The notes beneath the pieces were generated by a model. That model was given only the letters and a program-made list of their open reading frames with translations. It did no database searches and was not told where the DNA came from. The position numbers and the translations under genes were made by a program. From a virus, in IMG/VR virus record IMGVR_UViG_3300047300_000894, positions 1 to 61,976 of that record: a stretch of 61,976 nucleotides of DNA; one strand, written 5' to 3'. Each line of letters opens with the position of its first letter. Position 1 is the stretch's first letter. Below, one piece after another: positions 1 to 61,976 of this stretch.

Positions 1-127
1 TTGTGTAAGTCATCTACGAACGACTCTTGGCTAACAACCTTGCTAACTTCTTTAAATGTGTGAGAATTTTCAAGAAGATATGCTATGATATCCTTCTCTA
101 ATAATGTGTCCACTAATGTGGGAAATT
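1..127. repeat. Terminal direct repeat (left copy), circularisation overlap
   Basis: Bases 1-127 are identical to 61850-61976. The repeat covers the first codons of the DnaB helicase gene (its GTG start at 61962 corresponds to 113 here) and the short spacer to the initiator gene. An exact overlap of 127 bases equals a common maximum k-mer of short-read assemblers, so I read it as the sign of a closed circular assembly, not as a biological terminal repeat. Confidence 0.95.
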
Positions 128-130
128 TAA

Positions 131-823
131 TTACCATTTGTCTGGGATTTGAATTTCAAAACTTGTTTGGTTTACTTGTGCTGTAGTAGGCTGATTAGAT
201 GATGTTGGTATTTCATCCTCCCAAACCCGATGACCGATGTACCTCTCAGGGTCTTTCCGATAGGTAGGGTCTGGTCTTAACTCTTTGTACTTCGGAATGG
301 CTATTAAGATGGCATCTTTTTCAGACTCTTTTAATTTCATCCATTTAGCCTTCGCCTTCTCTTTGCCTACCTTCTTTCCGTACAAATCCCAAAACTCTTC
401 GAATCGGTCATTAATTACTTTTTTATTCTCTTTAATATTAACTTTATTATATGGTGATTGTATAGCATCACCCCCCTGATTGCCCGCAATCACCCCCCCT
501 GATTGTATAGCATCACCCCTTTTGGCTTCGCTTTCCTCTTTTAGTAGGGATAAATCAACTATTTTAATCATTCTGCTACCAAAATCGCCCGAACTTTTTA
601 GTGATGCTTCTCGTGTAATTAAATTCTTTTCTTCCAACTCTTTTATTAGTGATCGTACATACGGAATAGACATCCCTAATGTATCAGCGATATACTGATT
701 CGAAGCAAAGCAATAGCCATTCTTATTAGACAAACTAATGAGAACTCCAACCAATAACTTTGCACTCGAAGACAACTCCTTACTCGAAAGAACTTCCGTA
801 GGAATTATTGCATACCACTTCAT
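131..823 (-). CDS. Winged-helix phage replication initiator (lambda O / DnaD-like role)
   Basis: This 230-residue protein has an N-terminal winged-helix region (about residues 15-75, including NQYIADTLGMS and VRSLIKELEEKNLITR). A low-complexity linker (about 100-125) follows, then a C-terminal segment with FWDLYGKKVGKEKAKAKW and DPERYIGHRVW, a pattern I associate with phage replication initiators. On the circle it lies 17 bases upstream of the DnaB gene, so the pair resembles lambda O and P: it would bind the origin and recruit the helicase. The linker is encoded by a block of DNA repeats (455-519), as lambda ori lies inside O. Its ATG overlaps the upstream stop (TAATG), which suggests translational coupling. 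The role is inferred; the fold is fairly secure. Confidence 0.7.
   Translation of the reverse strand: MKWYAIIPTEVLSSKELSSSAKLLVGVLISLSNKNGYCFASNQYIADTLGMSIPYVRSLIKELEEKNLITREASLKSSGDFGSRMIKIVDLSLLKEESEAKRGDAIQSGGVIAGNQGGDAIQSPYNKVNIKENKKVINDRFEEFWDLYGKKVGKEKAKAKWMKLKESEKDAILIAIPKYKELRPDPTYRKDPERYIGHRVWEDEIPTSSNQPTTAQVNQTSFEIQIPDKW
455..519. repeat. Iteron block inside the initiator gene (candidate origin)
   Basis: A 20-base direct repeat (TGATTGTATAGCATCACCCC) lies at 455-474 and 500-519, period 45. Between and overlapping the copies are two dyads of the form ATCA-C6/7-TGAT (467-480 and 489-503). On the coding strand these read ATCA-G6-TGAT. The block is in frame and encodes the linker of the initiator. 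A similar element sits at 11259-11313. Repeats within the initiator gene are the classical arrangement of a lambdoid origin, so binding by this initiator is a reasonable inference. Confidence 0.65.
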
Positions 824-1026
824 TATAAACTATTTTGTTCGGCTTCTAAAAATTTAATTTCTCCAACTAACTCTTCAATTTTATTGAGAATAATATCGAA
901 CGCTGACATTTCTGGAGATGCATATTGCATAACCTTCTCCCATTGTGCTAAATCAATCTTGATATGTGCAATCTTTACCTTGCATATAACCCTAAATGCT
1001 TGCTTTTCTATTTCTTCTAAATCCAT
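823..1026 (-). CDS. Small helical protein of unknown function, first gene of the replication operon
   Basis: This 67-residue protein begins MDLEEIEKQAF and is rich in charged and hydrophobic residues in a helical pattern (ending in KIEELVGEIKFLEAEQNSL). I chose the ATG at 1026. A longer reading from a TTG at 1101 would run through the stem-loop at 1031-1070. The stop overlaps the ATG of the initiator gene (TAATG). The gene lies behind a promoter and a terminator-like hairpin, so it may be expressed conditionally. I do not recognise the family. Confidence 0.65.
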   Translation of the reverse strand: MDLEEIEKQAFRVICKVKIAHIKIDLAQWEKVMQYASPEMSAFDIILNKIEELVGEIKFLEAEQNSL

Positions 1027-1030
1027 AGCG

Positions 1031-1070
1031 AAAAAAAACCCCAAGACCTTTGAGGGAAAGAATCTTGGGG
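1031..1070 (-). terminator. Intrinsic terminator in the leader of the replication operon (possible attenuator)
   Basis: Read on the minus strand, a perfect 8-bp stem (CCCCAAGA / TCTTGGGG, with a 16-base loop) is followed by eight T residues and ends 5 bases before the ATG at 1026. It lies downstream of the promoter at 1131-1163. The loop contains TCCCTCAA, which is complementary to TTGAGGGA in the upstream leader (plus-strand positions 1102-1109 and 1050-1057). A second small hairpin (ATAGG / CCTAT) lies at 1071-1086. The shape is that of an attenuator, but regulation is not demonstrated. Confidence 0.7.
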
Positions 1071-1130
1071 ATAGGATTTTACCTATTTGTTTCGAGTACA
1101 ATCCCTCAATTGAACTCCAAACTTGGTTTA

Positions 1131-1163
1131 CAAATATAATACAATTAATTTATTCTTTCACAA
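1131..1163 (-). promoter_or_regulatory. Bacteroidota-type promoter for the replication operon
   Basis: On the minus strand, TTG (1163-1161), a 22-base spacer and TATATTTG (1138-1131) fit the TTG-N17-23-TAnnTTTG pattern known for Bacteroidota. The predicted start would be near 1125, giving a leader of about 100 bases. The -33 element overlaps the end of the upstream gene. Confidence 0.5.
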
Positions 1164-1438
1164 CTAATTACATTCATAATTGGAATTCCTATCGTTCGTG
1201 TTGAATCAGTAGGATTAGAAAAGATTAATGTTCTATAGTCATCTGTTGCCTCAAGGTACATAGAAACGATTTCTGCATCCCTGTTACCCAATTTATACAC
1301 GACTCTGAACTTATTAATTCGCAACTTCGATTCCGTAGTTAGTTCACGAATGTTTACATTGTGATTCTTGATAGCGTAGATTGGTTTCAATACACCACTA
1401 ACTGATAAATAATTTTGAGCAATTGTTCTGTTTGACAT
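1145..1438 (-). CDS. Protein of unknown function, 97 residues
   Basis: It begins MSNRTIAQNYLS and looks like a mixed alpha/beta soluble protein, with no membrane segment and no cysteine pattern apart from a single Cys near the end. It is the last gene of the run from 5835 down and is 4 bases from the upstream stop, so it is co-transcribed. The promoter of the next operon overlaps its 3' end. No family recognised. Confidence 0.65.
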   Translation of the reverse strand: MSNRTIAQNYLSVSGVLKPIYAIKNHNVNIRELTTESKLRINKFRVVYKLGNRDAEIVSMYLEATDDYRTLIFSNPTDSTRTIGIPIMNVISCERIN

Positions 1439-1442
1439 AATA

Positions 1443-1934
1443 TTAATTTTTTTTAAGTTTTAAAAGTAAATCTTGTGGATTATCCTTTTCGGTAAATCCG
1501 TACACCCTACCATTTAAATCCCAATGGTAGCACTCATTTGTTCCCTCCCTAAAGGATAGCCATCCAATAATCTGATGACCTTTAGATGCATCGGGATTAA
1601 TTCCACCTATAACTACGGGTTTTAACTCCTTTGTAATTACATCGTAGTATCCCATATCGTACTTCTCTTTGGTGAACTTATACAACCCATTCTTTTTGCT
1701 AACTCCCTTCTCAATGTTCCGTAGTAGCCTCAATCTATCAGATTGATAGGCTGATAAAAACCCCATCACCGATTGAGAGATAGTTAAAGGTAGTTCGCAT
1801 TTCTCGCAAGGCATACTCATCTTCTTGCGATTACTATTAGTAAACAACTTCACTAATTCTTCAGCATTCTGATCGTGTCCACACCATCCACACTTTAATT
1901 TGTGCCTCCGTAAAATATTACTGAATTCTGCCAT
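1443..1934 (-). CDS. Zinc-ribbon-like protein of unknown function
   Basis: This 163-residue protein has CGWCGH at residues 16-21 and CEKC at about 43-46, a four-cysteine arrangement likely to bind one zinc ion. The rest contains GWLSFREGTNECYHWDLNGR and ends in a lysine-rich tail, with no catalytic motif that I recognise. It overlaps the upstream membrane-protein gene by 17 bases. A nucleic-acid or protein-binding adaptor is possible, but this is a guess from the cysteine pairs alone. Confidence 0.65.
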   Translation of the reverse strand: MAEFSNILRRHKLKCGWCGHDQNAEELVKLFTNSNRKKMSMPCEKCELPLTISQSVMGFLSAYQSDRLRLLRNIEKGVSKKNGLYKFTKEKYDMGYYDVITKELKPVVIGGINPDASKGHQIIGWLSFREGTNECYHWDLNGRVYGFTEKDNPQDLLLKLKKN

Positions 1935-2172
1935 ACTTTGTTGTGCTTTTATGTGTTAATGTTAAACAACCTGTTGTTGCATCTACATAGCTGGAATCAA
2001 AATTATCTACCCATTCATCTGCTGAAGGATTTAGTACAATTGCCCTTGAATTGCTGTACCTAATCAAGCTAATTGGCTGTGACTTCAATGATATCCCAAA
2101 CCAAATCATAATTGTAGCGACCAATGTAATAACAAATGCTACTGCCTTAAAAACCCCTTCCTTATCTTTCAT
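1918..2172 (-). CDS. Small single-pass membrane protein
   Basis: In this 84-residue protein, residues 9-28 (KAVAFVITLVATIMIWFGIS) form a strong membrane segment after a short charged N-terminus. The C-terminal 55 residues are polar and would probably face the periplasm or the cytoplasmic surface. It belongs to a cluster of three tiny membrane proteins (1918-2475) in the early block. Host-envelope modification or superinfection exclusion is a possible role; nothing in the sequence proves it. Confidence 0.6.
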   Translation of the reverse strand: MKDKEGVFKAVAFVITLVATIMIWFGISLKSQPISLIRYSNSRAIVLNPSADEWVDNFDSSYVDATTGCLTLTHKSTTKYGRIQ

Positions 2173-2371
2173 TTTTCTTTCCCGTTATGTGTGCTGCGAA
2201 TAAAAATGTCGGCAAACAAACTATTATTGATGCCAATAAATTCTCCTTATCAAATTGATTGTCCGTAAATGGTATCAAACAAAATGCTACGGCAGTTATA
2301 CTACCCGATATAATTTTTAAGTCTTTCATAAAATTGTTCCTTAATGCCATATGATTGTTCGTTAATTTCAT
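2162..2371 (-). CDS. Small two-helix membrane protein
   Basis: The longest reading is 69 residues with two hydrophobic stretches (KIISGSITAVAFCLIPF and LLASIIVCLPTFLFAAHITG) and a basic tail, GKKNER. The start is uncertain. A near-exact repeat (CATATGATTGTTC, twice around 2350-2382) encodes the first residues, and the internal ATG at 2329 (MKDLKIISG) would give a more typical membrane-protein start. It overlaps the next gene by 11 bases. Confidence 0.55.
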   Translation of the reverse strand: MKLTNNHMALRNNFMKDLKIISGSITAVAFCLIPFTDNQFDKENLLASIIVCLPTFLFAAHITGKKNER

Positions 2372-2382
2372 ATGATTGTTCC

Positions 2383-2475
2383 TTAATAGATTACTAATAA
2401 AAAATAGGCAACTGCGACAAAAATTAATCCCAATCCCAATTCCAAATAGTCACTCGTAGTTACTTGCTTTTTCAT
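2383..2475 (-). CDS. 30-residue membrane peptide
   Basis: This short frame opens with MKKQVTTSDY and continues into a single hydrophobic helix (LGLGLIFVAVAYFLLVIY). Its ATG overlaps the stop of the upstream gene (TAATG at 2475), which supports real, coupled translation. It is one of three adjacent tiny membrane proteins. The function is unknown. Confidence 0.5.
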   Translation of the reverse strand: MKKQVTTSDYLELGLGLIFVAVAYFLLVIY

Positions 2476-2726
2476 TATTTTTTTGTGATTTCAAATTTAA
2501 CTGCTTGTGCTGATCCATCTTCAGCATCCTCAATTTCAACTAAAAGTTCTCCATCATATGTAAATCTGATGTCAAACACTCGATGACCTAAAGAGAATGG
2601 ATACCATACCACTCCGAAATCATATGGAGAGAATACAACTTCTGTTCTCTCCTCTTTGCCTTCAATCCTTGCTGATATTTTAGCAACCATAGTGAACGGA
2701 TTCACCGATACATTAATCTTTGTCAT
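2475..2726 (-). CDS. Small beta-rich protein of unknown function
   Basis: From the ATG at 2726 the protein has 83 residues (MTKINVSVNPF onward), alternating hydrophobic and charged residues as in a beta-sandwich. An ATG at 2759 would add 11 residues, but it lies deeper in the upstream gene and lacks the A-rich, AAGGAA-containing leader found before 2726. No family recognised. Confidence 0.55.
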   Translation of the reverse strand: MTKINVSVNPFTMVAKISARIEGKEERTEVVFSPYDFGVVWYPFSLGHRVFDIRFTYDGELLVEIEDAEDGSAQAVKFEITKK

Positions 2727-3129
2727 TTCCTTGAAATTTAATTTTTGAATTTGGTTCATCTACGATAAATCCAGTTATAAGATTTTGAATTAACATCTGT
2801 TCTGCTATTTGATGTGCTTGTTGTAATGGCATCTTGATTGAACGACAACCCTTCTGTACCATCTCTGTCATAACATTCACATCATTGTAGTATACATCTA
2901 CCCAATCGGCTAAATATCGATTACTTCTTGACAGATTAAACCAATAATCGAATCCCTTTTCCGACAAATCAAACACAAAAGATTGTGCCATAAAATGCTG
3001 AAATGATGTAGCCTTTGTTTCAAGAAATCTCTCTAATGAAAATCCTACATTTTGCTTATGGTACTCTGCTTCCCATAATGCTCGTTCCTCGTAAGTTAAG
3101 AGGTCATAAAAATCTTTTTTCGTACTCAT
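2713..3129 (-). CDS. Helical protein of unknown function, 138 residues
   Basis: It begins MSTKKDFYDLL and is rich in aromatic residues and predicted helices (YFDYWFNLSR-like pattern around residues 60-70). There are no membrane segments or cysteine clusters. The start is preceded by the AACCAAACA box (minus strand, 3143-3135), shared with many genes of this phage. A 90-base gap upstream contains the direct repeat GTAGACGAA twice and a GGGATCAG motif like those in the 6 kb repeat region, so this may be the start of a sub-operon. Confidence 0.6.
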   Translation of the reverse strand: MSTKKDFYDLLTYEERALWEAEYHKQNVGFSLERFLETKATSFQHFMAQSFVFDLSEKGFDYWFNLSRSNRYLADWVDVYYNDVNVMTEMVQKGCRSIKMPLQQAHQIAEQMLIQNLITGFIVDEPNSKIKFQGNDKD

Positions 3130-3219
3130 TTTATTGTTTGGTTAAATTTAAAATTAAAAAATTGCGTTTGGGATCAGTCTATTGCGTAGACGAAATGACC
3201 AATTTTGTAGACGAATAAG

Positions 3220-3867
3220 CTACAATACAGCTCCCCATTGTTCTGCCATAGCATCAGCTATGCCTTGAAATGTCTTGCTCCTTAATCCTCTCCGTTCTTC
3301 GGGAGACTTCGCTTTCTGCAATGCTTCGTAATACCACATCGCTTGCCTTTTAGGTTTCCCTGTTTTGCCATCTATCCATTCCTTGAACTCGCCTTTATCT
3401 ACCATATTTGTTGGCTCTAACTTCGGTAAGTTCTTTAACCACAAACAAGTAGACTTGCTCGCTGAATCGCCAAACCAATATGGCTGAACGATTTGGTCGG
3501 GTTTCCGTAGCTTGGATGAAATAACGCTTATGGGGTTCTCAATAGCTATTCGTGGAATGTCTGCCATCATCAGCTTGTAGACAAACAATAACGCTTGTCG
3601 CTGATTCTCATACCTCTCCTCGTTAGGACTCCCATCTTTATTGTACAGATGCCTTGCTCCACTTACGGACAGATATGTACAAGGGGGATGTGCAATCATT
3701 AAATCCCAACCTTTGTCGATAACTTCGAACACATCTTGTTGGTAATGCCATTCGGGATGCCCCCCACTACAAGGTAGGATGTCGCAACTAAATGCCTCAA
3801 ATCCCAATTTTCTAAATGCTAATGTTACAGCTTGACTCTCTTCGCAAGCAACTAATACTCTCTTCAT
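3220..3867 (-). CDS. Phage C5-cytosine DNA methyltransferase-like protein
   Basis: This 215-residue protein begins MKRVLVACEESQAV (the SAM-binding start of the family). It has the catalytic-loop motif HPPCTYLSVSGAR (Cys at about residue 62) and IENPIS (about residue 110), corresponding to motifs I, IV and VI of C5 methyltransferases. It is shorter than a typical Dcm (over 300 residues) and has no evident large target-recognition domain, as in a compact family common in phage genomes. It could protect phage DNA from host restriction. A second, different member lies at 53288. Target specificity cannot be read from the sequence. Confidence 0.75.
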   Translation of the reverse strand: MKRVLVACEESQAVTLAFRKLGFEAFSCDILPCSGGHPEWHYQQDVFEVIDKGWDLMIAHPPCTYLSVSGARHLYNKDGSPNEERYENQRQALLFVYKLMMADIPRIAIENPISVISSKLRKPDQIVQPYWFGDSASKSTCLWLKNLPKLEPTNMVDKGEFKEWIDGKTGKPKRQAMWYYEALQKAKSPEERRGLRSKTFQGIADAMAEQWGAVL

Positions 3868-3885
3868 AATATTTTTTAGGTTAGT

Positions 3886-4179
3886 CTAAATTTTAAATAA
3901 ATCGCCCAGTGGCTGATCGTGAACTGCTTCAATAATTTTATCGTGAACCTCCTTGATAGCTTGTTGCTCGCCAACAATTCTGTTACGATTGGCATACTTG
4001 ATTAGCCATTCCATCTGCTTTTCGGAAACTTCGCCCATCCAAAAATGGATATCGCAAATAGTTACGATAGCCTTGTCCTCTTGATTTGCATTACGATTCT
4101 TTGCGAACTTCTTAATCGTTTGTACATAACTGCTCTTTAATGAGGAATCTTTGCCCTCTAAAATCTCTCGTACATTCAT
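3886..4179 (-). CDS. Protein of unknown function, 97 residues
   Basis: It begins MNVREILEGKDSSLK and is predicted to be helical and charged, with HFWMGEVSEKQMEWLIKYAN in the middle, a stretch resembling small phage recombination or replication accessory proteins only in general character. It lies between the methyltransferase and another unknown gene with very short spacers, in one operon. Confidence 0.6.
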   Translation of the reverse strand: MNVREILEGKDSSLKSSYVQTIKKFAKNRNANQEDKAIVTICDIHFWMGEVSEKQMEWLIKYANRNRIVGEQQAIKEVHDKIIEAVHDQPLGDLFKI

Positions 4180-4181
4180 AG

Positions 4182-4535
4182 TTATATAAATCTGATTGTG
4201 TAATTACTTATAAATAAATCTCCACTATTATGCTCTCGCTGAAAGCCCTCTAAAGACCATACATTTCCATCTTCTTCGGACATAGCGATAAACTCCTCAT
4301 CCGAATACAAGCTATGATGCTTTGTAAACATACCATCATCTACTGCATACACCCGTACTTCTTTAGGACTCTCAATCCCTTGTGCAACTTGCTCGATAGC
4401 ATCAATCATATCTACGATATGCTTATCGACTGATTCTTCCTCATCGTATTCAGATACTTGAGTAATCCATTCTTGTGCCTCGTATAAATGCACAAGCAAT
4501 TCTTCTCTGCTAAATTTTTCTGTTGAATTTTCCAT
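4182..4535 (-). CDS. Acidic protein of unknown function, 117 residues
   Basis: It begins MENSTEKFSREEL. The N-terminal half is helical and strongly acidic (EYDEEESVDKHIVDMIDAIEQV); the C-terminal half looks beta-rich (FISNYTIRFI at the end). Acidic early phage proteins are often inhibitors or DNA mimics, but I see no specific signature. It is 2 bases upstream of the next gene in an operon. Confidence 0.6.
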   Translation of the reverse strand: MENSTEKFSREELLVHLYEAQEWITQVSEYDEEESVDKHIVDMIDAIEQVAQGIESPKEVRVYAVDDGMFTKHHSLYSDEEFIAMSEEDGNVWSLEGFQREHNSGDLFISNYTIRFI

Positions 4536-4547
4536 TTTGATTATTAA

Positions 4548-4898
4548 TTAAGAATATGAACTATAAGATTTAGTAATTAAAATATCATTAAAAAAGTTTT
4601 CTAATGTTACGATATCCATTTCATAGATATACTTGCCATCAGCTTGGTCTCCATCTAAATATTCAAGATAAAAATAGATTGTCTTTCCTTCCCCTTCGTT
4701 ATGGAAATCTAACCATTCGACTTCGAATGCAGTAACCATATAAACATCTTCAACTTCAAATGGCTGATTAATCAAATATTCTCCAAACAGATTATTGTAA
4801 TTTACACACGACATAATATCCTCATTAAGCTCCTTCCTAATTTGTGATATTTTCATTTTGTACAAATCTTTCTTTGTAAGCAAATTCTCGTTTTCCAT
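4548..4898 (-). CDS. Acidic protein of unknown function, 116 residues
   Basis: I start it at the ATG at 4898 (MENENLLTKKDLY). A longer frame begins only with TTG. The central part (VTAFEVEWLDFHNEGEGKT) and the C-terminus are rich in Asp, Glu and aromatic residues. It is in the same operon as its neighbours and has similar acidity, but no recognisable domain. Confidence 0.6.
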   Translation of the reverse strand: MENENLLTKKDLYKMKISQIRKELNEDIMSCVNYNNLFGEYLINQPFEVEDVYMVTAFEVEWLDFHNEGEGKTIYFYLEYLDGDQADGKYIYEMDIVTLENFFNDILITKSYSSYS

Positions 4899-4993
4899 TC
4901 TATTATGGTTTAAAAGTTTACAATACAATACCCTATGAATTGCGAATCGACAAACAAAAACTCATCGTTTACATTTGTGCAAAAATCCCCAAC

Positions 4994-5128
4994 CTATTCG
5001 TAGCCTAACTTATGTAGGCAACAGAAATCAGAAAATTGATTTGGTGTGAACTCTTTGCCTTGTGCATCATCAAGGATTTTTCTATCCACATTACTTGGGT
5101 TTCCGATAATAATCATTGTCTTTTTCAT
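4994..5128 (-). CDS. 44-residue protein of unknown function
   Basis: This short frame begins MKKTMIIIGNPSNVD and contains DDAQGKEFTPNQFSDF, ending LHKLGYE. An A-rich leader (AAACGAAATGAA) precedes the ATG. It fills most of an otherwise empty 233-base gap between two genes of the same strand, which supports it. No family recognised. Confidence 0.5.
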   Translation of the reverse strand: MKKTMIIIGNPSNVDRKILDDAQGKEFTPNQFSDFCCLHKLGYE

Positions 5129-5161
5129 TTCGTTTATTTCGTTTATAGGTTAAAATCTGTG

Positions 5162-5398
5162 TTAGTTAAATTTTAATGTAACATTTGATGTATCTACATC
5201 TCCGTAGCTATCCAATTCATACTGCTGTCCCTCCACTAATACTTCTTCGGGAATGTAACCTACATTATCTAATAGGTCTTCCAACTTAATCGTATATACC
5301 TTATCGATTATTAGGGATTCTATAACTAATGATGTGAAATCGATATCATCGTTATACCAATTCAAGAATTTTACTCGGTCAATAATTAAAGTTTTCAT
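5162..5398 (-). CDS. Acidic protein of unknown function, 78 residues
   Basis: It begins MKTLIIDRVKFLNWY and is rich in Asp and beta-forming residues. The end, SYGDVDTSNVTLKFN, weakly resembles the end of the upstream 136-residue protein (TEVDSNYG), so the two may be distant paralogues or simply share composition. It has an A/T-rich leader and sits in an operon. Confidence 0.55.
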   Translation of the reverse strand: MKTLIIDRVKFLNWYNDDIDFTSLVIESLIIDKVYTIKLEDLLDNVGYIPEEVLVEGQQYELDSYGDVDTSNVTLKFN

Positions 5399-5424
5399 TT
5401 TGATAAAAATTTAAGGGTTAAAAA

Positions 5425-5835
5425 TTAGAATCTACTTCCGTAATTGGAATCTACTTCTGTGAATTGTATTGAGATATTATCTGATGATGCATCTGCTCCA
5501 ACTACCTCACATATATCTTCCCAATATGTATCTCTCCTAAAATCATCTGCATACAGATTTAGAATATTTACCTTCTTTGGGGATTGAGGAACAAACATCT
5601 TATACTCCTCATTCAAGAATTCATATGCTTCAATCTTCTCATCGGTAGACATCGCAAACCATTCGAATCTTAAATCGGTAATAATCTCCTCGATTTCCTC
5701 ATCTGTGCGATTAGACATAAGAGATAACACATCCTCTTGATGTATCTTACTTAACGCTCCGTACGGCATACATCCGTACCACTCGTTTAACTTTGTGTTT
5801 AAATCCTCGTAGGACTGGTGAATTGAACTTTTCAT
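5425..5835 (-). CDS. Acidic protein of unknown function, first gene after the repeat region
   Basis: This 136-residue acidic protein begins MKSSIHQSYEDLN and has predicted helices (RTDEEIEEIITDLRFEWFAM, DEKIEAYEFLNEEY). It is the promoter-proximal gene of the run 5835-1145 and follows the 1 kb non-coding region directly, so it is probably among the earliest proteins made. No family recognised. Confidence 0.6.
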   Translation of the reverse strand: MKSSIHQSYEDLNTKLNEWYGCMPYGALSKIHQEDVLSLMSNRTDEEIEEIITDLRFEWFAMSTDEKIEAYEFLNEEYKMFVPQSPKKVNILNLYADDFRRDTYWEDICEVVGADASSDNISIQFTEVDSNYGSRF

Positions 5836-5889
5836 AACTTTTAAATTTTGATTGTTTTGTTTATGACTGGTGTCTGGTTAAATGACATA

Positions 5890-5920
5890 CAATATTAAAA
5901 CATTAGATTTAAAATTGCAA
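5890..5920 (-). promoter_or_regulatory. Weak candidate promoter for the 5835-1145 genes
   Basis: On the minus strand, TTG (920-918 of the 5 kb block), a 20-base spacer and TAATATTG (5897-5890) fit the TTG-N19-TAnnTTTG pattern with one mismatch in the -7 box. The position is right for the gene starting at 5835. Confidence 0.3.
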
Positions 5921-6100
5921 CAATATATTAGGAAAAACTTTAATATCTGTGACTTTTCTCGCATAAAATCCATTCATACTTCACGCAATACGCATTTGGG
6001 ATCTGATATTTTATGTAAATTTTAGTGACAAAATTTTTAACCTGTACCAGAGAAATTCATCCAGCCAGCTCGCCTGCACCAGCCCTGCAGGAGTCAATAA

Positions 6101-6549
6101 AAATTTTTAGACTCGCCTAAAAAAGTCTTTTCAACTTGGTCGGTTCACCAGCTCTGTACCAGTGAGTAACTTACATTTCACCTACATTTTACCTACTTAA
6201 TCAAATTTTGCATTCGGGTTCGGTCGTTGTTGATAGTGGTTTTGGTTTTTTGGCGATTTCCCCTGTTTCACCAGAAAAAATTTGGGATCTGTGACCTGTA
6301 TCTTGCAGAAATAATTTTAGACTCGCCTAAAAAACTTTATTGATTTAACCTGTATTTGCACCAGATGGGATCTTTTGTGATCATGAACTTCGCCAGCTGG
6401 GGTGCCTGTACCAGAGTAAAAGAAATTTTTAGACTCGCCTAAAAAATCTTTTGATGGGATCCGTTTTGCCCAGAGGGATCAGACCTGTAAAAATCAAATT
6501 TAACCTGTAGCCAGAAATTTTAAGAAATTTTTAGACTAACCTAAAAAAT
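6101..6549. repeat. Four interspersed hairpin repeats TTTTTAG-N6-CTAAAAA
   Basis: Copies lie at 6101-6124, 6313-6334, 6423-6446 and 6525-6549. Each is a palindrome (TTTTTAG / CTAAAAA arms; the second copy has a 6-bp arm) around a conserved ACTCGC (ACTAAC in the fourth). The centres are about 210, 112 and 102 bases apart. Each copy is preceded by a CCTG..CAG motif and an A-rich stretch. CCTGTA followed by (C)CAG occurs about eight times between 6040 and 6590, forming composite modules. Confidence 0.85.
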
Positions 6550-6583
6550 CCTTGAAATCTAACCTGTATCCACCAGAAGAAAA

Positions 6584-6641
6584 CCTGTGTGATCAGAATC
6601 CTTGCAAAAAAATCTGTGGGATCAGAATCCTTGCAAAAAAA
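6584..6641. repeat. Tandem pair of about 28-base repeats
   Basis: Two adjacent copies of CTGTG(T/G)GATCAG followed by AATCCTTGC and an A run (6585-6612 and 6614-6641) differ at one base before the A tract. They sit between the hairpin array and the iteron zone. The A tracts could give intrinsic bending. Confidence 0.85.
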
Positions 6642-6744
6642 AAACAAATGATTAATCAGATTATCAGCAATTAATGACATCTAATCCCTTGAGAATCGAT
6701 TATATGGATAGAATGTGATGTTGGATGCTGATATCTTGATTCTA

Positions 6745-6835
6745 AACGATTGTAGGATGCAGTAGAACGATTATGATGCTACAGAAGAATGATTGTGATG
6801 TCGTAGCAGATTTGTTGTTGATAGTGGAAACGATT
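6745..6835. repeat. Iteron zone with helically phased AACGATT boxes
   Basis: AACGATT occurs at 6745-6751, 6766-6772 and 6829-6835, with AATGATT at 6788-6794. The spacings are 21, 22 and 41 bases, close to 2, 2 and 4 helical turns, so the boxes lie on one face of the DNA. Boxes 1-3 are followed by GATG-containing sequence. This looks like a binding array for a phage DNA-binding protein; which one is unknown. Confidence 0.6.
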
Positions 6836-6844
6836 GCATAGGGC

Positions 6845-6876
6845 AAAAAAAATCCCCCACATTTCTGTAGGGGATT
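6845..6876 (-). terminator. Intrinsic terminator of the amidoligase operon
   Basis: On the minus strand, AATCCCC-type arms (6851-6857 with 6870-6876, a 12-base loop) are followed by eight T residues. It lies 20 bases after the stop of the amidotransferase gene, so it closes the operon 9839-6897. Confidence 0.8.
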
Positions 6877-6896
6877 CTGTAATCAATGAGATGGTA

Positions 6897-7751
6897 TTAG
6901 ATGCAATACCATTTTAGATTCTCCATCTCTTCCCATTCGGAATCAGTCAATGATGCTACATCTTTAGACTTGAGATAGTCGTATCTCTCTTGCCATTCAT
7001 CATAGATAGCATCATCCTCATCTTGGCTATAGTATTCGTACCATTTCTTATCATTAGCCTTAAGGTCATCCTTAAATGGGATTGTAGGATTATTCTCTAC
7101 CTTCGGATAATGCACGATGGTTTGTATAGCTTGTTTGGTGTATGTCGGTTTGACATTGTTGTATACCTTCTTGCCACCATAATCAATATAGTTAACCTTC
7201 TTGTATGTAGCATTAGAAAACCAACATCCTTCGAATTCATCATCTCTTTGACCTAACTGCTCATTGACAATCGTGTATTCATTATAGGCATTCAAGAAGA
7301 TTAGCTTACTGCTACCAATGAACTTTTTGATAAGACCAATGATTGCATCATTGTAAAGGAAATCAGATGGTAGCTTACGAAGATAGATTTCATTGAACAA
7401 GTTCGTATCTGACTTCTTTGCATCAATCCCATTCAGTTCACCAATCACTCCATTGTGAACGAATGCAATATCCTTGTTAACTTGGAATGGATGGCAGTTC
7501 GTTTCGTTTACTCCACCACTTGTGCTGATACGGAAATGTAGTACGACATTGGATTTCGGGAAATCTCTTCTGACCTCAACATATTTGTTGTAGAATGCCT
7601 CAAAGGATTTGACCTCTTTGAAGATATGTAATTGATTGTTTGAAACATCTGTCCAAATCATCCCTCCACCATCTCTGTTGTTATCCCAACAATTTTTGAT
7701 AAGAGATTTTTCGAATGTAACATTTGGGGAATTTAAAATTGCGATACACAT
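6897..7751 (-). CDS. Class II glutamine amidotransferase (Ntn-hydrolase)
   Basis: This 284-residue protein begins MCIAIL, so removal of Met would expose Cys2 as the N-terminal nucleophile that releases ammonia from glutamine. Other family features are NRDGGGMIW (25-33), the glutamine-site HFRIS (72-76), FVHNG (97-101, oxyanion hole) and SDTNLF (114-119). The C-terminal third is not recognisable and may be partner-specific. No sugar-isomerase or synthase domain is fused, so it needs a separate acceptor enzyme. The gene just upstream, an amidoligase, is the obvious partner: the ammonia would feed its ligation reaction. It is terminated at 6845-6876. Confidence 0.85.
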   Translation of the reverse strand: MCIAILNSPNVTFEKSLIKNCWDNNRDGGGMIWTDVSNNQLHIFKEVKSFEAFYNKYVEVRRDFPKSNVVLHFRISTSGGVNETNCHPFQVNKDIAFVHNGVIGELNGIDAKKSDTNLFNEIYLRKLPSDFLYNDAIIGLIKKFIGSSKLIFLNAYNEYTIVNEQLGQRDDEFEGCWFSNATYKKVNYIDYGGKKVYNNVKPTYTKQAIQTIVHYPKVENNPTIPFKDDLKANDKKWYEYYSQDEDDAIYDEWQERYDYLKSKDVASLTDSEWEEMENLKWYCI

Positions 7752-7793
7752 AATATTAATTGTTTTGATTGTTTAAAAAATTGATTTGTTAAT

Positions 7794-7816
7794 GGGGAGA
7801 TTGCTCTCCCCTTTTT
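7794..7816 (+). terminator. GC-rich hairpin between the amidoligase and amidotransferase genes
   Basis: GGGGAGA-TTGC-TCTCCCC is a perfect 7-bp stem followed by TTTTT on the plus strand, although both flanking genes are on the minus strand. For plus-strand (antisense) transcripts it is a good terminator. In the minus-strand mRNA it is a stem without a U run, just after the amidoligase stop, where it might protect an upstream mRNA segment or partly lower downstream expression. Confidence 0.6.
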
Positions 7817-7819
7817 GGT

Positions 7820-9514
7820 TTATAATGAACGAATTGCTGAACGAAGATTTGTGAAATCATATGTTGCACAATCTCTGTCGAAATCAAGTGCCATATCGAT
7901 TGAATCTAACATTCTTCTCTTCAGTTTATCAAGAGTAAAAATCTTGAGCATATGCTTGTGTAAATCAGATGAAGAATCACATAACATATTCGCCACTTCG
8001 ATGAATGAATCTGTTGGATTGTTTGCCATAATTCGTAACAATCCGATTCGCCATTCCAATGTCTTGATATTCTCTACCAATGGAAAGATTCTGAATTCGA
8101 TTCTCTTGTCCATAATCTTAACTGCTTGGTATTTTGTGTTTACAGAACTCTTCATTCTGTACTTCTCTTTTGCCTCACAATATGTGATGTTAATTCTCTT
8201 CTTGTAGATGGCATAGAACAATGGCATATATCCACTAATCATCTCAAATGTATCTTGTCCACTTGTGTAACTTCTGCTGAAATGGATGTGACCACCACAA
8301 GCTTCCTTGAATCTGCCCAAGTTTGCCTTGTCCTCATTTGAGTCAATCAAGTTAGGGAATCTTGTCTCAATTGCTTTTGCCTCATTGATAAGGTCATCAG
8401 TAAACAATGGATAACAAGGTGATACCAATTCGTATCCGATTGTATCATCAAGACTGCCATCTCTTTCCTTCTTCCATCCGAATTCGTGATAGATTTCATT
8501 TGCTCCATTAACTGCTCCCAATCGTGATTGTTTTTCAATCTCTACACCAATCTTGAATACAACATTCATTGGCATATTGATTGTCTTCACTTGTTGCGAT
8601 GAATGATAACCGAAACGCTCATTTCTAAAGTTACGAGATGCACAATCTACCATATCGTGCGATGCATCTACATCTCTTCTGCAATGTGAACAAAAGACTT
8701 GTGTATATCCATTTGCCACAGCAGATTCTCTGTCGAAATATCTTTTGCCATTGTGCATTGTATTGCGAAATTCTCTGTTGATATTCACCAATTCTGCAGT
8801 TACTTGCAATGGTACAATTTCACCTTCATTGAATCTCCACAATCTTCTTGATTCCATATAGAAATTAACCAATACACCATCCAACATTGTATGAAATTCT
8901 GTCGCAGAATCGATGTGAATTAATCTGTCGCTGTAGGCATCCACTACCAATGAACGATGTGTATTCTGATAGTAAATTGGCAAAGAGAATGAACTAACTT
9001 GTGCCATTCTGATGTAGTCATTTGCATCAACATATGATGGCGAATTGTAGCTACCATTTCTGCTGTATACATATTTCCAATCAGATTCATTCGTACGAAC
9101 TAATCTCAAATCTCCCCACATATTTCTATCAGCTACCTTAAGGTCAATCCATCTGAATTCATCCATTGACCAAACAAATCCCGCATTAAATCGCTGAACT
9201 TCCGAACGGAATGTGTATGTCTTCCCATTGTATTCGATTTGAACTACGGGACTATTACTTGCAGTCAAGGATGCTTTTGAGATGTAATCCCCTCCACCAT
9301 TTGGTGAACGATGGATTCTCAATGCATCTGTCTTCAACACATATGTTGTTTCCCAATCCAAGCCATTCCAATTGGAACAAGCTACGATTTTCTTTTGCTC
9401 ATTTGAATCAGCGACATACACATAATTGTATCTGCTGAAGATTCTGCCATCCATCAATTGCGATGATTCATTTGCATTGATTACTTCCCCGAAGATTGTT
9501 GTTACTTGTGACAT
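7820..9514 (-). CDS. Glutamine-synthetase-fold amidoligase (Amidoligase_2-like)
   Basis: This 564-residue protein has the amidoligase pattern in its C-terminal half: GVEIE (323-327), RDGSL (351-355), ELVSP (362-366), CGGHIHFS (406-413) and RIEFRIFP (471-478). These correspond to the metal/ATP-binding acidic, His and Arg residues of the predicted peptide-ligase branch of the glutamine synthetase fold. Residues 275-291 (C-x2-C, H286, C291) may bind zinc. The first 270 residues look beta-rich and may select the substrate. It would join a carboxylate to an amine or ammonia using ATP. The downstream amidotransferase is a likely ammonia donor. The substrate is unknown: a host or phage protein, or cell-wall material. 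The motif order makes the family assignment strong. Confidence 0.8.
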   Translation of the reverse strand: MSQVTTIFGEVINANESSQLMDGRIFSRYNYVYVADSNEQKKIVACSNWNGLDWETTYVLKTDALRIHRSPNGGGDYISKASLTASNSPVVQIEYNGKTYTFRSEVQRFNAGFVWSMDEFRWIDLKVADRNMWGDLRLVRTNESDWKYVYSRNGSYNSPSYVDANDYIRMAQVSSFSLPIYYQNTHRSLVVDAYSDRLIHIDSATEFHTMLDGVLVNFYMESRRLWRFNEGEIVPLQVTAELVNINREFRNTMHNGKRYFDRESAVANGYTQVFCSHCRRDVDASHDMVDCASRNFRNERFGYHSSQQVKTINMPMNVVFKIGVEIEKQSRLGAVNGANEIYHEFGWKKERDGSLDDTIGYELVSPCYPLFTDDLINEAKAIETRFPNLIDSNEDKANLGRFKEACGGHIHFSRSYTSGQDTFEMISGYMPLFYAIYKKRINITYCEAKEKYRMKSSVNTKYQAVKIMDKRIEFRIFPLVENIKTLEWRIGLLRIMANNPTDSFIEVANMLCDSSSDLHKHMLKIFTLDKLKRRMLDSIDMALDFDRDCATYDFTNLRSAIRSL

Positions 9515-9554
9515 AGTTTTAAAATTTTGATTGTTTATGGATTAGTTTAGCTTA

Positions 9555-9839
9555 TCAGTTTTGAGATGCATTATCGATGAAATAATCGAATTCGAATTCT
9601 TCTCTCCATTCGTGAATGGTTTGTTCATCCTTGAATTCTTGCCCATTGTATGTGGCAGTCATTGGTACATCTTCTGCCTTGTCGGATGACAACATCAACA
9701 AGGTGATTCCGTTCATTGTAACCCATCCAATTACACAGATGATTGCTTCAGCGAATGCATTGTGATAGATGCTGAAGAATGACATTGGTAGAAAGATTTG
9801 AGATGCTACCAAGATTGCGATTGTTTCTAACTTTTTCAT
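9555..9839 (-). CDS. Two-helix membrane protein, first gene of the amidoligase operon
   Basis: I start it at the ATG at 9839 (MKKLETIAILVASQIF) because the operon promoter (9957-9986) lies inside any longer frame. The 94-residue protein has two membrane segments (about 5-25 and 32-50) and an acidic cytoplasmic or periplasmic tail (EWREEFEFDYFIDN). Its place as leader of a three-gene operon with amidoligase and amidotransferase suggests it localises the system to the membrane or acts on the envelope; this is inference. No family recognised. Confidence 0.65.
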   Translation of the reverse strand: MKKLETIAILVASQIFLPMSFFSIYHNAFAEAIICVIGWVTMNGITLLMLSSDKAEDVPMTATYNGQEFKDEQTIHEWREEFEFDYFIDNASQN

Positions 9840-9956
9840 TTTGTTTGAATTTAAATTGTTTATGATTTGATTGATTTTGCCATTCGGGATGCTACACTGG
9901 AAATTGTCATTTGGTGAATCTGTTGACCTTGCAGTTTTGCCATCTCTTACGACATT

Positions 9957-9986
9957 CAAATATAACACAAATGATTTAATTTACAA
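9957..9986 (-). promoter_or_regulatory. Strong Bacteroidota-type promoter for the amidoligase operon
   Basis: On the minus strand, TTG (9986-9984), a spacer of exactly 19 bases and TATATTTG (9964-9957) match the consensus fully. Transcription should begin near 9950, about 110 bases before the ATG at 9839. The leader carries a TAAATTCAAACAAAATG-type A-rich start region. Confidence 0.75.
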
Positions 9987-10527
9987 GGGATGTTTGCAGA
10001 TAAATTTTACCTATGCTATAGGTGATTTGTGGTGGCAGATTTTGGTGGGAAAAAATTTTGCTTTCTTGTACCTATGTGATATCGGATTGATGTGGTTATG
10101 GTCTTTTGTTTTATCGGTTATGTTCGAACGGATTGTTCGTTCTCTCCTTGTGTACGATGGGGCAAAAAATTTGAGACATTGTAGGGATCAGACACAAACC
10201 AGTGTTAAAACATTTGTATGAGATCGCAGTAAAATGTGGCTTCAGACATTGGAAATTAGGTTTTTGGATTGCAAAAGCGAAACCCACTCACTTCGGAATT
10301 CTGATTTCGCGAATTTGGTTGACCGGATCCCAATAATATATATAACCCTAAGAGCATAAGCCTACGCTACAAAAAAATAAACACATAGCAAACATAAGCA
10401 CTCGTTACTCGCTACACTTAATCCTTGCCACTACAGACAACTTAAATACATATGCCGACACAACATATCATTTAAGACAAAAATCTTTGCTTACAATCAA
10501 ATGCTATGAAAATTGCTAATAATGCTA

Positions 10528-10535
10528 TAACTTTG
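10528..10535 (+). promoter_or_regulatory. Candidate -7 box at the head of the plus block
   Basis: TAACTTTG matches TAnnTTTG and lies 27 bases before the ATG at 10562. No well-spaced TTG is visible upstream (the nearest gives a 12-base spacer), so an activator may be needed. The AACCAAACA box (10545-10553) follows near the predicted mRNA start. Confidence 0.4.
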
Positions 10536-10561
10536 GATTTATATAACCAAACAGAATAATT

Positions 10562-11209
10562 ATGCTATCATACGAGCTTACTCAAGCATCGCCCAACTCT
10601 TTGATTGTAGAGATTGGTGCACAGTACGATGACACAGTTCAATATGGGTCATTGCAAATATTTATAGACCCTTTATTTAAACCCACACACAACGCAAGGA
10701 TATATGGAATTGTTAAAGCAGTACCTAAAGGAAAGTGCTATAATGAGGATGGTTTTGAAATTGAAACAGATGTACGGGTGGGTGACAAAGTATACTTCCA
10801 CTACCTTGCTACATTCGATGAGAATGCTTGTGTATATGGTAACTATTATCGCATTCCTTACTGCTGGATTTTTTGCGTTGTCAGGGACTCTGATATTATA
10901 CCTATTGGTGGGTGGACGTTCTGCGAGAAGATTGTTGAAAATGAAGATGAATTTGAGGAGGTAGAGGTTGATGGAATAAAGATTTCAGCGGTCAAAAATT
11001 CTTTTGGTCTCATTACATCTGTCGCAAAAAAAGACTCGATTAAGAAGGCAAGATTAGCACATATTGGGAAACCATTAAAAAATGTTGATGCACTTGATGT
11101 GAAAGCAGGTGAAATTGTTGTAATAGATAAGAATACAAACTTTGAAAATGTGATTGAAGGAAAAACCTACTATACGATACGCCAAGGTGATATTTTATGT
11201 AAAAACTAA
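10562..11209 (+). CDS. GroES-like beta-barrel protein (possible co-chaperonin)
   Basis: This 215-residue protein contains VRVGDKVYFHY and IYGIVKAVPKG in the first half, and ends with KAGEIVVIDKN...GKTYYTIRQGDILCKN, which follows the GroES pattern (gate-keeping barrel with a final xxxxDIL). Two barrel-like halves are possible. Phage GroES analogues such as T4 gp31 adapt the host chaperonin to fold capsid proteins. A position just before packaging and capsid genes fits that role. The match is by pattern only; the mobile loop is not obvious. It is preceded by the AACCAAACA leader. Confidence 0.45.
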   Translation: MLSYELTQASPNSLIVEIGAQYDDTVQYGSLQIFIDPLFKPTHNARIYGIVKAVPKGKCYNEDGFEIETDVRVGDKVYFHYLATFDENACVYGNYYRIPYCWIFCVVRDSDIIPIGGWTFCEKIVENEDEFEEVEVDGIKISAVKNSFGLITSVAKKDSIKKARLAHIGKPLKNVDALDVKAGEIVVIDKNTNFENVIEGKTYYTIRQGDILCKN

Positions 11210-11263
11210 AACATTTGTAGATGCTTCTATACAATCACTAAAACATTTGTAGATGCTTCTATA
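11205..11263. repeat. Perfect 27-base tandem repeat before the terminase genes
   Basis: A 27-base unit (ACTAAAACATTTGTAG, then ATGCTTCTATA) occurs at 11205-11231 and 11237-11263 with a 5-base spacer (period 32). Both copies end in CTATA, which joins the iteron CTATAnnATCA. The 13-base core TAAAACATTTGTA is also found at 10206-10218. Confidence 0.9.
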
Positions 11264-11313
11264 GCATCAGGGGGGTGATTGCCCGCCATCAGGGGGGTGA
11301 TTCTATAGCATCA
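11227..11313. repeat. G6 quasi-palindromic element upstream of the terminase (second copy of the initiator-gene element)
   Basis: CTATAnnATCA occurs at 11227-11237, 11259-11269 and 11303-11313. Two dyads ATCA-G6-TGAT lie at 11266-11279 and 11288-11301, separated by TGCCCGCC. The arrangement reproduces the 455-519 block. The elements align best in opposite plus-strand orientation, which means that the G-rich strand is the coding strand at both sites. This is a candidate second initiator-binding site, or a site linking replication to packaging. Confidence 0.7.
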
Positions 11314-11430
11314 CCATAATATTAAATATAATATAAGACTTAATATAAAAAAGTATATGCTCAATTTTTTTTTGAGATAAGAAAAAAAGGGTTTATCCCT
11401 AAAAGATGAAAAAGAAAAAAGGTTAAGTTT

Positions 11431-11461
11431 CGCCGCTCGCCTGCCGACCTGACCTCCGCCC
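11431..11461. other. GC-rich block just before the terminase genes
   Basis: 25 of 31 bases are G or C in an otherwise AT-rich genome, directly before the leader of the putative small terminase gene (ATG 11477). The preceding 120 bases are AT-rich with a T9 tract and a small AGGG/CCCT hairpin (about 11387-11400). No coding signal is visible. A packaging (pac/cos) site is one possibility. Confidence 0.5.
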
Positions 11462-11476
11462 AAACAAGATATAGAT

Positions 11477-12040
11477 ATGGCATTATTTTTAGATACTGAC
11501 TTTGATGATTTAACACTTAATGTGTTGGATAAAAACCTTAATAAGAATCCACTTGTTAAGCAGATATTTGGTGAAGGAGTTTCATCGATGGATTTGAATA
11601 TTATTAAGTACATAGTTTTGCTATACGATGTCAAGTCTCCATTAAGATTGAAGATACCTGATATTATTAACAGAAAGGAGGAGTGTGCAGAGATGGTTGG
11701 GTTGAAGTCGGGTCGTGAAGAATTATTTGATTTAAGCCACCCAAAAGTATTGGGGTATATAAACCAGTACCTACGATATCAATCGTCGAAGGTGTGGTCA
11801 GTATTGATGGCTAACGAGGAGGTACTGTGGCAGTATCAGAACGAACTGTTAACTCCGATTACACAGTTCAAGACCGACAAAGATAAACTACAAGCACTTG
11901 AGATTAAGTCAAAGTTGATGGCTGAATGCGATGCTATTATTAAACGCATTGAGTCGTATGAGGAGAAGTTATTTGGCGACAACAAGGAGAAGAAGGATCA
12001 GATATTAAATATGACCCCCGAAGCAATAGCAAATGTATAG
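11477..12040 (+). CDS. Putative small terminase subunit (by position)
   Basis: This 187-residue, mostly helical protein contains IIKYIVLLYDVKSPLRLKIPD and a long C-terminal helix (TDKDKLQALEIKSKLMAECDAIIKRIES). It overlaps the terL gene by 8 bases, the usual place of terS, and its size fits. I do not see a clear helix-turn-helix, so the call rests on position. The start is the first ATG after a CAAACAAGATATAG leader, a variant of the AACCAAACA box. It would recognise packaging DNA, perhaps the repeats or GC-rich block upstream. Confidence 0.5.
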   Translation: MALFLDTDFDDLTLNVLDKNLNKNPLVKQIFGEGVSSMDLNIIKYIVLLYDVKSPLRLKIPDIINRKEECAEMVGLKSGREELFDLSHPKVLGYINQYLRYQSSKVWSVLMANEEVLWQYQNELLTPITQFKTDKDKLQALEIKSKLMAECDAIIKRIESYEEKLFGDNKEKKDQILNMTPEAIANV

Positions 12041-14042
12041 AGAGCATAAGAATTGTAAGAAGTTAGAAATCAATGGGATTACAGTTAATATACCTCCTAT
12101 TGGTATGGTATATAATGTCCTAACGAATGCGTGGGAGAAGAGAGAACCTATTAAGCGTTCGATGCGTAAGGAGAATCAATATTGGGAACGACAACAACCT
12201 CCAAAAGATTATGAACAAAAACGAAAGAAAGAAATTTCTACACAAAAGCAGAACCCAGACTACTACAACCCCGAACTGCAAAACTACCGTAACCAAGAGT
12301 GGGATAGAAGACTTAATGGTTTTTGGTTTTATAATAATGGTCACGCTACTTATATTACTGGTCTGCATTACTTTTATTTAACACATTGGAAGCTTGATGT
12401 TGGATACCCAGAATTTAGGATGACCGATGTTCACTTTTTTTACTTTTTGGAATACTGTATCCAAGACCCACGCAGTTTGGGGATGATTGAGGTGACAAAG
12501 CGTCGCCAAGGTAAGACTATGCGGGCGGGGGCTTTTTTATTTGAGCTCACATCCAGAAGTAAGAATAAAAATGCGGGTATCCAATCAAAGACATTTGAAG
12601 ATGCAAAAGAGCAAGTCTTTCAAAAGGGGGTGATTATGCCATTTAAATACCTGCCCGATTTTTTTGTACCAATTTACGATACAGAAAAGGGTATGACACC
12701 CAAAGGTGAGCTTCGTTTCTTCAAGACAAATAAGCGTGGTGCTGTAGAAGACAACTTTGATAAGAAAATTGAATTAGAATCAACTATAACTTTTAAATCT
12801 TCTGATAAATTTTCTTACGATGGAACGAAACTGCACCGATACCTTGCCGATGAGGCGGGTAAGACTAAAAATGTCGATGTATACGAAAGACACCAAGTTG
12901 TTCAATTCTGTTTACAACAGGAAGAACATATTATTGGCAAAGCGTTATACACGACAACAGTCGAGGAGATGGAAGATGGTGGTGCTGCGTTTAAACGACT
13001 TTGGATGGCATCTGACCAGCAACAGCGAGATAAGAATGGAAGAACTATGTCTGGTCTTTATCAATATTTTATGCCAGCATATAAAACGCTTTATTATGAC
13101 AAGTATGGGTTTGCTGACGAAGAAAGAGCGAAGGAACACTATATGAATGCCCGTGAAGCGTTGATGAGTGACCCAAGAGCTTTGGCTTCATATATCCGTA
13201 AGAATCCATTTACTATTGAGGAGGCGTTCTTCAGCGAAGGGGAGACTTGTTTGTATGATGCAATGGCAATTAACAGACAACTTGAATCGATATCGTGGAT
13301 TGACAAAAAAGAACTATATTTGCGTGGAGAATTTATTTGGGATGGAGGAGTTCGGGATTCCAAAGTTGTGTTTAAAGAGTCGTCTAATGGGAAGTTTCTT
13401 GTTTTAAAAGAAGCAAAGCCATTTGATACGGATGCTTACAACCAAGTAGAGGAGTTTGGGACTAAAAAGATTCCCAAGGCAAAGACTAAGTACGCAATCG
13501 GAGTTGACCCCTTCGACCATTCAATCACAACAAGTAATGAACGCTCTGATGGAGCAGCATACGTCTATAGGCGTTTTGATGCAACAGATGAGTTGAGCGA
13601 AACATTCTTGGTGGAATATTTGAACAGACCTGACAAGGCAGAAATATTTTACGAGGATATGATTAAGCTCTGCCATTTCTTTGGTTGTGATATTTTATCG
13701 GAGGATCAAAAGATTGGATTGATTAAGTATTTTGAGTACCGTGGGTATGAGAAATTTTTAGTTAAAATGCCGAATTCGACAAAGTACGGTATTTCTGCAA
13801 GCACAAAGGTGCATCAGCAGATAGCAGAGGAGACAGAAAGCTATGTGATGGATAACTTACATAAAGTAAAATTTCCAAATCTTTTAGAGGACTGGTTGCA
13901 CTTTGATATAAAAAATACTACTAAATTTGATGCGGCAATGGCAAGTGGTTACACTTTAATTTCTGCGAGTAAATCAAAGTTTGCCCAAAAGATTGAACAA
14001 CAACAAAAACTATATGAAATACGAGATGTATTTCCGTTTTAA
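12033..14042 (+). CDS. terL: Large terminase subunit (TerL)
   Basis: This 669-residue protein has an ATPase domain with Walker A KRRQGKT (156-162) and a Walker B-like RYLADEA (269-275, D273 E274). The C-terminal RNase H-fold nuclease has AIGVDP (488-493, metal-binding D492), an acidic pair in ILSEDQK (about 554-560) and FDAAMA (about 633-638). It cuts concatemeric or circular phage DNA and pumps it into the prohead through the portal. The length is normal for the family. It overlaps the upstream gene and is 2 bases from the portal gene, so the three are translated together. Confidence 0.92.
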   Translation: MYREHKNCKKLEINGITVNIPPIGMVYNVLTNAWEKREPIKRSMRKENQYWERQQPPKDYEQKRKKEISTQKQNPDYYNPELQNYRNQEWDRRLNGFWFYNNGHATYITGLHYFYLTHWKLDVGYPEFRMTDVHFFYFLEYCIQDPRSLGMIEVTKRRQGKTMRAGAFLFELTSRSKNKNAGIQSKTFEDAKEQVFQKGVIMPFKYLPDFFVPIYDTEKGMTPKGELRFFKTNKRGAVEDNFDKKIELESTITFKSSDKFSYDGTKLHRYLADEAGKTKNVDVYERHQVVQFCLQQEEHIIGKALYTTTVEEMEDGGAAFKRLWMASDQQQRDKNGRTMSGLYQYFMPAYKTLYYDKYGFADEERAKEHYMNAREALMSDPRALASYIRKNPFTIEEAFFSEGETCLYDAMAINRQLESISWIDKKELYLRGEFIWDGGVRDSKVVFKESSNGKFLVLKEAKPFDTDAYNQVEEFGTKKIPKAKTKYAIGVDPFDHSITTSNERSDGAAYVYRRFDATDELSETFLVEYLNRPDKAEIFYEDMIKLCHFFGCDILSEDQKIGLIKYFEYRGYEKFLVKMPNSTKYGISASTKVHQQIAEETESYVMDNLHKVKFPNLLEDWLHFDIKNTTKFDAAMASGYTLISASKSKFAQKIEQQQKLYEIRDVFPF

Positions 14043-14044
14043 TT

Positions 14045-16354
14045 ATGGACAATAACGATAACCAATATCTTGGCTTTCCCAGCCATCTAATTGATTCCTC
14101 ACAGAAGGATAAGAAATGGATAGCTCAATATCTTAAAGCTGCTTGGCGAGATTTTTCTACCTACTACCCTAACCAACTTTACAATGGTCGTGACAAGTAC
14201 CACGAAACAAAGTTGTATATGCTTGGTAAGCAGTCAGTTACGAGGTACAAAAAATTATTTCAACCAAGCCAAACCGCCAACGAAGATCAGTCGTGGATTA
14301 ATATTAACTGGGACATCCTCCCTATTATTCCAAAGTTTCGTAGAATTGCTCTTGCTACATTATTAAAATCCGACTACAGTATTTCTGTAGATGCAATTGA
14401 CCCAGCGGCTCAAGACGACAAGAAAGAGTTTTATGCAAAAAATGCCGCAGCACTAACATTAAAAGAGGAGTTTGAAAAACAAGGACTTGACCCATCGTTA
14501 GTCCCTAACCCAGAGGTTGATGCGGCAAACCTTAAGGAGCTTGATATGTATATGAACTATTCATATAAGCATAGAATGGCTATTGAAATGGAGCAAGCAC
14601 TACAACTTGTGTTCTCTCAAAACAAACTTGAGCAACAGAGAGAAAAGGTTATTGAAGATTTGGTCGATATCGGAATATCTGGGTACAAAGATTATATCGA
14701 TGCTTCGGGGAATATTAAGACTCGCCATATATCTCCATCGAATTTAGTTATGTCATACTCTATTGACCCTCAATTTGAGGATGTTCAATACTTAGGTGAG
14801 GTAATTGAAATCACAATTTCAGACTTAAAAGAAATTGCTGGGGACGAAATAACGGAAGCTCAATATGAGATGATTGCTGAAAAATACCAAAACAAACTTG
14901 GTAACCCTGTCTTATTAAAGAATGTTAACTCAAATATGAACCGTAACTACGATGGTTTCCGTATTCGGGTTTTAGATTTAGAGTTTTATTCAACAAATCA
15001 ACTTATCCTTGAGGAGCGTACAAACTCAAAAGGAAACTTGGTTGTAGGTAGAGCTGCAAAAGCAAAAGCAAATCGCTCCGACAAAAAATACAGCAAGACA
15101 GATTATAAGGTAGTTTATCAAGGAAAATGGATTATTGATTCAGAAATTTTCTTTGATTGCAAGCTTGCTACGAATATGAAGCGTTCAAAGTCAGACTTGA
15201 CTAACACGACTTTATCTTACCACGTTGTAGCTCCACAAATCTACCAAATGAATACATATTCTTTGGGCGAGCAAATGAAGCCTATTGCGGACCAGATTCA
15301 GATGGCTTGGTACAAGTTGCAGAATGTTATGCTTCGTGCAAGACCAAGAGGTATTATGATTGAGCTTGGGGCTTTAGAAAACGTACCTTTGGGTCGTGGA
15401 GGTAGAGCATTAAAGCCAATGGAGATTATTGACTTGTACAATCAAACAGGTAACCTTGTTTATCGTAGATTAAACGAAGAGGGTAACGCAAGTAACTACA
15501 AGCCAATTGAGGAATTAGATAATGGTATTGGCAGCGAGGCTGTGCAATATTTTAATATCATCACAAATAACATTCAGTTGTTGCGTGATATCCTTGGTTT
15601 TAACGAAATCACAGATGGATCAACACCTGACCCTCGTACACTAAAGGGTGTGGCTAAGTATGCATCTGAGTCAACTAACAACTCACTTGACTTTATCAAG
15701 CGAGCAGAGCGTAATTTGCTCGAAAGATTAGCGTACTCATTAACATTGCGTATCCAAGATAGTGCTTCAAACGGCACTATTGATGGGTTTATTCGTGCAT
15801 TAGGCTCAAGTACAGTACAGTTCTTTAAGTTAGACCCAAATGTTTCTGCATATGAATGTGGTTTGGTTATTCAACAAAAACCTACAGAAGCTGAACTTGA
15901 AAAGCTATCAAGAAGAATTGAGCAAGCAATTCAGTCTGGACAAATCACATTAGCAGATGCTATGATGATCGAAAACTTGGATAATTTAAAATATGCCGAG
16001 GTGATGCTTGCTTACAGAATCTCAAAGAACCAAGATGAGGCTCAAAAACGTGCAATGGAACAACAACAAATGAACGGACAGATTCAGCAACAATCTGCAA
16101 TTACTGCCGCTCAAGCACAGCAACAAACAGCACAACTTGAAGGACAAATTAAAATGGCTGTTATCCAAAAGGAGAAAGAGCTTGAAGCACAAATGCTTGC
16201 AATGAAACTTCAAATGGAAGCCCAAATTGAGCAAATGAAAGTTGAAGGAAAGATTAATATGAGTAAAATTGAGGCTGACTCAAGAGAATATATTGCACAG
16301 ATTAAAAAGTCTGGGGAGAAATCTACTCCTAAAGTTGCAGATAATGAAAAATAG
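14045..16354 (+). CDS. Portal protein
   Basis: This 769-residue protein follows terL by 2 bases. Typical parts are WININWDILPIIPKFRRIALATL in the N-terminal third (given here only as a landmark), a long central alpha/beta body with NIQLLRDILGFNEIT, and a Gln/Glu-rich coiled coil from about 670 to the end. The size resembles P22-like portals with a barrel extension. Twelve copies would form the DNA-entry ring at one capsid vertex and bind TerL and the neck proteins. The assignment is by order and general pattern. Confidence 0.85.
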   Translation: MDNNDNQYLGFPSHLIDSSQKDKKWIAQYLKAAWRDFSTYYPNQLYNGRDKYHETKLYMLGKQSVTRYKKLFQPSQTANEDQSWININWDILPIIPKFRRIALATLLKSDYSISVDAIDPAAQDDKKEFYAKNAAALTLKEEFEKQGLDPSLVPNPEVDAANLKELDMYMNYSYKHRMAIEMEQALQLVFSQNKLEQQREKVIEDLVDIGISGYKDYIDASGNIKTRHISPSNLVMSYSIDPQFEDVQYLGEVIEITISDLKEIAGDEITEAQYEMIAEKYQNKLGNPVLLKNVNSNMNRNYDGFRIRVLDLEFYSTNQLILEERTNSKGNLVVGRAAKAKANRSDKKYSKTDYKVVYQGKWIIDSEIFFDCKLATNMKRSKSDLTNTTLSYHVVAPQIYQMNTYSLGEQMKPIADQIQMAWYKLQNVMLRARPRGIMIELGALENVPLGRGGRALKPMEIIDLYNQTGNLVYRRLNEEGNASNYKPIEELDNGIGSEAVQYFNIITNNIQLLRDILGFNEITDGSTPDPRTLKGVAKYASESTNNSLDFIKRAERNLLERLAYSLTLRIQDSASNGTIDGFIRALGSSTVQFFKLDPNVSAYECGLVIQQKPTEAELEKLSRRIEQAIQSGQITLADAMMIENLDNLKYAEVMLAYRISKNQDEAQKRAMEQQQMNGQIQQQSAITAAQAQQQTAQLEGQIKMAVIQKEKELEAQMLAMKLQMEAQIEQMKVEGKINMSKIEADSREYIAQIKKSGEKSTPKVADNEK

Positions 16355-16366
16355 TTTATAGTTTTG
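16335..16366 (+). promoter_or_regulatory. Candidate promoter before the scaffold and capsid genes
   Basis: TTG (16335-16337), a 21-base spacer and TAGTTTTG (16359-16366) fit the Bacteroidota pattern. The box overlaps the end of the portal gene and is followed 4 bases later by AACCAAACA (16370-16378) and the ATG at 16387. It may give extra capsid transcription. Confidence 0.5.
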
Positions 16367-16386
16367 TGTAACCAAACAAGAAAAAT

Positions 16387-17469
16387 ATGGCAGAGCCAAT
16401 TAATTTAGATGAACTGTTAGATAAAAATGAAACAGTAATTAATGAGACAACGGAAACATCAGATATCGAATCGACTGATATCGCAGATAATTCTGCTGAA
16501 GGCGAAGGAGTTAATGATGTTGTTGAAAATAATGATTCTCAAAACGATGAGAATCTGATAGAAGAAAATGCAGAGGTAAGCGAATCTGAGGAAGAGGTAT
16601 ATGTTAAGACAGACATAAGTAGCGATGAAGCTACCGAAACTGAGACAACTGACCACGACCAAGAGGAAAAGCCTGCTTCTACAGAGTATAAATTCAAGGA
16701 TGACTTCATTAAGAAGGCAGTAGAGTATTACGAGACGTATGGGACTTTACAACCTTTCTTAGAAGCCACCCAAATGGACTACGATGCTATTGCTGACGAG
16801 GAATTATTAAGAATTAAATTTGATAAGGAAAATTCTGACCTAAGTCCTAAAGCAAGAGAGAGAATGTTCCAAAAGGAACTTGAAAAGTACAACCTTGATT
16901 CTTACGAAGAAGAAGATGTTGAGATCGGTCAAGCATTATTAAAGCGAGATGCAAACAAGCTAAGACAGAGCCTCAAAGAAGAGCAATCGCAATTCTTACA
17001 GTCTATCCAATCGCAGAACCAAGAACAAAATCAAGCTTCACAAGAAGAACTTGCTGCTCAACAAGCACAATTAAAGCAAGTTGCAGAAAGTGGAGTAAAA
17101 AGTGTACTAAAAGACAACTTTATTAAAGTATCTGCTAACGGAGAAGGTATTAACTTCCAAGTTGCAAATCCAGAAAAAGTTGTTGATTTTGCACTTGATT
17201 CAACTCAATTTTTGTCAAACTTCTCGAAAGGAGATGGTAGTATTGATTGGGATAAATGGGTTAAAGTAGTCGCATTTACTGAGAACCCAGACTTATTTGT
17301 CGGTGAACTAATTAAGCACGGCAAATCCTTGGGCAGAAAAGCGATGGAAGCTGAGTTGAAAAATGTCACACCAAGTGTGAAATCAAAAGCTGTCGTAGAA
17401 GAAGGTAGTGATAATCCTTTTGACGACAAAATTGGTTTCCTTCGTGGTATGACAGTAACAAGGAAATAA
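16387..17469 (+). CDS. Scaffold-like acidic protein
   Basis: In this 360-residue protein, residues 1-95 are extremely acidic and rich in Ser/Thr/Asn (probably disordered). The middle is helical, with a Gln-rich coiled coil (about 200-230), and the C-terminus is a mixed domain ending GFLRGMTVTRK. Position between portal and major capsid, acidity and coiled coil match a capsid assembly scaffold that guides prohead formation and is then lost or cleaved. No protease gene is seen nearby. Confidence 0.65.
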   Translation: MAEPINLDELLDKNETVINETTETSDIESTDIADNSAEGEGVNDVVENNDSQNDENLIEENAEVSESEEEVYVKTDISSDEATETETTDHDQEEKPASTEYKFKDDFIKKAVEYYETYGTLQPFLEATQMDYDAIADEELLRIKFDKENSDLSPKARERMFQKELEKYNLDSYEEEDVEIGQALLKRDANKLRQSLKEEQSQFLQSIQSQNQEQNQASQEELAAQQAQLKQVAESGVKSVLKDNFIKVSANGEGINFQVANPEKVVDFALDSTQFLSNFSKGDGSIDWDKWVKVVAFTENPDLFVGELIKHGKSLGRKAMEAELKNVTPSVKSKAVVEEGSDNPFDDKIGFLRGMTVTRK

Positions 17470-17495
17470 ATTACTAACTACTAAAGATTACTAAA

Positions 17496-18827
17496 ATGGC
17501 TATTGGAGCAGGTAATATTGATCGTTCGTTTTTATCAACGGTCTCTTTTACAAACACGTTAGAACAACGTGAAATTTTAAAGGATGTATTGGACATTTAT
17601 GATGAAGAAGCATCTATGCTTGACGTATTAGATTGGACAGGTCGCTCAAAAGCTACTGCTCAAACTGAATACTTCACAGTACAAAATAACTTCTTGTATG
17701 CTACAGCTACAGTTAAAACTCCGGGCACTTCTGCTGGAACTGCTGGTGCTTCTGTAGATATCACTTGCGTAGGTGCAACTTCTGTTAAGCCTGTAGTTGG
17801 TGAGTTGATGTTGTTTGCTAACGGTGTTGTAGGTTATGTTTCAGCGGTTTCTGCTGCTACTGACTTTGTTATTACTGTTAAGCCAGTTAACTCTGCTGAT
17901 TCTATTCCTGCAGTTGCAACTGGTGCTAAGTTATCATTTATGTCTAACGCATATGCGGAAGGAACTGGTTCTAACCAAATGCGTAAGTCTGACTTAGTTA
18001 AGCGTTCTAACAAATTGCAAATCTTCAAAACTAAGACTTCTGTTACAGATATCGCTTACGGTTCGAAGATTGAGGTTGAATTCAAAGGCAAGCCGTACTA
18101 CTTCTTAAAGCAACAACACGATGCATATTTGAAGCACCGTATGGATATCCTTTACGCTGTATTGTTTGGTCGTGAGTCTGCTGGTTTGACTGATGCTGCT
18201 GGAAATGCAATCAACACAACTCGTGGTTTGCGTGATACAATCACTAACGCTGGTGGTATCGTATCTAACACAGCTACAGGTGGTACAATCGCTTTGTCTG
18301 ACTTAGCTGCATTGTCTCGTTTGATGGATGCTAACCGTTGCCCAATTGAGTATCAATTGTGGGCTGGTGCTGACTTTGATAACGCATTCGATACTAACAT
18401 TTCTTCTACTTCTCCTTTCTTGAACGGTGGTATCAACTATGGTTCTTACAATGGAAAGTCTGAAATTGCTATCGCTTTGGGTATTCAATCATTCAACGCT
18501 TACGGACGTACTTTCCACAAGAAGCGTCTTAACGCATTGTCTCACCCACAAATCACTTCTACTGCAACTAACATTGCTTTCACTAAAGAAGCATACTTAG
18601 TTCCTGCTGGAAAGATTAAGGTTGAGCAAGGTGGTGGTCAAGTTGATCGTATGCAATTACGTTACTTAGAGATGGCTGATGGTATCAACTCTCGTTTCCG
18701 TGAGAAAATGTTGGGTGGTCTTGCACCAGTTCCAACTTCGGATACTGATACATTAGATATCGTTTACAGCTCAATCGAAGGATTAGAGACTGTAGGTAAC
18801 GAGCATTTCGTGAAATACTCTATCTAA
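17496..18827 (+). CDS. Major capsid protein
   Basis: This 443-residue protein follows the scaffold. The N-terminal part (IDRSFLSTVSFTN) leads to a helix-rich E-loop-like stretch. Residues about 75-150 are a Ser/Thr/Val/Gly-rich beta segment, perhaps an inserted surface domain. The C-terminal half contains DANRCPIEYQLWAGADFDNAF and a final beta-rich part, typical of the HK97 fold. A strong intrinsic terminator follows (18840-18871), as expected for a very highly expressed gene. Codons are markedly uniform (GCT, GGT, ATC), consistent with high expression. Confidence 0.8.
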   Translation: MAIGAGNIDRSFLSTVSFTNTLEQREILKDVLDIYDEEASMLDVLDWTGRSKATAQTEYFTVQNNFLYATATVKTPGTSAGTAGASVDITCVGATSVKPVVGELMLFANGVVGYVSAVSAATDFVITVKPVNSADSIPAVATGAKLSFMSNAYAEGTGSNQMRKSDLVKRSNKLQIFKTKTSVTDIAYGSKIEVEFKGKPYYFLKQQHDAYLKHRMDILYAVLFGRESAGLTDAAGNAINTTRGLRDTITNAGGIVSNTATGGTIALSDLAALSRLMDANRCPIEYQLWAGADFDNAFDTNISSTSPFLNGGINYGSYNGKSEIAIALGIQSFNAYGRTFHKKRLNALSHPQITSTATNIAFTKEAYLVPAGKIKVEQGGGQVDRMQLRYLEMADGINSRFREKMLGGLAPVPTSDTDTLDIVYSSIEGLETVGNEHFVKYSI

Positions 18828-18839
18828 TTTGAGTAAACT

Positions 18840-18871
18840 AAAGGGAGGGGCTAAAAATCCTCCCTTTTTTT
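18840..18871 (+). terminator. Intrinsic terminator after the capsid gene
   Basis: AAGGGAGG and CCTCCCTT (18841-18848 and 18859-18866) form an 8-bp stem with a 10-base loop, followed by a seven-base T run. The next gene begins 29 bases later with an AACCAAACA leader (18880-18888) and no visible promoter, so it probably depends on partial read-through. Confidence 0.85.
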
Positions 18872-18899
18872 AAAATTTAAACCAAACAAAAAAAATATT

Positions 18900-19721
18900 A
18901 TGAAACCATCTGATTTCAACAACTTTTCTCCTTCTTACAAAAGAGCTTTAAAACCTGACGAAAGAGCAACCTACAGAGTAGCTAACGTAAGACCCGACCC
19001 CGATAATTACGGTAAATTTTTAATTCCTGCTGCATATCAAATCCCATCAACTGATATTATTTATGATAAGCAAAAGCAAGAGTTTGTTAATATTGCTGCA
19101 ATTGAAAGACAAGACGAAAAAGGAGAGGCTCAATTCCTTAGTATAGTATTTACTGCAGCGAATATGGGTTATTTATTCTTGAACGGGAATAATCCTGTTC
19201 ATCAAAAAATTTATCAATTTCTTGAGTTATGCAACTTTAATGGCTCTAACAAGGACAGAAATGCCCCTAATGGAGAAGAGCCAATGTTTTTCCGTATTGA
19301 CAACAAAAAAGAGGCGATGGAAGAGCGACAAATGCGTAAAATTATTGCACAAGCTGTAACAGCGGCAATGGATTTAGACGATGTAAAAGTTAAAGAGGTT
19401 GGTCAAGCTTTAGGTATTGATGCTGAAACTATCGAAGAAATTCGTAATTTAGTGGAAGATTTTGCAGAAACCGACCCTCAAGAGTTTTTACAAATTGTAG
19501 AACGTGCGTCGCTTGCTGCAGAATTTATTCTAAAAGAAGCTGTTAAAAAAGGAATTATTAGAAACAATATCAATGCACAAGTATTTGAGTGGGTTGATAC
19601 TGAAAAAGAAATCTTTAAGTACAAGAAAGCCGCAGGCAAGAATTACTTTAAAGAGTTAGCCGATTACTTAGAAGAAAACAATCCCGATGAGCTAAATGCC
19701 ATCAAGACCCGATTAGGGTAA
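18900..19721 (+). CDS. Probable virion-assembly protein of unknown function
   Basis: This 273-residue protein has a beta-rich N-terminal half (AYQIPSTDIIYDKQKQEF, FLSIVFTAANMGYLF) and a helical, acidic C-terminal half (AETIEEIRNLVEDFAETDPQ). It lies directly downstream of the capsid gene between two terminators, so it should be made at a lower level. This would suit a capsid vertex, decoration or assembly factor. The family is not recognised. Confidence 0.55.
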   Translation: MKPSDFNNFSPSYKRALKPDERATYRVANVRPDPDNYGKFLIPAAYQIPSTDIIYDKQKQEFVNIAAIERQDEKGEAQFLSIVFTAANMGYLFLNGNNPVHQKIYQFLELCNFNGSNKDRNAPNGEEPMFFRIDNKKEAMEERQMRKIIAQAVTAAMDLDDVKVKEVGQALGIDAETIEEIRNLVEDFAETDPQEFLQIVERASLAAEFILKEAVKKGIIRNNINAQVFEWVDTEKEIFKYKKAAGKNYFKELADYLEENNPDELNAIKTRLG

Positions 19722-19758
19722 ATCCGACAACAGGATTGATTGTTTGGTTTCGGTTAAT

Positions 19759-19794
19759 TAGAAGGGGTCGCATATTGTGACCTCTTTCTTTTTT
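19759..19794 (+). terminator. Intrinsic terminator before the fibre cluster
   Basis: AGAAGGGGTC pairs with GACCTCTTTCT with one bulge around a 9-base loop, followed by TTTTTT. It lies 38 bases after the upstream stop and 52 bases before the fibre ATG at 19846. A frame that starts with GTG within it (19777) is not credible. Confidence 0.75.
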
Positions 19795-19845
19795 CATAGC
19801 AAATTAAATTATAGTATATTTACACAAATTATATTAGGCTTTGAA

Positions 19846-22800
19846 ATGGCAATAGGATTCAATATACAATTTAGGATCAATGAAAAAACTCAATCAAGAG
19901 TTATTCGCCTAACCGATACATCTACAGGATTCACTTTAAGCAAAGGAAACTTTTCTATTGTATTCCCTGATGGAACAGCGATTAATCACACAGACTTCTT
20001 ATCGCCCGACATTACGGGATCAGGGCAATCTTATGACTTTCAAGCCCCTACAGATATATACAATAATGTATTAACTGGTTCATATTCTGTGTCATTTGTT
20101 GCGGTAAGCAATACATCAACAACATATAATTTATCTCGTCAATTTGATTTTAATTGGGTTAAGCCAACTAATGGGATAACAAATTTGTCTGATGTATTAA
20201 TCCCAGAGGTAAAGTTTCAAGACACGACATCGTATTCTCCAATTGGGAGCTTTAGTGGAACTTTAAGCAGAACACTTTCGTGCTCTTTTCCTACTACTTC
20301 TGAGGCTTCCGCTGTATCACCTGTGTCTACAGTATCATCTTCTATCATTGATATTGTTAATTCAGGGAAATATTATGATGGAACATATTCTCCAACATCT
20401 GACATTTCAATAACTTATAATCATAGTACAAACTCTTGGCTTTCAGTCTATTATACTGAATTATTTACAAAAACGTATTTAATTAAAAAATGCCCAACTC
20501 AATTAGAGTTAGTTGTAAAAATTAATAATTATAGGTCACTAATTGACTCTTATAAAGAAAAAAACGATACTCAATTTAATACTCTAAGTGAGCAGTACGA
20601 CCTTGTAATTGCCCTATACACTCATTTAATTACACGATACGAGACATCTACTCAAGATGGTTCAGAGCCAGTATTGCGTGAGTTATTGTCAATTCTTGAG
20701 CCGTATTCTACTACATATACTCCTCAGTTAACAAGAATGCTTCCTTTTGAAATAGCCTCAACGGGCTCAAATTCATTCAGCATATCTGATGGAGCTAACA
20801 CAGATAGTGTACCACTTGGAAGCACATTACTTTTTTCTTCAGGCAATCCATCGTTTACCGTATCGGTTTCCAATAATATGGTCACTTATACGCCTACATT
20901 TGGAACTACCTCAAACACATTTGCCCAAGGTAACGACTCTCGTTTTCATAATGCTGTAACCATAGGTACAGCCAATGGTCTTTCTTTGGCATCTCAGGTA
21001 CTTTCTCTTGCTCTTGCCACATCAAGTACATCTGGTGCGTTATCAGCCGCTGACAAAGCAAAACTCGATGGTATTGCGGCAGGGGCAAATACAGGAACAG
21101 TAACAAGTATTGCAGTATCTGTGCCTTCAGCATTTTCTGTTAGCGGGTCGCCTATAACAACAAGTGGGACAATTAATATTTCTGCTACAGGCAATCCTCT
21201 TCAGTATATTACAGGGGCTGGGGCTTTGGCAACATTAAACACTGGTGTGGTTCCTGAAAGCGGAAACTTGTATTTTACAAATGCACGAGCAAGATCTGCG
21301 ATATCTGCAACGGGTAGTCTTTCTTACAACTCTTCCACTGGTGTTATTTCTTACACAGCACCTTCTGAGACAGACCCTATATTTATTGCATCTGCTGCTT
21401 ACGGAATTACTAATACTAATATTAGCAATTGGAATACAGCATACGGGTGGGGTAATCACGCTTCAGCGGGATATTTGACATCATTTAGTGAGACAGACCC
21501 TATATATACAGCAAGCTCTTGGTATACAACAACTAATAATGCATCAAATTGGAATACAGCATACGGGTGGGGTAATCACGCTTCAGCGGGATATTTAACA
21601 TCAATAAACTCATCTCAAGTTACAACTGCATTAGGATATACTCCTGAGAACGCAGCCAACAAAGGTGTTGCAAATGGATATGCAAGTTTAGATGGAGCTG
21701 GATTAGTTCCTTCTACACAATTACCTTCTTATGTTGACGATGTATTAGAGTATGCAGATTTAGCGTCACTTCCAGCAACTGGAACTACAGGAAAGATTTA
21801 TGTAACACTTGATACAAATAAAATCTATCGTTGGAGCGGAACTGTTTATGTTGAGATTAGCTCATCTGCAGGCGGAGGCGGAACTTGGGGTAGTATCATT
21901 GGGACATTATCAAATCAAACAGATTTGCAGTCAGCTTTAGATGCTAAACAGAACTTACTTGGATTTACTCCTGTTACAGACGCACGCACACTAACAATCA
22001 ATGGTGTAACTTATGATTTAACAGCAAATAGAACTTGGACTATAAGCGGATTGCTTCCATCTGGTGGTACTGCTGGGCAGATTCTTTCTAAAGTTGATGG
22101 AACAAATTACAATACCACTTGGATTGATAATTTTGCAAGCCAATTAAAACACGATGTTAAATTAGGGGCTACATTAGCCAAAGGTAAAGCTGTTTACGTT
22201 TCAAGTGCTGATGGAACAAATATGATTGTTTCTGCGGCATCAAATACATCAGAGGCAACATCATCTAAGACACTCGGATTATTAGAAACAGGGGGAGTAA
22301 CTAATGATCCCGTAAAAGTAATTACCGAAGGTTTGCTTTCTGGATTAAATACATCTACCGCAACGGCTGGAGACCCAGTTTGGTTAGGCACAGATGGAGA
22401 TTTGATTTTTGGATTAGCAAATAAACCAGTAGCTCCTGCTCATTTAGTATTCATTGGTATTGTAACTCGTGTACAATCAAATAATGGAGAAATATTTGTT
22501 AAGGTTCAAAATGGTTTTGAATTACAAGAGCTTCATAATGTATTAATAACTTCAATTGCAAATAACGAAGGGTTATTCTATGAATCAGCAACTGGATTAT
22601 GGAAGAACAAGACTATCGCTACTGTATTAGGATACACTCCATACGATGCATCGAATCCAGCAGGATATACTACAAACGTAGGAACAGTTACATCGGTAGC
22701 TGCACTAACTATTGATTCTGCGGGAAGTGATATAACATCAAGTGTTGCAGATAGTACAACGACCCCTGTAATAACACTTAGTGTCCCTGATGCCTCTACA

Positions 22801-24267
22801 ATTGCACGAGGTGTTGTGACAAATGGCACACAGACATTTGGAGGCTCTAAGACATTCTCAGGTAATCTAAGTGTAATAAATGGGTCTATTAGTGTTTCTG
22901 GAAATACTACATTAACAACGTCTACAGGTAACACGACAATAGCAATTGCAACAGGTGCTACTGTTTCTGGAGCAACAAAAACAATAAATATTGGTACATC
23001 TGGATTATCTGGAAGTACAACTACAATAACTATTGGCTCAACTACAGGAACAAACACAGTAGCAGCAAGAGGAACTTGGACATTTACTGGGAATATTACT
23101 GCGGCTTCTATTATTAGGTCGGGCGGAACATCTTCTCAATTTTTAAAAGCAGATGGCTCGGTTGACTCAAATACATATCTGACTTCATATACTGAAACAG
23201 ACCCTATTTATACAGCGAGTTCTTGGTACACAACAACCAATAATTCATCTAATTGGAACACAGCTTATGGTTGGGGTAATCACGCTTCAGCGGGATATCT
23301 GGATACAGTTACGGCTGCGGCAACTTATTTGACTATATCTTCCGCATCATCAAATTATCAGCCAAAAGATGTAGATTTAACTGCAATCGCTGGACTTGCC
23401 GATTCGAGTGGATTATTGTTTAAGGCTGGAGATGGGGTATGGAGTTTGACTAATAATTATCAACCATTAGACGCAGACTTAACTGCTATCGCAGGTCTTG
23501 CTGGCACATCTGGATTATTAAAGAAAACGGCTGCTGATACTTGGAGTTTAGATACAAGTACATATTTAACGAGTATCACATCAGGCAATGTTACAACAGC
23601 CTTAGGATATACGCCTGTAACCAATGCTCGCACATTAACTATTAATGGTACAGCATACGATTTGACAGCAGATAGAAGCTGGACAATTTCAGCAGGAACA
23701 ACACTTAATGGTACAGGTTTTGTTAAAGCGTCTGGAACTACAATATCCTACGATAATAGCACATATTTATCAACTTCTGGAGGAACTTTGACTGGCAACC
23801 TAACAATTAGCAAAGCCAGTCCGTACATATATTTAACAAATACTACAAATAGTGTAACCAGCCAAATATTTGCAAGTGGGAATGACCTATTCATTCAAAA
23901 TCCATCAACAGGTTGGTTATATTTGGGTAATAGCACAAATACTTATGTATATGGCAACTTTTATGTCAATGGAGCTATTACAGAGGCGTCAGCGTTACGA
24001 TATAAAGAAGATATCCAAGTAATTGAATCTGGCTTAGATAAAGTTTTAAAGATGCGTGGCGTATCTTACATTAAAAAAAATAATAAACAAAAAGAAATCG
24101 GCGTAATTGCTGAAGAAATGAATGAGATTATACCAGATGTAGTAAGTAAAAATAAGGAAGGGGATGTTGAGTCTGTTTCCTATAGTAGACTTACTGCAGT
24201 GCTTATCGAGGCAATTAAGGAGCAGCAACAACAGATTAACGAACTTAAAGGCTTATTAGGTAAATAA
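19846..24267 (+). CDS. Large tail fibre with C-terminal intramolecular chaperone (peptidase S74)
   Basis: This 1,473-residue protein starts at the ATG at 19846 because the longer frame runs into the terminator. About 1-300 is the virion-attachment part, resembling baseplate/BppU-like beta domains. The shaft is rich in Gly/Thr/Ser and contains three copies of NWNTAYGWGNHASAGYL (near 528, 568 and 1136). The first two are almost identical in DNA, a sign of recent duplication. The end (about 1383-1473: ALRYKEDIQVI, KEIGVIAEEMNEIIPDVV) is the S74 chaperone, which helps trimerise the fibre and then cleaves itself off, with Ser of the SALRYKE start as nucleophile. It should bind the host surface. 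Confidence 0.85.
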   Translation: MAIGFNIQFRINEKTQSRVIRLTDTSTGFTLSKGNFSIVFPDGTAINHTDFLSPDITGSGQSYDFQAPTDIYNNVLTGSYSVSFVAVSNTSTTYNLSRQFDFNWVKPTNGITNLSDVLIPEVKFQDTTSYSPIGSFSGTLSRTLSCSFPTTSEASAVSPVSTVSSSIIDIVNSGKYYDGTYSPTSDISITYNHSTNSWLSVYYTELFTKTYLIKKCPTQLELVVKINNYRSLIDSYKEKNDTQFNTLSEQYDLVIALYTHLITRYETSTQDGSEPVLRELLSILEPYSTTYTPQLTRMLPFEIASTGSNSFSISDGANTDSVPLGSTLLFSSGNPSFTVSVSNNMVTYTPTFGTTSNTFAQGNDSRFHNAVTIGTANGLSLASQVLSLALATSSTSGALSAADKAKLDGIAAGANTGTVTSIAVSVPSAFSVSGSPITTSGTINISATGNPLQYITGAGALATLNTGVVPESGNLYFTNARARSAISATGSLSYNSSTGVISYTAPSETDPIFIASAAYGITNTNISNWNTAYGWGNHASAGYLTSFSETDPIYTASSWYTTTNNASNWNTAYGWGNHASAGYLTSINSSQVTTALGYTPENAANKGVANGYASLDGAGLVPSTQLPSYVDDVLEYADLASLPATGTTGKIYVTLDTNKIYRWSGTVYVEISSSAGGGGTWGSIIGTLSNQTDLQSALDAKQNLLGFTPVTDARTLTINGVTYDLTANRTWTISGLLPSGGTAGQILSKVDGTNYNTTWIDNFASQLKHDVKLGATLAKGKAVYVSSADGTNMIVSAASNTSEATSSKTLGLLETGGVTNDPVKVITEGLLSGLNTSTATAGDPVWLGTDGDLIFGLANKPVAPAHLVFIGIVTRVQSNNGEIFVKVQNGFELQELHNVLITSIANNEGLFYESATGLWKNKTIATVLGYTPYDASNPAGYTTNVGTVTSVAALTIDSAGSDITSSVADSTTTPVITLSVPDASTIARGVVTNGTQTFGGSKTFSGNLSVINGSISVSGNTTLTTSTGNTTIAIATGATVSGATKTINIGTSGLSGSTTTITIGSTTGTNTVAARGTWTFTGNITAASIIRSGGTSSQFLKADGSVDSNTYLTSYTETDPIYTASSWYTTTNNSSNWNTAYGWGNHASAGYLDTVTAAATYLTISSASSNYQPKDVDLTAIAGLADSSGLLFKAGDGVWSLTNNYQPLDADLTAIAGLAGTSGLLKKTAADTWSLDTSTYLTSITSGNVTTALGYTPVTNARTLTINGTAYDLTADRSWTISAGTTLNGTGFVKASGTTISYDNSTYLSTSGGTLTGNLTISKASPYIYLTNTTNSVTSQIFASGNDLFIQNPSTGWLYLGNSTNTYVYGNFYVNGAITEASALRYKEDIQVIESGLDKVLKMRGVSYIKKNNKQKEIGVIAEEMNEIIPDVVSKNKEGDVESVSYSRLTAVLIEAIKEQQQQINELKGLLGK

Positions 24268-24268
24268 T

Positions 24269-25273
24269 ATGGCATCATTAAAGAACACAACTATAAATGA
24301 TACTGGATTTTTACAGCTGCCTAACGGAACAACAGCTCAAAGACCATCTCCCGCCAATGGAATGATGCGTTTTAATGCTTCATCTGGTCAAGTTGAAGCT
24401 TATGTTAACGGCTCTTGGTTTACTGTCAGTACAGACTATACTATTGAAATGGTATTGGTGGCTGGCGGAGGCTCTGGCGGAGGAGGAAGCAATGGTGGCG
24501 GCGGAGGCGGTGGCGGTGGTGTCATTATTAATAGTGGTATATTAGTTACGCCCGGTACTGGATATTCTATTGTAATAGGTGGCGGAGGCGGTTCTGTTCC
24601 TAATAGTTCAGGAACATACGGAAACGCTGGTGGGAATAGTACGGCATTTGGTTTTACTGCTATTGGAGGAGGAGGCGGTGTCCCTAATGGATATTTAGGA
24701 GCGTGGAATACCGTATGTAATGGTGGATCAGGTGGTGGTGGAGGACGTGATACCACATCTTATGATGGATTTACGTTTGGATATGGAACTGTTGGTCAAG
24801 GCAATAATGGTGCTGGTGCTTATAAAGGTGGTTGGGGTTCTGCAGGAGGCGGAGGAGGTGCTGGTAATGGTGGTTACACAGGAGGAGATGACCTAAATGG
24901 AAGATATGATCCTGTATCCTGTGGAGGAGAAGGAGCTTTAATAAACTGGACAGGAACAAACTTTTACTATGGTCCAGGGGGTGGAGGTGCTTTCCAGAAT
25001 GGATATGGAAACGCAAATGGTCAACCACCCGGAGGTAAAGGACTTGGAGATGGAGGAGGATATGGTGGTACAGCTCAAGCAAGTGCTACATCGGGTACTG
25101 CAAATAGGGGAGCTGGAGGTGGAGGGGCTAAAGATAGTTGGTCTGGAGGAGGTGGCTCAGGTAGATGTGTTATAAGATATGCTGGACCGCAGCGAGGCTC
25201 TGGAGGAACAGTAGTTTCTTATGGAGGATATACCGTTCATACATTTGATGGGACTGGAACTTTTACAGCGTAA
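24269..25273 (+). CDS. Glycine-rich tail adhesin, paralogue 1
   Basis: This 334-residue protein begins one base after the fibre stop. Residues 1-50 (MASLKNTTINDTGFLQLP, NGMMRFN) are an attachment domain shared with the next two genes. Residues about 60-320 are dominated by Gly runs (up to nine) alternating with short hydrophobic and aromatic stretches (GYSIVIGGGGG, STAFGF). Such polyglycine-sandwich domains form the receptor-binding tips of some phage adhesins, e.g. the T-even gp38 type. It probably decides host range and is the sort of gene that changes by recombination. Confidence 0.75.
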   Translation: MASLKNTTINDTGFLQLPNGTTAQRPSPANGMMRFNASSGQVEAYVNGSWFTVSTDYTIEMVLVAGGGSGGGGSNGGGGGGGGGVIINSGILVTPGTGYSIVIGGGGGSVPNSSGTYGNAGGNSTAFGFTAIGGGGGVPNGYLGAWNTVCNGGSGGGGGRDTTSYDGFTFGYGTVGQGNNGAGAYKGGWGSAGGGGGAGNGGYTGGDDLNGRYDPVSCGGEGALINWTGTNFYYGPGGGGAFQNGYGNANGQPPGGKGLGDGGGYGGTAQASATSGTANRGAGGGGAKDSWSGGGGSGRCVIRYAGPQRGSGGTVVSYGGYTVHTFDGTGTFTA

Positions 25274-25275
25274 TT

Positions 25276-26328
25276 ATGGCAAGCTTAAAGAATACAACAA
25301 TTAATGATACTGGATTTATACAGTTACCTTCGGGCACTACAGCTCAAAGACCAGCTGGAGTAAATGGTATGATGCGTTATAATACCACACTTAATGTAAT
25401 AGAAATATACAATGGTGCTACAGCTACTTGGAATACATTGGCTGCAAACTCTTATACAGTCGACGTAATGATTGCTGCAGGAGGTGGCGGAGGAGGAGCT
25501 GGTGGTACTATATGGTACGGAGGTGGCGGAGGAGGAGGAGCTGGCGGTCTTCGAGTTATTAGCAACATATCAGTAACCACTAATACAGCTTATGCTATTG
25601 TTATTGGAGCTGGTGGATGCGGCTCTCAAAGTAATAGTAGCGGTGGTATTTATTGGGGGTCTAACGGAGGAGATTCATCTGCATTTGGATATACATCTAT
25701 AGGCGGTGGTCACGGAGGTAGTTTTAATGGAGAAGGTCCATATTGGTACGGTCAAAGTGGTGGATCAGGAGGAGGATCTGGTCGTGATAAAATTGATGGC
25801 AATGGGGCTGGGACTGCTGGGCAAGGCAATAGTGGAGGGACAGCTTATACAACTTCCTATGCATCTGCAGGCGGTGGTGGTGGAGCTGGGGAGGCTGGTT
25901 GGACTGGGGGTGCTGATGGTCAAGGGCAATATGTTTCTGGCAATCAGGCGGCAGGCGGCATAGGCTTATATTACGATTGGACTGGAACGGGTTTATACTA
26001 CTGTGGAGGCGGAGGAGGATCTTGGGCATCTCCTCTTGGAGGAGTTGGAGGTCTTGGAGGAAGAGGATATAACAATGGTGGTGGTAATGGTAGTGGTGCA
26101 CAACAAATAGGAGGAACGGCGGGTTTAGCAAATAGAGGTCAAGGCGGGGGTGGGGCAACTTCCCAGAAAGGAGACAACGGAGGATATGGTTCTACTGGAT
26201 TCGCAGGAGGGTCTGGAGTTGTATTGATTAGGTATTCTGGACCTCCAAAAGCAAGTGGAGGAATTATTACACAATATAACGGATACACTTGTCATCAATT
26301 TAATGGTTCAGGAAATTTTATAGCTTAA
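25276..26328 (+). CDS. Glycine-rich tail adhesin, paralogue 2
   Basis: This 350-residue protein has the same layout as the previous gene: N-terminal MASLKNTTINDTGFIQLP module, then a Gly-rich tip (YAIVIGAGGCG, SSAFGYTSIGGGHGG) and a similar ending (QFNGSGNFIA against TFDGTGTFTA). The spacing is 2 bases. The divergence is concentrated in the loops between Gly runs, where receptor contacts would be expected. It is a duplicate that may widen receptor choice or make a hetero-oligomeric tip. Confidence 0.75.
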   Translation: MASLKNTTINDTGFIQLPSGTTAQRPAGVNGMMRYNTTLNVIEIYNGATATWNTLAANSYTVDVMIAAGGGGGGAGGTIWYGGGGGGGAGGLRVISNISVTTNTAYAIVIGAGGCGSQSNSSGGIYWGSNGGDSSAFGYTSIGGGHGGSFNGEGPYWYGQSGGSGGGSGRDKIDGNGAGTAGQGNSGGTAYTTSYASAGGGGGAGEAGWTGGADGQGQYVSGNQAAGGIGLYYDWTGTGLYYCGGGGGSWASPLGGVGGLGGRGYNNGGGNGSGAQQIGGTAGLANRGQGGGGATSQKGDNGGYGSTGFAGGSGVVLIRYSGPPKASGGIITQYNGYTCHQFNGSGNFIA

Positions 26329-26332
26329 TAAT

Positions 26333-26512
26333 ATGGCATCTCTAAAAAACACAGTAATCAATGATACAGGGTTCTTGCAGATACCTGCAGGTTCTAATGC
26401 TCAAAGACCAAGTGGAGCAACAGGAATGATTAGAGTGAATACAAACACAACACCATATGTACTTGAAATATATCAGTCAGGGGTATGGAGAATTTTAAAA
26501 GTATTATCATAA
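26333..26512 (+). CDS. Short adhesin paralogue 3, attachment module only
   Basis: This 59-residue product begins MASLKNTVINDTGFLQIP and includes the AQRPSGATGMIRVN part of the module, then stops after VWRILKVLS without a Gly-rich tip. The frame is intact and its TAA overlaps the next ATG (TAATG), so it looks like a functioning short gene, not debris. It could cap or compete with the longer paralogues at the attachment site, or be an acceptor for a new tip by recombination. Confidence 0.75.
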   Translation: MASLKNTVINDTGFLQIPAGSNAQRPSGATGMIRVNTNTTPYVLEIYQSGVWRILKVLS

Positions 26513-26913
26513 TGGCACACTTTGCAGAAATAGACGAAAATAATATTGTAGTAAGAGTGGTTGTTGTATCAGATGAAAATGAATCAAGAGGAGAAGAATT
26601 CCTTTCCGTTGATTTAGGCTTAGGCGGTACTTGGTTAAAAACATCTTACAATACACGAATGGGAGAGCATATTTTAGGCGGGACTCCATTTAGAAAAAAC
26701 TTTGCATCTTCGGGTTATAAATACGATTCAGTAAGAGACGCATTTATTCCACCTCCAGCATTCCCATCTTGGGTAGATTTAGATGAGGATAAATGTATTT
26801 ATATGCCACCTGTTCCTATGCCAGAAATTCTTCCAACTGACAATTGCTACTACGATTGGAACGAGGAAATTGGTAATTGGGTAAGAACTGATTTGCCAGA
26901 AATATATCAATAA
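26512..26913 (+). CDS. Conserved phage fibre-associated protein of unknown function
   Basis: This 133-residue protein starts MAHFAEIDENNIVVRV. It has GGTWLKTSYNTR, a FASSGYKYD segment and a Pro-rich, Trp-containing end (PSWVDLDEDK, YYDWNEEIGNW). The pattern is one I know from many marine and freshwater phage genomes beside fibre genes, where it is unnamed. The ATG at 26512 is preferred over 26485 because it is coupled to the upstream stop. Confidence 0.65.
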   Translation: MAHFAEIDENNIVVRVVVVSDENESRGEEFLSVDLGLGGTWLKTSYNTRMGEHILGGTPFRKNFASSGYKYDSVRDAFIPPPAFPSWVDLDEDKCIYMPPVPMPEILPTDNCYYDWNEEIGNWVRTDLPEIYQ

Positions 26914-26921
26914 AATTGTTT

Positions 26922-26929
26922 TACCTTTG
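26922..26929 (+). promoter_or_regulatory. Candidate -7 box before the second fibre gene
   Basis: TACCTTTG is identical to the -7 box of the strong promoter at 32202, including flanking GTT and T. The closest TTG upstream (26893-26895) gives a 26-base spacer, longer than usual, so activity is uncertain. Confidence 0.3.
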
Positions 26930-26934
26930 TAAAT

Positions 26935-28911
26935 ATGGCACAACTACCTGATAATATAGTTTCAATAATGATGGTTGATAATGCTGGTGCAGTAGTATCT
27001 GTGCCAGTAGGAGATTTGTTTCCTAAAGCTACAAAAAAAGAAACTACACCCACATCTATTCCTGCAGCAGCGAATGTTACAAATAACTCAACTGTTGTAA
27101 CGAATACAGTAGAAAGTACAATCGCATTAGATATTTCCGCCGATGAAAACTATATACCTTTAGTTAATTCTGATGGCAATAATTTAATAAACTCCATACT
27201 ATTTCAACAAGGCACCAAAATTGGATTAAACACAGTCTTGCCTAATTATTCTTTTGATATAAAGGAGGGTTCTTTTAATGTTGATAGTGTTGATGGCACA
27301 AGTGGGTATAAAATTAATGGTAGAAATTTTGCTTACGCAAAAAATGCGGGGAACACCATTTATTTAGGCGACACAAGATATAGCTCAATAAATCTTAATA
27401 ACCTATATATATCAAGTACCATTGAAACTCCTGTACTGACTTACAATAAGTTATTACAAGTTCAGCCAGATGGCAAGGTAGTTACGGTTCCTGCGTTTAC
27501 TGCTGGTTCTATAATTTTTAGCGATGGTCAAATATTAAAACAAGATAACGCTAATTTCTTTTGGGATGACACAAATAATAGATTAGGATTAATGAACTCT
27601 GCACCATTGTATACATTAGATGTAAATGGTGTTGCAAGATTTCAAACATCTCTTATTACTCCCGTAATTGGTAATAGCGGAGGAATTACAGCGAATGATA
27701 CTTGGACGTACACATCCAACATAAATGTACCCGTAACGCCAACTGATGCAACTCACGCAGCTTCAAAGCAGTATGTAGACAACACAGCTCTTACTGGATT
27801 AAAGCTTGGTGCATCCGTAAAAACAGTAGCATTATCGAACACAGGGCTTTCTGGATTATCTGATATAACAGGATACACTCCATCAATTGGAGATCGTATT
27901 TTAGTCATTGGTCAAACAACGCAATCTGAAAACGGAGTTTATGTTGCTGCCTCTGGTGCTTGGTCAAGAGCTACAGATTCAGATACAGATGCAGAGCTTC
28001 GGGGATACCAATACTTAGTTACTGCGGGGACTAACATTAACTATAGATATGGCAACACTAATCAATCTGCCATTACAGTAGGTAGCACATCTATAACATA
28101 TCAAACTATTTCAGCAGGTGAATCAGACCCAATTTTTACGGCTTCTCCATCGTTTGGAATCACATCTACTAACATTACTAATTGGGGAACTGCTTATAAT
28201 CGGTCTGCTGTATCTCTTGCTTTTTCTGGCACATCGACAAAAACACTAACGCTAACAAAGCAAGATGGGACTACATTGTCCGACTCATTTACTTTCCCTG
28301 TGACGAGCGTTTTTGGTCGTAGTGGAGATGTAACACTTGGGTCTTCAGATGTTACGTCAGCGTTAGGATATACCCCATATAACGGTGCGACAAACCCAAA
28401 TGGATACTTATCTACTATTAACTCAAGCCAAGTCGTAGCTGCACTTGGATTTACTCCATATAATTCAACTAATCCAAATGGATACATAAGCGGTATAACA
28501 TCATCGATGGTTACTACTGCTCTTGGATTTACGCCTTTGTCATCTTATACGGAGACAGATACATTAGCTTCTGTTACAGCGAGAGGTGCTTCAACATCAA
28601 CACCCATAACATCAACAAGTACCATTTCGGCAACGGGTGGATTCTTTGAGTCATCAGATATTAGATACAAAAACATATTAGGAACTAACCCCGATATTGA
28701 TGTATCCAAAATCGACACAATTAAATATATGCGTACAACGTACGAAAAAGATAGAATTCGCTATGGATATTCAGCTCAAGATGTCTATGATATAATACCA
28801 GAGTGTGTAAATAATGATGGGGTGTCTTTGTCAATTAACTATACAGACATCCATACATTAAAGATTTTGCAATTAGAAAAGCGTATCGCAGAGTTAGAGG
28901 CTAAATTATAG
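26935..28911 (+). CDS. Second tail fibre with C-terminal S74 chaperone
   Basis: This 658-residue protein has a short N-terminal region (MAQLPDNIVSIMMVDN), a shaft of beta repeats (SALGYTPYNGATNPNGYL, twice in variants, and AALGFTPYNSTNPNGY) and a terminal S74 domain (about 570-658: SSDIRYKNILG, IRYGYSAQDVYDIIPECV) that ends in a coiled coil (LQLEKRIAELEAKL). Self-cleavage before SSDIRYK is predicted. The shaft repeats resemble those of the large fibre, so the two genes may have exchanged segments. It is likely to form side fibres or a different receptor specificity. Confidence 0.8.
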   Translation: MAQLPDNIVSIMMVDNAGAVVSVPVGDLFPKATKKETTPTSIPAAANVTNNSTVVTNTVESTIALDISADENYIPLVNSDGNNLINSILFQQGTKIGLNTVLPNYSFDIKEGSFNVDSVDGTSGYKINGRNFAYAKNAGNTIYLGDTRYSSINLNNLYISSTIETPVLTYNKLLQVQPDGKVVTVPAFTAGSIIFSDGQILKQDNANFFWDDTNNRLGLMNSAPLYTLDVNGVARFQTSLITPVIGNSGGITANDTWTYTSNINVPVTPTDATHAASKQYVDNTALTGLKLGASVKTVALSNTGLSGLSDITGYTPSIGDRILVIGQTTQSENGVYVAASGAWSRATDSDTDAELRGYQYLVTAGTNINYRYGNTNQSAITVGSTSITYQTISAGESDPIFTASPSFGITSTNITNWGTAYNRSAVSLAFSGTSTKTLTLTKQDGTTLSDSFTFPVTSVFGRSGDVTLGSSDVTSALGYTPYNGATNPNGYLSTINSSQVVAALGFTPYNSTNPNGYISGITSSMVTTALGFTPLSSYTETDTLASVTARGASTSTPITSTSTISATGGFFESSDIRYKNILGTNPDIDVSKIDTIKYMRTTYEKDRIRYGYSAQDVYDIIPECVNNDGVSLSINYTDIHTLKILQLEKRIAELEAKL

Positions 28912-28913
28912 AT

Positions 28914-31091
28914 ATGAGTGCTTGGACGACAATGAATGTCAATAAGATTGTTACTTACGCAGACTTAGCAGCAGCTATTTCTTCGGGTGACCTATATCAA
29001 AAAACGGCATTCACGTCTTCCGCTAAGGGTGTAAAGAAATCTGATATATCAACATACATTTATCTTGACGAAACATATTCAGAGTATACATCACGTTCGG
29101 CAAATCAATTGCTTCCGAGAAAAGCTATTGTAGCTACCACTCCTTTTTATAATCTAAATCTTACAAGTTCTGTGTCTCCAAGCACAGTAACAGCGGGGAA
29201 TAATGTAGTTTATACAATTAATGTAAGGAACGATGAGGTTTTTACTACGTCGTCTTCTGTGCCATTGTCTATATCATTTGCAAGTAACACATCTTATGTT
29301 AGCTACACAATAACATCTGGCGTAACATCTACATTTATTGGCGGTGTACTAACAATAACAAGTGCTATTGCATCGGGGGCGACTGTTGTAATAACAATAA
29401 CTTGCTCAACAACAAGACCGACAACAGGTGGTTCAGGATTAGTAGCTATTCCATTAACAGCTCAATATAGCCCAACTAACTCAACTACAGCTACTGGGTA
29501 TTTACAATTTCCTACGTTTGAGGTAGAAAAGGTTGCTAAACAAAACGATGGGACAACTGACATTGCTGCGGGGACAAATTTAGCATATAACACAACATTT
29601 ATATACTTACTTAAAGTAAGGAATGCTACAAGTAATCTTTATTCTTCAGATACCGTACTAACAGATGTATTGCCATCAAATCTTACATTTGATAGTTTTT
29701 ACACACCTTTACCTTCGGGATGGACATCTAATTACAATTCAACTACAAGAACAGTTACATTTAGTAAGTCGGGCGTATTGCACGGATCAATATTTAATAC
29801 ATTTATTTCACTTGGTATTAGGGTTATTGCTTCAACTGAGAATGTAACATTGAGCAATAATTTTACAGCATCGGGGGTAGGTATTAATAGTAAGACAAGT
29901 GCTAATTTTGATTTAACTGTAGGATACAATACATCTCCAATATTGACATCACAAGGGTATTCTACTTGCTCTTCTTGTACAACATACACCGTATATAAGG
30001 ACACAAATATTCATTCATCTACATACAATCAATATTATGTAAATGGGACTGCTGTAGGAACTACTGCCCCAAGTAATGGTGCTTGTGATTATTCATCTCA
30101 ATACGAAAACACTGGACAAATTTATTGCTCTGGATGTAACTCATATTTTGTGTATGCACATAATTATACAGCAAAACCTTGTTACACTGGTTCCCCGTAT
30201 CAAATTAATGGAGTAGGTTGGAGTTACAATCCAGCAACAGGTGCTTGCGACACAAGTGCAAATTACTCAAGTTACATTGGGGTTATGTGTGTTGGATGTG
30301 TAGAATATGCTGTTTATCAGAATACAAATGGATGTTTTACGGGGAATCAATATTATTCTAATGGAAACACTTATTCTTCAAGTCCAGTAACAGGGTCTTG
30401 TTCATCCTCTGCAAACTATGCTTTTTATGTAGGGCAAACTTGCATTGGATGTACAACTTATTCTGTATACCAAAACGTGAATGTGTGTTTCACGGGTGAT
30501 CAGTATCAAGCTGGGGGAACTACATATACAACTAATCCAACAACATCAGCTTGTAATACAACTCAAAATTTAGTTAACCAAGGCTATTCGACTTGCTCAG
30601 GCTGTTCCAATTATACTGTTTACAAAGATACTACTACTTGTAGCTCAACCTATAATCACTATTTTGTAAACGGAGTTGATGTTGGATTATCAGCTCCATC
30701 ATCTGGCTCGTGCAACTATGCACAAAATCTTGTTTTTCAAGGTTACAATACTTGCATTAGCTGCAACTCATATGGGGTGTACAAGGATACAAATACTTGC
30801 TCTTCTACTTATAATCATTATTTTGCAAATGGAACAGATTTGGGTACGTCAGCTCCTTCATCAGCAGATTGTGCTTGTTGCGAAGAAATATCTATTTCAA
30901 ACAACAGCGGTAGTGAGGTTTATATTGAATGGTTACCTTGTTCAGCAGGAAGTAATAGTAGCTATTGGTTGCAAGATGGCGAAACAATTTATTTTTGCCG
31001 TAATACTAATGCTTCTTTTAATACAGGCGGATTAGGATATTCTGTAGGAGGATCTTGTTCTTATAATGGATATACAATATACACTACATAG
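28914..31091 (+). CDS. Adhesin-like protein with Ig-like domains and six CxxC repeats
   Basis: In this 725-residue protein, residues about 80-340 look like two DUF11/Ig-like beta domains (NLTSSVSPSTVTAGNNVVYT, then EVEKVAKQNDGTT). From about 350 to 665 there are six repeats of roughly 50 residues. Each has a CxxC (CSSC, CSGC, CVGC, CIGC, CSGC, CISC), a TVYKDTN/AVYQNTN strand and a final Cys. The cysteines could form disulphides outside the cell or bind metal. The end (CACCEEISISNNSG) is a separate Cys-rich tip. Fibre-cluster position supports a virion surface role. Confidence 0.6.
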   Translation: MSAWTTMNVNKIVTYADLAAAISSGDLYQKTAFTSSAKGVKKSDISTYIYLDETYSEYTSRSANQLLPRKAIVATTPFYNLNLTSSVSPSTVTAGNNVVYTINVRNDEVFTTSSSVPLSISFASNTSYVSYTITSGVTSTFIGGVLTITSAIASGATVVITITCSTTRPTTGGSGLVAIPLTAQYSPTNSTTATGYLQFPTFEVEKVAKQNDGTTDIAAGTNLAYNTTFIYLLKVRNATSNLYSSDTVLTDVLPSNLTFDSFYTPLPSGWTSNYNSTTRTVTFSKSGVLHGSIFNTFISLGIRVIASTENVTLSNNFTASGVGINSKTSANFDLTVGYNTSPILTSQGYSTCSSCTTYTVYKDTNIHSSTYNQYYVNGTAVGTTAPSNGACDYSSQYENTGQIYCSGCNSYFVYAHNYTAKPCYTGSPYQINGVGWSYNPATGACDTSANYSSYIGVMCVGCVEYAVYQNTNGCFTGNQYYSNGNTYSSSPVTGSCSSSANYAFYVGQTCIGCTTYSVYQNVNVCFTGDQYQAGGTTYTTNPTTSACNTTQNLVNQGYSTCSGCSNYTVYKDTTTCSSTYNHYFVNGVDVGLSAPSSGSCNYAQNLVFQGYNTCISCNSYGVYKDTNTCSSTYNHYFANGTDLGTSAPSSADCACCEEISISNNSGSEVYIEWLPCSAGSNSSYWLQDGETIYFCRNTNASFNTGGLGYSVGGSCSYNGYTIYTT

Positions 31092-31095
31092 TTTT

Positions 31096-31122
31096 GTAAC
31101 AAATTTTGCCTAAATTTGTTAC
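31096..31122. repeat. Perfect 11-bp inverted repeat between genes
   Basis: GTAACAAATTT and AAATTTGTTAC flank a 5-base loop, 4 bases after the upstream stop. Without a T run it is not a classical terminator. It may be an operator or an mRNA 3'-end stabiliser. An AACCAAACA box follows directly (31123-31131). Confidence 0.7.
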
Positions 31123-31138
31123 AACCAAACAATATGCA

Positions 31139-31402
31139 ATGAACAAATTTCTAACTATCGTTAAAGCTTGGGGAACGGCTATGTTCCATACGGAAGAGCA
31201 AAAGGCACTTGCAGATGAAAGAATGAAAGTCTGCGAACCTTGTGAAATGTTACAAGAAGTAGATGTCAAATCAATAACAGGCTCAATTGTAAACAATTAT
31301 TTTCAATGTGGTGCTTGCGGATGCCCAATTGCGGCTAAAATCTACACCTCCCCAGATGTGCCTAAAGAACAAAAATGCCCAAGAGGTAAATGGGAAAACT
31401 AA
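31139..31402 (+). CDS. Small zinc-ribbon phage protein
   Basis: This 87-residue protein begins MNKFLTIVKAWG. It has CEPC (about 32-35), CGACGCP (about 58-64) and CPRGKW near the end, a cysteine layout I have seen in many unnamed phage proteins and which should bind zinc. I choose the ATG at 31139, 7 bases after the AACCAAACA box, over a TTG at 31106 that lies in the hairpin. The role is unknown. Confidence 0.65.
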   Translation: MNKFLTIVKAWGTAMFHTEEQKALADERMKVCEPCEMLQEVDVKSITGSIVNNYFQCGACGCPIAAKIYTSPDVPKEQKCPRGKWEN

Positions 31403-31415
31403 AATCAAATATATA

Positions 31416-31613
31416 ATGAAGAAATTTATTTTAATTACCACAAGAAAAGGCGAGGCTATCGTAAGAAGCTGGGTTGACGTAGAAAAAATTATTCAGTTTT
31501 CACAGAACTCAATTACACAGCAAGGGCAAAATGAGGGAGTTTGTGTATTTGCAGATGGAACAACTATTGATATTATCGCATTCAACGAAACTATTGATTC
31601 ACTAAATAAATAA
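31416..31613 (+). CDS. Small beta-rich protein of unknown function
   Basis: This 65-residue protein starts MKKFILITTRKGEAIV; the longer frame upstream overlaps the zinc-ribbon gene and is ignored. Alternating hydrophobic residues and the ending FNETIDSLNK suggest a compact beta-barrel or Sm-like fold, but no family is recognised. Confidence 0.6.
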   Translation: MKKFILITTRKGEAIVRSWVDVEKIIQFSQNSITQQGQNEGVCVFADGTTIDIIAFNETIDSLNK

Positions 31614-31622
31614 AACCAAACA

Positions 31623-32054
31623 ATGGCTCAAATTACATTAAAATTACACGAGATTCTTACGTTAGAAGCAGAGCTTAATGGCTTTGTTAATCCGCAAACG
31701 GGAGAGAAAGTATTAGATGGATTCTTAAAAGAGAAACTAAATCTAAAAACAAAATACTACTTAACAAAGTTATCCGAGGAGCTTAAGAAAGAAAAAGCTA
31801 CATTAGATGGGTTGCGGGACGAACTGATTAAGGAGTATGGAGAGGAAAAAGATGGCACAGTATCTTTGGACACATTTATTGAAAAGGGAGACAAAAAAGA
31901 AATTAATCCTAAATTTGTTGAGTTTCAGCAAAAATATACCGAACTTTTAAACGAGGATAAGGAAATTGATTACACTCCTATTTCTATTAATAATTTAGAT
32001 GCGGTAGAAAGTAACGAGAATTATTCTGTATTGTTCAAGTTAATTGAAGAGTAA
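31623..32054 (+). CDS. Coiled-coil protein of unknown function, 143 residues
   Basis: It begins MAQITLKLHEILTLEAELNG, immediately after an AACCAAACA box (31614-31622, no gap). A charged helix (TKLSEELKKEKATLDGLRDELIKEYG) is followed by an acidic segment. It is located between fibres and the lysis cassette and is coupled to the next gene by TAATG. A chaperone or assembly role is possible, unproven. Confidence 0.6.
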   Translation: MAQITLKLHEILTLEAELNGFVNPQTGEKVLDGFLKEKLNLKTKYYLTKLSEELKKEKATLDGLRDELIKEYGEEKDGTVSLDTFIEKGDKKEINPKFVEFQQKYTELLNEDKEIDYTPISINNLDAVESNENYSVLFKLIEE

Positions 32055-32188
32055 TGACTGATAGTCAATTAATTTTATTGGGAGTAATTATAGGGGCGAT
32101 AGAGTTATGCTTCGTCGCCCTTTTAACGTATATTATTTGGGTAAAGCGAAAAGATTTAGATATTACCTATAAAAAGATTTTGCGTTAA
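32054..32188 (+). CDS. 44-residue single-pass membrane protein
   Basis: It begins MTDSQLILLGVIIGAIEL; a long hydrophobic helix (about 6-29) ends in a basic tail (VKRKDLDITYKKILR). The ATG overlaps the preceding stop. The position just upstream of the holin candidates makes it a possible holin, pinholin or antiholin component. Confidence 0.55.
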   Translation: MTDSQLILLGVIIGAIELCFVALLTYIIWVKRKDLDITYKKILR

Positions 32189-32209
32189 ATTCAATATGTT
32201 TTACCTTTG
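32178..32209 (+). promoter_or_regulatory. Strong Bacteroidota-type promoter for the lysis genes
   Basis: TTTTG (32178-32182), a 19-base spacer and TACCTTTG (32202-32209) match the consensus fully. The predicted start near 32216 leaves a leader of only about 13 bases before the ATG at 32229. It lies partly within the preceding small gene. Confidence 0.75.
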
Positions 32210-32228
32210 TTGGGTAATATATTAATAA

Positions 32229-32432
32229 ATGAATGATAATCACCCTTCAGTTGGAATACTAAATATTGTATTGGCATTTGCTGGTGCCGCTGCTTCTATG
32301 GCACTTGCCAATATCCAAATAGTAGTAAGCATATGTGCTGGTATAATGGGTATTATTTCAGCGGGATTCGCAATAAGATATTATTGGCACAAGACAGAGG
32401 AAGTGATTAAATCTAAAAAAGATGTTGACTAA
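32229..32432 (+). CDS. Holin candidate, two membrane helices
   Basis: This 67-residue protein has two helices (VGILNIVLAFAGAAASMALA and IVVSICAGIMGIISAGFAIRYY) and a charged tail (HKTEEVIKSKKDVD), the layout of class II holins. It is the first gene behind the strong promoter and overlaps the next membrane protein by 11 bases. It would open the inner membrane to release or activate the endolysin at a set time. Confidence 0.6.
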   Translation: MNDNHPSVGILNIVLAFAGAAASMALANIQIVVSICAGIMGIISAGFAIRYYWHKTEEVIKSKKDVD

Positions 32433-32736
32433 TTTCTTTAAGGATGGAAAAGGCAACTATTCTCATACACGACTCATTTCGATAATTGGGTCGTTTTGCG
32501 TTTTTGGGGTATTCTTATATATGCCCGACAATAAAGGGATTCAAGACTTAATGACAATATTGCTTTCAGGATCATTAATAAACGCTACAGCATCTAAATT
32601 TGCCGAAAAAACTAAACAAAAACAATATGGTAACGAGTCAGCAAGCTCTGAAGAAATATGGGACACCGAGCCAGAGCAACCCAAATCTAATCCTATGGGA
32701 CGTTCCCGCAGATCTGGAAATAGGAGTAATTCCTAA
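32422..32736 (+). CDS. Second holin-like membrane protein
   Basis: This 104-residue protein has helices at about 17-34 (LISIIGSFCVFGVFLYM) and 43-58 (MTILLSGSLINATASK), followed by a polar, Arg/Ser-rich tail. The last third of the gene overlaps the endolysin gene in another frame by 110 bases, so the tail is constrained by that gene. It may be a holin with the first protein as regulator, or the reverse. Confidence 0.55.
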   Translation: MLTNFFKDGKGNYSHTRLISIIGSFCVFGVFLYMPDNKGIQDLMTILLSGSLINATASKFAEKTKQKQYGNESASSEEIWDTEPEQPKSNPMGRSRRSGNRSNS

Positions 32737-33046
32737 AAGAATCTATTGCAATAAAGATATGGTAGCCCCTTTAACGGCTGCATTTAAAGCTCTTATCTCA
32801 ACTGGCTGCGTTACAGAACTAAAGACTTGGGATGGGTGTTTTAATATTAGAAAGAAGAGGGGCTTATCTTCGATGAGTCTACATTCTTGGGCTATTGCTA
32901 TTGATGTAAATGCTTTTGAGAATGGTCTTGGTCAGACTCCAAAGCTATCTAAATTGTTTGTTTCTTGCTTTACTAATAATGGATTTGATTGGGGCGGAAC
33001 TTGGACTCGCAAGGATGGAATGCATTTTCAACTGTCAAAGATATGA
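32627..33046 (+). CDS. Endolysin, M15-family peptidase
   Basis: This 139-residue protein starts at the ATG at 32627. The zinc-site pattern is SLHSWAIAIDVN (His and Asp ligands) and DGMHFQL (third ligand His), with GFDWGGTW before it, as in L-alanyl-D-glutamate or D-Ala-D-Ala endopeptidases of phages. It would cut the peptide cross-links of peptidoglycan. No signal peptide is visible, so it needs the holin. It is nested between holin and spanin genes with overlaps on both sides (ATGA with the spanin gene). Confidence 0.85.
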   Translation: MVTSQQALKKYGTPSQSNPNLILWDVPADLEIGVIPKRIYCNKDMVAPLTAAFKALISTGCVTELKTWDGCFNIRKKRGLSSMSLHSWAIAIDVNAFENGLGQTPKLSKLFVSCFTNNGFDWGGTWTRKDGMHFQLSKI

Positions 33047-33492
33047 GATACCTAATATTCATTGCTCTACTAATTGTAGTGTCATCTTGCACTCGTAAAT
33101 CTACTACGAACATAAATAAAGAAACTGTACGGATAGATACTTTTTATCGCTACCGTGAAATAGTGAAAACTATTCCCCAAAAAGATTCTATTGTTATATT
33201 CAATCCGTGTGACAGCACAGGAATTATTAATAAGTTTTACGCACAAATATCTATACCTAATGGCAAAGTTAAAATTGAAAGCAAAGACAATCACATTATC
33301 GCATCTGTTGTGGCGGCTGAAACTACGTCGGTTGTTGATTCCACTAAAATCAAAGAAACTAACAAGAGTACTTCTACTGTGGAAAAAATCATTGTAAAGA
33401 ATGTAATTCCATCGTGGATAATTATTGTTCTATTTATTGAAACTTTAATCATTTTGCTTTATCTTTATTTCAAGTTTATATTTCCTCGATAA
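33043..33492 (+). CDS. One-piece spanin (u-spanin-like lipoprotein)
   Basis: In this 149-residue protein, residues 1-17 are a lipoprotein signal with the lipobox VVSSC (Cys17). The periplasmic part includes the helix-forming VVDSTKIKETNKSTSTVEKI. Residues about 122-146 (WIIIVLFIETLIILLYLYFKF) form a C-terminal inner-membrane anchor. A lipid-anchored N-terminus and a membrane-spanning C-terminus are the defining layout of unimolecular spanins such as T1 gp11, which fuse inner and outer membranes after the wall is cut. This also implies a Gram-negative host. It starts within the endolysin stop codon. Confidence 0.8.
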   Translation: MRYLIFIALLIVVSSCTRKSTTNINKETVRIDTFYRYREIVKTIPQKDSIVIFNPCDSTGIINKFYAQISIPNGKVKIESKDNHIIASVVAAETTSVVDSTKIKETNKSTSTVEKIIVKNVIPSWIIIVLFIETLIILLYLYFKFIFPR

Positions 33493-33629
33493 TGGCAAAA
33501 GCAATTCAAGGTAGTACATTTAAGCCAAAAGCTAAAAAAAGCAACAAAGGCGTACACGCAAAAACAAAATCATCAAAGGGTAAAGCATCTAAAAACTATG
33601 TAAAACCCTATAAAGGACAAGGCAAATGA
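33492..33629 (+). CDS. 45-residue lysine-rich protein
   Basis: It begins MAKAIQGSTFKPKAKK and ends KPYKGQGK, with about one third Lys. It overlaps the spanin stop (TAATG) and the next start (ATGA). The strong positive charge suggests a nucleic-acid binding or packaged protein. It resembles in style the basic proteins at 51-53 kb. Confidence 0.6.
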   Translation: MAKAIQGSTFKPKAKKSNKGVHAKTKSSKGKASKNYVKPYKGQGK

Positions 33630-33826
33630 GCAGCTATCATATTCATCCTGACAACTATAGTGAAGATGAAATATTGGAGATTAAGAAAGTTGCTTTTATT
33701 GATACCAAATTATCAATATTAGAGACTACTCTTGAGTCGTTAGAGTTAATTGAAGATAAAGATTTAAGGTTTGATTTAGAGTCTAAAATTGCCGCTAAAA
33801 TTGGCAGATTATTAGATAAGATTTAA
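33626..33826 (+). CDS. Helical protein of unknown function, 66 residues
   Basis: It begins MSSYHIHPDNYSEDEIL, followed by an acidic, heptad-like helix (LSILETTLESLELIEDKDLR). It is the last gene before a hairpin (33857-33885) and a new -7 box. No family recognised. Confidence 0.55.
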   Translation: MSSYHIHPDNYSEDEILEIKKVAFIDTKLSILETTLESLELIEDKDLRFDLESKIAAKIGRLLDKI

Positions 33827-33856
33827 TTGTGTGTTTTTCATTTTGTTTTAAAAGCA

Positions 33857-33885
33857 AATCCCTTGATTCTATGAGTCAGGGGATT
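33857..33885 (+). terminator. Terminator-like hairpin after the lysis genes
   Basis: AATCCCTTGA and TCAGGGGATT form a 10-bp stem with one G-T pair and a 9-base loop. The downstream CTCGTATAT is not a T run, so termination may be weak. It separates the lysis cassette from the neck genes. Confidence 0.45.
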
Positions 33886-33908
33886 CTCGTATATAATAAA
33901 AAAATGAT

Positions 33909-33916
33909 TAACTTTG
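33909..33916 (+). promoter_or_regulatory. Candidate -7 box for the neck and tail genes
   Basis: TAACTTTG matches TAnnTTTG, is placed after a hairpin and 24 bases before the ATG at 33941. No TTG lies at the correct distance, as at 10528 and 51574. The three TAACTTTG sites may form a late-promoter class that relies on a factor other than the -33 element. Confidence 0.45.
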
Positions 33917-33940
33917 GTCTAAATTAAAAAATAAAATACG

Positions 33941-34618
33941 ATGCCAATTTCTATCGTTGATGCTCACGATTTTATTCGCAGCATCATTAAAAAAAATAAA
34001 GCTGGGTTTGTGTCCCCAAAGGATATAGATAGAGCAATCAATAGAGGTGTTGCTGATTGGATGAGTGCAGTTATCTATAAGTACCACAAGACTGGGAAAT
34101 TTGAGTACGATCACTTGCTTGTAAAGAGGGCAACGTATACAGTAGCCTCTAACACAAGTGTGCAGGACTTGCCTGCTGATTATGTAGAGGGATTAACAAT
34201 ATATCACACAAATGAAAATTCAGTTCAGGTTGAAGGAACGCTATATTCGTGGGATGAATTCCTTGAGGTTAAAAATAGTTCGATACTTGCTCCTGATAGA
34301 GCTTATCCTGCTGCGACAATATATCTTGATACGACTGGTACTCCGAAAATTGAATTTGCACCAATACCTCCATCGGGTAATTACACTTTTACATTTGTTT
34401 ATATGAGAAAGCCAGCTACTGCATTTTATAATGCTGTAGTTGTTAACGGCAATATTTCAGCTTCTAATTCGGGGAATGTTGATATCGATGTTTCTGATAG
34501 ATACTATTCAGATATTGTTACTCGTGCACTAATGTATTTAGGCATTACATTAAGAGATGGGGATGTTGCTTCAACTGAAGGTATGATGGATGCTAACCAA
34601 AAAAATGACGAACGATAA
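33941..34618 (+). CDS. Head-tail connector (ring/adaptor) protein
   Basis: This 225-residue protein begins MPISIVDAHDFIRSIIKKN. The middle is beta-rich (GNYTFTFVYMRKPATAFYN) and the C-terminal helix (YYSDIVTRALMYLGITLRDG) resembles short-tail connector proteins that stack under the portal. The ending overlaps the next ATG (TAATG). It is the first of three connector-sized genes before the nozzle gene, an order also found in crAss-like and other podovirus genomes. The evidence is pattern and order. Confidence 0.6.
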   Translation: MPISIVDAHDFIRSIIKKNKAGFVSPKDIDRAINRGVADWMSAVIYKYHKTGKFEYDHLLVKRATYTVASNTSVQDLPADYVEGLTIYHTNENSVQVEGTLYSWDEFLEVKNSSILAPDRAYPAATIYLDTTGTPKIEFAPIPPSGNYTFTFVYMRKPATAFYNAVVVNGNISASNSGNVDIDVSDRYYSDIVTRALMYLGITLRDGDVASTEGMMDANQKNDER

Positions 34619-35271
34619 TGGCAACTACAAAATATAAAATATCGGAACAAGTTCAGCGTATATACGCAAGGTTTCTTGACAAAGATAACCCATCAGATGT
34701 AATTGACTTGCGTGAGGTCAGGATACTTGTAGAGCAGTCGCTTAATAAAGTTCTTAAGATTCAAGTAGCTGAATCATTCAAGGCTGGAAGCATAGATGTT
34801 CCTAAGTGCAATCTTATTCAATACACAAGAACTGTTACATCTGATCCTACCAATAATAGGGCTTATATTACATTACCCGCTATCCCATTGACATTACCAA
34901 TGGATTTGGGAATTTGGAGCATTTCTGCGACGAATGCTGCCGCAACTCCATATATCCCTATTCCATCTCAAGATGTACTTGTTTTTGGGACGATTGCAAA
35001 TGGAACAAATGTAAGCTATTTAGAGGGTCAAGTTGGTTATTATTTACAAGGAACAAAAGTTTACTTTACTAAAGACATTACATTGTCTGCTAACGGAAGC
35101 ATCTCATCTGTTCTTGTTAACTTATTAGTAGCTGATTTTTCTCAATTAACAGATACAGACTTATTGCCAATTTCACCAGATGTTGAGACTGCTGTAATTA
35201 ACGAGGTTCTTTCGGTAATTAGCAATGGTCGTGTAGCACAAGCTGAAATAGCAACTCAACAACAACAATAA
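34618..35271 (+). CDS. Neck or ring protein, second of three
   Basis: This 217-residue protein has a helical N-terminus (ISEQVQRIYARFLDKDNPSD, VRILVEQSLNKVLKIQ), a beta-rich centre with FTKDITLSANG and a C-terminal ISPDVETAVINEVLSVISNG helix. The last pattern recurs in adaptor proteins of podovirus tails. It is coupled to neighbours by overlapping or near-touching start and stop codons, so stoichiometric production is likely. Confidence 0.55.
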   Translation: MATTKYKISEQVQRIYARFLDKDNPSDVIDLREVRILVEQSLNKVLKIQVAESFKAGSIDVPKCNLIQYTRTVTSDPTNNRAYITLPAIPLTLPMDLGIWSISATNAAATPYIPIPSQDVLVFGTIANGTNVSYLEGQVGYYLQGTKVYFTKDITLSANGSISSVLVNLLVADFSQLTDTDLLPISPDVETAVINEVLSVISNGRVAQAEIATQQQQ

Positions 35272-35273
35272 AA

Positions 35274-36032
35274 ATGAAGACTAAATCTATAAATATAATC
35301 GTTAGGGATGCGTTATTAGATAACGGTTTACCATTGCATTACTACACCCGTTACTTGCATCACGCTCTTCGTATTTTAGATGAGTTGTCGATGGATTATG
35401 ATATGGGTAATATTAAGAGCGTTGTATTGAGTACAACATCTTATCAAAGAGCTATATTGCCTACCGACTTTGTTGATGTAGTTGATGTATCTGCAAAACA
35501 CGGAGAGCGTTTGCTTCCAATGGAGCGTGATAGAACATTAAATAAAAATTACAATCGTGATGAGGCGGGAAATAAAATTCCATATCCTACCGATACAAAT
35601 ATCAACTACGATTCAGAGTTCAACTACAATTTAATTTCTGGTGCCAACAATTTAAATACAAGAGGGGAATTGGTTGGGCGTTACTACGGTAAGCAACGCA
35701 AGCCGTTGTTGACATTTGATATTGATACAACTAACTCTGAGCTTGTATTTTGCAATACAATGTCACTTACAGAGGTTACTTTAACTTACATTACATCATC
35801 TGTGTCTAAGTCCACAGCAAATACTGTTACGCCATACGCTGTTGATGTTATCACAAAGTATATCAAGATGATGGCTGCTGCGGCAGATGGTGCTAAGATT
35901 GGTATTTTTCAATTGGCAAAGCAAGATTTTGACAACGCTAAAAGAGTGTTTAGAGCTCGAATGAATTCTATGGATTACGCTGAGATTATTGGCTTGATTA
36001 GAAAAGGAATTCACGGTAGCATCAAGAACTAA
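35274..36032 (+). CDS. Neck or tail-ring protein, third of three
   Basis: This 252-residue protein begins MKTKSINIIVRDALLDNGL and has LHHALRILDELSMDYD, a beta segment (YQRAILPTDFVDVVDVSAKHG) with LP.DFVDV, and a C-terminal helix (AAADGAKIGIFQLAKQDFDNAKRVFRAR). The last pattern is common in gp4/gp11-like tail accessory proteins. It would connect the head to the nozzle. Confidence 0.6.
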   Translation: MKTKSINIIVRDALLDNGLPLHYYTRYLHHALRILDELSMDYDMGNIKSVVLSTTSYQRAILPTDFVDVVDVSAKHGERLLPMERDRTLNKNYNRDEAGNKIPYPTDTNINYDSEFNYNLISGANNLNTRGELVGRYYGKQRKPLLTFDIDTTNSELVFCNTMSLTEVTLTYITSSVSKSTANTVTPYAVDVITKYIKMMAAAADGAKIGIFQLAKQDFDNAKRVFRARMNSMDYAEIIGLIRKGIHGSIKN

Positions 36033-36064
36033 TATTTAACAAAGCTCATTTTAACATTTAACAA

Positions 36065-39000
36065 ATGAACAGAGTAAGTCTCACAGCATCAGGGGGTTTG
36101 AATAAAGATGTCGATCCAAATAATTTACCACAAGGGGATTATGTTTCTGCGTCTAATATAGTATTTGACTCTGGTAAGTCTGGTGGAGCTGGTGCGTTAC
36201 GCTTGCTTGAATCTATACGTTCAACTGGTGTTACTTTTTCAAATATAAAGGCTACTACGCAAGACGTTGATGGAACAATATTTGTTCTTGTTGACAATGG
36301 GTCTACAGCTACAGTATATAAAGTACCAACCACCTTAAATTCATCTACAGCACTTGTAACTTATACACACTTAGTTGCGACAACATTTACTCCAGACATA
36401 AAAGTTATTGGGGCTAATGTTGTTTGGAACTATGCCGAAGAGGGAACAGTTCTTATTTGTCCAACTGCTACAGCACTAACGGGTACAAGAACTATTTTGG
36501 ACTTGAAACTACAGAAAGATACACCTAATAATGTAGTTAGCATAAAAAAGAATATTGGGACTGGGGTTGACTTACTTGAGAGCAATGACTATCAGTTTGC
36601 AAGCAGATATCATTATTCATCTAATGAATACTCTGTATTGGGCAACTATAGCCAAATGTATAAAGGGGAAAAGGGTACAGCATCTTATACCTTGTCTTAT
36701 GACTTTACAAATAAGCCTTACTTTGCTGATTCAATTGAAGTGTATGTTCGCATAGGAAATAATGGGATTTGGAGAAGAATAGACACACAAGATGCTACAG
36801 CAACAACTACATTTACTTGGTCGGGGCAAACTTACGAGAGTTTAGATATGGTAACTACGGGTAATCCGTACGATGCGGTTCCAGTAAATGCAAAGCATAT
36901 TGAGATTGCAAAAAATAGAATTTTCTTAGCTGATGTAAAAGATGACTACGATGTTGTAGCGGCTAATTTAAATTTTACTATTTCGGCAGATTCAACAGGA
37001 TATACATTGCCAACAGGCGGGGCGGCAAATACTTATATTAGTGGAGTAGGGCTTACATCGCCTACAAGTTCTGAGACAACTTATGGTGGGACAGAATATG
37101 TTAAGCCGTTTGCCAACAACTCTGTATATGCTGCTGGTATAGCGTTTTACGATTCAGCACTAAAAACAAGAGGCGTAGAAAAGAACTATGTCAAGTTTAC
37201 AACAGGAAAGTTTGCTTATCCGTTAGTACCTACTATTACAGTTGAATTTAAGGCAGGATGGGTACGACCAAGTTGGGCAAAGTATGCACAATTAGTATAC
37301 ACTAAGAATACATCCAAGTCTTATTTCTACGAGGGTTTTGCAAGCAATATATACTTTCAGATTAATCGTACAGAAACAAACCCTACAACAAAAGAAACAA
37401 CGGTTGTTTCGGGTGTTAGTCAGTCGGTAACTACAGACCAGATAAAGGATATTCAATATTTTGTAGTAGACTTGATGGGTATGTATCGTGCTGGTCGTGT
37501 ATATTCTTTTGAAGAGGGTGATCGTATTACGATTAACACACCTGCCCCCAATGGGTTGCTTGATATGAAAGTCCATCATCAAGAAAATAACCTTGTTTAC
37601 TGCCTATACAATGGCGGGGCAATGACAAATCTTGAGACACCCGACCCAAAATTATTGTTTTTTGAGATATATTCTCCTAAACAAATTCAAGAGGATGAGT
37701 CGCTTGTATTCTACGAGTATGGGAATTTAGTTGACATTACATCTTGGGGGTCTACTACAACTCCTTTAGCATCTCCTTTAACAAAGACGTTCCAAGGAAA
37801 TGGTACATTAAATAGTTCTACTACATCTAAGCTAATTGGTGATACTGTGTTTACTACATTGGATATCCCTTCTTATCTTAATGCTCCATTCTTATATAGT
37901 ATGGAGAAACCTGTACCATCAAAAGACTATGTGGTGGAGGATAGAGTTACAGAGGTTTATTGCTCTATGGCAGATGCTGCAGAAAAAATTACATTTACAG
38001 CAGATGCGGGGTATAACCCATTTATGAACACTAAGCCTAAAACGATTGACCTTAAGTTAAGCCCTAAATGGACATCTTTTGGGACAAATCAGGATAGTGC
38101 AGTAATTGTAGATAAAGATGGAAACTCTGCTTCTTCAGGTCCCGCATTCAAATTGATGGGATACTACGAGCAAGAGGAGCAAGATGCCGATGTAAATCAA
38201 ATAAGAATTGATTATAAGTTGAAATTAACATATGCACTTACATATGATTCTGTAGATTTACCTGATGTAGCAACAGGTGGGTTGGTATTGAATATAACAA
38301 GTCAATTGTATAGAATTCCATACGATAATGCTAAAAATATATACGGCAAAGTAGAACCATTCCTTAAGCCTTTCTACGGATTAAGCACTGGAGCTGGAGA
38401 TGGCACAGCGTTAACATCTTCTGGTACTATGGAAATATCGTCATATCAGATAGCTACAATGCCTAATGATGTGAAAGAGATAAACCCTAATGATAAATTT
38501 TATGTTGAAATTGTTGCATCTCCACAATTAAACGGAGATTGTATAAACGCTGTCTTTACGCTTGAGAAGCCAGCAACAGGAGCTGCCGTTAAGTTTACTA
38601 TTAACGGTGATAGAACAACTCCTAAGACTACGACAAGCTACAATAACAATGCTAAAGTTTCAACTACAAATACAAAGGTACTAATTCGTTCAGCTTCTAA
38701 TGCTACATCTTACCCTCAATGGTATACATCAGCGGGCAAGCCATCAATTATTACCAACACGTTATCTAATCCTCGAAGAACAAATACAATTCGTTATGGG
38801 GGTAATTATGTGGCGGGAACAAGCATAAACAATGTAAACAGTTTCTACGCATCAGATAGTAATGATGTAGCTATTGAAAATGGAGCTATTACGTCACTAC
38901 AAAGAGCATCTCGTTTACAAGGAAACGGCTCAATGATGCTTGTGTTGTGCCAAAAAGAATCAGCATATATTATGCTTGGAGAGCAAGAGTTATCGCAAGG

Positions 39001-39847
39001 TAACAATTCAGCCATCCGTGCTTTGACTGCCAATATGATTGGCACTATCAGAAACTTTGGTAACAACTTAGGTATGTTGCACAAGGAGTCTGTTATGAAT
39101 TATAAAGGTATGATTTGGTGGTGGGATGACTTTAATAAAAAAATTGTTAAGTATACCACAGATGGGTTAACCATTCCGAGCGATATGTATATGCGTTCGT
39201 ATTTCTTAAATAAATCAGGTAAGGCGACATTTTCATTTGACCCTTTCTACAATATGTGTTTTGTAGGATTTGGAAGCGAAACAGTATCGGCTGGATGGTC
39301 AGATGTATTGCAGAGGTGGGTTGCTGAAAATTATAATTTCCGTTCTGACTTTGCAGAAAGCTATGGAGATAAGATGATTATATTTAAAGGAGGAGTTATG
39401 TATAAACCTGTCGATAACTCAACAACAAATGATTACGGCTATCTATTAAACGCATCATATGATGGATCAATATCATTTATATTAAATAGCAAAGTGCCTG
39501 TTATGCCATTAAATGTGGCTATAACGCACAATATGAACGTAGTAGATTGGGGGCAATCTAATGGCGTTAAATCAAATTTATTGTCAATTAACATTACAAA
39601 CGAGAATGGGCAATCGACATCAATAGTTGAATCAAATTTCTTAATGGAGGATAATCGCTTGTATGCGTATGTCCTTCGCAACGAATTATCTTACAGAGCA
39701 GGATTACTTATGTCGAATGCTATAATAGAAGGTGATTATATTGTTGGCTATCTTAATAAATTTGTTGTAACTTTAAAGGATAAAACGCAGAATATGCGTA
39801 TAAATTCTATAGATGTTGAAATTGCACCAGTATCTGGTCACTCATAA
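36065..39847 (+). CDS. Tail nozzle / stabilisation protein
   Basis: This 1,260-residue protein begins MNRVSLTASGGLNKDVDPNN with NLPQGDYVSASNIVF, a start that I associate with stabilisation/tubular tail proteins of crAss-like and T7-like phages. The first 550 residues look like a beta-propeller (FVLVDNGSTATVYKV, TVLICPTATA). The end has VSAGWSDVLQRWVAENYNF and beta-rich strands. It would be the tube through which DNA and internal proteins exit. The length exceeds T7 gp12 (about 800 residues), leaving room for extra outer domains. Confidence 0.65.
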   Translation: MNRVSLTASGGLNKDVDPNNLPQGDYVSASNIVFDSGKSGGAGALRLLESIRSTGVTFSNIKATTQDVDGTIFVLVDNGSTATVYKVPTTLNSSTALVTYTHLVATTFTPDIKVIGANVVWNYAEEGTVLICPTATALTGTRTILDLKLQKDTPNNVVSIKKNIGTGVDLLESNDYQFASRYHYSSNEYSVLGNYSQMYKGEKGTASYTLSYDFTNKPYFADSIEVYVRIGNNGIWRRIDTQDATATTTFTWSGQTYESLDMVTTGNPYDAVPVNAKHIEIAKNRIFLADVKDDYDVVAANLNFTISADSTGYTLPTGGAANTYISGVGLTSPTSSETTYGGTEYVKPFANNSVYAAGIAFYDSALKTRGVEKNYVKFTTGKFAYPLVPTITVEFKAGWVRPSWAKYAQLVYTKNTSKSYFYEGFASNIYFQINRTETNPTTKETTVVSGVSQSVTTDQIKDIQYFVVDLMGMYRAGRVYSFEEGDRITINTPAPNGLLDMKVHHQENNLVYCLYNGGAMTNLETPDPKLLFFEIYSPKQIQEDESLVFYEYGNLVDITSWGSTTTPLASPLTKTFQGNGTLNSSTTSKLIGDTVFTTLDIPSYLNAPFLYSMEKPVPSKDYVVEDRVTEVYCSMADAAEKITFTADAGYNPFMNTKPKTIDLKLSPKWTSFGTNQDSAVIVDKDGNSASSGPAFKLMGYYEQEEQDADVNQIRIDYKLKLTYALTYDSVDLPDVATGGLVLNITSQLYRIPYDNAKNIYGKVEPFLKPFYGLSTGAGDGTALTSSGTMEISSYQIATMPNDVKEINPNDKFYVEIVASPQLNGDCINAVFTLEKPATGAAVKFTINGDRTTPKTTTSYNNNAKVSTTNTKVLIRSASNATSYPQWYTSAGKPSIITNTLSNPRRTNTIRYGGNYVAGTSINNVNSFYASDSNDVAIENGAITSLQRASRLQGNGSMMLVLCQKESAYIMLGEQELSQGNNSAIRALTANMIGTIRNFGNNLGMLHKESVMNYKGMIWWWDDFNKKIVKYTTDGLTIPSDMYMRSYFLNKSGKATFSFDPFYNMCFVGFGSETVSAGWSDVLQRWVAENYNFRSDFAESYGDKMIIFKGGVMYKPVDNSTTNDYGYLLNASYDGSISFILNSKVPVMPLNVAITHNMNVVDWGQSNGVKSNLLSINITNENGQSTSIVESNFLMEDNRLYAYVLRNELSYRAGLLMSNAIIEGDYIVGYLNKFVVTLKDKTQNMRINSIDVEIAPVSGHS

Positions 39848-39857
39848 ATAATAAAAT

Positions 39858-40775
39858 ATGGATCCGTTAATTATCGCATCTTTAGTTGGAACAGCAGGAC
39901 AAGGAATTATGTCTATGCTTGGTGCAAGTAGTGCAGCGGAAAATGCACGAAGACAACAACAAAAGGTTAATCTATTCAATGTTAACCAAAATGCATTATT
40001 TGATACTGGGGCAAAAGACCTTGAAACTACAGCAATGGGAATGCCTACATATCAAGCTGATATGCGTGGGTACAATGCTTTAGTTGATAAGGCATCTCAG
40101 AATCTTGCACAAGCACAAGGCTCTACAAGAAATGCATTAGACCAATATCAGTTAGACCAAGCAGACCAAGGGTTCGCTAATATGGTTCAAGCATCTGGTA
40201 AATTAGGCTTATCTAAAGCAGATATGGCTGCTCAATTATTGAGCGGTCAACAGTTGGCTGGCAATCAAAAGGCAAGTACAATTTCTGCTTCACAGCAATA
40301 CTCTTTAGCAAATATTGCTCAAGCAAGACAGAGTCAATTAGCGGCTATTGGTCAAGCTGCAGCGGGAGGGGTAATGGAGAACTACAGACAATACGCAAGT
40401 CAAGCTGCAAGACAACAAGGTATTCTTGGAGTTAAACAGTCAAACCTTATGGGTAAGATGAATCTTGGTACACAAGGTATGCAGTTAGATATGTCGGCTG
40501 CTGGCATTGTGAATAAAGCTAACGATGCATATTACCTTGGAATGGGTGGAGCTTTAGGTGGAATGAGTAGTGGATTATTAGCTCTTGGAATGCAGAATAT
40601 GAAGATGACTCAATTGCAACAAATGTATGCAAATAACAATCAAGGGTTGGCGGCAAAGGATTTTTCTACAATGCAAGATTTTATTAATATTCCAACGCCT
40701 CAGACAGCACCATCTCAAGCAGCACCTTTGCTTTTACCTCTGGCAGATAAATCAAATAATGTGTATGTAGGTTAA
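39858..40775 (+). CDS. Internal virion (ejection) protein, small
   Basis: This 305-residue protein has an N-terminal hydrophobic/Gly stretch (IIASLVGTAGQGIMSMLGAS) followed by long Ala/Gln-rich helices and a second Gly/Ala/Met-rich hydrophobic segment near residue 230 (YYLGMGGALGGMSSGLLALGM). Amphipathic, Gln/Ala-rich proteins with membrane-active ends after the tail genes fit ejection proteins (T7 gp14-like in role) that form a channel across the envelope. Confidence 0.6.
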   Translation: MDPLIIASLVGTAGQGIMSMLGASSAAENARRQQQKVNLFNVNQNALFDTGAKDLETTAMGMPTYQADMRGYNALVDKASQNLAQAQGSTRNALDQYQLDQADQGFANMVQASGKLGLSKADMAAQLLSGQQLAGNQKASTISASQQYSLANIAQARQSQLAAIGQAAAGGVMENYRQYASQAARQQGILGVKQSNLMGKMNLGTQGMQLDMSAAGIVNKANDAYYLGMGGALGGMSSGLLALGMQNMKMTQLQQMYANNNQGLAAKDFSTMQDFINIPTPQTAPSQAAPLLLPLADKSNNVYVG

Positions 40776-40798
40776 ATCATTGACAATACTATAAAATA

Positions 40799-42352
40799 AT
40801 GGCAGAATCATTTTTATACGATCCCACCGAAACGATTAACAAAGGATTTGCTCAATTTCAAGCTGGTCTTGGGAACGCATTTGCTCAAATAATCGCTCAA
40901 AAGCAGAACGACTACGTTACTGCGGAAAAAACTTTTCAGAACATCGATGCATTAACTGACAAGTTAGGTGAATATGGTCAAGAAGAGATTATTGGCAAAA
41001 CAAAAGACTTGATGGCTCAAGCATCTAAAGATATCATCAAAGATGGTAAGTTAGATTATTCGGCATTAGGTACTATTCGTAGTGGAGTTACTCAAATTAA
41101 AAATAGAAAGTCTGCTATCGAAGCGGGCACTCAGATGCTTAAGGAGTGGACTCAAACTGCTCTTGCCTCCAAAGATGATTTAACAAGTTTGACTACTACA
41201 TTAGGAGATTTAAGAGGAATCTTATTGAATCCAAATAATATGTCAGCATCGGATATGGGTAGACAAATGCAAGCTGCTTATACTAAAAACTTAAATTCAA
41301 CAAAAGTATTAGGAGACATATTCAAGCAAGTTACACCAGCTACTGAATTTACAGAGACTGTAGAGAAAGATGGGAATAGATATCAAGTTGGAGGTTTCCA
41401 AGTTTCTGGATATCAATATGATAAGGCTTCTGGCAAGTTTGTTGAAACTGGAGCTGTTCCTATGATTGGGGCTGATGGGCAACCAGTCAAAAATCCAGAT
41501 GGATCAGTTAAGATGGTATCTAAGGTGCAACAAGCTATTGAGACAGCTAAAGCACAAGGGGCTCCAGCTATTGCCGCATTGAGAATGCAAATGGGACCAG
41601 CAGCGGCTACATTAACCGATGACCAATTAGTTGCAAGCCAATTCCAAAGATACGTTGAGAATAACAACAGAGCAAATAAGGAAATTCTTATTAAGGACAA
41701 GAATGAGTTATCTATTTCTGAGAGTAATGCTAAAATATCTGAAGCTAAAGCTAAAAATATTAATACTGAAATTGAATTAGGTAACGAAAGGGATAGAGCG
41801 GCTATTGCTGCATCAAAATCTACAACCGCAAAGAATTATAAAGAGATGGCGGCAATGGATAATTTTGGTGGCGAAGTAGTAGATGTTAATGCAGCAACCA
41901 ATACTAAGACAGGATTTTTGGGTAAAAGAATACCAATAATAGGTAAGGATAGTTCAGGTAAACCAGTTAACTTTATAGCTAATAGTATTGTATGGAAGAA
42001 CGGTAAAGAATACTATCAAGGATTTAAAGCTCCTCGCTCAATGGGTTATCTTGAAGCAAATCAAACTACATTATCTGGATTTGAGCCAGTTGAGATTCCC
42101 GTAAACTCATACAATAAGGCGGCATTTAATAGTTCTAAAAATTTAATTCCTCAAAATCAAAAAATTTATGTCAACAAGGCGTTAGCTGCATATGGGAATA
42201 CTCAAATGCAAATAAAGAATTTGGGACCAGTAGCAGGAGATATTGACAGAAATTCGAGTACCATATATTTAGACCGTTCCTTTATGGCTGGCGACAAATG
42301 GAAGCAAGTAGCAGCAGATAATAAAGTTAAGCACGTCAAGTGGATTGATTAA
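40799..42352 (+). CDS. Internal virion protein, medium size
   Basis: This 517-residue protein begins MAESFLYDPTETINKGFAQF and has a long helical N-terminal part (about 1-120), a poorly structured middle and an Ala/Lys-rich helix (about 300-350), ending with a beta-rich domain. It lies between the small ejection protein and the 3,011-residue protein, so it is likely to be packaged and ejected with them (T7 gp15-like in position only). Confidence 0.5.
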   Translation: MAESFLYDPTETINKGFAQFQAGLGNAFAQIIAQKQNDYVTAEKTFQNIDALTDKLGEYGQEEIIGKTKDLMAQASKDIIKDGKLDYSALGTIRSGVTQIKNRKSAIEAGTQMLKEWTQTALASKDDLTSLTTTLGDLRGILLNPNNMSASDMGRQMQAAYTKNLNSTKVLGDIFKQVTPATEFTETVEKDGNRYQVGGFQVSGYQYDKASGKFVETGAVPMIGADGQPVKNPDGSVKMVSKVQQAIETAKAQGAPAIAALRMQMGPAAATLTDDQLVASQFQRYVENNNRANKEILIKDKNELSISESNAKISEAKAKNINTEIELGNERDRAAIAASKSTTAKNYKEMAAMDNFGGEVVDVNAATNTKTGFLGKRIPIIGKDSSGKPVNFIANSIVWKNGKEYYQGFKAPRSMGYLEANQTTLSGFEPVEIPVNSYNKAAFNSSKNLIPQNQKIYVNKALAAYGNTQMQIKNLGPVAGDIDRNSSTIYLDRSFMAGDKWKQVAADNKVKHVKWID

Positions 42353-42389
42353 TAATAGTGCAAATATAAATTCTAAACAACCTTAATAG

Positions 42390-45300
42390 ATGTCTAAGCA
42401 ACAATTCGAAAAAGCAGATTTATCTAAGTACAATGTTAGTTCCGAACAACCATCATCTTCAGGTTACGAACGTGCTGATTTAACAAAATACGATATCCCT
42501 CAAAAAAAAAACGATACGGCATCGTCTGGGGTAATAGGTTCTACGGCTGGGTCTTCTAAAAACGAGGGGGTAGATACAGGTAATTTATTTGCTAAATTTT
42601 TTAGAGGATTAAATCACGAAAGTGACGCTATTTTTTCAGGAGTTTATGATACGATTAGTAGTGGATTAGGTTCTACTGCTCTTGCATTAGATATTGCTAA
42701 TCCAAGAAACTGGTTTGCTGACATTAAAATTGCGGGAGCTCTGATAGGCTCTGACTTACAATCAGTTGGGAGAAAGGTTTCAGATATGCTTTCATTAGAT
42801 TCCGACGAAATCAATAAGCAATCAAAGATGTCTTGGAAAGAAAAGCAAGATTATCTTAAACAACGCTACGATTCAAGTATAGATAAAAAAGAAGATTTTG
42901 GATTTCAAACATCTAAGGCATCAGAAAGTGCGGTTCTCCCAAGTGCTGTAGGTCAAGTTTATGAGGCTGCAGGGTATTTACAAGAGATTGGAGACTTATC
43001 ATTCAGGCAAGTTTTAGAAGAATCTGGTATTAAAAAATCAGACATCGATAAGAATAAAAGTGTAATCGATTTCATCTCTGAAGGTAATTATGCTGATGCG
43101 GCAAAGGTTGCCACATTGAGTGCCGCAAGAACAATTCCTATGTCACTTGCGTTGGCTTCATCTGGAGGAACTGCAGAGATATTCGCTGGGTCAGCGGTTT
43201 TGGGTACGGGTGCTGAAGTTAACAAAGCTTACGCTGACGACCAAAGTCTTTCAGGTAGCGAAATTGTTAAATCAATTTGGAGCGGTTTAATTGAAGGTAC
43301 TACAGAATCATTATTTCAAACTAACTTAAAAGAACTAAGAAGAACGGGGCAAGCTTTAATTGGTGGGTCTCCTATTGTTACTGCTGTAGCAGAAGAAGGT
43401 GCAGAACAAGTGAAAAGACAGCTTGTAAGAGGTATGCTTCCTGCCGCTAAAAGAATATTCCGAGGTGCGGGAGAAGAAGGATTAGAAGAGATTTTATCTA
43501 CAGTAGGTAATTTTATTGTAGACAAAGCACAGTCAGGCGACCAAACAGTTACATTAGATGAGCTTGGTGGTCTTGCAAAAAATGCTGCCGATGCATTCAT
43601 TATTGGTTCATTATCTGGTGGAGCAATGTCGGGTACACTTGTGTTGGCTACATCAAACAAACTTGATGAGACACAAAAGAAGTCTATTCAGCGTTTAAAA
43701 GAGGTAGCGAATGATACTACATTATCCGATGAGACTCGTCAAATTGCAAATCAAAAGATTGATGATATAATGAAGTACCAAGAGCGAGGTGCTTACGATG
43801 ACTATACTGCAATCGCTTCTATTGAAGATGTAGAAAAGCGGTCTCAAGCTATCGATGCTCTTAATAAAATTGAGACATTAAAGCAGGATAAGAAGGCTGC
43901 CAAAGATGAATCTGTTCAAGCTGGCATTGACGAGAAGATTCAAGAGAAAACAGATTTCGTTAACAAGTTAATGGAGGAGCAATGGAACAAAGAAAGAGAT
44001 AGACATAGCGACACATTAAAATTAAGACAAGAAGAGGCTAAGGTTACTGCTGCTAATTTCTTGGCTAACAATAACGCTTATACAGTATTTCAACAAGACC
44101 ACGCTGATACAATGAAAGCGATGGAGCAAGGGAAAGATATTGAAGTGTCTGACCTAAATAAAGCGGCTGATCAGTTAAATGAGATTGAGCAAGTTATTCA
44201 CAACAGCACAGAGTTAACTCCATTAGAAAAAGACCAAGCTTTAAAGGAAGTAAATGGCAAAATTCGTGGTCTTGAAACATATATTAATGCGACTGAAAAC
44301 GGAGTTCGTTTGACAGAAGCTCAAACAGAAGGTCGTAGAGCAACTACTGGAGCTCGTGCTTTACAGAGAGCTCAACGTGTAAGAAATAACCGTTTTAAAG
44401 GGGAAATCTTTACAGCATATGACGAGAAAGGGAATCCTTTTCAAGTTACTGCTGATGTAAACGAAAAGGGGCAAATCTCTTTGATGCCAAAGCCTAAGTT
44501 TAGAGTTAATGTCGAAACAAAAGAGTCAACTCAAGTAAACAACGCTATTAAAATTAAGGGCGATTTGGAGGTAATTGACACAAATATGAATGAGGATGAC
44601 GATGTAGAACAAATCAGAGTTCGTGACACAAAAACGGGAAAAGAATTTACTACTAATTCACCTGTATTGATTCCAATGTTAATGGCTAACCAAGCCAAGA
44701 GAAATGTTAAGTTTGCCCCTGATAGAGCATATGTTGTCGATGAGAACGTAGAGGTAGCAGAAGCTAACCCAATCCTTAACAAGTTAACAAAAGAGCAAAG
44801 AGCACGTCTTAATAATCAGAATAAAGCGTTAAAGCAAATCAATCCTAATGGTCGTATTATCCTTTTTGATAATGCAACTGAGGTGGCTAAAGCATTAATG
44901 GAAAAGGGATACTCAAGAAAAGAGTCTCTTAATAAAGCTCGTGAGTCTAATGCATTAAAAGTTGGCGAAGATATTTATGTCAACAGAATGACTATGCAAG
45001 ACAATACTGTGTCTCACGAAATTTTCCACGAAGCGTTTGCTCAAATTGCAGTAGAGTTCCCAGAGGCATTTATTGCAATGCAAAAACGCATTATAATGGT
45101 TCTTCCTTCTAATGTTACAGATAAGCTACAGAAGTTTGCTAATATGTACGCTAAAGATGCTAAGAACGCTACTGACCAAGAGAAGATTGATATGGCTGAA
45201 GAGTTCTTGATGGAACTTGGTGGTATGATGGTTGTTCGTGATGCAAAGATTGAAAGAGGAACTATGCACAAGGTGATGCTTGCTATTCGTGATTTCTTAT

Positions 45301-48300
45301 CTAAGTGGGCTGGGAAATTAAAGTTGAAAGGATTGCAATCATTAATTAAAGATAAAGTATTCTCTGAGTCAGCAAGTATTGAAGATTTAGCTAAGTTCTT
45401 TGAGAATACAGCAGAAGCAATTAGAACTGGTAATAAGGCTGACTTAACTTATCTTGAAAATGAAATTGAGCAAAACAGAATGGTAGCTTATAATCCTTCT
45501 ACTACAACAGAAGCTCAAGAGCAAGAAGATATTGATGCATTAAATGAAGACTTTGTTGGCGATTTATTTGAGCCTACGAACTTGAATATCACAGGGACTT
45601 TAACAGAAGAGCCTCCTAAGTCAAAGAGAAAGCCTAAGAAGGCAGAGAAGCCCGATATTAAGCAACAACGTGGTAGCTACGAATTGATGCCACATCCTTT
45701 CATTGAAGTAGCTGATATGATTGGTAAGAGATATAGTGTAACTATGTCTGATCATACAAGAGTTGGTGAGTATAGAAACGATAAATCAGGTGTCGTAGTT
45801 AGCAACCTTATGGGTGGTGTATTCTATCCTTATATTAAAGGTATTCGTGATGCAGGTTTAGGTTGGGCATCTGTTACTCCGAAAGCAGCAAGAGAGATGG
45901 TTATAAATGCTATTAATCAAGATGCAACTCTGGTTTATCGTATGGCTCGCTCTACAGGTAGTCGTGGTAACGTAAACTTTAATGAGATTGCTCTCGCTGA
46001 ATTAATAGCCCCTGTAACAAATGGTCTAATTTCTGAGGAAGAATTTTTAAAGCAACTTAACAATAAGTTAAACTCTATTTCTGCAGGGAAACAATTAGTA
46101 TCAGGCAAGGCATTCCTCTCTAAATATGGCAAAGATTCTGGCAAAAAAAATGTAGTAAATAAAACTAAAGTTGTTAAGGTTGCTGATAAAAATGGCAATT
46201 TAATTGATAAAACTGTTCCCGTATTAGATAAAAACGGTAAACCTGCCCGCACAAAAGAACCTCGTTTAGAAATTGAATCAATAAAATCTTTATCTGAAGG
46301 ATTAAGCAAAGAATCTTTCAGTAAAAGAGGTGGTTTTTGGAGTACAATTTTAAAAGACAGTTGGAGTAAAAAATCAACTGGAGAATGGTATAAGTTTTTG
46401 GAAGCAAATCAAATTGCATCTCTTGAGGAAATTGTTAATGGGTTAGCAGAGCAAGAAACAGATGCTGCAGCAGACCACGATATTGTTGCAGCAATTAAGA
46501 TTGCGGCACCAGAATACACGGAAGATGGGGTAGTTAAAATATACACTACAAGAAAGTCTTTGGTTAACGAGAAAAAAGGAATATTTTTCATCGATGCCCC
46601 TGATCATCCGAGCTATCCTTATGTTGTAAAAGGAGAGCCCATTGGGGTATTTAATGAATTTCAAAGTGTTACTGACTATTTCCCTGTAATCAAGGAATGG
46701 ATTGTAAGCGAACGCTTAAACTCTCCATATAAGGCTGTTGAGACAATGGGTAAAGAGCTTGTTGCAAGTAGAGAAAAAATCAAAGCTCAAAAAACAACTC
46801 AAAAGCAAATGATATCCGTTTTCCACGGAGGTGAGGTAGAAGACATTACTACATTAAATGATGATCAAATATTCTTTTTTGCAACAGATAAAGATGAGGC
46901 TTCAGCTTACGCAAGAGAAAATGAAGGAAATCTTATTGAGATGAATATCGATAAGAGTAAAATTGCTTCAGAGAGCGTAATTCGTAGAATTTTAGAAGAT
47001 GAATTTGGTCTGCCTTATGAGTATATGATTCACGAACTAATCGACCCAAGATTTGAAGATACATATATTGGGGATGAATTAACAAGCGAATTATACAGCA
47101 GACTTGAAGAAGAAGGTTATGAAGGAGGAGAGTTTATGGACTCATCGGTTACGGGTAAGAGTAAAAATACTCAGAATATGTTTATCATTAACCCAGAAAA
47201 AACTCTTTCTAACAACGATTATCTTAACATTACTTTAGCAACAGAAAGCGAAGCTGAAGATTTACTTGAAGAAGGTTATCGACCATTATTAAATAATGGA
47301 GAGATGATGGATGCTGCAACTAAGGAAGATATTGAAAATTTATTTTCTACTGTTACAGACTTAGTAAACGACTCTAAGCTCCAAATGGTTAAACCTGCGG
47401 AGTTTGAGAAATACAATAATGCAAAAGAAGGTTTAACTAAGGATGAAGACAAGATATCTGCGGAGATTGAAGAAAAGGCTGTTGATGCAGACCAATTAGA
47501 ATTCAGAATTAAACCACAAAAAGTCCTTTGGCACGGGTCTCCTTGGAATTTTAATAGATTTAAAGCACAAGCTATTGGAATTGGCGAAGGACGACAAGTA
47601 TACGGTTATGGATTATATTTTAGCACAGATATAAATGTAGCTAAATCATACTCTAAAGCTAATCAAGGGAATAAGCTGCGTCAATTAGGATTACTTGATT
47701 TATTAGGTAAGGCGGATAATAATCAATTCAGCTTAAGAAATCAAGCTTACAGATTACTGCAAAATACTAATACTACTCTTGCTCAATGGAAGCAATTCCT
47801 TGAGGAAAATAAAGGGTTTATGGGTATGAGAATTTCATCTGAAAATAGGAATAAACTATATCAAGCATTTGGAGAAAGAAATTTGTATAAGGTAGCTGTT
47901 AATGATAGAGTTAATGGATTGCAAGATGGATATTGGCTTGATTGGAGTAATCCTATTGGATTTGCTAATGCAAATCAAATCTTAATGGGTATTAAGAACA
48001 CAATGTCAATGCTTTCGCAAAAAGCAAGAGCAGAAAAGAATTCTGATGAAAGAATGGTTCTTAATGATGCGTATAATATTGCTGAAGCCATTTCACGCTC
48101 AATTAATGCAAGGGATTTGTCATCAATGACAGGTGCTCAATTCTACAATGAAATAACTAATATGTTCAGAGGTTCTGTTGGGTATATGGTAAAAAAGTTT
48201 GACCCACAACAAATGACATCTATGTTATTGAGTCACGCTGGTATTGATGGCAATAGAGTAGATACATTTGCAACAACTGGTACAAGAGGCGATGGGCATA

Positions 48301-51300
48301 AGAACTACATTGTATTTGATGCTAACGCTATCACAGTTATTAACAAGTCAACCATTAAGCTACAGAAGAAATCTTATAACGTACTTTCTGCTCAAACAGA
48401 ATCTCAAGAAAGAAGAGAAGGAGCTTCAGTTAAGAAGGCTTTTAAGGGATTAATGAATGGTAGCACAGAAGAGTTGAACAAAGGTATGCACGAGCTATAT
48501 CGTGGCTTATACAAGGTGTCTTTTGACCGCATGGTTAATGTTCGCAAGGAGATGGAGGATTCAGAATTCAATCGCTCTATGTACCTTATGTTCAACAAAG
48601 CGGGGGCATCTCAATTTGGTAACTTTAAGTTTGAAAAAGCATTCAAGAAGATTTATAAGGGTTTAACTCCAGAGCAAATCAAGGCGTTAGATGCTATCAT
48701 CTTTATGCGAAGAGTTATCGCTATCGATGAGAATTTTGATACGCAACGTGCTGCACTTGAAGCTAAGTTAGAGGGTATTAAGCAAATTATTATTAATGAT
48801 CCATCTGTTGCTCAAGATTATGCGGATGAGATTCGTGTATTAAAAAGTAAGATTAAAGAAAAGGCTCGCCCATCACACGGAGGAGAAGATGCTATCGTTT
48901 GGGATGGTCGCAAGTATAAGGCTAACAAGGAATCTTCTCAATCTACATTAGATAAGATGAAGGATGATTTAGGCGAAGAAGAGTACAATGACTTAGTATC
49001 TCGCTCCGATGTATACTTTAATGAGTTCAGCAACTTGCTTAAGTATAAAATGGAGAATGGACTAATCACTAAGGCAACATACGAGCTCTTTAAGGATTAC
49101 AACTACTCTCCTCGTAAGTTTTTAGACTACGCATTTGGTATTGAAGAAAGGGATGAGAAAGGTAATCCTACGGGTCAAATACTTTTGAACTCTAATCAAT
49201 TCCATTTCAGAGGGTCTATCTTGTCATCTGAAGATATTAAAAACATCAAAGAGGGCAAGGCAGATGATTACTTAATGAATGACTCTCGTAAGCTATTGCA
49301 AGGTGCAATGATTATGACAGAGGTTAAGGTTGCGACTAATAAAATGGTTAAGGCTTTAGCTAACGAATCTCAATTGACTAATCAAGGTTGGGTTAAGCCA
49401 ATGAGATACGAACGGTACAATGATGGTACAATTAAGACTAATCCAGATGGCTCGTACAAATACTTACAAGAAGATGCTGGATTCCGTAAGATGGTGTACA
49501 AGGTTGATGGCAAAGAGTATGCTTATCAATTAAGAGAGGACTTAGCAAGGGAATTTTTAGACGAGGAATTAAAAGATTTGAAGGGAGAAAAAGGTTCATT
49601 CCGTAGAAAATTTTACGACTGGTCCACAAAATTATCTGGCTCTCAAGCAGTTAGATTCTTCGCAACAGGTATTAATACAGGGTTCTTTGTTAGTAATATC
49701 CCTGTCGATGTTATCTCTCAAGTAAATGTCACAGACATCTATGCTGGTGGTGTAGCAGGTAAGTACAAGCAAGCAATGGGTGGCACTTTAGAGTTATCTA
49801 AAAGACTACTTATGATGGAAACGGGTAAATCTGATCCATATGTAGAGAATCTATTAAAGGAATATGCTGAGTCTGGAGGTTTAATGATGAGCCAAAGTCA
49901 AGAGGGTATTGGCAAAAATTTTGGTGGAAAATTTGTTGAATACTTGGCAATGTTTGGTAACATATCTGAGGTCGCATCTAAGCTTAACTCGTACAGAACT
50001 GTTCGTGATAGATTAAAAGAAGAGCATTATCAGAGAACAAAACAAAATCCTGTAGGAGATGCTTTAGAAGCAATCAAGGAGGAGGCTGCTTATAAGGCGA
50101 GAGCCGCAATGGACTACCATCGTGGAGGTTTATATTCTAAAATGTGGGATGGTTATGTGCCTTATTTTAACGTATTTACTCAAGGTGCATTCATCTCGTG
50201 GAAATATATCAAGAACAACAAAGTTGAATTCTTTGATAAAATATACAAGGCTGGTCTTGCATTAGCTGGATTGACAGTTTACAATATGATGGTAGCTGGC
50301 GATGATTACGATAATGATGATGTTCAAATGGACTTATTGAACAAGATTGTAATCTTTATGCCATACAAGAATGAAGATGGCACAAGACCATATGTTAAGA
50401 TTTCTGTACCTTCTATTGTTAAGGGTTGGTTGAATACATTTCAGCACATTGGCGAAGGCTCATACTACAAACTTGTATCTGATGAGCCATCAAGACAAGC
50501 TAAATGGAGAGCTGGAGTTACCGATAGATGGATAAAAGGATTCACTCCTTCTCCAAGCTCCTTTGTTAGTATCCCTACTGTAAAAGCGGGACTTGAGGCT
50601 TATTTTAATTACGACATATACAGAGGTAGACCAATATTCAATAATAGTGACTCTAAACCTGTATCTCTTTTTAAAGAAGGTATGAATGACGAAAAGGTAT
50701 TAGAAGCTTACAAAAAATTAGGTATGCTTACTGGATTATCACCAATAAGAACGCAAAAATTTGTTGAAGATATTGTACCTGCCTTGAACCCTCTTGTGCA
50801 GATGGGATACGCTATTACTGATAAGGTAATCGATTCTCATAATCAAATGCTTTCTAACTCAAGCGATTACAAATTACAAGAATATCAACGCTCTAAATTT
50901 GGTAAGGGAGATATGAGTTCGGTTGCATTTTCATTCTTTTCAGGAATCAAGGACAGAGCTGTAGATAAGACTGATCCTACTATAAAATTTGCTACGGGTC
51001 AAGAAAAATACAGACAAGCAGATGAGAAGAGAGGTGATATATATTATGACTTGAAAGCTGATATGAAAAATTACTTCAAGAATAATGGTACACCAGAGGG
51101 CTTGACAGAGAAGATAAAAGATAAGCCTTTTATGGAGCAGAAATATGCTATCGATTATTACTTTATGTTAAAGAAGCGTGATTTCTTAAATAATAAAGAT
51201 AACTTTGATGATTATAGCAGAATTATGTTCTCTGCAGATGCTAAAGCTAAGGCAGAAAAACTTTACGAATATAATCCATTGACAAACTACTTAAATCCAC

Positions 51301-51425
51301 AAAACGATGAGGAGAAAAAGTTTGCTCAAGATTTGATGATGCTAAAGATTTTAGACCCAGCAACAACTATCGAATATCAAAATTATTTCAAACCAACGGG
51401 TGTGCAAACATCAGAAAATAAATAA
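42390..51425 (+). CDS. Giant polyvalent internal protein with metalloprotease and ADP-ribosyltransferase-like segments
   Basis: This 3,011-residue protein begins with two copies of a KADLSKYNV/RADLTKYDI repeat. Residues about 240-430 are Gly/Ala-rich and membrane-like. HEIFHEAF (His876-Glu877-His880) is a zinc-protease HExxH. FHGGE at about 1479 and WHGSPWNF...YGYGLYFS at about 1715-1745 are two ADP-ribosyltransferase-like starts (the second close to ART-PolyVal). About 2480-2680 (TGINTGFFVSNIPVDV, YHRGGLYSKMWDGYVPYFN) resembles the LPD38 domain of large polyvalent proteins. It is probably packaged in the capsid and ejected into the host, where the enzymes would act on host targets. Exact domain borders are uncertain. 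Confidence 0.65.
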   Translation: MSKQQFEKADLSKYNVSSEQPSSSGYERADLTKYDIPQKKNDTASSGVIGSTAGSSKNEGVDTGNLFAKFFRGLNHESDAIFSGVYDTISSGLGSTALALDIANPRNWFADIKIAGALIGSDLQSVGRKVSDMLSLDSDEINKQSKMSWKEKQDYLKQRYDSSIDKKEDFGFQTSKASESAVLPSAVGQVYEAAGYLQEIGDLSFRQVLEESGIKKSDIDKNKSVIDFISEGNYADAAKVATLSAARTIPMSLALASSGGTAEIFAGSAVLGTGAEVNKAYADDQSLSGSEIVKSIWSGLIEGTTESLFQTNLKELRRTGQALIGGSPIVTAVAEEGAEQVKRQLVRGMLPAAKRIFRGAGEEGLEEILSTVGNFIVDKAQSGDQTVTLDELGGLAKNAADAFIIGSLSGGAMSGTLVLATSNKLDETQKKSIQRLKEVANDTTLSDETRQIANQKIDDIMKYQERGAYDDYTAIASIEDVEKRSQAIDALNKIETLKQDKKAAKDESVQAGIDEKIQEKTDFVNKLMEEQWNKERDRHSDTLKLRQEEAKVTAANFLANNNAYTVFQQDHADTMKAMEQGKDIEVSDLNKAADQLNEIEQVIHNSTELTPLEKDQALKEVNGKIRGLETYINATENGVRLTEAQTEGRRATTGARALQRAQRVRNNRFKGEIFTAYDEKGNPFQVTADVNEKGQISLMPKPKFRVNVETKESTQVNNAIKIKGDLEVIDTNMNEDDDVEQIRVRDTKTGKEFTTNSPVLIPMLMANQAKRNVKFAPDRAYVVDENVEVAEANPILNKLTKEQRARLNNQNKALKQINPNGRIILFDNATEVAKALMEKGYSRKESLNKARESNALKVGEDIYVNRMTMQDNTVSHEIFHEAFAQIAVEFPEAFIAMQKRIIMVLPSNVTDKLQKFANMYAKDAKNATDQEKIDMAEEFLMELGGMMVVRDAKIERGTMHKVMLAIRDFLSKWAGKLKLKGLQSLIKDKVFSESASIEDLAKFFENTAEAIRTGNKADLTYLENEIEQNRMVAYNPSTTTEAQEQEDIDALNEDFVGDLFEPTNLNITGTLTEEPPKSKRKPKKAEKPDIKQQRGSYELMPHPFIEVADMIGKRYSVTMSDHTRVGEYRNDKSGVVVSNLMGGVFYPYIKGIRDAGLGWASVTPKAAREMVINAINQDATLVYRMARSTGSRGNVNFNEIALAELIAPVTNGLISEEEFLKQLNNKLNSISAGKQLVSGKAFLSKYGKDSGKKNVVNKTKVVKVADKNGNLIDKTVPVLDKNGKPARTKEPRLEIESIKSLSEGLSKESFSKRGGFWSTILKDSWSKKSTGEWYKFLEANQIASLEEIVNGLAEQETDAAADHDIVAAIKIAAPEYTEDGVVKIYTTRKSLVNEKKGIFFIDAPDHPSYPYVVKGEPIGVFNEFQSVTDYFPVIKEWIVSERLNSPYKAVETMGKELVASREKIKAQKTTQKQMISVFHGGEVEDITTLNDDQIFFFATDKDEASAYARENEGNLIEMNIDKSKIASESVIRRILEDEFGLPYEYMIHELIDPRFEDTYIGDELTSELYSRLEEEGYEGGEFMDSSVTGKSKNTQNMFIINPEKTLSNNDYLNITLATESEAEDLLEEGYRPLLNNGEMMDAATKEDIENLFSTVTDLVNDSKLQMVKPAEFEKYNNAKEGLTKDEDKISAEIEEKAVDADQLEFRIKPQKVLWHGSPWNFNRFKAQAIGIGEGRQVYGYGLYFSTDINVAKSYSKANQGNKLRQLGLLDLLGKADNNQFSLRNQAYRLLQNTNTTLAQWKQFLEENKGFMGMRISSENRNKLYQAFGERNLYKVAVNDRVNGLQDGYWLDWSNPIGFANANQILMGIKNTMSMLSQKARAEKNSDERMVLNDAYNIAEAISRSINARDLSSMTGAQFYNEITNMFRGSVGYMVKKFDPQQMTSMLLSHAGIDGNRVDTFATTGTRGDGHKNYIVFDANAITVINKSTIKLQKKSYNVLSAQTESQERREGASVKKAFKGLMNGSTEELNKGMHELYRGLYKVSFDRMVNVRKEMEDSEFNRSMYLMFNKAGASQFGNFKFEKAFKKIYKGLTPEQIKALDAIIFMRRVIAIDENFDTQRAALEAKLEGIKQIIINDPSVAQDYADEIRVLKSKIKEKARPSHGGEDAIVWDGRKYKANKESSQSTLDKMKDDLGEEEYNDLVSRSDVYFNEFSNLLKYKMENGLITKATYELFKDYNYSPRKFLDYAFGIEERDEKGNPTGQILLNSNQFHFRGSILSSEDIKNIKEGKADDYLMNDSRKLLQGAMIMTEVKVATNKMVKALANESQLTNQGWVKPMRYERYNDGTIKTNPDGSYKYLQEDAGFRKMVYKVDGKEYAYQLREDLAREFLDEELKDLKGEKGSFRRKFYDWSTKLSGSQAVRFFATGINTGFFVSNIPVDVISQVNVTDIYAGGVAGKYKQAMGGTLELSKRLLMMETGKSDPYVENLLKEYAESGGLMMSQSQEGIGKNFGGKFVEYLAMFGNISEVASKLNSYRTVRDRLKEEHYQRTKQNPVGDALEAIKEEAAYKARAAMDYHRGGLYSKMWDGYVPYFNVFTQGAFISWKYIKNNKVEFFDKIYKAGLALAGLTVYNMMVAGDDYDNDDVQMDLLNKIVIFMPYKNEDGTRPYVKISVPSIVKGWLNTFQHIGEGSYYKLVSDEPSRQAKWRAGVTDRWIKGFTPSPSSFVSIPTVKAGLEAYFNYDIYRGRPIFNNSDSKPVSLFKEGMNDEKVLEAYKKLGMLTGLSPIRTQKFVEDIVPALNPLVQMGYAITDKVIDSHNQMLSNSSDYKLQEYQRSKFGKGDMSSVAFSFFSGIKDRAVDKTDPTIKFATGQEKYRQADEKRGDIYYDLKADMKNYFKNNGTPEGLTEKIKDKPFMEQKYAIDYYFMLKKRDFLNNKDNFDDYSRIMFSADAKAKAEKLYEYNPLTNYLNPQNDEEKKFAQDLMMLKILDPATTIEYQNYFKPTGVQTSENK

Positions 51426-51428
51426 GCT

Positions 51429-51569
51429 ATGATTAAGAAAATAAAAGGAGGCTACCAGTTAGTCTCCAAAACAACAGGAAGAAATCTTGGAACTGCAAAA
51501 ACAAAAGCTGGTATCATCAAACGTGAGAAACAAGTTGAAATGTTCAAGCATATGAAAAAGAAGAAATAA
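51429..51569 (+). CDS. 46-residue basic protein
   Basis: It begins MIKKIKGGYQLVSKTTGRNLG and ends FKHMKKKK. The pattern (SKxTGxxLG followed by a Lys-rich helix) is familiar from small unnamed phage proteins. It lies 3 bases after the giant gene and opens the group of small basic proteins. Confidence 0.6.
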   Translation: MIKKIKGGYQLVSKTTGRNLGTAKTKAGIIKREKQVEMFKHMKKKK

Positions 51570-51573
51570 GTAT

Positions 51574-51581
51574 TAACTTTG
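51574..51581 (+). promoter_or_regulatory. Candidate -7 box before the ferritin-like gene
   Basis: TAACTTTG lies 16 bases before the ATG at 51598, with no correctly placed TTG. It belongs to the same class as 10528 and 33909. Confidence 0.35.
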
Positions 51582-51597
51582 ATAAAATAAAAATATT

Positions 51598-52065
51598 ATG
51601 GCAAGTTTAATTGAAATCCAAAAAGCCAAAAGAGCATCACAAGCTTTTGGTACACTAATGAGCGACTACTCTCAAGCATCTGGCGAGAACGAATCAGGGG
51701 AGTCTCCTCAAGAAGAATTGCTATGTGAGATGCTTGAGGCATCAGCACAAGCTAAAATATTCCATTGGCAAACAAGTTCATTCGCTGAACACGAGGCTAT
51801 GGGAGAGTTCTATGATGGATTTAATGATTTGATGGACAAATTTATTGAAGCTTATCAAGGGTGCTACGGACGCATTATGTTAGGTTGCGAGTTAGAGGTT
51901 AAGCCGTATACTATGGAAGCCCCTATTGCTTTCTTGACATCATTCAAAGAGTATATCTCAGGTGGAGCAAGAATGTTAGTATTAGGTAACACGGCTTTAT
52001 CTAATATCTTAGATGAGATTAACGGATTGGTAGAACAAACATTATACCGCTTAACTTTCAAGTAA
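51598..52065 (+). CDS. Ferritin-like/Dps-like helical protein
   Basis: This 155-residue, all-helical protein contains LLEASAQAKIFHWQTSSFAE-type sequence (about 45-63) and HEAMGEFYDGFNDLMDKFIEA, which follow the Dps pattern (KIFHWQT, HE, then D...D/E in the next helix). Similar unnamed proteins occur in many environmental phages. It might bind iron or protect DNA, but full ferroxidase ligation cannot be confirmed by eye. Confidence 0.6.
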   Translation: MASLIEIQKAKRASQAFGTLMSDYSQASGENESGESPQEELLCEMLEASAQAKIFHWQTSSFAEHEAMGEFYDGFNDLMDKFIEAYQGCYGRIMLGCELEVKPYTMEAPIAFLTSFKEYISGGARMLVLGNTALSNILDEINGLVEQTLYRLTFK

Positions 52066-52066
52066 T

Positions 52067-52216
52067 ATGAAGAATGGGCTATACGCTAATATTCACGCTA
52101 AACGGAAACGAATTGAAGCTGGTTCTGGTGAAACAATGAGAAAGGCTGGAGCTAAAGGAGCTCCGACTGCAAAGCAATTTAAAGAAGCAGCTAAAACTGC
52201 AAAAAAGAAAAAATAA
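52067..52216 (+). CDS. 49-residue conserved basic phage protein
   Basis: It begins MKNGLYANIHAKRKRIEAGS and contains MRKAGAKGAPTAKQFK, ending AKTAKKKK. This is a widespread small protein of environmental tailed phages with no assigned function that I know of. It is basic and probably DNA-binding or packaged. It lies 1 base after the ferritin-like gene stop. Confidence 0.7.
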   Translation: MKNGLYANIHAKRKRIEAGSGETMRKAGAKGAPTAKQFKEAAKTAKKKK

Positions 52217-52217
52217 T

Positions 52218-52532
52218 ATGGCAAGCAGCGATTCAATAAAGGCTAAACTTGACAAGTATAACTTGCAAGGAGTGAACAAGCCGAAAAGAGATACTCATAA
52301 TGGCAAGTCACACGTCGTATTGGCTAAAGAGGGTGATCAGGTTAAGCTGATTCGTTTTGGTCAAGCTGGCGTTAAGACTAATCAAACTGTTGGACAACGG
52401 GAGGCATTTAAGTCAAGACACGCTAAGAATATTGCTAAGGGCAAAATGTCTGCTGCATATTGGGCTAACAAGGTAAAGTGGAGTCCATCGAAGACAGCTT
52501 CATCATCTAAAAAGTGGGTTAAAGGTTCTTAA
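52218..52532 (+). CDS. Conserved basic phage protein, 104 residues
   Basis: It contains VNKPKRDTHNGKSHVVLAKE, KLIRFGQAGVKT and a C-terminal SAAYWANKVKWSP, a combination that recurs in many environmental phage genomes next to the YANIHAKRKRI protein. The function is unknown; basic charge and position suggest a DNA-associated virion or assembly role. Confidence 0.7.
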   Translation: MASSDSIKAKLDKYNLQGVNKPKRDTHNGKSHVVLAKEGDQVKLIRFGQAGVKTNQTVGQREAFKSRHAKNIAKGKMSAAYWANKVKWSPSKTASSSKKWVKGS

Positions 52533-52996
52533 TGAATCCTGAATTCAAAAAATATTGCCAATCTTGCGGAAGCGTTCAATCGTATACCACAAAAGCGGAA
52601 CTAAATAGGGCGGTAAAGAATAATACTCTTTGTCGCCCTTGTAATAACAAGTCGGGTCGAAGCCACAAGGGATATTATAAAGAAATACCTAAAAGTTGGT
52701 TTGATGAGAAAAAAAGAAAATCGGTTCAGCGTAATCGTGAGTGGGATATCACAATAGAATACATTTGGAATATCTACATTAAACAAGGCAAGGTATGTGC
52801 ATTATCGGGGTTACCTTTAGACTTTAATAAAGATTCTGATCAGGGTATGGTGTCAATCGACAGAATCAACAATGAAAAGGGTTATGTTAAAAGGAATGTG
52901 CAATTATTGCATAAAGATGTTAACTTTGCCAAGTGGACATTTAATCAAAAATACTTTATTGAGCTGTGTAAAAAGATAGCCAATAACCAAAAATAA
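52532..52996 (+). CDS. HNH-like endonuclease
   Basis: This 154-residue protein has two N-terminal CxxC pairs (CQSC near 9-12, CRPC near 34-37) that may bind zinc. The C-terminal half has the HNH-type pattern CALSGLPLDF, SIDRINNEKGYVKRNVQLLH and a final VNFAKW (N..K in place of the last His). It could be a homing-type nuclease or a packaging-associated HNH protein. The first catalytic His is replaced by Asp-Arg (SIDRI), usual for this subgroup. Its stop/start overlap with the previous gene suggests integration in the operon, not recent insertion. Confidence 0.65.
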   Translation: MNPEFKKYCQSCGSVQSYTTKAELNRAVKNNTLCRPCNNKSGRSHKGYYKEIPKSWFDEKKRKSVQRNREWDITIEYIWNIYIKQGKVCALSGLPLDFNKDSDQGMVSIDRINNEKGYVKRNVQLLHKDVNFAKWTFNQKYFIELCKKIANNQK

Positions 52997-53008
52997 ACAC
53001 TATCAACA

Positions 53009-53287
53009 ATGGCTGCTAAATCTGCATCTGCAAAATATTACGCATCAAACCCTCAAGCTAAAGCAAAGAAGGACGCATACAATAAAGAGTTCAACAAGAA
53101 GCCTGAGCAACGGGCAAAGCGTTCTGAATTAGTTAAGGTTAATCGTGAGCGTGGAACTTATGGTAACGGAGATGGAAAGGATGCATCGCATACAAGCAAA
53201 GGTATTGTAATGAAAAAAGCCTCCGTAAACAGAGGCTCTAAATCAGATTCAGCGGGCGACAAACGAGCTCGTGGAGGTAAAAAATAA
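53009..53287 (+). CDS. Conserved basic phage protein, last gene of the plus block
   Basis: This 92-residue protein begins MAAKSASAKYYASNPQAKAK and has NKKPEQRAKRSELVKVNRER, GTYGNGDGKDASHTSKG and ends RARGGKK. This pattern is frequent in environmental phages and has no known role. Highly basic. The stop touches that of the opposing methyltransferase gene, with no terminator visible between them. Confidence 0.7.
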   Translation: MAAKSASAKYYASNPQAKAKKDAYNKEFNKKPEQRAKRSELVKVNRERGTYGNGDGKDASHTSKGIVMKKASVNRGSKSDSAGDKRARGGKK

Positions 53288-53914
53288 TTAACCTTTGTTC
53301 TTACAGAAATTCATTACCTCCAAGCAGAACTCGTGAGGAATTTTACTCCTATTGTAAGCCCCCTTTAATCCTTGTGTCCCTGTCTGCGAACCTCGTGGTG
53401 CAGAAACGTGGCAAGGGTCTCCGTTTTTGCAATGAGGCTTTGGAGAATATGCTTCGGCATTACTCCAAATATCCGTAGGCTTCATCCTTGTATCTCCATA
53501 TTGGCAGTAAGTAACTGTATCTCGTTTAAGATGCTCAAGCTGTGGCATCTTCCTCATTAATCCTCGTGGATTCTCAATAAAGAAAAACTTTGGATTAATC
53601 TGCTCAATTAAATTTAGCGTTGCATCAAGCAATTCCAAGCCAAGTCTCGCTGTATCAGTATATGGAACATAATTTCCTTTTGTACTACCTTTCCAATGTC
53701 TACCTATAGATGCTACAGAAAATGCTGTACAAGGCGGAGAAGCCCACACTACATCGGGTTGAAATGGTAGCTTCGATAAGTCAAACTCTCTGATATCGCA
53801 AGCATAATCTATCCCATCAAATGGCAGTAGGTCAGATGAAAATACCTCCATTCCCAACTCTTCTGCTGCCTTACCGATTGAGCGGGAACCAGCAAATAAT
53901 TCTAATACCTTCAT
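53288..53914 (-). CDS. C5-cytosine DNA methyltransferase (Dcm-like), second copy
   Basis: This 208-residue protein begins MKVLELFAGSRSIGKAAEEL (motif I, FAG), has ASPPCTAFSVAS (motif IV, catalytic Cys about 62) and FFIENPRGLMRK (motif VI). It is compact, with a Cys/His-containing end (HCKNGDPCH). It differs clearly from the enzyme at 3220, so the two were probably acquired separately. It overlaps the upstream nuclease-like gene by 4 bases, which suggests a functional pair, e.g. self-protection against that nuclease or the host. Confidence 0.8.
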   Translation of the reverse strand: MKVLELFAGSRSIGKAAEELGMEVFSSDLLPFDGIDYACDIREFDLSKLPFQPDVVWASPPCTAFSVASIGRHWKGSTKGNYVPYTDTARLGLELLDATLNLIEQINPKFFFIENPRGLMRKMPQLEHLKRDTVTYCQYGDTRMKPTDIWSNAEAYSPKPHCKNGDPCHVSAPRGSQTGTQGLKGAYNRSKIPHEFCLEVMNFCKNKG

Positions 53915-54444
53915 ATTTCTAACTTAATTAAATCTTCTTCGTAAATCACCTTTTTATCAAGCCCTTCTTTTCTTGGGGGCTTATATGAGCCTATTAGCTT
54001 TGATGCTAAAACAAAATATGCTTCGAACTTACTATCGGGATAGCAGATAACTAAAGCAAGGAACTCCTTATCAGATGGAGAAATGCACAACGGGTCGTTA
54101 GGTTGGAATACCCAAGAGTTAGGATATTGACTTACATCCATACAACTCTTAACGTGAATCTTTATTTCTCCCGAACTTATATCTGCATCAAAAGACTTTA
54201 GTTCTTTAGGGTAAACTCCGATGTCAGGAAATGTTGCGGACTTTTTCTGATCTATAAGCAAGTTCCATACTGCAAACTCCGCCATCTTGCCGATGTAAAT
54301 ATCTGATTCGACCTTGCTTTTGTTTGACTGATTCCTTTTGTCGTAGTGGGCTTGATTAGAAGCGTATACCTCCTTAACAAACAACTCAGCTAACTGATGC
54401 TGATACAAATTAGGAGCGATAAGCTTTACTTTCTTTGGTGGCAT
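53911..54444 (-). CDS. Putative PD-(D/E)XK-type nuclease
   Basis: This 177-residue protein contains YIGKMAEFAVWNLL (Glu in a helix), FDADISSGEIKIHVKSC (Asp, then Lys in a strand, the D...xxK order of restriction-like folds) and beta strands with FLALVICYPDSKFEAYFV. The pattern fits a small restriction-endonuclease-like enzyme. It is directly upstream of, and overlapping with, a C5 methyltransferase gene, so a restriction-modification-like pair is possible. A recombination nuclease is the alternative, given the RusA-like gene on the other side. Confidence 0.5.
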   Translation of the reverse strand: MPPKKVKLIAPNLYQHQLAELFVKEVYASNQAHYDKRNQSNKSKVESDIYIGKMAEFAVWNLLIDQKKSATFPDIGVYPKELKSFDADISSGEIKIHVKSCMDVSQYPNSWVFQPNDPLCISPSDKEFLALVICYPDSKFEAYFVLASKLIGSYKPPRKEGLDKKVIYEEDLIKLEI

Positions 54445-54817
54445 ATGATAAAATGTGAAATACTAACTGATAATTTTTCTTACCCATTGTTTCATCGGGG
54501 TAAATTTCGATTCCCTTGCAGAACTTTTTAGAGTCATCAATAATGTAATGAGCCTTCTTCATAGTATCCTCAAGAATTTTAACCATAGGAATAGTGTTGC
54601 TCGCATCTAATCGGCTATTAAAGTAGAGGGTGATCATATACTTGTCTACTTTTTTAGTTCGTTTAGGGAGTAGCTTTAGGAATAGATTTGCCCAAAACTC
54701 TTTCTCTTTATTTCGGAAAGACCAGTGGCGATTTGCGTACCACTTATTTAAGGACAAATCTACTCCCTCCCATTCTATTGTAAAACTATCAATCGCCTCG
54801 TTCGTATTAGTTGTCAT
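54410..54817 (-). CDS. RusA-like Holliday-junction resolvase
   Basis: This 135-residue protein has LSLNKWYANRHW at the start of the fold, RLDASNTIPMVKILEDTMKKA (the D.SN..K..ED helix pattern) and HYIIDDSKKFCKGIEIY (the paired Asp of the active site), characteristic of RusA. It cuts four-way DNA junctions during replication or recombination and prepares branched DNA for packaging. The length is normal for the family. It overlaps both neighbours. Confidence 0.75.
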   Translation of the reverse strand: MTTNTNEAIDSFTIEWEGVDLSLNKWYANRHWSFRNKEKEFWANLFLKLLPKRTKKVDKYMITLYFNSRLDASNTIPMVKILEDTMKKAHYIIDDSKKFCKGIEIYPDETMGKKNYQLVFHILSYATKESKAYRS

Positions 54818-55007
54818 ACTTTAGTCTTGAGATAAACTCCTCTTGAACCTCCTTCCAATAGCATTCATCAGAAAAGTCTTTATGTTTGCAATTTGTAGAA
54901 AGTTCTGTTATGAAATAATCAATAATAGCCATTCTACCATATCGATTTGAATGTGTTAATATTTCATCTACCCTCTGTGATGGATTAAGATTTTTAGGGT
55001 TTGTCAT
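54807..55007 (-). CDS. Small protein of unknown function, 66 residues
   Basis: It begins MTNPKNLNPSQRVDEIL and contains a helix (GRMAIIDYFITELSTN) and an acidic/aromatic end (YWKEVQEEFISRLK). It overlaps the RusA-like gene by 11 bases and the upstream gene by 4. No family recognised. Confidence 0.6.
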   Translation of the reverse strand: MTNPKNLNPSQRVDEILTHSNRYGRMAIIDYFITELSTNCKHKDFSDECYWKEVQEEFISRLKYDN

Positions 55008-55246
55008 TTTTTTAGAAGAAATTGATTTGTTATTGACTCAGGATTTGCATCAATATAACTCACGAAATCACGAATCATCTTACGAGTATACTTGATTGGT
55101 CGTGTGTTTAAAAATGCAATTAAGCCCTTGCTCCGTATCTGTCGCATCTTGAACTTATTGAATCCAAACATCTCTTGGACTTCTTGGTCTGTGTAAACAA
55201 GTTTCTCCAAGTTGATGTCTTCAGCGATGTTAGATTTTTTTATCAT
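55004..55246 (-). CDS. Small helix-turn-helix protein (MerR/excisionase-like)
   Basis: This 80-residue protein has the pattern VYTDQEVQEMFGFNKFKMRQ (a helix-turn-helix with the specificity helix after FGFNK) and a wing IKYTRKMIRDFV. Such proteins act as small transcription regulators or as excisionases; no integrase is present, so regulation is the more likely role. It is co-translated with the XRE-type protein upstream (17-base overlap). Confidence 0.6.
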   Translation of the reverse strand: MIKKSNIAEDINLEKLVYTDQEVQEMFGFNKFKMRQIRSKGLIAFLNTRPIKYTRKMIRDFVSYIDANPESITNQFLLKK

Positions 55247-55454
55247 TGACTGTTACGGTTATGTCAAGCGAAACCAAATGTCCGTTTGATGCAAGATTAC
55301 AAATAATACGATTAAGCAATGTGAAACCAACCTTTCTTCTACCCGCCTCTAATCCAGAGACTTGCTGAAATGAATTAATTCCCGAAGCTTGAGCGAACTG
55401 ACTTTGAGTCATCCCAAGTTCAGTTCTTATTTTTTTTATTAAGTCTTTCTTCAT
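55230..55454 (-). CDS. XRE/Cro-type helix-turn-helix regulator
   Basis: This 74-residue protein has the Cro/CI fold in residues 4-60: IRTELGMTQSQFAQASGINS, then QQVSGLEAGRRKVGFTLLNRI. It resembles antitoxin-like or HigA-type repressors in size. It could bind the palindromic or iteron sites of this genome and switch early genes off. No toxin gene lies beside it, so a phage regulatory role is likely. Confidence 0.75.
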   Translation of the reverse strand: MKKDLIKKIRTELGMTQSQFAQASGINSFQQVSGLEAGRRKVGFTLLNRIICNLASNGHLVSLDITVTVNDKKI

Positions 55455-55563
55455 ACTCTTTTTCTAATTTAAACTTTAGTTTAGCTTGCTCAATCTTAAT
55501 GTGATGAGCAAGCGTTAGTTGATTATGTATGTTTGACCATACTGAATTAAATGATGCATCCAT
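55420..55563 (-). CDS. 47-residue helical protein
   Basis: This short frame begins MDASFNSVWSNIHNQLT and is a highly charged helix (KIEQAKLKFKLEKEYEERLNKK). It fills the gap upstream of the regulator gene and overlaps its start by 35 bases. The leader is weakly A-rich. It may be an upstream open frame that sets regulator translation. Confidence 0.45.
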   Translation of the reverse strand: MDASFNSVWSNIHNQLTLAHHIKIEQAKLKFKLEKEYEERLNKKNKN

Positions 55564-55564
55564 A

Positions 55565-56035
55565 TTATTTAAGGGTTACACGGATTGTTGTTGAACTTGT
55601 CTTTACAGGAGGATAGAATTCTGTTACTTCGCCTGTCTGATCGTCCACAATCGTAGTCAATCCTTTGCAAGCTTTTGCAAATGCTTCAATATCCTTTAAT
55701 TTAGCTGTAGCCTTATCTACCTCTTGCTTCTGTGCTACCCAAGCGGTAGATGCAGAAAAATCGTATTTAACTCCCGTTTCAACAGCCTTTAATGTAGTGT
55801 CAGCTAATTCAGCCTCATCATTATCGTACTGCTTAAGTTCGGTCATAGCATAAGACTTCAACCCTTTCTCAAGTTCTTCTAATAAGAAGATGTACTTGCG
55901 ACATAATGCCAAATCTTTTAGAGGCTCACCTCCGTTAAACGCTAACTCCTCAAGGTAGCGATTAACCATCCCAATCATCTCTGACTTGTTTGCAGAGGCG
56001 ATTGGGGATTGCTTAAGTTGGACTAATTCACTCAT
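55565..56035 (-). CDS. Protein of unknown function downstream of the SSB-like gene
   Basis: This 156-residue protein starts at the ATG at 56035 (MSELVQLKQSPIA); a longer frame overlaps the upstream gene. It is helical and acidic (KAVETGVKYDFSASTAW, KQEVDKATAKLKDIEAFAKAC) with a beta tail, SSTTIRVTLK. A coiled-coil protein next to an SSB could be a recombination mediator or Gam-like DNA-end protector; I cannot decide. Confidence 0.6.
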   Translation of the reverse strand: MSELVQLKQSPIASANKSEMIGMVNRYLEELAFNGGEPLKDLALCRKYIFLLEELEKGLKSYAMTELKQYDNDEAELADTTLKAVETGVKYDFSASTAWVAQKQEVDKATAKLKDIEAFAKACKGLTTIVDDQTGEVTEFYPPVKTSSTTIRVTLK

Positions 56036-56036
56036 A

Positions 56037-56750
56037 TTAAAAAGGAAGGTCAGATACATCTTCTTTAGACATAGCATCATCAAACTTCGGAGCAACTAAA
56101 GGCTCTGCTTCTTGTTCTGCGTGTATTAACTCCTCATTAGAACTAACTTCTTTACGAGAGGCAAAATAAGCTGTAAGCTCATCGTATATTACATCTGCCT
56201 TCTTGGAGACATCTGCTGGAATTTCTTTGCCCAAAACGAATGTAGGTACAGAATATTTAACAGAACCCTTCTTCTCATCAGAGGCTCCTGAAATACCAAC
56301 GTAGTTAGTTAAAAACTTCTTACGATTCTCTGTAGCAAAGTTTGACCAAGCTTGTAAAACTGCTCCTTTGAAAGATAAGTTAAGCAACTTACCATCAATG
56401 ATAACATACATAGATAGGTTGTAGTGACCACCAATAGATAAAATATCAGCCTTGATGTTCTGATAGATACCGCTAACTAAATCTCCTTTTGATTTGAATG
56501 AGCGTACAAAGAATTCCTCCTTGCGAGTATCTTTGATTTCGTTCGACCAAATCGAAGATTGTGTTTTGTCGTGATAACCACGAATACTTGCAAACTCTTC
56601 ACAATGAATAAACTGAAGAGGGACATTAACTTTTTTGTTAGTTTGACTTTCCTTGTCATAGTAAGTGAAACATTTGTCGTTAGAAGACCACGATAAGTAG
56701 GCTTTAACTGGACTTGGGATGGACTGCTTGTAAGCATCTGATCTTGCCAT
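56037..56750 (-). CDS. Single-stranded DNA-binding protein-like
   Basis: This 237-residue protein has a beta-rich core (residues 10-165, e.g. DKCFTYYDKESQTNKKVNVP, YNLSMYVIIDGKLLNLSFKG), a disordered acidic linker and the terminal tip SKEDVSDLPF. An acidic tail that ends in Asp-Leu-Pro-Phe is the signature of SSB proteins, where it docks replication partners. It would coat single strands made by the DnaB helicase. The leader has overlapping AACCAAACC/AACCAAACA boxes. Confidence 0.65.
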   Translation of the reverse strand: MARSDAYKQSIPSPVKAYLSWSSNDKCFTYYDKESQTNKKVNVPLQFIHCEEFASIRGYHDKTQSSIWSNEIKDTRKEEFFVRSFKSKGDLVSGIYQNIKADILSIGGHYNLSMYVIIDGKLLNLSFKGAVLQAWSNFATENRKKFLTNYVGISGASDEKKGSVKYSVPTFVLGKEIPADVSKKADVIYDELTAYFASRKEVSSNEELIHAEQEAEPLVAPKFDDAMSKEDVSDLPF

Positions 56751-56775
56751 TGTATTGTTTGGTTTGGTTTAAAAA

Positions 56776-56955
56776 TTAATAAATAAATTCTTCTACTGGT
56801 TTCTCAAATTGAGTTAAGAATGCTATTTTACGAGTCATTCTATCTAATTTTTTCTGTGCTGACGACCTTAATCTACCACGAATAGTTCGGTTTTTAGGGT
56901 CGCTTGCGATAGCCTCCGCCTTGCAGAGCACATCGCTGTATCGTGTTTTTCTCAT
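56776..56955 (-). CDS. Basic protein of unknown function, 59 residues
   Basis: It starts at the ATG at 56955 (MRKTRYSDVLCKAEAIAS), about 12 bases after the predicted transcript start of the promoter at 56974-57005. It is rich in Arg/Lys (NRTIRGRLRSSAQKKLDRMT), probably nucleic-acid binding. The longer frame runs through the promoter and a terminator and is not accepted. Confidence 0.6.
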   Translation of the reverse strand: MRKTRYSDVLCKAEAIASDPKNRTIRGRLRSSAQKKLDRMTRKIAFLTQFEKPVEEFIY

Positions 56956-56973
56956 TTTGTTATTAATCTTTAG

Positions 56974-57005
56974 CAAATGTAACACAAAGGATTTATAATA
57001 CAAAA
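56974..57005 (-). promoter_or_regulatory. Strong Bacteroidota-type promoter for the SSB/RusA/methyltransferase operon
   Basis: On the minus strand, TTTTG (57005-57001), exactly 19 bases and TACATTTG (56981-56974) match the consensus fully. The mRNA start near 56967 gives a very short leader. It follows directly after the terminator at 57026-57058, a clean operon border. Confidence 0.8.
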
Positions 57006-57025
57006 TATTTAATGAAATATTATTC

Positions 57026-57058
57026 AAAAAAAAATACCCCACATTGTAGAGTATTTTT
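57026..57058 (-). terminator. Intrinsic terminator, AT-rich, after the MazG-like gene
   Basis: On the minus strand, AAAAATAC and GTATTTTT arms flank a 13-base loop and are followed by a T run of nine. It lies 46 bases after the stop of the MazG-like gene. The A-rich 5' arm may make it bidirectional, but nothing approaches from the other side. Confidence 0.7.
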
Positions 57059-57103
57059 ATTGTAATAAACCATAAACAAATTAAGTAATAGACAATCAAA
57101 ATC

Positions 57104-57532
57104 TTACCGATGGAAACCGTATCGTTTACGGATAATTGGCTCCTCATCGGTGTAAGTATCGTTTGGTTTCGATATGCCTTTGTATACAATTCCCGTGCCA
57201 TTTCTTGTTCCTGTCAAGGTTAAGTCTTCCTTTTTAGGGCTCCAAGTTAGCGTATATCTTGATTTCATATCTGACATCCTATTAGCCTCTTCCCTGTGGA
57301 CTTTAATTTCCTCCTCTAAAGAAATTATATCCTTCTTTAGTCGGGTAAGGTAAACCAATCCATCCATTAATTCCTCTCGCAAATGCTGGCACCAATCAGC
57401 AACAGATAAGTCTGTTCTATCCATATCAGTTCCATATTTATCGTAACCTTTTTTAGCCCGCTCGCCGAACTCTTTGATGATATCAAATACGATACTATCA
57501 GTAAATGTTGTTGTTTCTCTATTCGACTCCAT
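57104..57532 (-). CDS. MazG-like nucleotide pyrophosphohydrolase-like protein
   Basis: This 142-residue protein begins MESNRETTTF. It contains FGERAKKGYDKYGTDMDRTD and WCQHLREELMDGLVYLTRL, i.e. the KG..KYG and H..EE..D..Y helices of the MazG/dUTPase all-alpha superfamily, with the acidic residues that bind metal. It may hydrolyse non-canonical nucleoside triphosphates or (p)ppGpp-type alarmones, keeping the host permissive. A coiled-coil insertion (ISLEEEIKVHREEANR) and a beta tail are additions to the core. The overlap with the upstream gene is 14 bases. Confidence 0.55.
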   Translation of the reverse strand: MESNRETTTFTDSIVFDIIKEFGERAKKGYDKYGTDMDRTDLSVADWCQHLREELMDGLVYLTRLKKDIISLEEEIKVHREEANRMSDMKSRYTLTWSPKKEDLTLTGTRNGTGIVYKGISKPNDTYTDEEPIIRKRYGFHR

Positions 57533-57872
57533 AAGACTTAAATATATCAGATACTTTTGTTGCACATTCAATTTTAGTGTCGTTATCTAAACTCTCAAGC
57601 TTTAACGCTATGTCAAATAAATGGTCAGCTTGAATCGATGCATTAACGAATTGGTCAAGAACAAGACCTTTGCTATCTCCACCTTCTGCCTTCATAATAA
57701 CATCAACTTGCTTCTCAAGTTCAATTATTAACAAGCTTGTTAGCTGTTTAATTTTTTGGAAATGAAAGTTCTTTGCTACAACTTTCTCATCAATAAAATC
57801 TCGTAGTGATTGACACTTTGCGTAATAACAAATCATATCACGCATCTCTTTGTCTGTGAGTAATCTTTTCAT
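57519..57872 (-). CDS. Helical protein of unknown function, 117 residues
   Basis: It starts at the ATG at 57872 (MKRLLTDKEMRDMICYY), after tandem AACCAAACC/AACCAAACA boxes. The long helices (VVAKNFHFQKIKQLTSLLIIELEK) suggest a small bundle. It lies immediately downstream of a terminator (57892-57915) without a visible promoter between, so it may need read-through or a leader-controlled start. Confidence 0.6.
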   Translation of the reverse strand: MKRLLTDKEMRDMICYYAKCQSLRDFIDEKVVAKNFHFQKIKQLTSLLIIELEKQVDVIMKAEGGDSKGLVLDQFVNASIQADHLFDIALKLESLDNDTKIECATKVSDIFKSYGVE

Positions 57873-57891
57873 TTTGTTTGGTTTGGTTTTC

Positions 57892-57915
57892 AAAAAAAGC
57901 TTGTCTTTCCAAGCT
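57892..57915 (-). terminator. Intrinsic terminator at the end of the replication operon
   Basis: On the minus strand, AGCTTG and CAAGCT arms with a 6-base loop are followed by seven T residues. It is placed 20 bases before the next ATG (57872) and about 180 bases after the stop of the preceding gene (58099). Confidence 0.7.
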
Positions 57916-58098
57916 GTCAGCCCAGTACATCTCTATGGATTTCGGGGGACTTTTACTCTAAAAAAGCGTGTATGGACACTCCATTTCTCCACTCTAACCC
58001 TTACAAAAAAGTGGCGTTTTAATATAAACTAACACGCAAACTCTTTAACACTTAATTCGATGTAAAACTAACTCAAAGTATTTAATAAAGCAAATAAG
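57916..58098. other. Non-coding stretch of about 180 bases
   Basis: No coding frame and no full promoter match on the minus strand. It contains a small GTGT-ATGG-ACAC hairpin (about 57968-57979). It could be the 3' part of the replication transcript, the leader of the following genes, or a small RNA. Confidence 0.4.
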
Positions 58099-58332
58099 TT
58101 ACTTATTCTTTTCAATAAATATTTTAAATTCACGAAGCCTTCTGTATGCCGCTTGTTTTTCTCTGCCAAAATTATGCTTGAGCCTCTCTATGCAAACGGA
58201 TACAAACTTTCTATCATCGCCCATAACCTCTCCTTTTTTATAAGAGTAAGACTTTGATTCAAGATTGTCTTCGAGGTACTTCTCGCCCCAAGCAATTGCT
58301 ATGGCATAGTAATCTACTTTTTCTTCTGCCAT
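58099..58332 (-). CDS. Small charged protein of unknown function, 77 residues
   Basis: It begins MAEEKVDYYAIAIAWG and has a helical, Arg/Lys-rich end (HNFGREKQAAYRRLREFKIF). It is the last gene of the replication operon. A DNA-binding or helicase-accessory role is conceivable. No family recognised. Confidence 0.6.
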   Translation of the reverse strand: MAEEKVDYYAIAIAWGEKYLEDNLESKSYSYKKGEVMGDDRKFVSVCIERLKHNFGREKQAAYRRLREFKIFIEKNK

Positions 58333-58363
58333 TACTTATTGCATTTGAATTTATTTATCATCT

Positions 58364-58498
58364 TTAAAATGTTATTCTTAGCGAGAAAATAATCCACGAG
58401 AATGTTATTGATGTGGGCAATTTAGAGAATCCTGATCGTATTCTAATGCTTGGTAATACTTCGATTAGCCTTTGTGTGGCTGTAAATTTTGCTTTCAT
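58364..58498 (-). CDS. 44-residue protein, doubtful
   Basis: A frame begins MKAKFTATQRLIEVLP and ends in a hydrophobic stretch (SITFSWIIFSLRITF). It is placed 12 bases after the lipoprotein stop with an A-rich leader (AACAACAATAAAT). It fills a gap on the proper strand, but nothing else supports it. Confidence 0.35.
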   Translation of the reverse strand: MKAKFTATQRLIEVLPSIRIRSGFSKLPTSITFSWIIFSLRITF

Positions 58499-58510
58499 AT
58501 TTATTGTTGT

Positions 58511-58678
58511 TTATTTCCCGTTGTATTTAAGATTTGGTAAATATTGTGGATTGAAAACGCCAGCGTGTGGCTGATGATTAATTGAGTAAGACTTTGTTAA
58601 CTTCTCAACACTTATTGGTTTTGGTATCTCCGTTGCCTCGCAAGAAGATAGTACCATTAAAATTATTATGTATCTCAT
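58511..58678 (-). CDS. Small lipoprotein, 55 residues
   Basis: It begins MRYIIILMVLSSC, a lipoprotein signal with lipobox VLSSC (Cys13), followed by a polar, Pro/Asn-rich 42-residue domain (KPISVEKLTKSYSINHQPH). Its ATG overlaps the preceding stop (TAATG). A lipid-anchored early phage protein would sit at the periplasmic face of the inner or outer membrane. Known phage lipoproteins of this size block receptors or DNA entry of competing phages (T5 Llp type); this role is inferred. Confidence 0.6.
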   Translation of the reverse strand: MRYIIILMVLSSCEATEIPKPISVEKLTKSYSINHQPHAGVFNPQYLPNLKYNGK

Positions 58679-58938
58679 TATTGTCCGTTTAAATATCTTT
58701 CTACTGCACCAACTACTTGTTTATAATCAATTCCATAAGCTACCTTGATGTCAAAGTAATTACGATCATCAAACCATTTGTCTGGCATATCGTAAAACTG
58801 AATCAGCAGATAATGGTGACTGCCAACTGATTTCATTAGCAGTATATTCTCCGTGTCTTTTATCTTTATGAACGGGAGATTTGACTTTTTCATGAAAGTC
58901 TTAACCCTTGCGATTAAACTACTCTTCTTCGTATCCAT
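58678..58938 (-). CDS. Protein of unknown function, 86 residues
   Basis: It begins MDTKKSSLIARVKTFMKKS and has a beta-rich centre (ILLMKSVGSHHYLLIQFYDM) with an alpha-helical end (YKQVVGAVERYLNGQ). It overlaps the upstream gene by 20 bases. No family recognised. Confidence 0.6.
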   Translation of the reverse strand: MDTKKSSLIARVKTFMKKSNLPFIKIKDTENILLMKSVGSHHYLLIQFYDMPDKWFDDRNYFDIKVAYGIDYKQVVGAVERYLNGQ

Positions 58939-59185
58939 ATCTTAAAAGGAAAAGTTTTGTGATTTCATTTATGTTAAGCAATTTGCCTTCAATCTCGTAG
59001 TACCGAATCCCATCCAAGTTTTTGTACATCTTGAATCCAACAAGGTACTCTTCAAAGTCTGAAAGTATTCTTCGTGTTTGAGGAATTTTGTCAATAGAAC
59101 TTTTCGCATTCTCGACTCCTCTTCGGTAGGCATCTCTTATCGTAATTTCTGCCTCGCCAACTAAATCTTCTACAGGGTCTGTCAT
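58919..59185 (-). CDS. Protein of unknown function, 88 residues
   Basis: It begins MTDPVEDLVGEAEITIRDAY and is mostly helical, with YEIEGKLLNINEITKLFLLR near the end. The start overlaps the stop of the Cas4-like nuclease gene by one base, so it is probably translated with it and may be an accessory to it. No family recognised. Confidence 0.6.
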   Translation of the reverse strand: MTDPVEDLVGEAEITIRDAYRRGVENAKSSIDKIPQTRRILSDFEEYLVGFKMYKNLDGIRYYEIEGKLLNINEITKLFLLRYGYEEE

Positions 59186-59994
59186 TATTTTCTTGGTTTA
59201 AAAAGTAAACTAATTACATCTTGGTACTCCTTACATTCAATAACTTGGTACGATGGATTCTCCTCGTGCAACCAAACAAGATAGCACTTGCCAATCTTTA
59301 GGTTTGTGTTCTTTTGAATGATGTACTTGTACAAGTTTAACTGCAAGGAATAAGTCTCGTACTCACATTCCTCAATAAAGGCAATTGGAGGATTGAAACG
59401 CTTACGATATTCTGAACTCATACGAATCTTTCCGTTAGTCTTGTAATCCCATATTTGAAGCTCATTTTGTTTATCGTTCCAAAATAAACCATCAACCATA
59501 CCCGCAATTCCCGAAGAAATAAGCTCCCCATCTTCATCGTAAACAGGTAAATTCTGGTCCCCAACAACTAACTCTGATGCTATCGGGATTAGACTTGATG
59601 ATGCATCTTTGTAGAAATCCTCAAACAAACGAATACACTCCTCGTACCTTTCCCTTAAATTCAATGCACCATCTTCTCCAAACCTTTGCTTCGGCAACTC
59701 CCAATCGTAAGGGAATATCTTGTTAGACCAAAAGTTTTCTGCATAGCTGTGAACAAATGTTCCTTTCATCGCAGAGAAATCTCTCTTGTAATCCCATTCC
59801 TCAAGGATATCTTCGACTGATCGCTTGGTTTTTTTAGCTGTACCTTTCGCCATCTTTTGAGCATCAAACTTCGGCTTAAGTTTTCCAAGAAACGATGTAC
59901 CACTTAACAACTCTTGCTCTCCGATGTAATACTTGTGCGGGGCATCAAAGTATTTAATATGCTTGAACTTATTCAGCTCTTTGTATATCTCCAT
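59185..59994 (-). CDS. Cas4/RecB-like PD-(D/E)XK nuclease
   Basis: This 269-residue protein has GTFVHSYAENFW (His of the nuclease fold, about 78-90), GIAGMVDGLFWNDKQNELQI followed by WDYKTN (the D...(E)xK core: Asp about 167, Asp182-x-Lys184) and YSLQLNLYKYII (the Q..LY motif that closes the active site). These are the RecB/Cas4 nuclease motifs in order. It probably processes DNA ends in replication-dependent recombination. No iron-sulphur cysteine cluster as in Cas4 is visible, and there is no CRISPR array. The start overlaps the stop of a tiny lipoprotein gene (TAATG). Confidence 0.8.
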   Translation of the reverse strand: MEIYKELNKFKHIKYFDAPHKYYIGEQELLSGTSFLGKLKPKFDAQKMAKGTAKKTKRSVEDILEEWDYKRDFSAMKGTFVHSYAENFWSNKIFPYDWELPKQRFGEDGALNLRERYEECIRLFEDFYKDASSSLIPIASELVVGDQNLPVYDEDGELISSGIAGMVDGLFWNDKQNELQIWDYKTNGKIRMSSEYRKRFNPPIAFIEECEYETYSLQLNLYKYIIQKNTNLKIGKCYLVWLHEENPSYQVIECKEYQDVISLLFKPRK

Positions 59995-60161
59995 TACCGA
60001 ATAAATTTATAAGGTTTGTAATTATAGGTTCTTTTTAATTTCTTTATCAACTTAATCCTTGACTTTGGCAACCTCTTGTTGTCTCTGCAATAATCTAATC
60101 GATGCGAGCAAGACTGCAATATCATCGATATCAACAGAATGTAAATTAGGTTTCTCATCAT
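59994..60161 (-). CDS. Small lipoprotein, 55 residues, basic
   Basis: It begins MMRNLIYILLISMILQSC, a lipoprotein signal with lipobox ILQSC (Cys18). The mature part is short and very basic (KSRIKLIKKLKRTYNYKP). It starts 4 bases after the preceding gene's stop and its own stop overlaps the nuclease ATG. It is similar in layout, not in sequence, to the lipoprotein at 58511-58678. It is a candidate for superinfection exclusion or envelope alteration early in infection. Confidence 0.6.
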   Translation of the reverse strand: MMRNLIYILLISMILQSCSHRLDYCRDNKRLPKSRIKLIKKLKRTYNYKPYKFIR

Positions 60162-60165
60162 AGCC

Positions 60166-60531
60166 TTACTTGTCTAAAAAAATCATTAAACCATTCTTTG
60201 CATTTGTGATAGCATCAGCTCGCTCCTCCATAGATTTGATTTGCATAGCGATTTCATCCCTATCATAAGAAAGATAATACCCTCTTGATGTAGCAATAAT
60301 AGGCAATATAGATTCGCTTCGGATAAAGTTTACCAACTTACGCAACTTCACTTGATTAAAGTAAACTGGTTTACCATCCTTGTCACGATGACCACTCACC
60401 CTACGGACAATTTCATCTGCCTTAATCGGATTAGAATAAGATGCAGAACTTAAAACTCGTGTCAGAGATAGGATTACTCCAACTTCTTCGGGACTCAATA
60501 CCCTTGTGATTGACTCAAAATTAGTTATCAT
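60166..60531 (-). CDS. Winged-helix-like replication accessory protein
   Basis: This 121-residue protein has a helix-turn-helix-like stretch (NPIKADEIVRRVSGHRDKDG, then FNQVKLRKLVNFIRSESILP) and a wing (IIATSRGYYLSYDRDEI), ending with a helix. It follows dnaB directly in the operon, with an AACCAAACA leader (minus strand 60548-60540). It may bind DNA at the origin or help load the helicase. The pattern is common in phages of Bacteroidota, but no firm name is known to me. Confidence 0.55.
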   Translation of the reverse strand: MITNFESITRVLSPEEVGVILSLTRVLSSASYSNPIKADEIVRRVSGHRDKDGKPVYFNQVKLRKLVNFIRSESILPIIATSRGYYLSYDRDEIAMQIKSMEERADAITNAKNGLMIFLDK

Positions 60532-60552
60532 ATTTTTTTTGTTTGGTTTCGA

Positions 60553-61962
60553 TTAAAAAGGTGACTCTTGAACATTATCAAATACATTCTTCATTGTATT
60601 CAACACAGAATCTTTGTACAGCACTTCTGGTTTTGTGAATCTAAACAACTCTTCTTCAGTATCAGCAACTCTGTTTGTCTTCACATCAACAAATCTGTTT
60701 ACATCTCCAACTTCGCCATCCCGATTCTTAAGGATAACATACTTTAATGTATTGTCCATTGGAGCGACTGCTTGACCATTCGCCTTCGCATCAACATACT
60801 TGTAGTAATCATCACGATACAGCCCAATTACGACAATAGCATCTTGTTCGATGTTACCCGATGACCTTAAGTCAGCAAGCATAGGTGTCTTGTTAGGTCG
60901 CGACTCTACATTTCTTGACAACTGCGATAGGCAGATAATAGGTATTCTCAACTTCCTCGACAACTTCTGTATCTTGTTACTAACCGATGAAACTTGAGAG
61001 AAATCATCTTGCCCCTTGATTTGATTGTCACGAATCAACTGAAGATAGTCAATGACTACCATATCAATCTTGTTCTTGCGAACTTCGGCAGTCATCATCA
61101 TCGATAAGTAGTTAATATCTCTGTTGTCGGAATCGTAGAAATAGATAGGCAAACTTCTTAACTCTTTCGCTTGCGACTGCTTAATTTTCTTGACATCTTC
61201 GGGAGAAATTCTATTTGCTTTGAGATCAGAATAATTGTATTCGGTAATTTCGGAAGAAATATACCTGTACAACAAGGAATTTTTAGGCATCTCTAAACTT
61301 AAAAATAAAACCTTTTTCCCTGACTTTGCACACGCTTTTGTATGCTCCAATCCAACGATTGTTTTTCCCATAGATGGTCGAGCGGCTATAATAGTCATCC
61401 CCTCTTGCCAACCACCCAATGTGTAGTTAAGTTTGCGACTACCCGTATCAATTCCACTAAAAGACTTCTGTGTCCCCGCAGACTCCTCCATCTTATTTAT
61501 TACTTCATCGTATACATTCTCAATAGAGTAAACCTCTTGAGAGGATGTAGAGTCTTGCAACATCATCAAGCCTTGTTCAACTATAGATGTTAGCGTAGAC
61601 AAGTCATCTTCATTGTCCAAGCCCAACTGAATCTTGTTAGCCATATTGGACATATGTCGCTTGTTCTCCAACTCCTTTAGTTCAAATGCAACTTGCATAT
61701 GGTCAATTGCTCTCGTAGGTAACAACGACAACACAGGCGAAGCATTAATTCCTAAATCGGATTCCTTTGATTTAAGGCTACGAAATACATCGTAACGATT
61801 AAAGACACCATTAGTAGATGAAAGCTCGTTCATCGCCAAGAATGATGCCTTGTGTAAGTCATCTACGAACGACTCTTGGCTAACAACCTTGCTAACTTCT
61901 TTAAATGTGTGAGAATTTTCAAGAAGATATGCTATGATATCCTTCTCTAATAATGTGTCCAC
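60553..61962 (-). CDS. dnaB: Replicative DNA helicase (DnaB-like)
   Basis: This 469-residue protein has an N-terminal helical domain (1-100), a linker and a RecA-like C-terminal domain. Motifs are ARPSMGKT (Walker A, about 192-199), FLSLEMP (H1a), MVVIDYLQLI (Walker B/H2, about 297-306), PIICLSQLSRNVE (H3) and DLRSSGNIEQDA (H4 with the arginine finger nearby). It unwinds the replication fork. The start is GTG (61962), 17 bases after the initiator gene's stop across the contig junction; no ATG is available. DnaB plus an initiator, without a DNA polymerase or primase in the genome, implies use of the host replisome. Confidence 0.93.
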   Translation of the reverse strand: MDTLLEKDIIAYLLENSHTFKEVSKVVSQESFVDDLHKASFLAMNELSSTNGVFNRYDVFRSLKSKESDLGINASPVLSLLPTRAIDHMQVAFELKELENKRHMSNMANKIQLGLDNEDDLSTLTSIVEQGLMMLQDSTSSQEVYSIENVYDEVINKMEESAGTQKSFSGIDTGSRKLNYTLGGWQEGMTIIAARPSMGKTIVGLEHTKACAKSGKKVLFLSLEMPKNSLLYRYISSEITEYNYSDLKANRISPEDVKKIKQSQAKELRSLPIYFYDSDNRDINYLSMMMTAEVRKNKIDMVVIDYLQLIRDNQIKGQDDFSQVSSVSNKIQKLSRKLRIPIICLSQLSRNVESRPNKTPMLADLRSSGNIEQDAIVVIGLYRDDYYKYVDAKANGQAVAPMDNTLKYVILKNRDGEVGDVNRFVDVKTNRVADTEEELFRFTKPEVLYKDSVLNTMKNVFDNVQESPF

Positions 61963-61976
61963 TAATGTGGGAAATT
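61850..61976. repeat. Terminal direct repeat (right copy), circularisation overlap
   Basis: Identical to 1-127; see the left copy. Joining the ends restores the intact intergenic sequence between the initiator gene (ends at 131) and the start of dnaB, which supports a genuine circle of 61,849 bases. Confidence 0.95.

Follow-up and report, generated by a model that had tools for sequence, protein, structure and literature searches.

The window, by which we mean the whole 61,976-nucleotide stretch of viral DNA analysed, has 127 identical bases common to both ends, and the circular genome is 61,849 bp. Its features of interest are listed in Table 1. The replication initiator matched the HTH_36 (1.2e-14) and phrog_270 (replication initiation; 7.4e-37) profiles. 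In an AlphaFold2 model of it (mean pLDDT, 67), the wHTH and the C-terminal domain were ordered. By Foldseek, the predicted wHTH fold was closest to Rep-DNA and initiator structures of plasmid Rep initiators (5kbj, 4pt7, and 4pql), although the target-normalised TM-scores were low (about 0.5) and identity was 15 to 17%. When the initiator profile was searched against PDB sequences, the only matches were weak ones of the MarR type. The proteins scanned from the window included no recognisable phage DNA polymerase, so the host polymerase is probably used. The TerS-like gene had no family match in profile searches.

Table 1. Genes and sequence features discussed in the text
Feature	Position	Strand	Remarks
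O/RepA-like replication initiator (P0001), 230 aa	131..823	-	wHTH ~9-91, disordered linker 93-137, helical C-terminal domain 139-200
AT-rich S1 flank, putative unwinding element	393..452	-	80% AT; inside initiator gene
Array S1 (putative origin 1), three iterons	455..515 (455-470, 477-492, 500-515)	-	Inside linker codons of initiator gene
GroES-like gene	10562..11209	+	Cpn10 4e-9; directly left of S2
Array S2 (putative origin 2), four iterons	11222..11313 (11222-11237, 11254-11269, 11276-11291, 11298-11313)	+	Intergenic
AT-rich S2 flank, putative unwinding element	11316..11375	+	88% AT
TerS-like gene	11477..12040	+	Named by position; right of S2
Terminase large subunit (TerL)	12033..14042	+	phrog_6681 1.5e-86
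RusA-like Holliday junction resolvase	54410..54817	-	phrog_4632 1.6e-9
PD-(D/E)XK exonuclease	59185..59994	-	phrog_298 1.2e-20
DnaB-type helicase	60553..61974	-	DnaB_C 8.6e-66; next gene after initiator on circular map

Two iteron arrays in one genome

Both arrays are built from a 16-bp palindromic iteron, TGAT-N8-ATCA, with a pitch of 22 to 23 bp. S2 sits between the GroES-like gene and the TerS-like and TerL genes, 10.8 kb from S1 on the circle, and its iteron at 11222 is an outlying fourth member. With three or fewer mismatches, TGATTSTATAGCATCA occurs 12 times in the window (1.8 expected), 10 of them at S1 and S2, and 0 of 100 shuffles reached 12. There is no third array copy in the 61,849-bp circular genome. 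A preliminary description had already placed a shared element at these two sites, and this was confirmed. It had read the dyad as ATCA-N6/7-TGAT, which is the wrong register; relatives show the palindrome given above, with the homopolymer as a spacer.

The best alignment of S1 with S2 is antiparallel (initiator coding strand against S2 plus strand; 43 of 49 positions identical; score of 31), whereas the parallel alignment scores only 17. Therefore, S2 is an inverted copy of S1, and the other option that had been raised, flipped dyad cores, falls away. The likeness extends beyond the iterons into the AT-rich flank. The G-rich strand had been called the coding strand at both sites. This holds for S1 but not for S2, which is intergenic, though there it is the coding strand of the neighbouring genes.

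The G/C homopolymer runs are spacers inside the palindromes. They are variable or absent in relatives (mostly not kept), and the homopolymer was rejected as a conserved element. We also rejected S2 as a gene remnant, because no conserved frame crosses it in the 18 phages checked. GC skew, proposed earlier as a map of the origins, tracks gene direction and does not separate S1 from S2.

S1 resembles the lambda origin, where iterons about two helical turns apart also lie within an O-like initiator gene, between its two domains. The annotated lambda iterons (39034-39118, in O at 38686-39585) occupy the corresponding place, as the preliminary description had supposed. Unlike our phage, lambda gave no second array when scanned.

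Arrays and initiators across related phages

We collected 31 records with a close TerL (L016-L046), 25 of which have a relative of P0001. Two clade members were added later: G031, whose first locus had no DNA upstream of TerL, and G041 (L181), which came from the wider initiator-relative loci. G026, G027, and G028 were added by using an array as bait, and their S1-S2 match is by construction. The contigs of G020 and G029 contain the array but lack an initiator, and the G034 record includes no sequence upstream of TerL. This left 30 testable records among the 33 of the clade, window included. The search of related phages that had been suggested for the element showed a second array upstream of TerL in 30 of 30. 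Scans of whole genomes found it solely at that place (6 of 6).

The iterons vary widely between phages, yet S1 and S2 agree within one phage. For 23 representatives of the 30 phages, the mean S1-S2 score was 30.9 within phages and 12.6 between them (0 of 200,000 permutations). Without the three bait-found phages and the two later additions, the values were 31.1 and 13.0 (0 of 200,000 permutations; 19 representatives of 25). In 5 of the 23, the S2 of another phage outscored the phage's own. G023 (17) and G035 (19) were not above the largest score between unrelated phages (19), but by visual inspection their palindromes agree. G004 departs in part from the pattern, with half-sites TGCTAC/GGGGCA in S2 and TGTCCC/GGGGCA in S1. 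Taken alone, the AT-rich tails fail to pick out their own partner in most O-like phages (18 of 19 representatives compared; G035 has no tail anchor). Recognition-helix residue 54 is E, D, or Q in all 7 phages with TGGT-type iterons and P, A, V, or S in all 11 others with callable 16-mers, a comparison in which relatedness was not controlled and from which G017 and G032 (other box types) were left out.

Where the initiator has been replaced, both arrays and both flanks have switched with it, and the genes beside S2 have stayed in place. G026, G027, and G028 have no P0001 relative. As a prediction test, the array before their TerL was used as bait, and its twin turned up, on the opposite strand and 8.1 to 11.5 kb from TerL, in an unrelated gene for a Lin1244_N protein (PF14297; phrog_2562, replication initiation). 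The array is also a handle, which, starting solely from the packaging side, led to an unrelated initiator gene. In G028, the only one of these that was checked, this initiator does not align with P0001, and the next gene encodes a DnaB that is 56% identical. The tails also follow the initiator class: in five of six replaced-initiator phages, they scored 21, 25.5, 21, 28, and 26 with their own partner and 14 or less with other classes, whereas the own tail of the sixth, G032 (25.5), was matched by that of another class, G017 (26.0). The GroES-like and TerS-like genes flanking S2 stay homologous in all replaced-initiator phages. In the 12 related records examined, the GroES-like gene is 49 to 91% identical, including in relatives with a replaced S2, and the TerS-like proteins are 62 to 91% identical.

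A proposed role for the second array

One initiator very likely acts at both S1 and S2, because both arrays and their flanks switch with the initiator. The joint switching strongly supports two earlier suggestions, that one initiator might control both sites and that the second might be a second origin. We think it reasonably probable, from the sequences and by analogy with SPP1, that S1 is the primary origin and that S2 is a second complete origin copy, most likely serving as a late start, as a barrier to forks, or as both. The sequences themselves show the two arrays, their flanks, where they lie, and how they switch with the initiator; we infer that the initiator binds, that the DNA unwinds, that S2 acts late, and that it is linked to packaging. 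Initiator dimers would bind the palindromic iterons within their own gene, the AT-rich flank of S1 would open, and the phage DnaB from the next gene would be loaded. The same initiator would bind S2, which offers iterons and a putative unwinding flank in noncoding, inverted form just in front of the packaging genes. S2 would act late, like SPP1 oriR, as a second start and/or a barrier to forks, turning theta replication into concatemer-forming replication. The concatemers would form beside the packaging start and feed packaging. One protein probably couples the copying of the DNA to its packaging. A wider proposal, to which we give slightly less than even weight, is that the whole lineage has a dedicated late origin heading its packaging genes, with boxes and unwinding element rewritten precisely at each initiator exchange, even a nonhomologous one, between unchanged neighbours. 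Initiator and packaging entry would then be coupled by one protein, and S1-to-S2 copying would accommodate new initiators.

The closest precedent appears to be SPP1, which is of a different lineage and is compared here by published description. In SPP1, initiator G38P serves oriL and oriR, one inside the initiator gene and the other intergenic among late genes, 12 to 13 kb apart on the circle; both consist of direct repeats and an AT-rich element, and SPP1 has a DnaB-family helicase, an exonuclease, and a Holliday junction resolvase (PMC6316719, PMC3485210). Our phage has the same three enzymes, the same pairing of an in-gene box array with an intergenic array in the late region, and an AT-rich, putatively unwinding element beside both. 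It differs from SPP1 in that its putative second origin precedes the terminase genes, that initiator families have been exchanged together with both sites in its clade, and that a separate helicase loader was not identified in it. In our phage, the putative second origin is also inverted relative to the first. Vibrio phage ICP1 is described as having an early theta origin and a late rolling-circle origin near pac, the latter deduced from read depth (PMC7145576). Our second putative origin would likewise lie close to the packaging start, but the available parts of that account describe no duplicated initiator array in ICP1. Our literature searches found no crAss-like phages with iterons, no two origins with an initiator and terminase, and no duplicate of the S1/S2 case, which does not prove that none has been published.

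The circle-to-concatemer switch for packaging and the reason for SPP1's two origins have been argued from very few models. This clade appears to have kept its second origin in a single location although the initiator was repeatedly replaced, which is strong comparative evidence that its phages need an additional site for the initiator close to the packaging genes. It also offers natural box swaps ready for experiments.

S2 might instead be an operator, at which bound initiator activates or represses packaging or late genes, so that late transcription would be timed by the copy number or by the level of initiator. S2 is directly before the TerS-like gene. After S2 come an AT-rich stretch and a TATATTGC-like element that recurs, and a promoter of the packaging operon may lie after the S2 flank. 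In L196, an unrelated phage, a TerS-like gene (phrog_2538, 2.8e-9) begins right beside two iterons of the initiator, but seven relatives of L196 have no second array within the DNA scanned. Boxes alone would suffice for an operator, yet the flank also switches with the initiator class. Furthermore, a scan of 9900-11600 limited to sigma-70-like sites found 3, compared with 7.2 in shuffles, and none on the plus strand. We consider an operator unlikely but a serious alternative to a second origin.

It is much less probable that S2 marks the packaging start, with bound initiator positioning terminase at or near pac. About 160 bp separate the end of S2 from the TerS-like gene, and pac could lie there. 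The ICP1 late origin is reported to lie near its pac (PMC7145576). However, pac has to be recognised by terminase, and S2 switches with the initiator while the TerS-like proteins remain similar. Contig ends of 13 near-full-length records are scattered and do not gather at S2, which is weak evidence because contigs of circular genomes break anywhere. We give still less credence to S2 as a site that limits initiation at S1 by titration or handcuffing, as is known from iteron plasmids. A set of three or four iterons could tie up initiator, but this reading leaves the class-specific putative unwinding flank and the fixed place before terminase unexplained. Least credible is a passive relic kept similar by recombination with S1, since S2 is retained at one place in every testable phage and substitutions and indels separate the two flanks, although gene conversion could homogenise the copies.

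Initiators beyond the clade

Among wider relatives of the initiator, 48 of 80 loci were scanned, and the second array was absent from most of these, which are mostly short fragments. It was present at L181 and L172, which are clade members G041 and G031, and at L196. There were weak matches at L185 (16) and L205 (17) and a nearby direct repeat at L193, L195, and L197 (scores of 32, 38, and 42). Scans of lambda, PM1 (two genes), B124-14, H6/1, BhaS-171, Vibrio 1.091, Lactobacillus c5, and elemoE gave no second copy (matches of 15 or less). A second copy is mostly missing from phages beyond the clade that carry an array in the initiator gene, so a second site is not generally required. Four distant TerL relatives (G036-G039) were not used, because their matches were other proteins sharing the C-terminal domain only. 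The distant relatives in culture have Flavobacterium and Cellulophaga as hosts.

Iteron arrays in the window

Both sites picked out in the preliminary description exist, and both are iteron arrays: S1 inside the gene for the O/RepA-like initiator (P0001) and S2 before the TerS-like and TerL genes. With the register taken from relatives, each iteron is a 16-bp palindrome (TGAT-N8-ATCA in the window's phage), at a pitch of 22 to 23 bp, or about two helical turns. The window contains 12 iteron matches versus 1.8 expected, and 0 of 100 shuffles reached 12. The G6/C6 runs, treated as cores in the preliminary description, are not the core of the element. C or G runs are gaps between iterons, varying in length and missing from most relatives. 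The idea of an inverted copy was borne out. S1 and S2 align best antiparallel (score of 31 versus 17 in the other orientation), which makes S2 a copy of S1 in inverted orientation, and the best S1-S2 match was inverted in 24 of 25 phages.

Positions of arrays, genes, and other features in the window
Feature	Position	Strand	Remarks
Initiator gene	131-823	minus	Among the left-hand genes
S1	455-515	minus	Three iterons
DnaB helicase gene			Next after the initiator on the circle
DNA methyltransferase genes	3220-3867, 53288-53914		Two genes, one family (phrog_757)
Late genes	from 10562 rightward	plus	GroES-like, TerS-like (label given by position), terminase large subunit, portal
S2	11222-11313	plus	Four iterons: three at 22-bp pitch, one 32 bp upstream
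Hairpin interval	11376-11476		Same interval in relatives; short hairpin in several of them
2-kb block	24001-26000		GC 0.45, GC skew 0.35; rest of genome GC 0.33-0.39
3011-aa ORF	42390-51425		Below-threshold match to ADP-ribosyltransferase domain of polyvalent proteins

S1 falls within the codons for initiator residues 103 to 124, approximately. An AlphaFold2 model (mean pLDDT, 67) has a winged HTH (residues 9 to 91), disorder (93 to 137), and a C-terminal domain of helices starting at residue 139, and its best Foldseek matches were plasmid Rep-DNA and initiator structures. In lambda, the annotated iterons occupy the equivalent part of the O gene. One iteron is read in different frames inside a single array. 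Therefore, selection at the in-gene array acts on DNA rather than on the peptide.

The window's 61,976 bases include 127 identical ones at both ends, and the simplest reading is a closed circular genome of 61,849 bp. Its TerL is 31% identical to those of elemoE, a Flavobacterium phage, and the kin of that phage, with crAss-type gut phage terminases as weak relatives. The window also encodes an exonuclease and a RusA-like resolvase; no DNA polymerase was recognized among the 31 window proteins scanned. The hairpins between S2 and the TerS-like gene in relatives have arms that differ in sequence with complementarity kept (e.g., GGAGCTTGCTCC and GAAGCTTGCTTC).

Arrays and initiators across related phages

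In the closest relative (G001; initiator 80% and TerL 96% identical to the window's), the initiator gene has different iterons, TGCTACTATAGTATCA, and the same new iterons lie upstream of TerL. Another relative, G002, has TGATAGCGGGGTATCA at both sites. For clade records with both regions, we scored the initiator linker against the 1,700 bp before TerL of the same phage (own) or of another phage (other). Thinning 25 phages at 85% initiator identity left 19 representatives, with a mean own score of 31.1 versus 13.0 for other phages, which 0 of 200,000 permutations reached. Adding five phages (30 phages, 23 representatives) gave 30.9 versus 12.6, again with 0 of 200,000 permutations, three of the five (G026 to G028) having been found through their own array and so matching by construction. 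The own score was the row maximum, ties included, for 18 of 23 representatives. It exceeded 19, the highest score between phages with initiators less than 45% identical, in 28 of 30 phages, the exceptions being G023 (17) and G035 (19). G004 is a partial exception, with half-sites like those of G035 next to its own in S2. None of the six full genomes scanned had a second array anywhere but upstream of TerL.

Both arrays also go with the initiator when it is replaced. Three phages (G012, G017, and G032) have TerL identities of 77 to 78%, initiator identities of only 28 to 35%, and different boxes. No P0001 relative was found in G026, G027, or G028. Used as bait, the region before their TerL matched a stretch within a different gene, on the opposite strand. 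This gene encodes a Lin1244_N domain (E values, 5.3e-11 to 9e-14) and matches PHROG 2562, replication initiation. The G028 protein gave no alignment with P0001, and its gene is followed by one for a DnaB 56% identical to the window's. At both sites, the stretch beside the boxes is A/T-dominated in the O-like class and AAAGTAAAGG-type in the Lin1244_N class. Own scores for this tail were 21 to 28, versus at most 14 for other classes, in five of six replaced-initiator phages, whereas the sixth, G032, was matched by another class, G017; among O-like phages alone, tails are too alike to pick out their own partner in most cases. The genes bordering S2 stay homologous in all 12 related records examined (GroES-like, 49 to 91%; TerS-like, 62 to 91%; G023 and G025 sequence partial, gaps in other columns). 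Because boxes and flank change between these unchanged neighbors, S2 is swapped as a unit.

Initiator residue 54 begins the recognition helix. Among phages with callable TG-N12-CA palindromes (G017 and G032, with other box types, left out), and with relatedness not controlled, all 7 that have TGGT...ACCA iterons carry E, D, or Q at this residue, whereas all 11 that have TGAT, TGCT, TGTC, or TGCC carry P, A, V, or S. In a single group made up of G016, G022, G023, and G024, a change from E/D to S accompanies one from TGGT to TGAT.

Function of the second array

The suggestion that one initiator might control both sites is very likely right, judging from sequence comparison, since the arrays switch jointly with the initiator, including replaced ones. 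The suggestion that S2 is a second origin is also favored. Its boxes and flank are both kept and both switched, which argues for a complete origin. Bacillus phage SPP1, whose initiator is G38P, pairs an origin within the initiator gene with an intergenic one among its late genes (PMC6316719, PMC3485210). A late rolling-circle origin has been reported near pac in ICP1 (PMC7145576). From the joint switching and these parallels we infer, with moderate confidence, that S2 would serve as a second, late origin or as a fork barrier at the packaging end.

Control of the late genes by S2 is a less likely possibility. L196, an unrelated phage, has two initiator iterons abutting a TerS-like gene, but seven L196 relatives lack a second array in the DNA examined. 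Also, a simple operator would require boxes alone, whereas S2 keeps its flank too, and the flank switches. The same flank argues against a simple titration site, for which boxes would suffice.

Paired arrays outside the clade

Outside the clade, most phages whose O-like gene contains an array lack a second copy. There was none in lambda, B124-14, H6/1, or Vibrio 1.091, nor in BhaS-171 and c5 (arrays with other spacing), and elemoE had no second array. SPP1 shares the paired arrangement. Therefore, paired arrays characterize this clade (and SPP1) and are not general to in-gene origins.

The L196 initiator iterons (TTTGTCGAAATCAACAAA) recur (L196:4165-4201 and L196:10127-10193), with two copies at the TerS-like gene start; here an initiator site may have come to lie at packaging genes independently. 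Three other loci (L193, L195, and L197) have a direct repeat (at least 38 bp) of part of the linker of an initiator-like gene, about 0.7 to 0.8 kb upstream of that ORF, which is perhaps a duplicated gene piece.

Follow-up and report, generated by a model that had tools for sequence, protein, structure and literature searches.

The best explanation of the operon described here, to which we assign a probability of about 0.5 as a whole, is that its two enzymes, an amidoligase and a class II glutamine amidotransferase (GAT), form a two-subunit glutamine-dependent amide synthetase, carried by a Bacteroidota phage as accessory early cargo with a benefit in conflict. On a rough split of this estimate, the amide-synthetase chemistry is likely, and the conflict role is tentative, falling somewhat short of even odds. 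The pair and its chemistry have already been published; what is new here is the genomic context and the loss of the argument for a membrane site of action, not the enzymes.

The window, i.e., the whole analyzed stretch of 61,976 bases (IMGVR_UViG_3300047300_000894), carries an exact 127-bp terminal direct repeat (positions 1–127 and 61850–61976), which points to a genome that is either complete or circularly permuted, and the nearest relatives of its terminase among named records are those of Flavobacterium and Cellulophaga phages (about 31%). As claimed in the preliminary description, the operon comprises three minus-strand genes with their own promoter and terminator, namely, a promoter of the Bacteroidota type exactly matching TTG-N19-TATATTTG (9957–9986), genes for a 94-aa protein with two predicted transmembrane (TM) helices (9555–9839), the 564-aa amidoligase (7820–9514) and the 284-aa GAT (6897–7751), and an intrinsic terminator formed by a hairpin and a U run (6845–6878).

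The motif TTG-N19-TAnnTTTG occurs five times in the window versus 1.71 expected, and thus a lone match is weak evidence for a promoter; the match at 9957–9986 is kept in L002, the nearest relative, and sister phages show an excess of the motif at the same site (eight out of 29, versus 0.73 in mononucleotide shuffles, with a maximum of three). An extended promoter-like sequence, TTTGTGTTAnATTTG, has a second copy at 56974–57003, upstream of other minus-strand genes. The terminator hairpin, absent from the list produced by an automatic terminator scan, folds at −19.3 kcal/mol (z −4.5) and is conserved in L002. One more hairpin, which the preliminary description lacked, lies between the amidoligase and GAT genes (7794–7811, minus strand; −13.9 kcal/mol, z −5.5); it is found in L002 with a changed loop and possibly is an mRNA processing or attenuation signal.

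The amidoligase consists of a variable N-terminal part, a short Cys-rich, putative zinc segment (Cys275, Cys278, Cys291), and a catalytic domain at about 310–564. The Cys-rich segment precedes the catalytic domain in most relatives, in differing forms, and has been lost in others. The catalytic domain contains the motifs G323-V-E325-I-E327, R351-D352-G-S354-L, E362-L-V-S-P, G-G-H409-I-H411-F-S, and R-I-E473-F-R475-I-F, and thereby the GxExE, DxS, GxE, GxH, R, ExR set conserved in Amidoligase_2 and other ligases of the glutamine synthetase (GS) fold. In 49 aligned sequences, 12 residues besides Met1 are invariant (Gly323, Glu325, Glu327, Asp352, Ser354, Gly360, Glu362, Gly407, His409, Arg440, Glu473, and Arg475). 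All motifs noted earlier for both enzymes are present, and, since the catalytic residues are invariant across relatives (the 49 amidoligase sequences and 37 GATs), they are not due to chance.

A profile match, by which the amidoligase assignment was to be checked, is lacking for the window protein itself: the Pfam scan of all 564 residues gave nothing above noise, Amidoligase_2 (PF12224) included, and the catalytic domain alone matches this family at E = 0.025 (14.9 bits, below the cut-off of 22). However, among the 49 aligned relatives, 29 have an Amidoligase_2 match at E ≤ 0.01, and L009 scores above the cut-off (30.0 bits). The search of PDB profiles with the amidoligase alignment yielded weak zinc-finger matches only.

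The AlphaFold model of the catalytic domain alone is confident (pLDDT 92, pTM 0.90), and in the full-length model the N-terminal part is too uncertain for assignment. Foldseek matches this domain model to 8s59 (1.8e-5), to a best viral structure at 1.4e-10, and to the first named phage amidoligase at 3.5e-7. The matches in PDB are glutamine synthetase, gamma-glutamylmethylamide synthetase (GmaS), YbdK, and glutamate–cysteine ligase, with Dop and PafA lower; those in BFVD are phage amidoligases, including the ones of CW02, tf, and phi14:2, and most named viral matches are proteins called amidoligases. The TM-scores with solved GS structures are modest, about 0.4, and hence the domain represents a diverged GS fold. 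Taken together, the relatives, the alignments, and the fold outweigh the missing profile match and support the amidoligase identity: the C-terminal half of the protein is predicted, from sequence and model, to have the GS-like fold that had been called for and to belong among phage amidoligases.

The assignment of the second enzyme is backed by the profile check, as it matches Pfam GATase_4 with 29.8 bits (the curated cut-off is 23), and its family profile matches the GlmS glutaminase in PDB (4.2e-7). It contains Cys2 and the motifs HFR (His72–Arg74), HNG (His99–Gly101), and SDTN (Ser114–Asn117), and Cys2, Asn25, His72, Phe73, Arg74, His87, Pro88, His99, Asn100, Gly101, Asp115, and Thr116 are invariant in 37 GATs. 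Judging from its sequence, the 284-aa protein is a class II glutamine amidotransferase with a predicted N-terminal Cys nucleophile and the accompanying Arg, His–Asn–Gly, and Asp.

The two genes are almost obligately paired. We retrieved 80 IMG/VR loci with the GAT, 77 of which have upstream sequence and therefore are informative; in 73 out of 77, the amidoligase gene lies directly upstream of the GAT gene on the same strand, and in 39 of these 73 the genes overlap by one or 10 bases. In two loci (L090 and L091) a divergent amidoligase, missed by the profile, was recognized by motif inspection, and in two others (L067 and L094) there is no amidoligase within the sequence available. The protein distances of the amidoligase and the GAT co-vary (Mantel r 0.885, none out of 5000 permutations, n = 37), and the main clades are alike in both trees. 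Thus, the association of the genes in related phages, on which the preliminary description depended, is borne out, and the family matches, the GS fold, and the co-occurrence jointly support both the enzyme identities and the functional pairing. In bacteria the pair is rare, the GAT occurring in three out of 396 genomes drawn by phylum and two out of 197 drawn by class, with the seed genomes included.

The position of the pair in the phage genome was compared in 31 IMG/VR phages with related terminases (73–96% identity), considering the region upstream of the gene for a GroES-like co-chaperonin; this gene (10562–11209 in the window) adjoins the terminase genes and is conserved in sister phages. 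The survey of neighboring genes shows that the sister phages swap the contents of this slot, which holds the pair in seven phages (one seen through L018, a contig identical to L127), ArdC in 10, GP88 in five, and DUF932 in four, the remaining slots having other genes or not being covered; the cargo was assigned by Pfam on representatives, and by similarity or sequence pattern in the others. The pair therefore is accessory early cargo in a swappable slot, a context newly described here. Known mainly from conjugative elements, ArdC acts against restriction (PMC5512222).

The swapping also removes the basis for placing the enzymes at the membrane. The leading two-TM gene, with helices predicted at residues 6–24 and 32–50, had been taken to point to the membrane as the site of action; we set its start at the ATG at 9839, as an 80% relative aligns from MKK, although the listed ORF extends to a GTG at 9968. 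Genes of 50–94 aa hold the same position in L002 and L016–L019. By hydropathy, a two-TM gene lies at most 900 bases upstream of the cargo in five out of five phages with the pair, and likewise in seven out of 10 with ArdC, four out of five with GP88, and three out of four with DUF932. Since such genes precede unrelated cargos, the two-TM gene appears to be a feature of the slot rather than of the amidoligase, and we reject the membrane argument.

The four closest bacterial homologs all reside in mobile or defence-rich DNA. One adjoins QatBCD (L099); another, short pAgo, a TIR protein, and a type IIG enzyme (L100/L121); the third has a type IIG enzyme and a resolvase-like gene nearby (L101); and the last, from Chitinophaga eiseniae (L102), probably sits in a conjugative element, given the tra-like genes. 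The defence-flanked L099 and L100, both from Ignavibacteriae, have a 6.2-kb block in common up to a point near the GAT, past which their defence systems differ, and because of this block we count them as one event, not as independent ones. In the Ignavibacteriae MAGs L120 and L121, otherwise related islands differ in cargo, Qat versus short pAgo and the type IIG enzyme; their flanks consist of an AAA ATPase and a recombinase/HerA-like block, the latter including the amidoligase–GAT pair as well. Defence genes tend to cluster with mobile DNA in any case, and PADLOC models match neither the amidoligase nor the GAT; the chromosomal neighborhoods are no more than suggestive of a conflict role. Together with the slot alternatives, they lend indirect support to the earlier idea of an anti-defence or takeover system.

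We infer from these data complex formation, ammonia transfer, the acceptor, and the biological role of the pair as follows. The GAT would hydrolyze glutamine via Cys2 and supply ammonia, and the amidoligase would use ATP to convert a carboxylate via an acyl phosphate into an amide, as glutamine synthetase does; in its logic, such a two-subunit synthetase would parallel other amidotransferases. The acceptor would probably be selected by the N-terminal region and the Cys-rich segment, and most likely would be a peptide-like host molecule, either a cell-wall peptide or a protein; we favor such an acceptor in view of the published cassette hypothesis, and also since these two regions would be well suited to recognizing a large one. 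The benefit most likely would be in conflict, the infected cell being altered in a way that defeats competing phages or host defences, which we favor because of the slot and the chromosomal contexts. A pure anti-restriction role would agree with the slot in phages and disagree with the defence neighborhoods in chromosomes, whereas exclusion of other phages would suit both.

One specific form of this best explanation is that the pair is a minimal peptidoglycan-modification cassette, amidating or branching stem peptides and thus stopping adsorption or injection by competing phages. Phage amidoligase–GAT pairs have been discussed since about 2009; for amidoligases with ATP-grasp, GGCT, and GAT, the names “peptidoglycan modification” cassette and module are in use (PMC5498523, PMC11945000, PMC6256558), the same enzymes are listed for a LUZ24-like phage (PMC3890496), and the report of the pair in the OM43 phages MEP401 and MEP402 refers to a proposed cell-wall modification blocking superinfection (PMC10580990). 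This role has thus been hypothesized for phages carrying amidoligase, GAT, ATP-grasp, and GGCT (PMC5498523, PMC11945000, PMC10580990). The excerpts of PMC10580990, PMC5498523, PMC11945000, PMC6256558, and PMC3890496 report neither a substrate nor a substrate test, and we found no experiment on any amidoligase–GAT pair.

The cassette phages phiEco32, phiRIO-1, PSA-HP1, and the LUZ24-like phages resemble the window in having an amidoligase and a class II GAT, and the fold matches with the amidoligases of CW02 and tf add to this likeness. Moreover, 20 out of the 80 retrieved IMG/VR loci have an ATP-grasp gene, typically just after the GAT. However, the cassette phages carry ATP-grasp, GGCT, and a second ligase, whereas in the window the homolog search detected no ATP-grasp, and the Pfam scan no GGCT, ATP-grasp, or COOH–NH2 ligase, so that a full cassette is rejected for this phage; nor does the two-TM gene provide a link to the envelope. 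We regard the cell-wall form as possible, albeit doubtful.

Among the published pairs, gp06–gp07 of MEP401/MEP402 are similar to that of the window in the length of the amidoligase, its N-terminal extension, its position directly before the GAT-II gene, and the lack of an annotated ATP-grasp in the shown neighborhood, and differ in that the genes overlap by 10 bases and no two-TM leader is noted; the identity is about 21% for the full-length amidoligase and 32–36% for the GAT. In mycobacteriophage Marvin, an amidoligase (gp105) also precedes a GAT-II (gp106), with about 19–23% identity to the window proteins. Marvin gp105 (L012, 2560–3921) is labeled “glutamine amidotransferase domain protein,” likely a mis-annotation, as the motifs of the amidoligase are present in it and Amidoligase_2 matches it weakly.

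The best explanation could also take a second specific form, which we consider rather unlikely: amidation by the pair of a protein of the host or phage, at a side chain or the C-terminus, which might, e.g., disarm a defence protein. The fold matches include two GS-fold enzymes, the protein ligase PafA and the depupylase Dop, the putative zinc segment is widespread in the amidoligase family, and the same slot is used by ArdC antirestriction genes; but PafA and Dop match less well than small-molecule ligases, no acceptor candidate was identified, and an anti-defence role hardly explains retention beside chromosomal defence genes. The pair might be an unrecognized anti-phage module, amidating an envelope or protein target and shared by phages, for superinfection exclusion, and bacterial defence islands, a proposal that we hold to be unlikely.

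The small-molecule ligases GmaS and YbdK among the top fold matches would also agree with a metabolic pair that makes small-molecule or gamma-glutamyl amides for nitrogen economy or a secondary metabolite, the GAT acting as a hydrolase or ammonia source. Glutamine synthetase, GmaS, YbdK, and Dop/PafA have the GS fold and the catalytic Glu/His/Arg set in common with the window amidoligase, yet stand alone or act with Pup, whereas the latter would be supplied with ammonia by a separate GAT. A role in conflict agrees better than housekeeping metabolism with the sporadic distribution, the exchange for ArdC, GP88, or DUF932 in the slot, and the long N-terminal region, which is variable, making a metabolic pair improbable.

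Some deazaguanine pathways involve class II GATs, and the enzymes of the pair could in principle add an amide to a modified DNA base, but such hypermodification is very improbable and was rejected, as the Pfam scan of 55 window proteins revealed no deazaguanine, hydroxymethyl-pyrimidine, or related family, but just a C5-methylase-like protein. A C5-cytosine methylase-like protein, recognized by Pfam, is encoded at 53288–53914, and a similar-looking 215-aa protein at 3220–3867 is without a Pfam match.

For the amide synthetase with a conflict benefit, the sister phages bearing the pair or ArdC, GP88, or DUF932, together with the chromosomal copies beside defence genes, form a natural comparison set, and a two-gene system makes the vague cell-wall hypothesis directly testable, both by mass spectrometry of proteins and muropeptides and in terms of superinfection and escape from restriction. 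Small early proteins with the motif FxWxxSxxGxx[FY]W, which recur around the pair loci (e.g., 2713–3129 of the window, minus strand), were considered as a peptide substrate; this idea was not adopted, as they are spread across the early region of these phages, and only in L097/L151 (L097, 3624–5729) and L129 (3992–6007) does the amidoligase N-terminus carry the motif region as a fusion.
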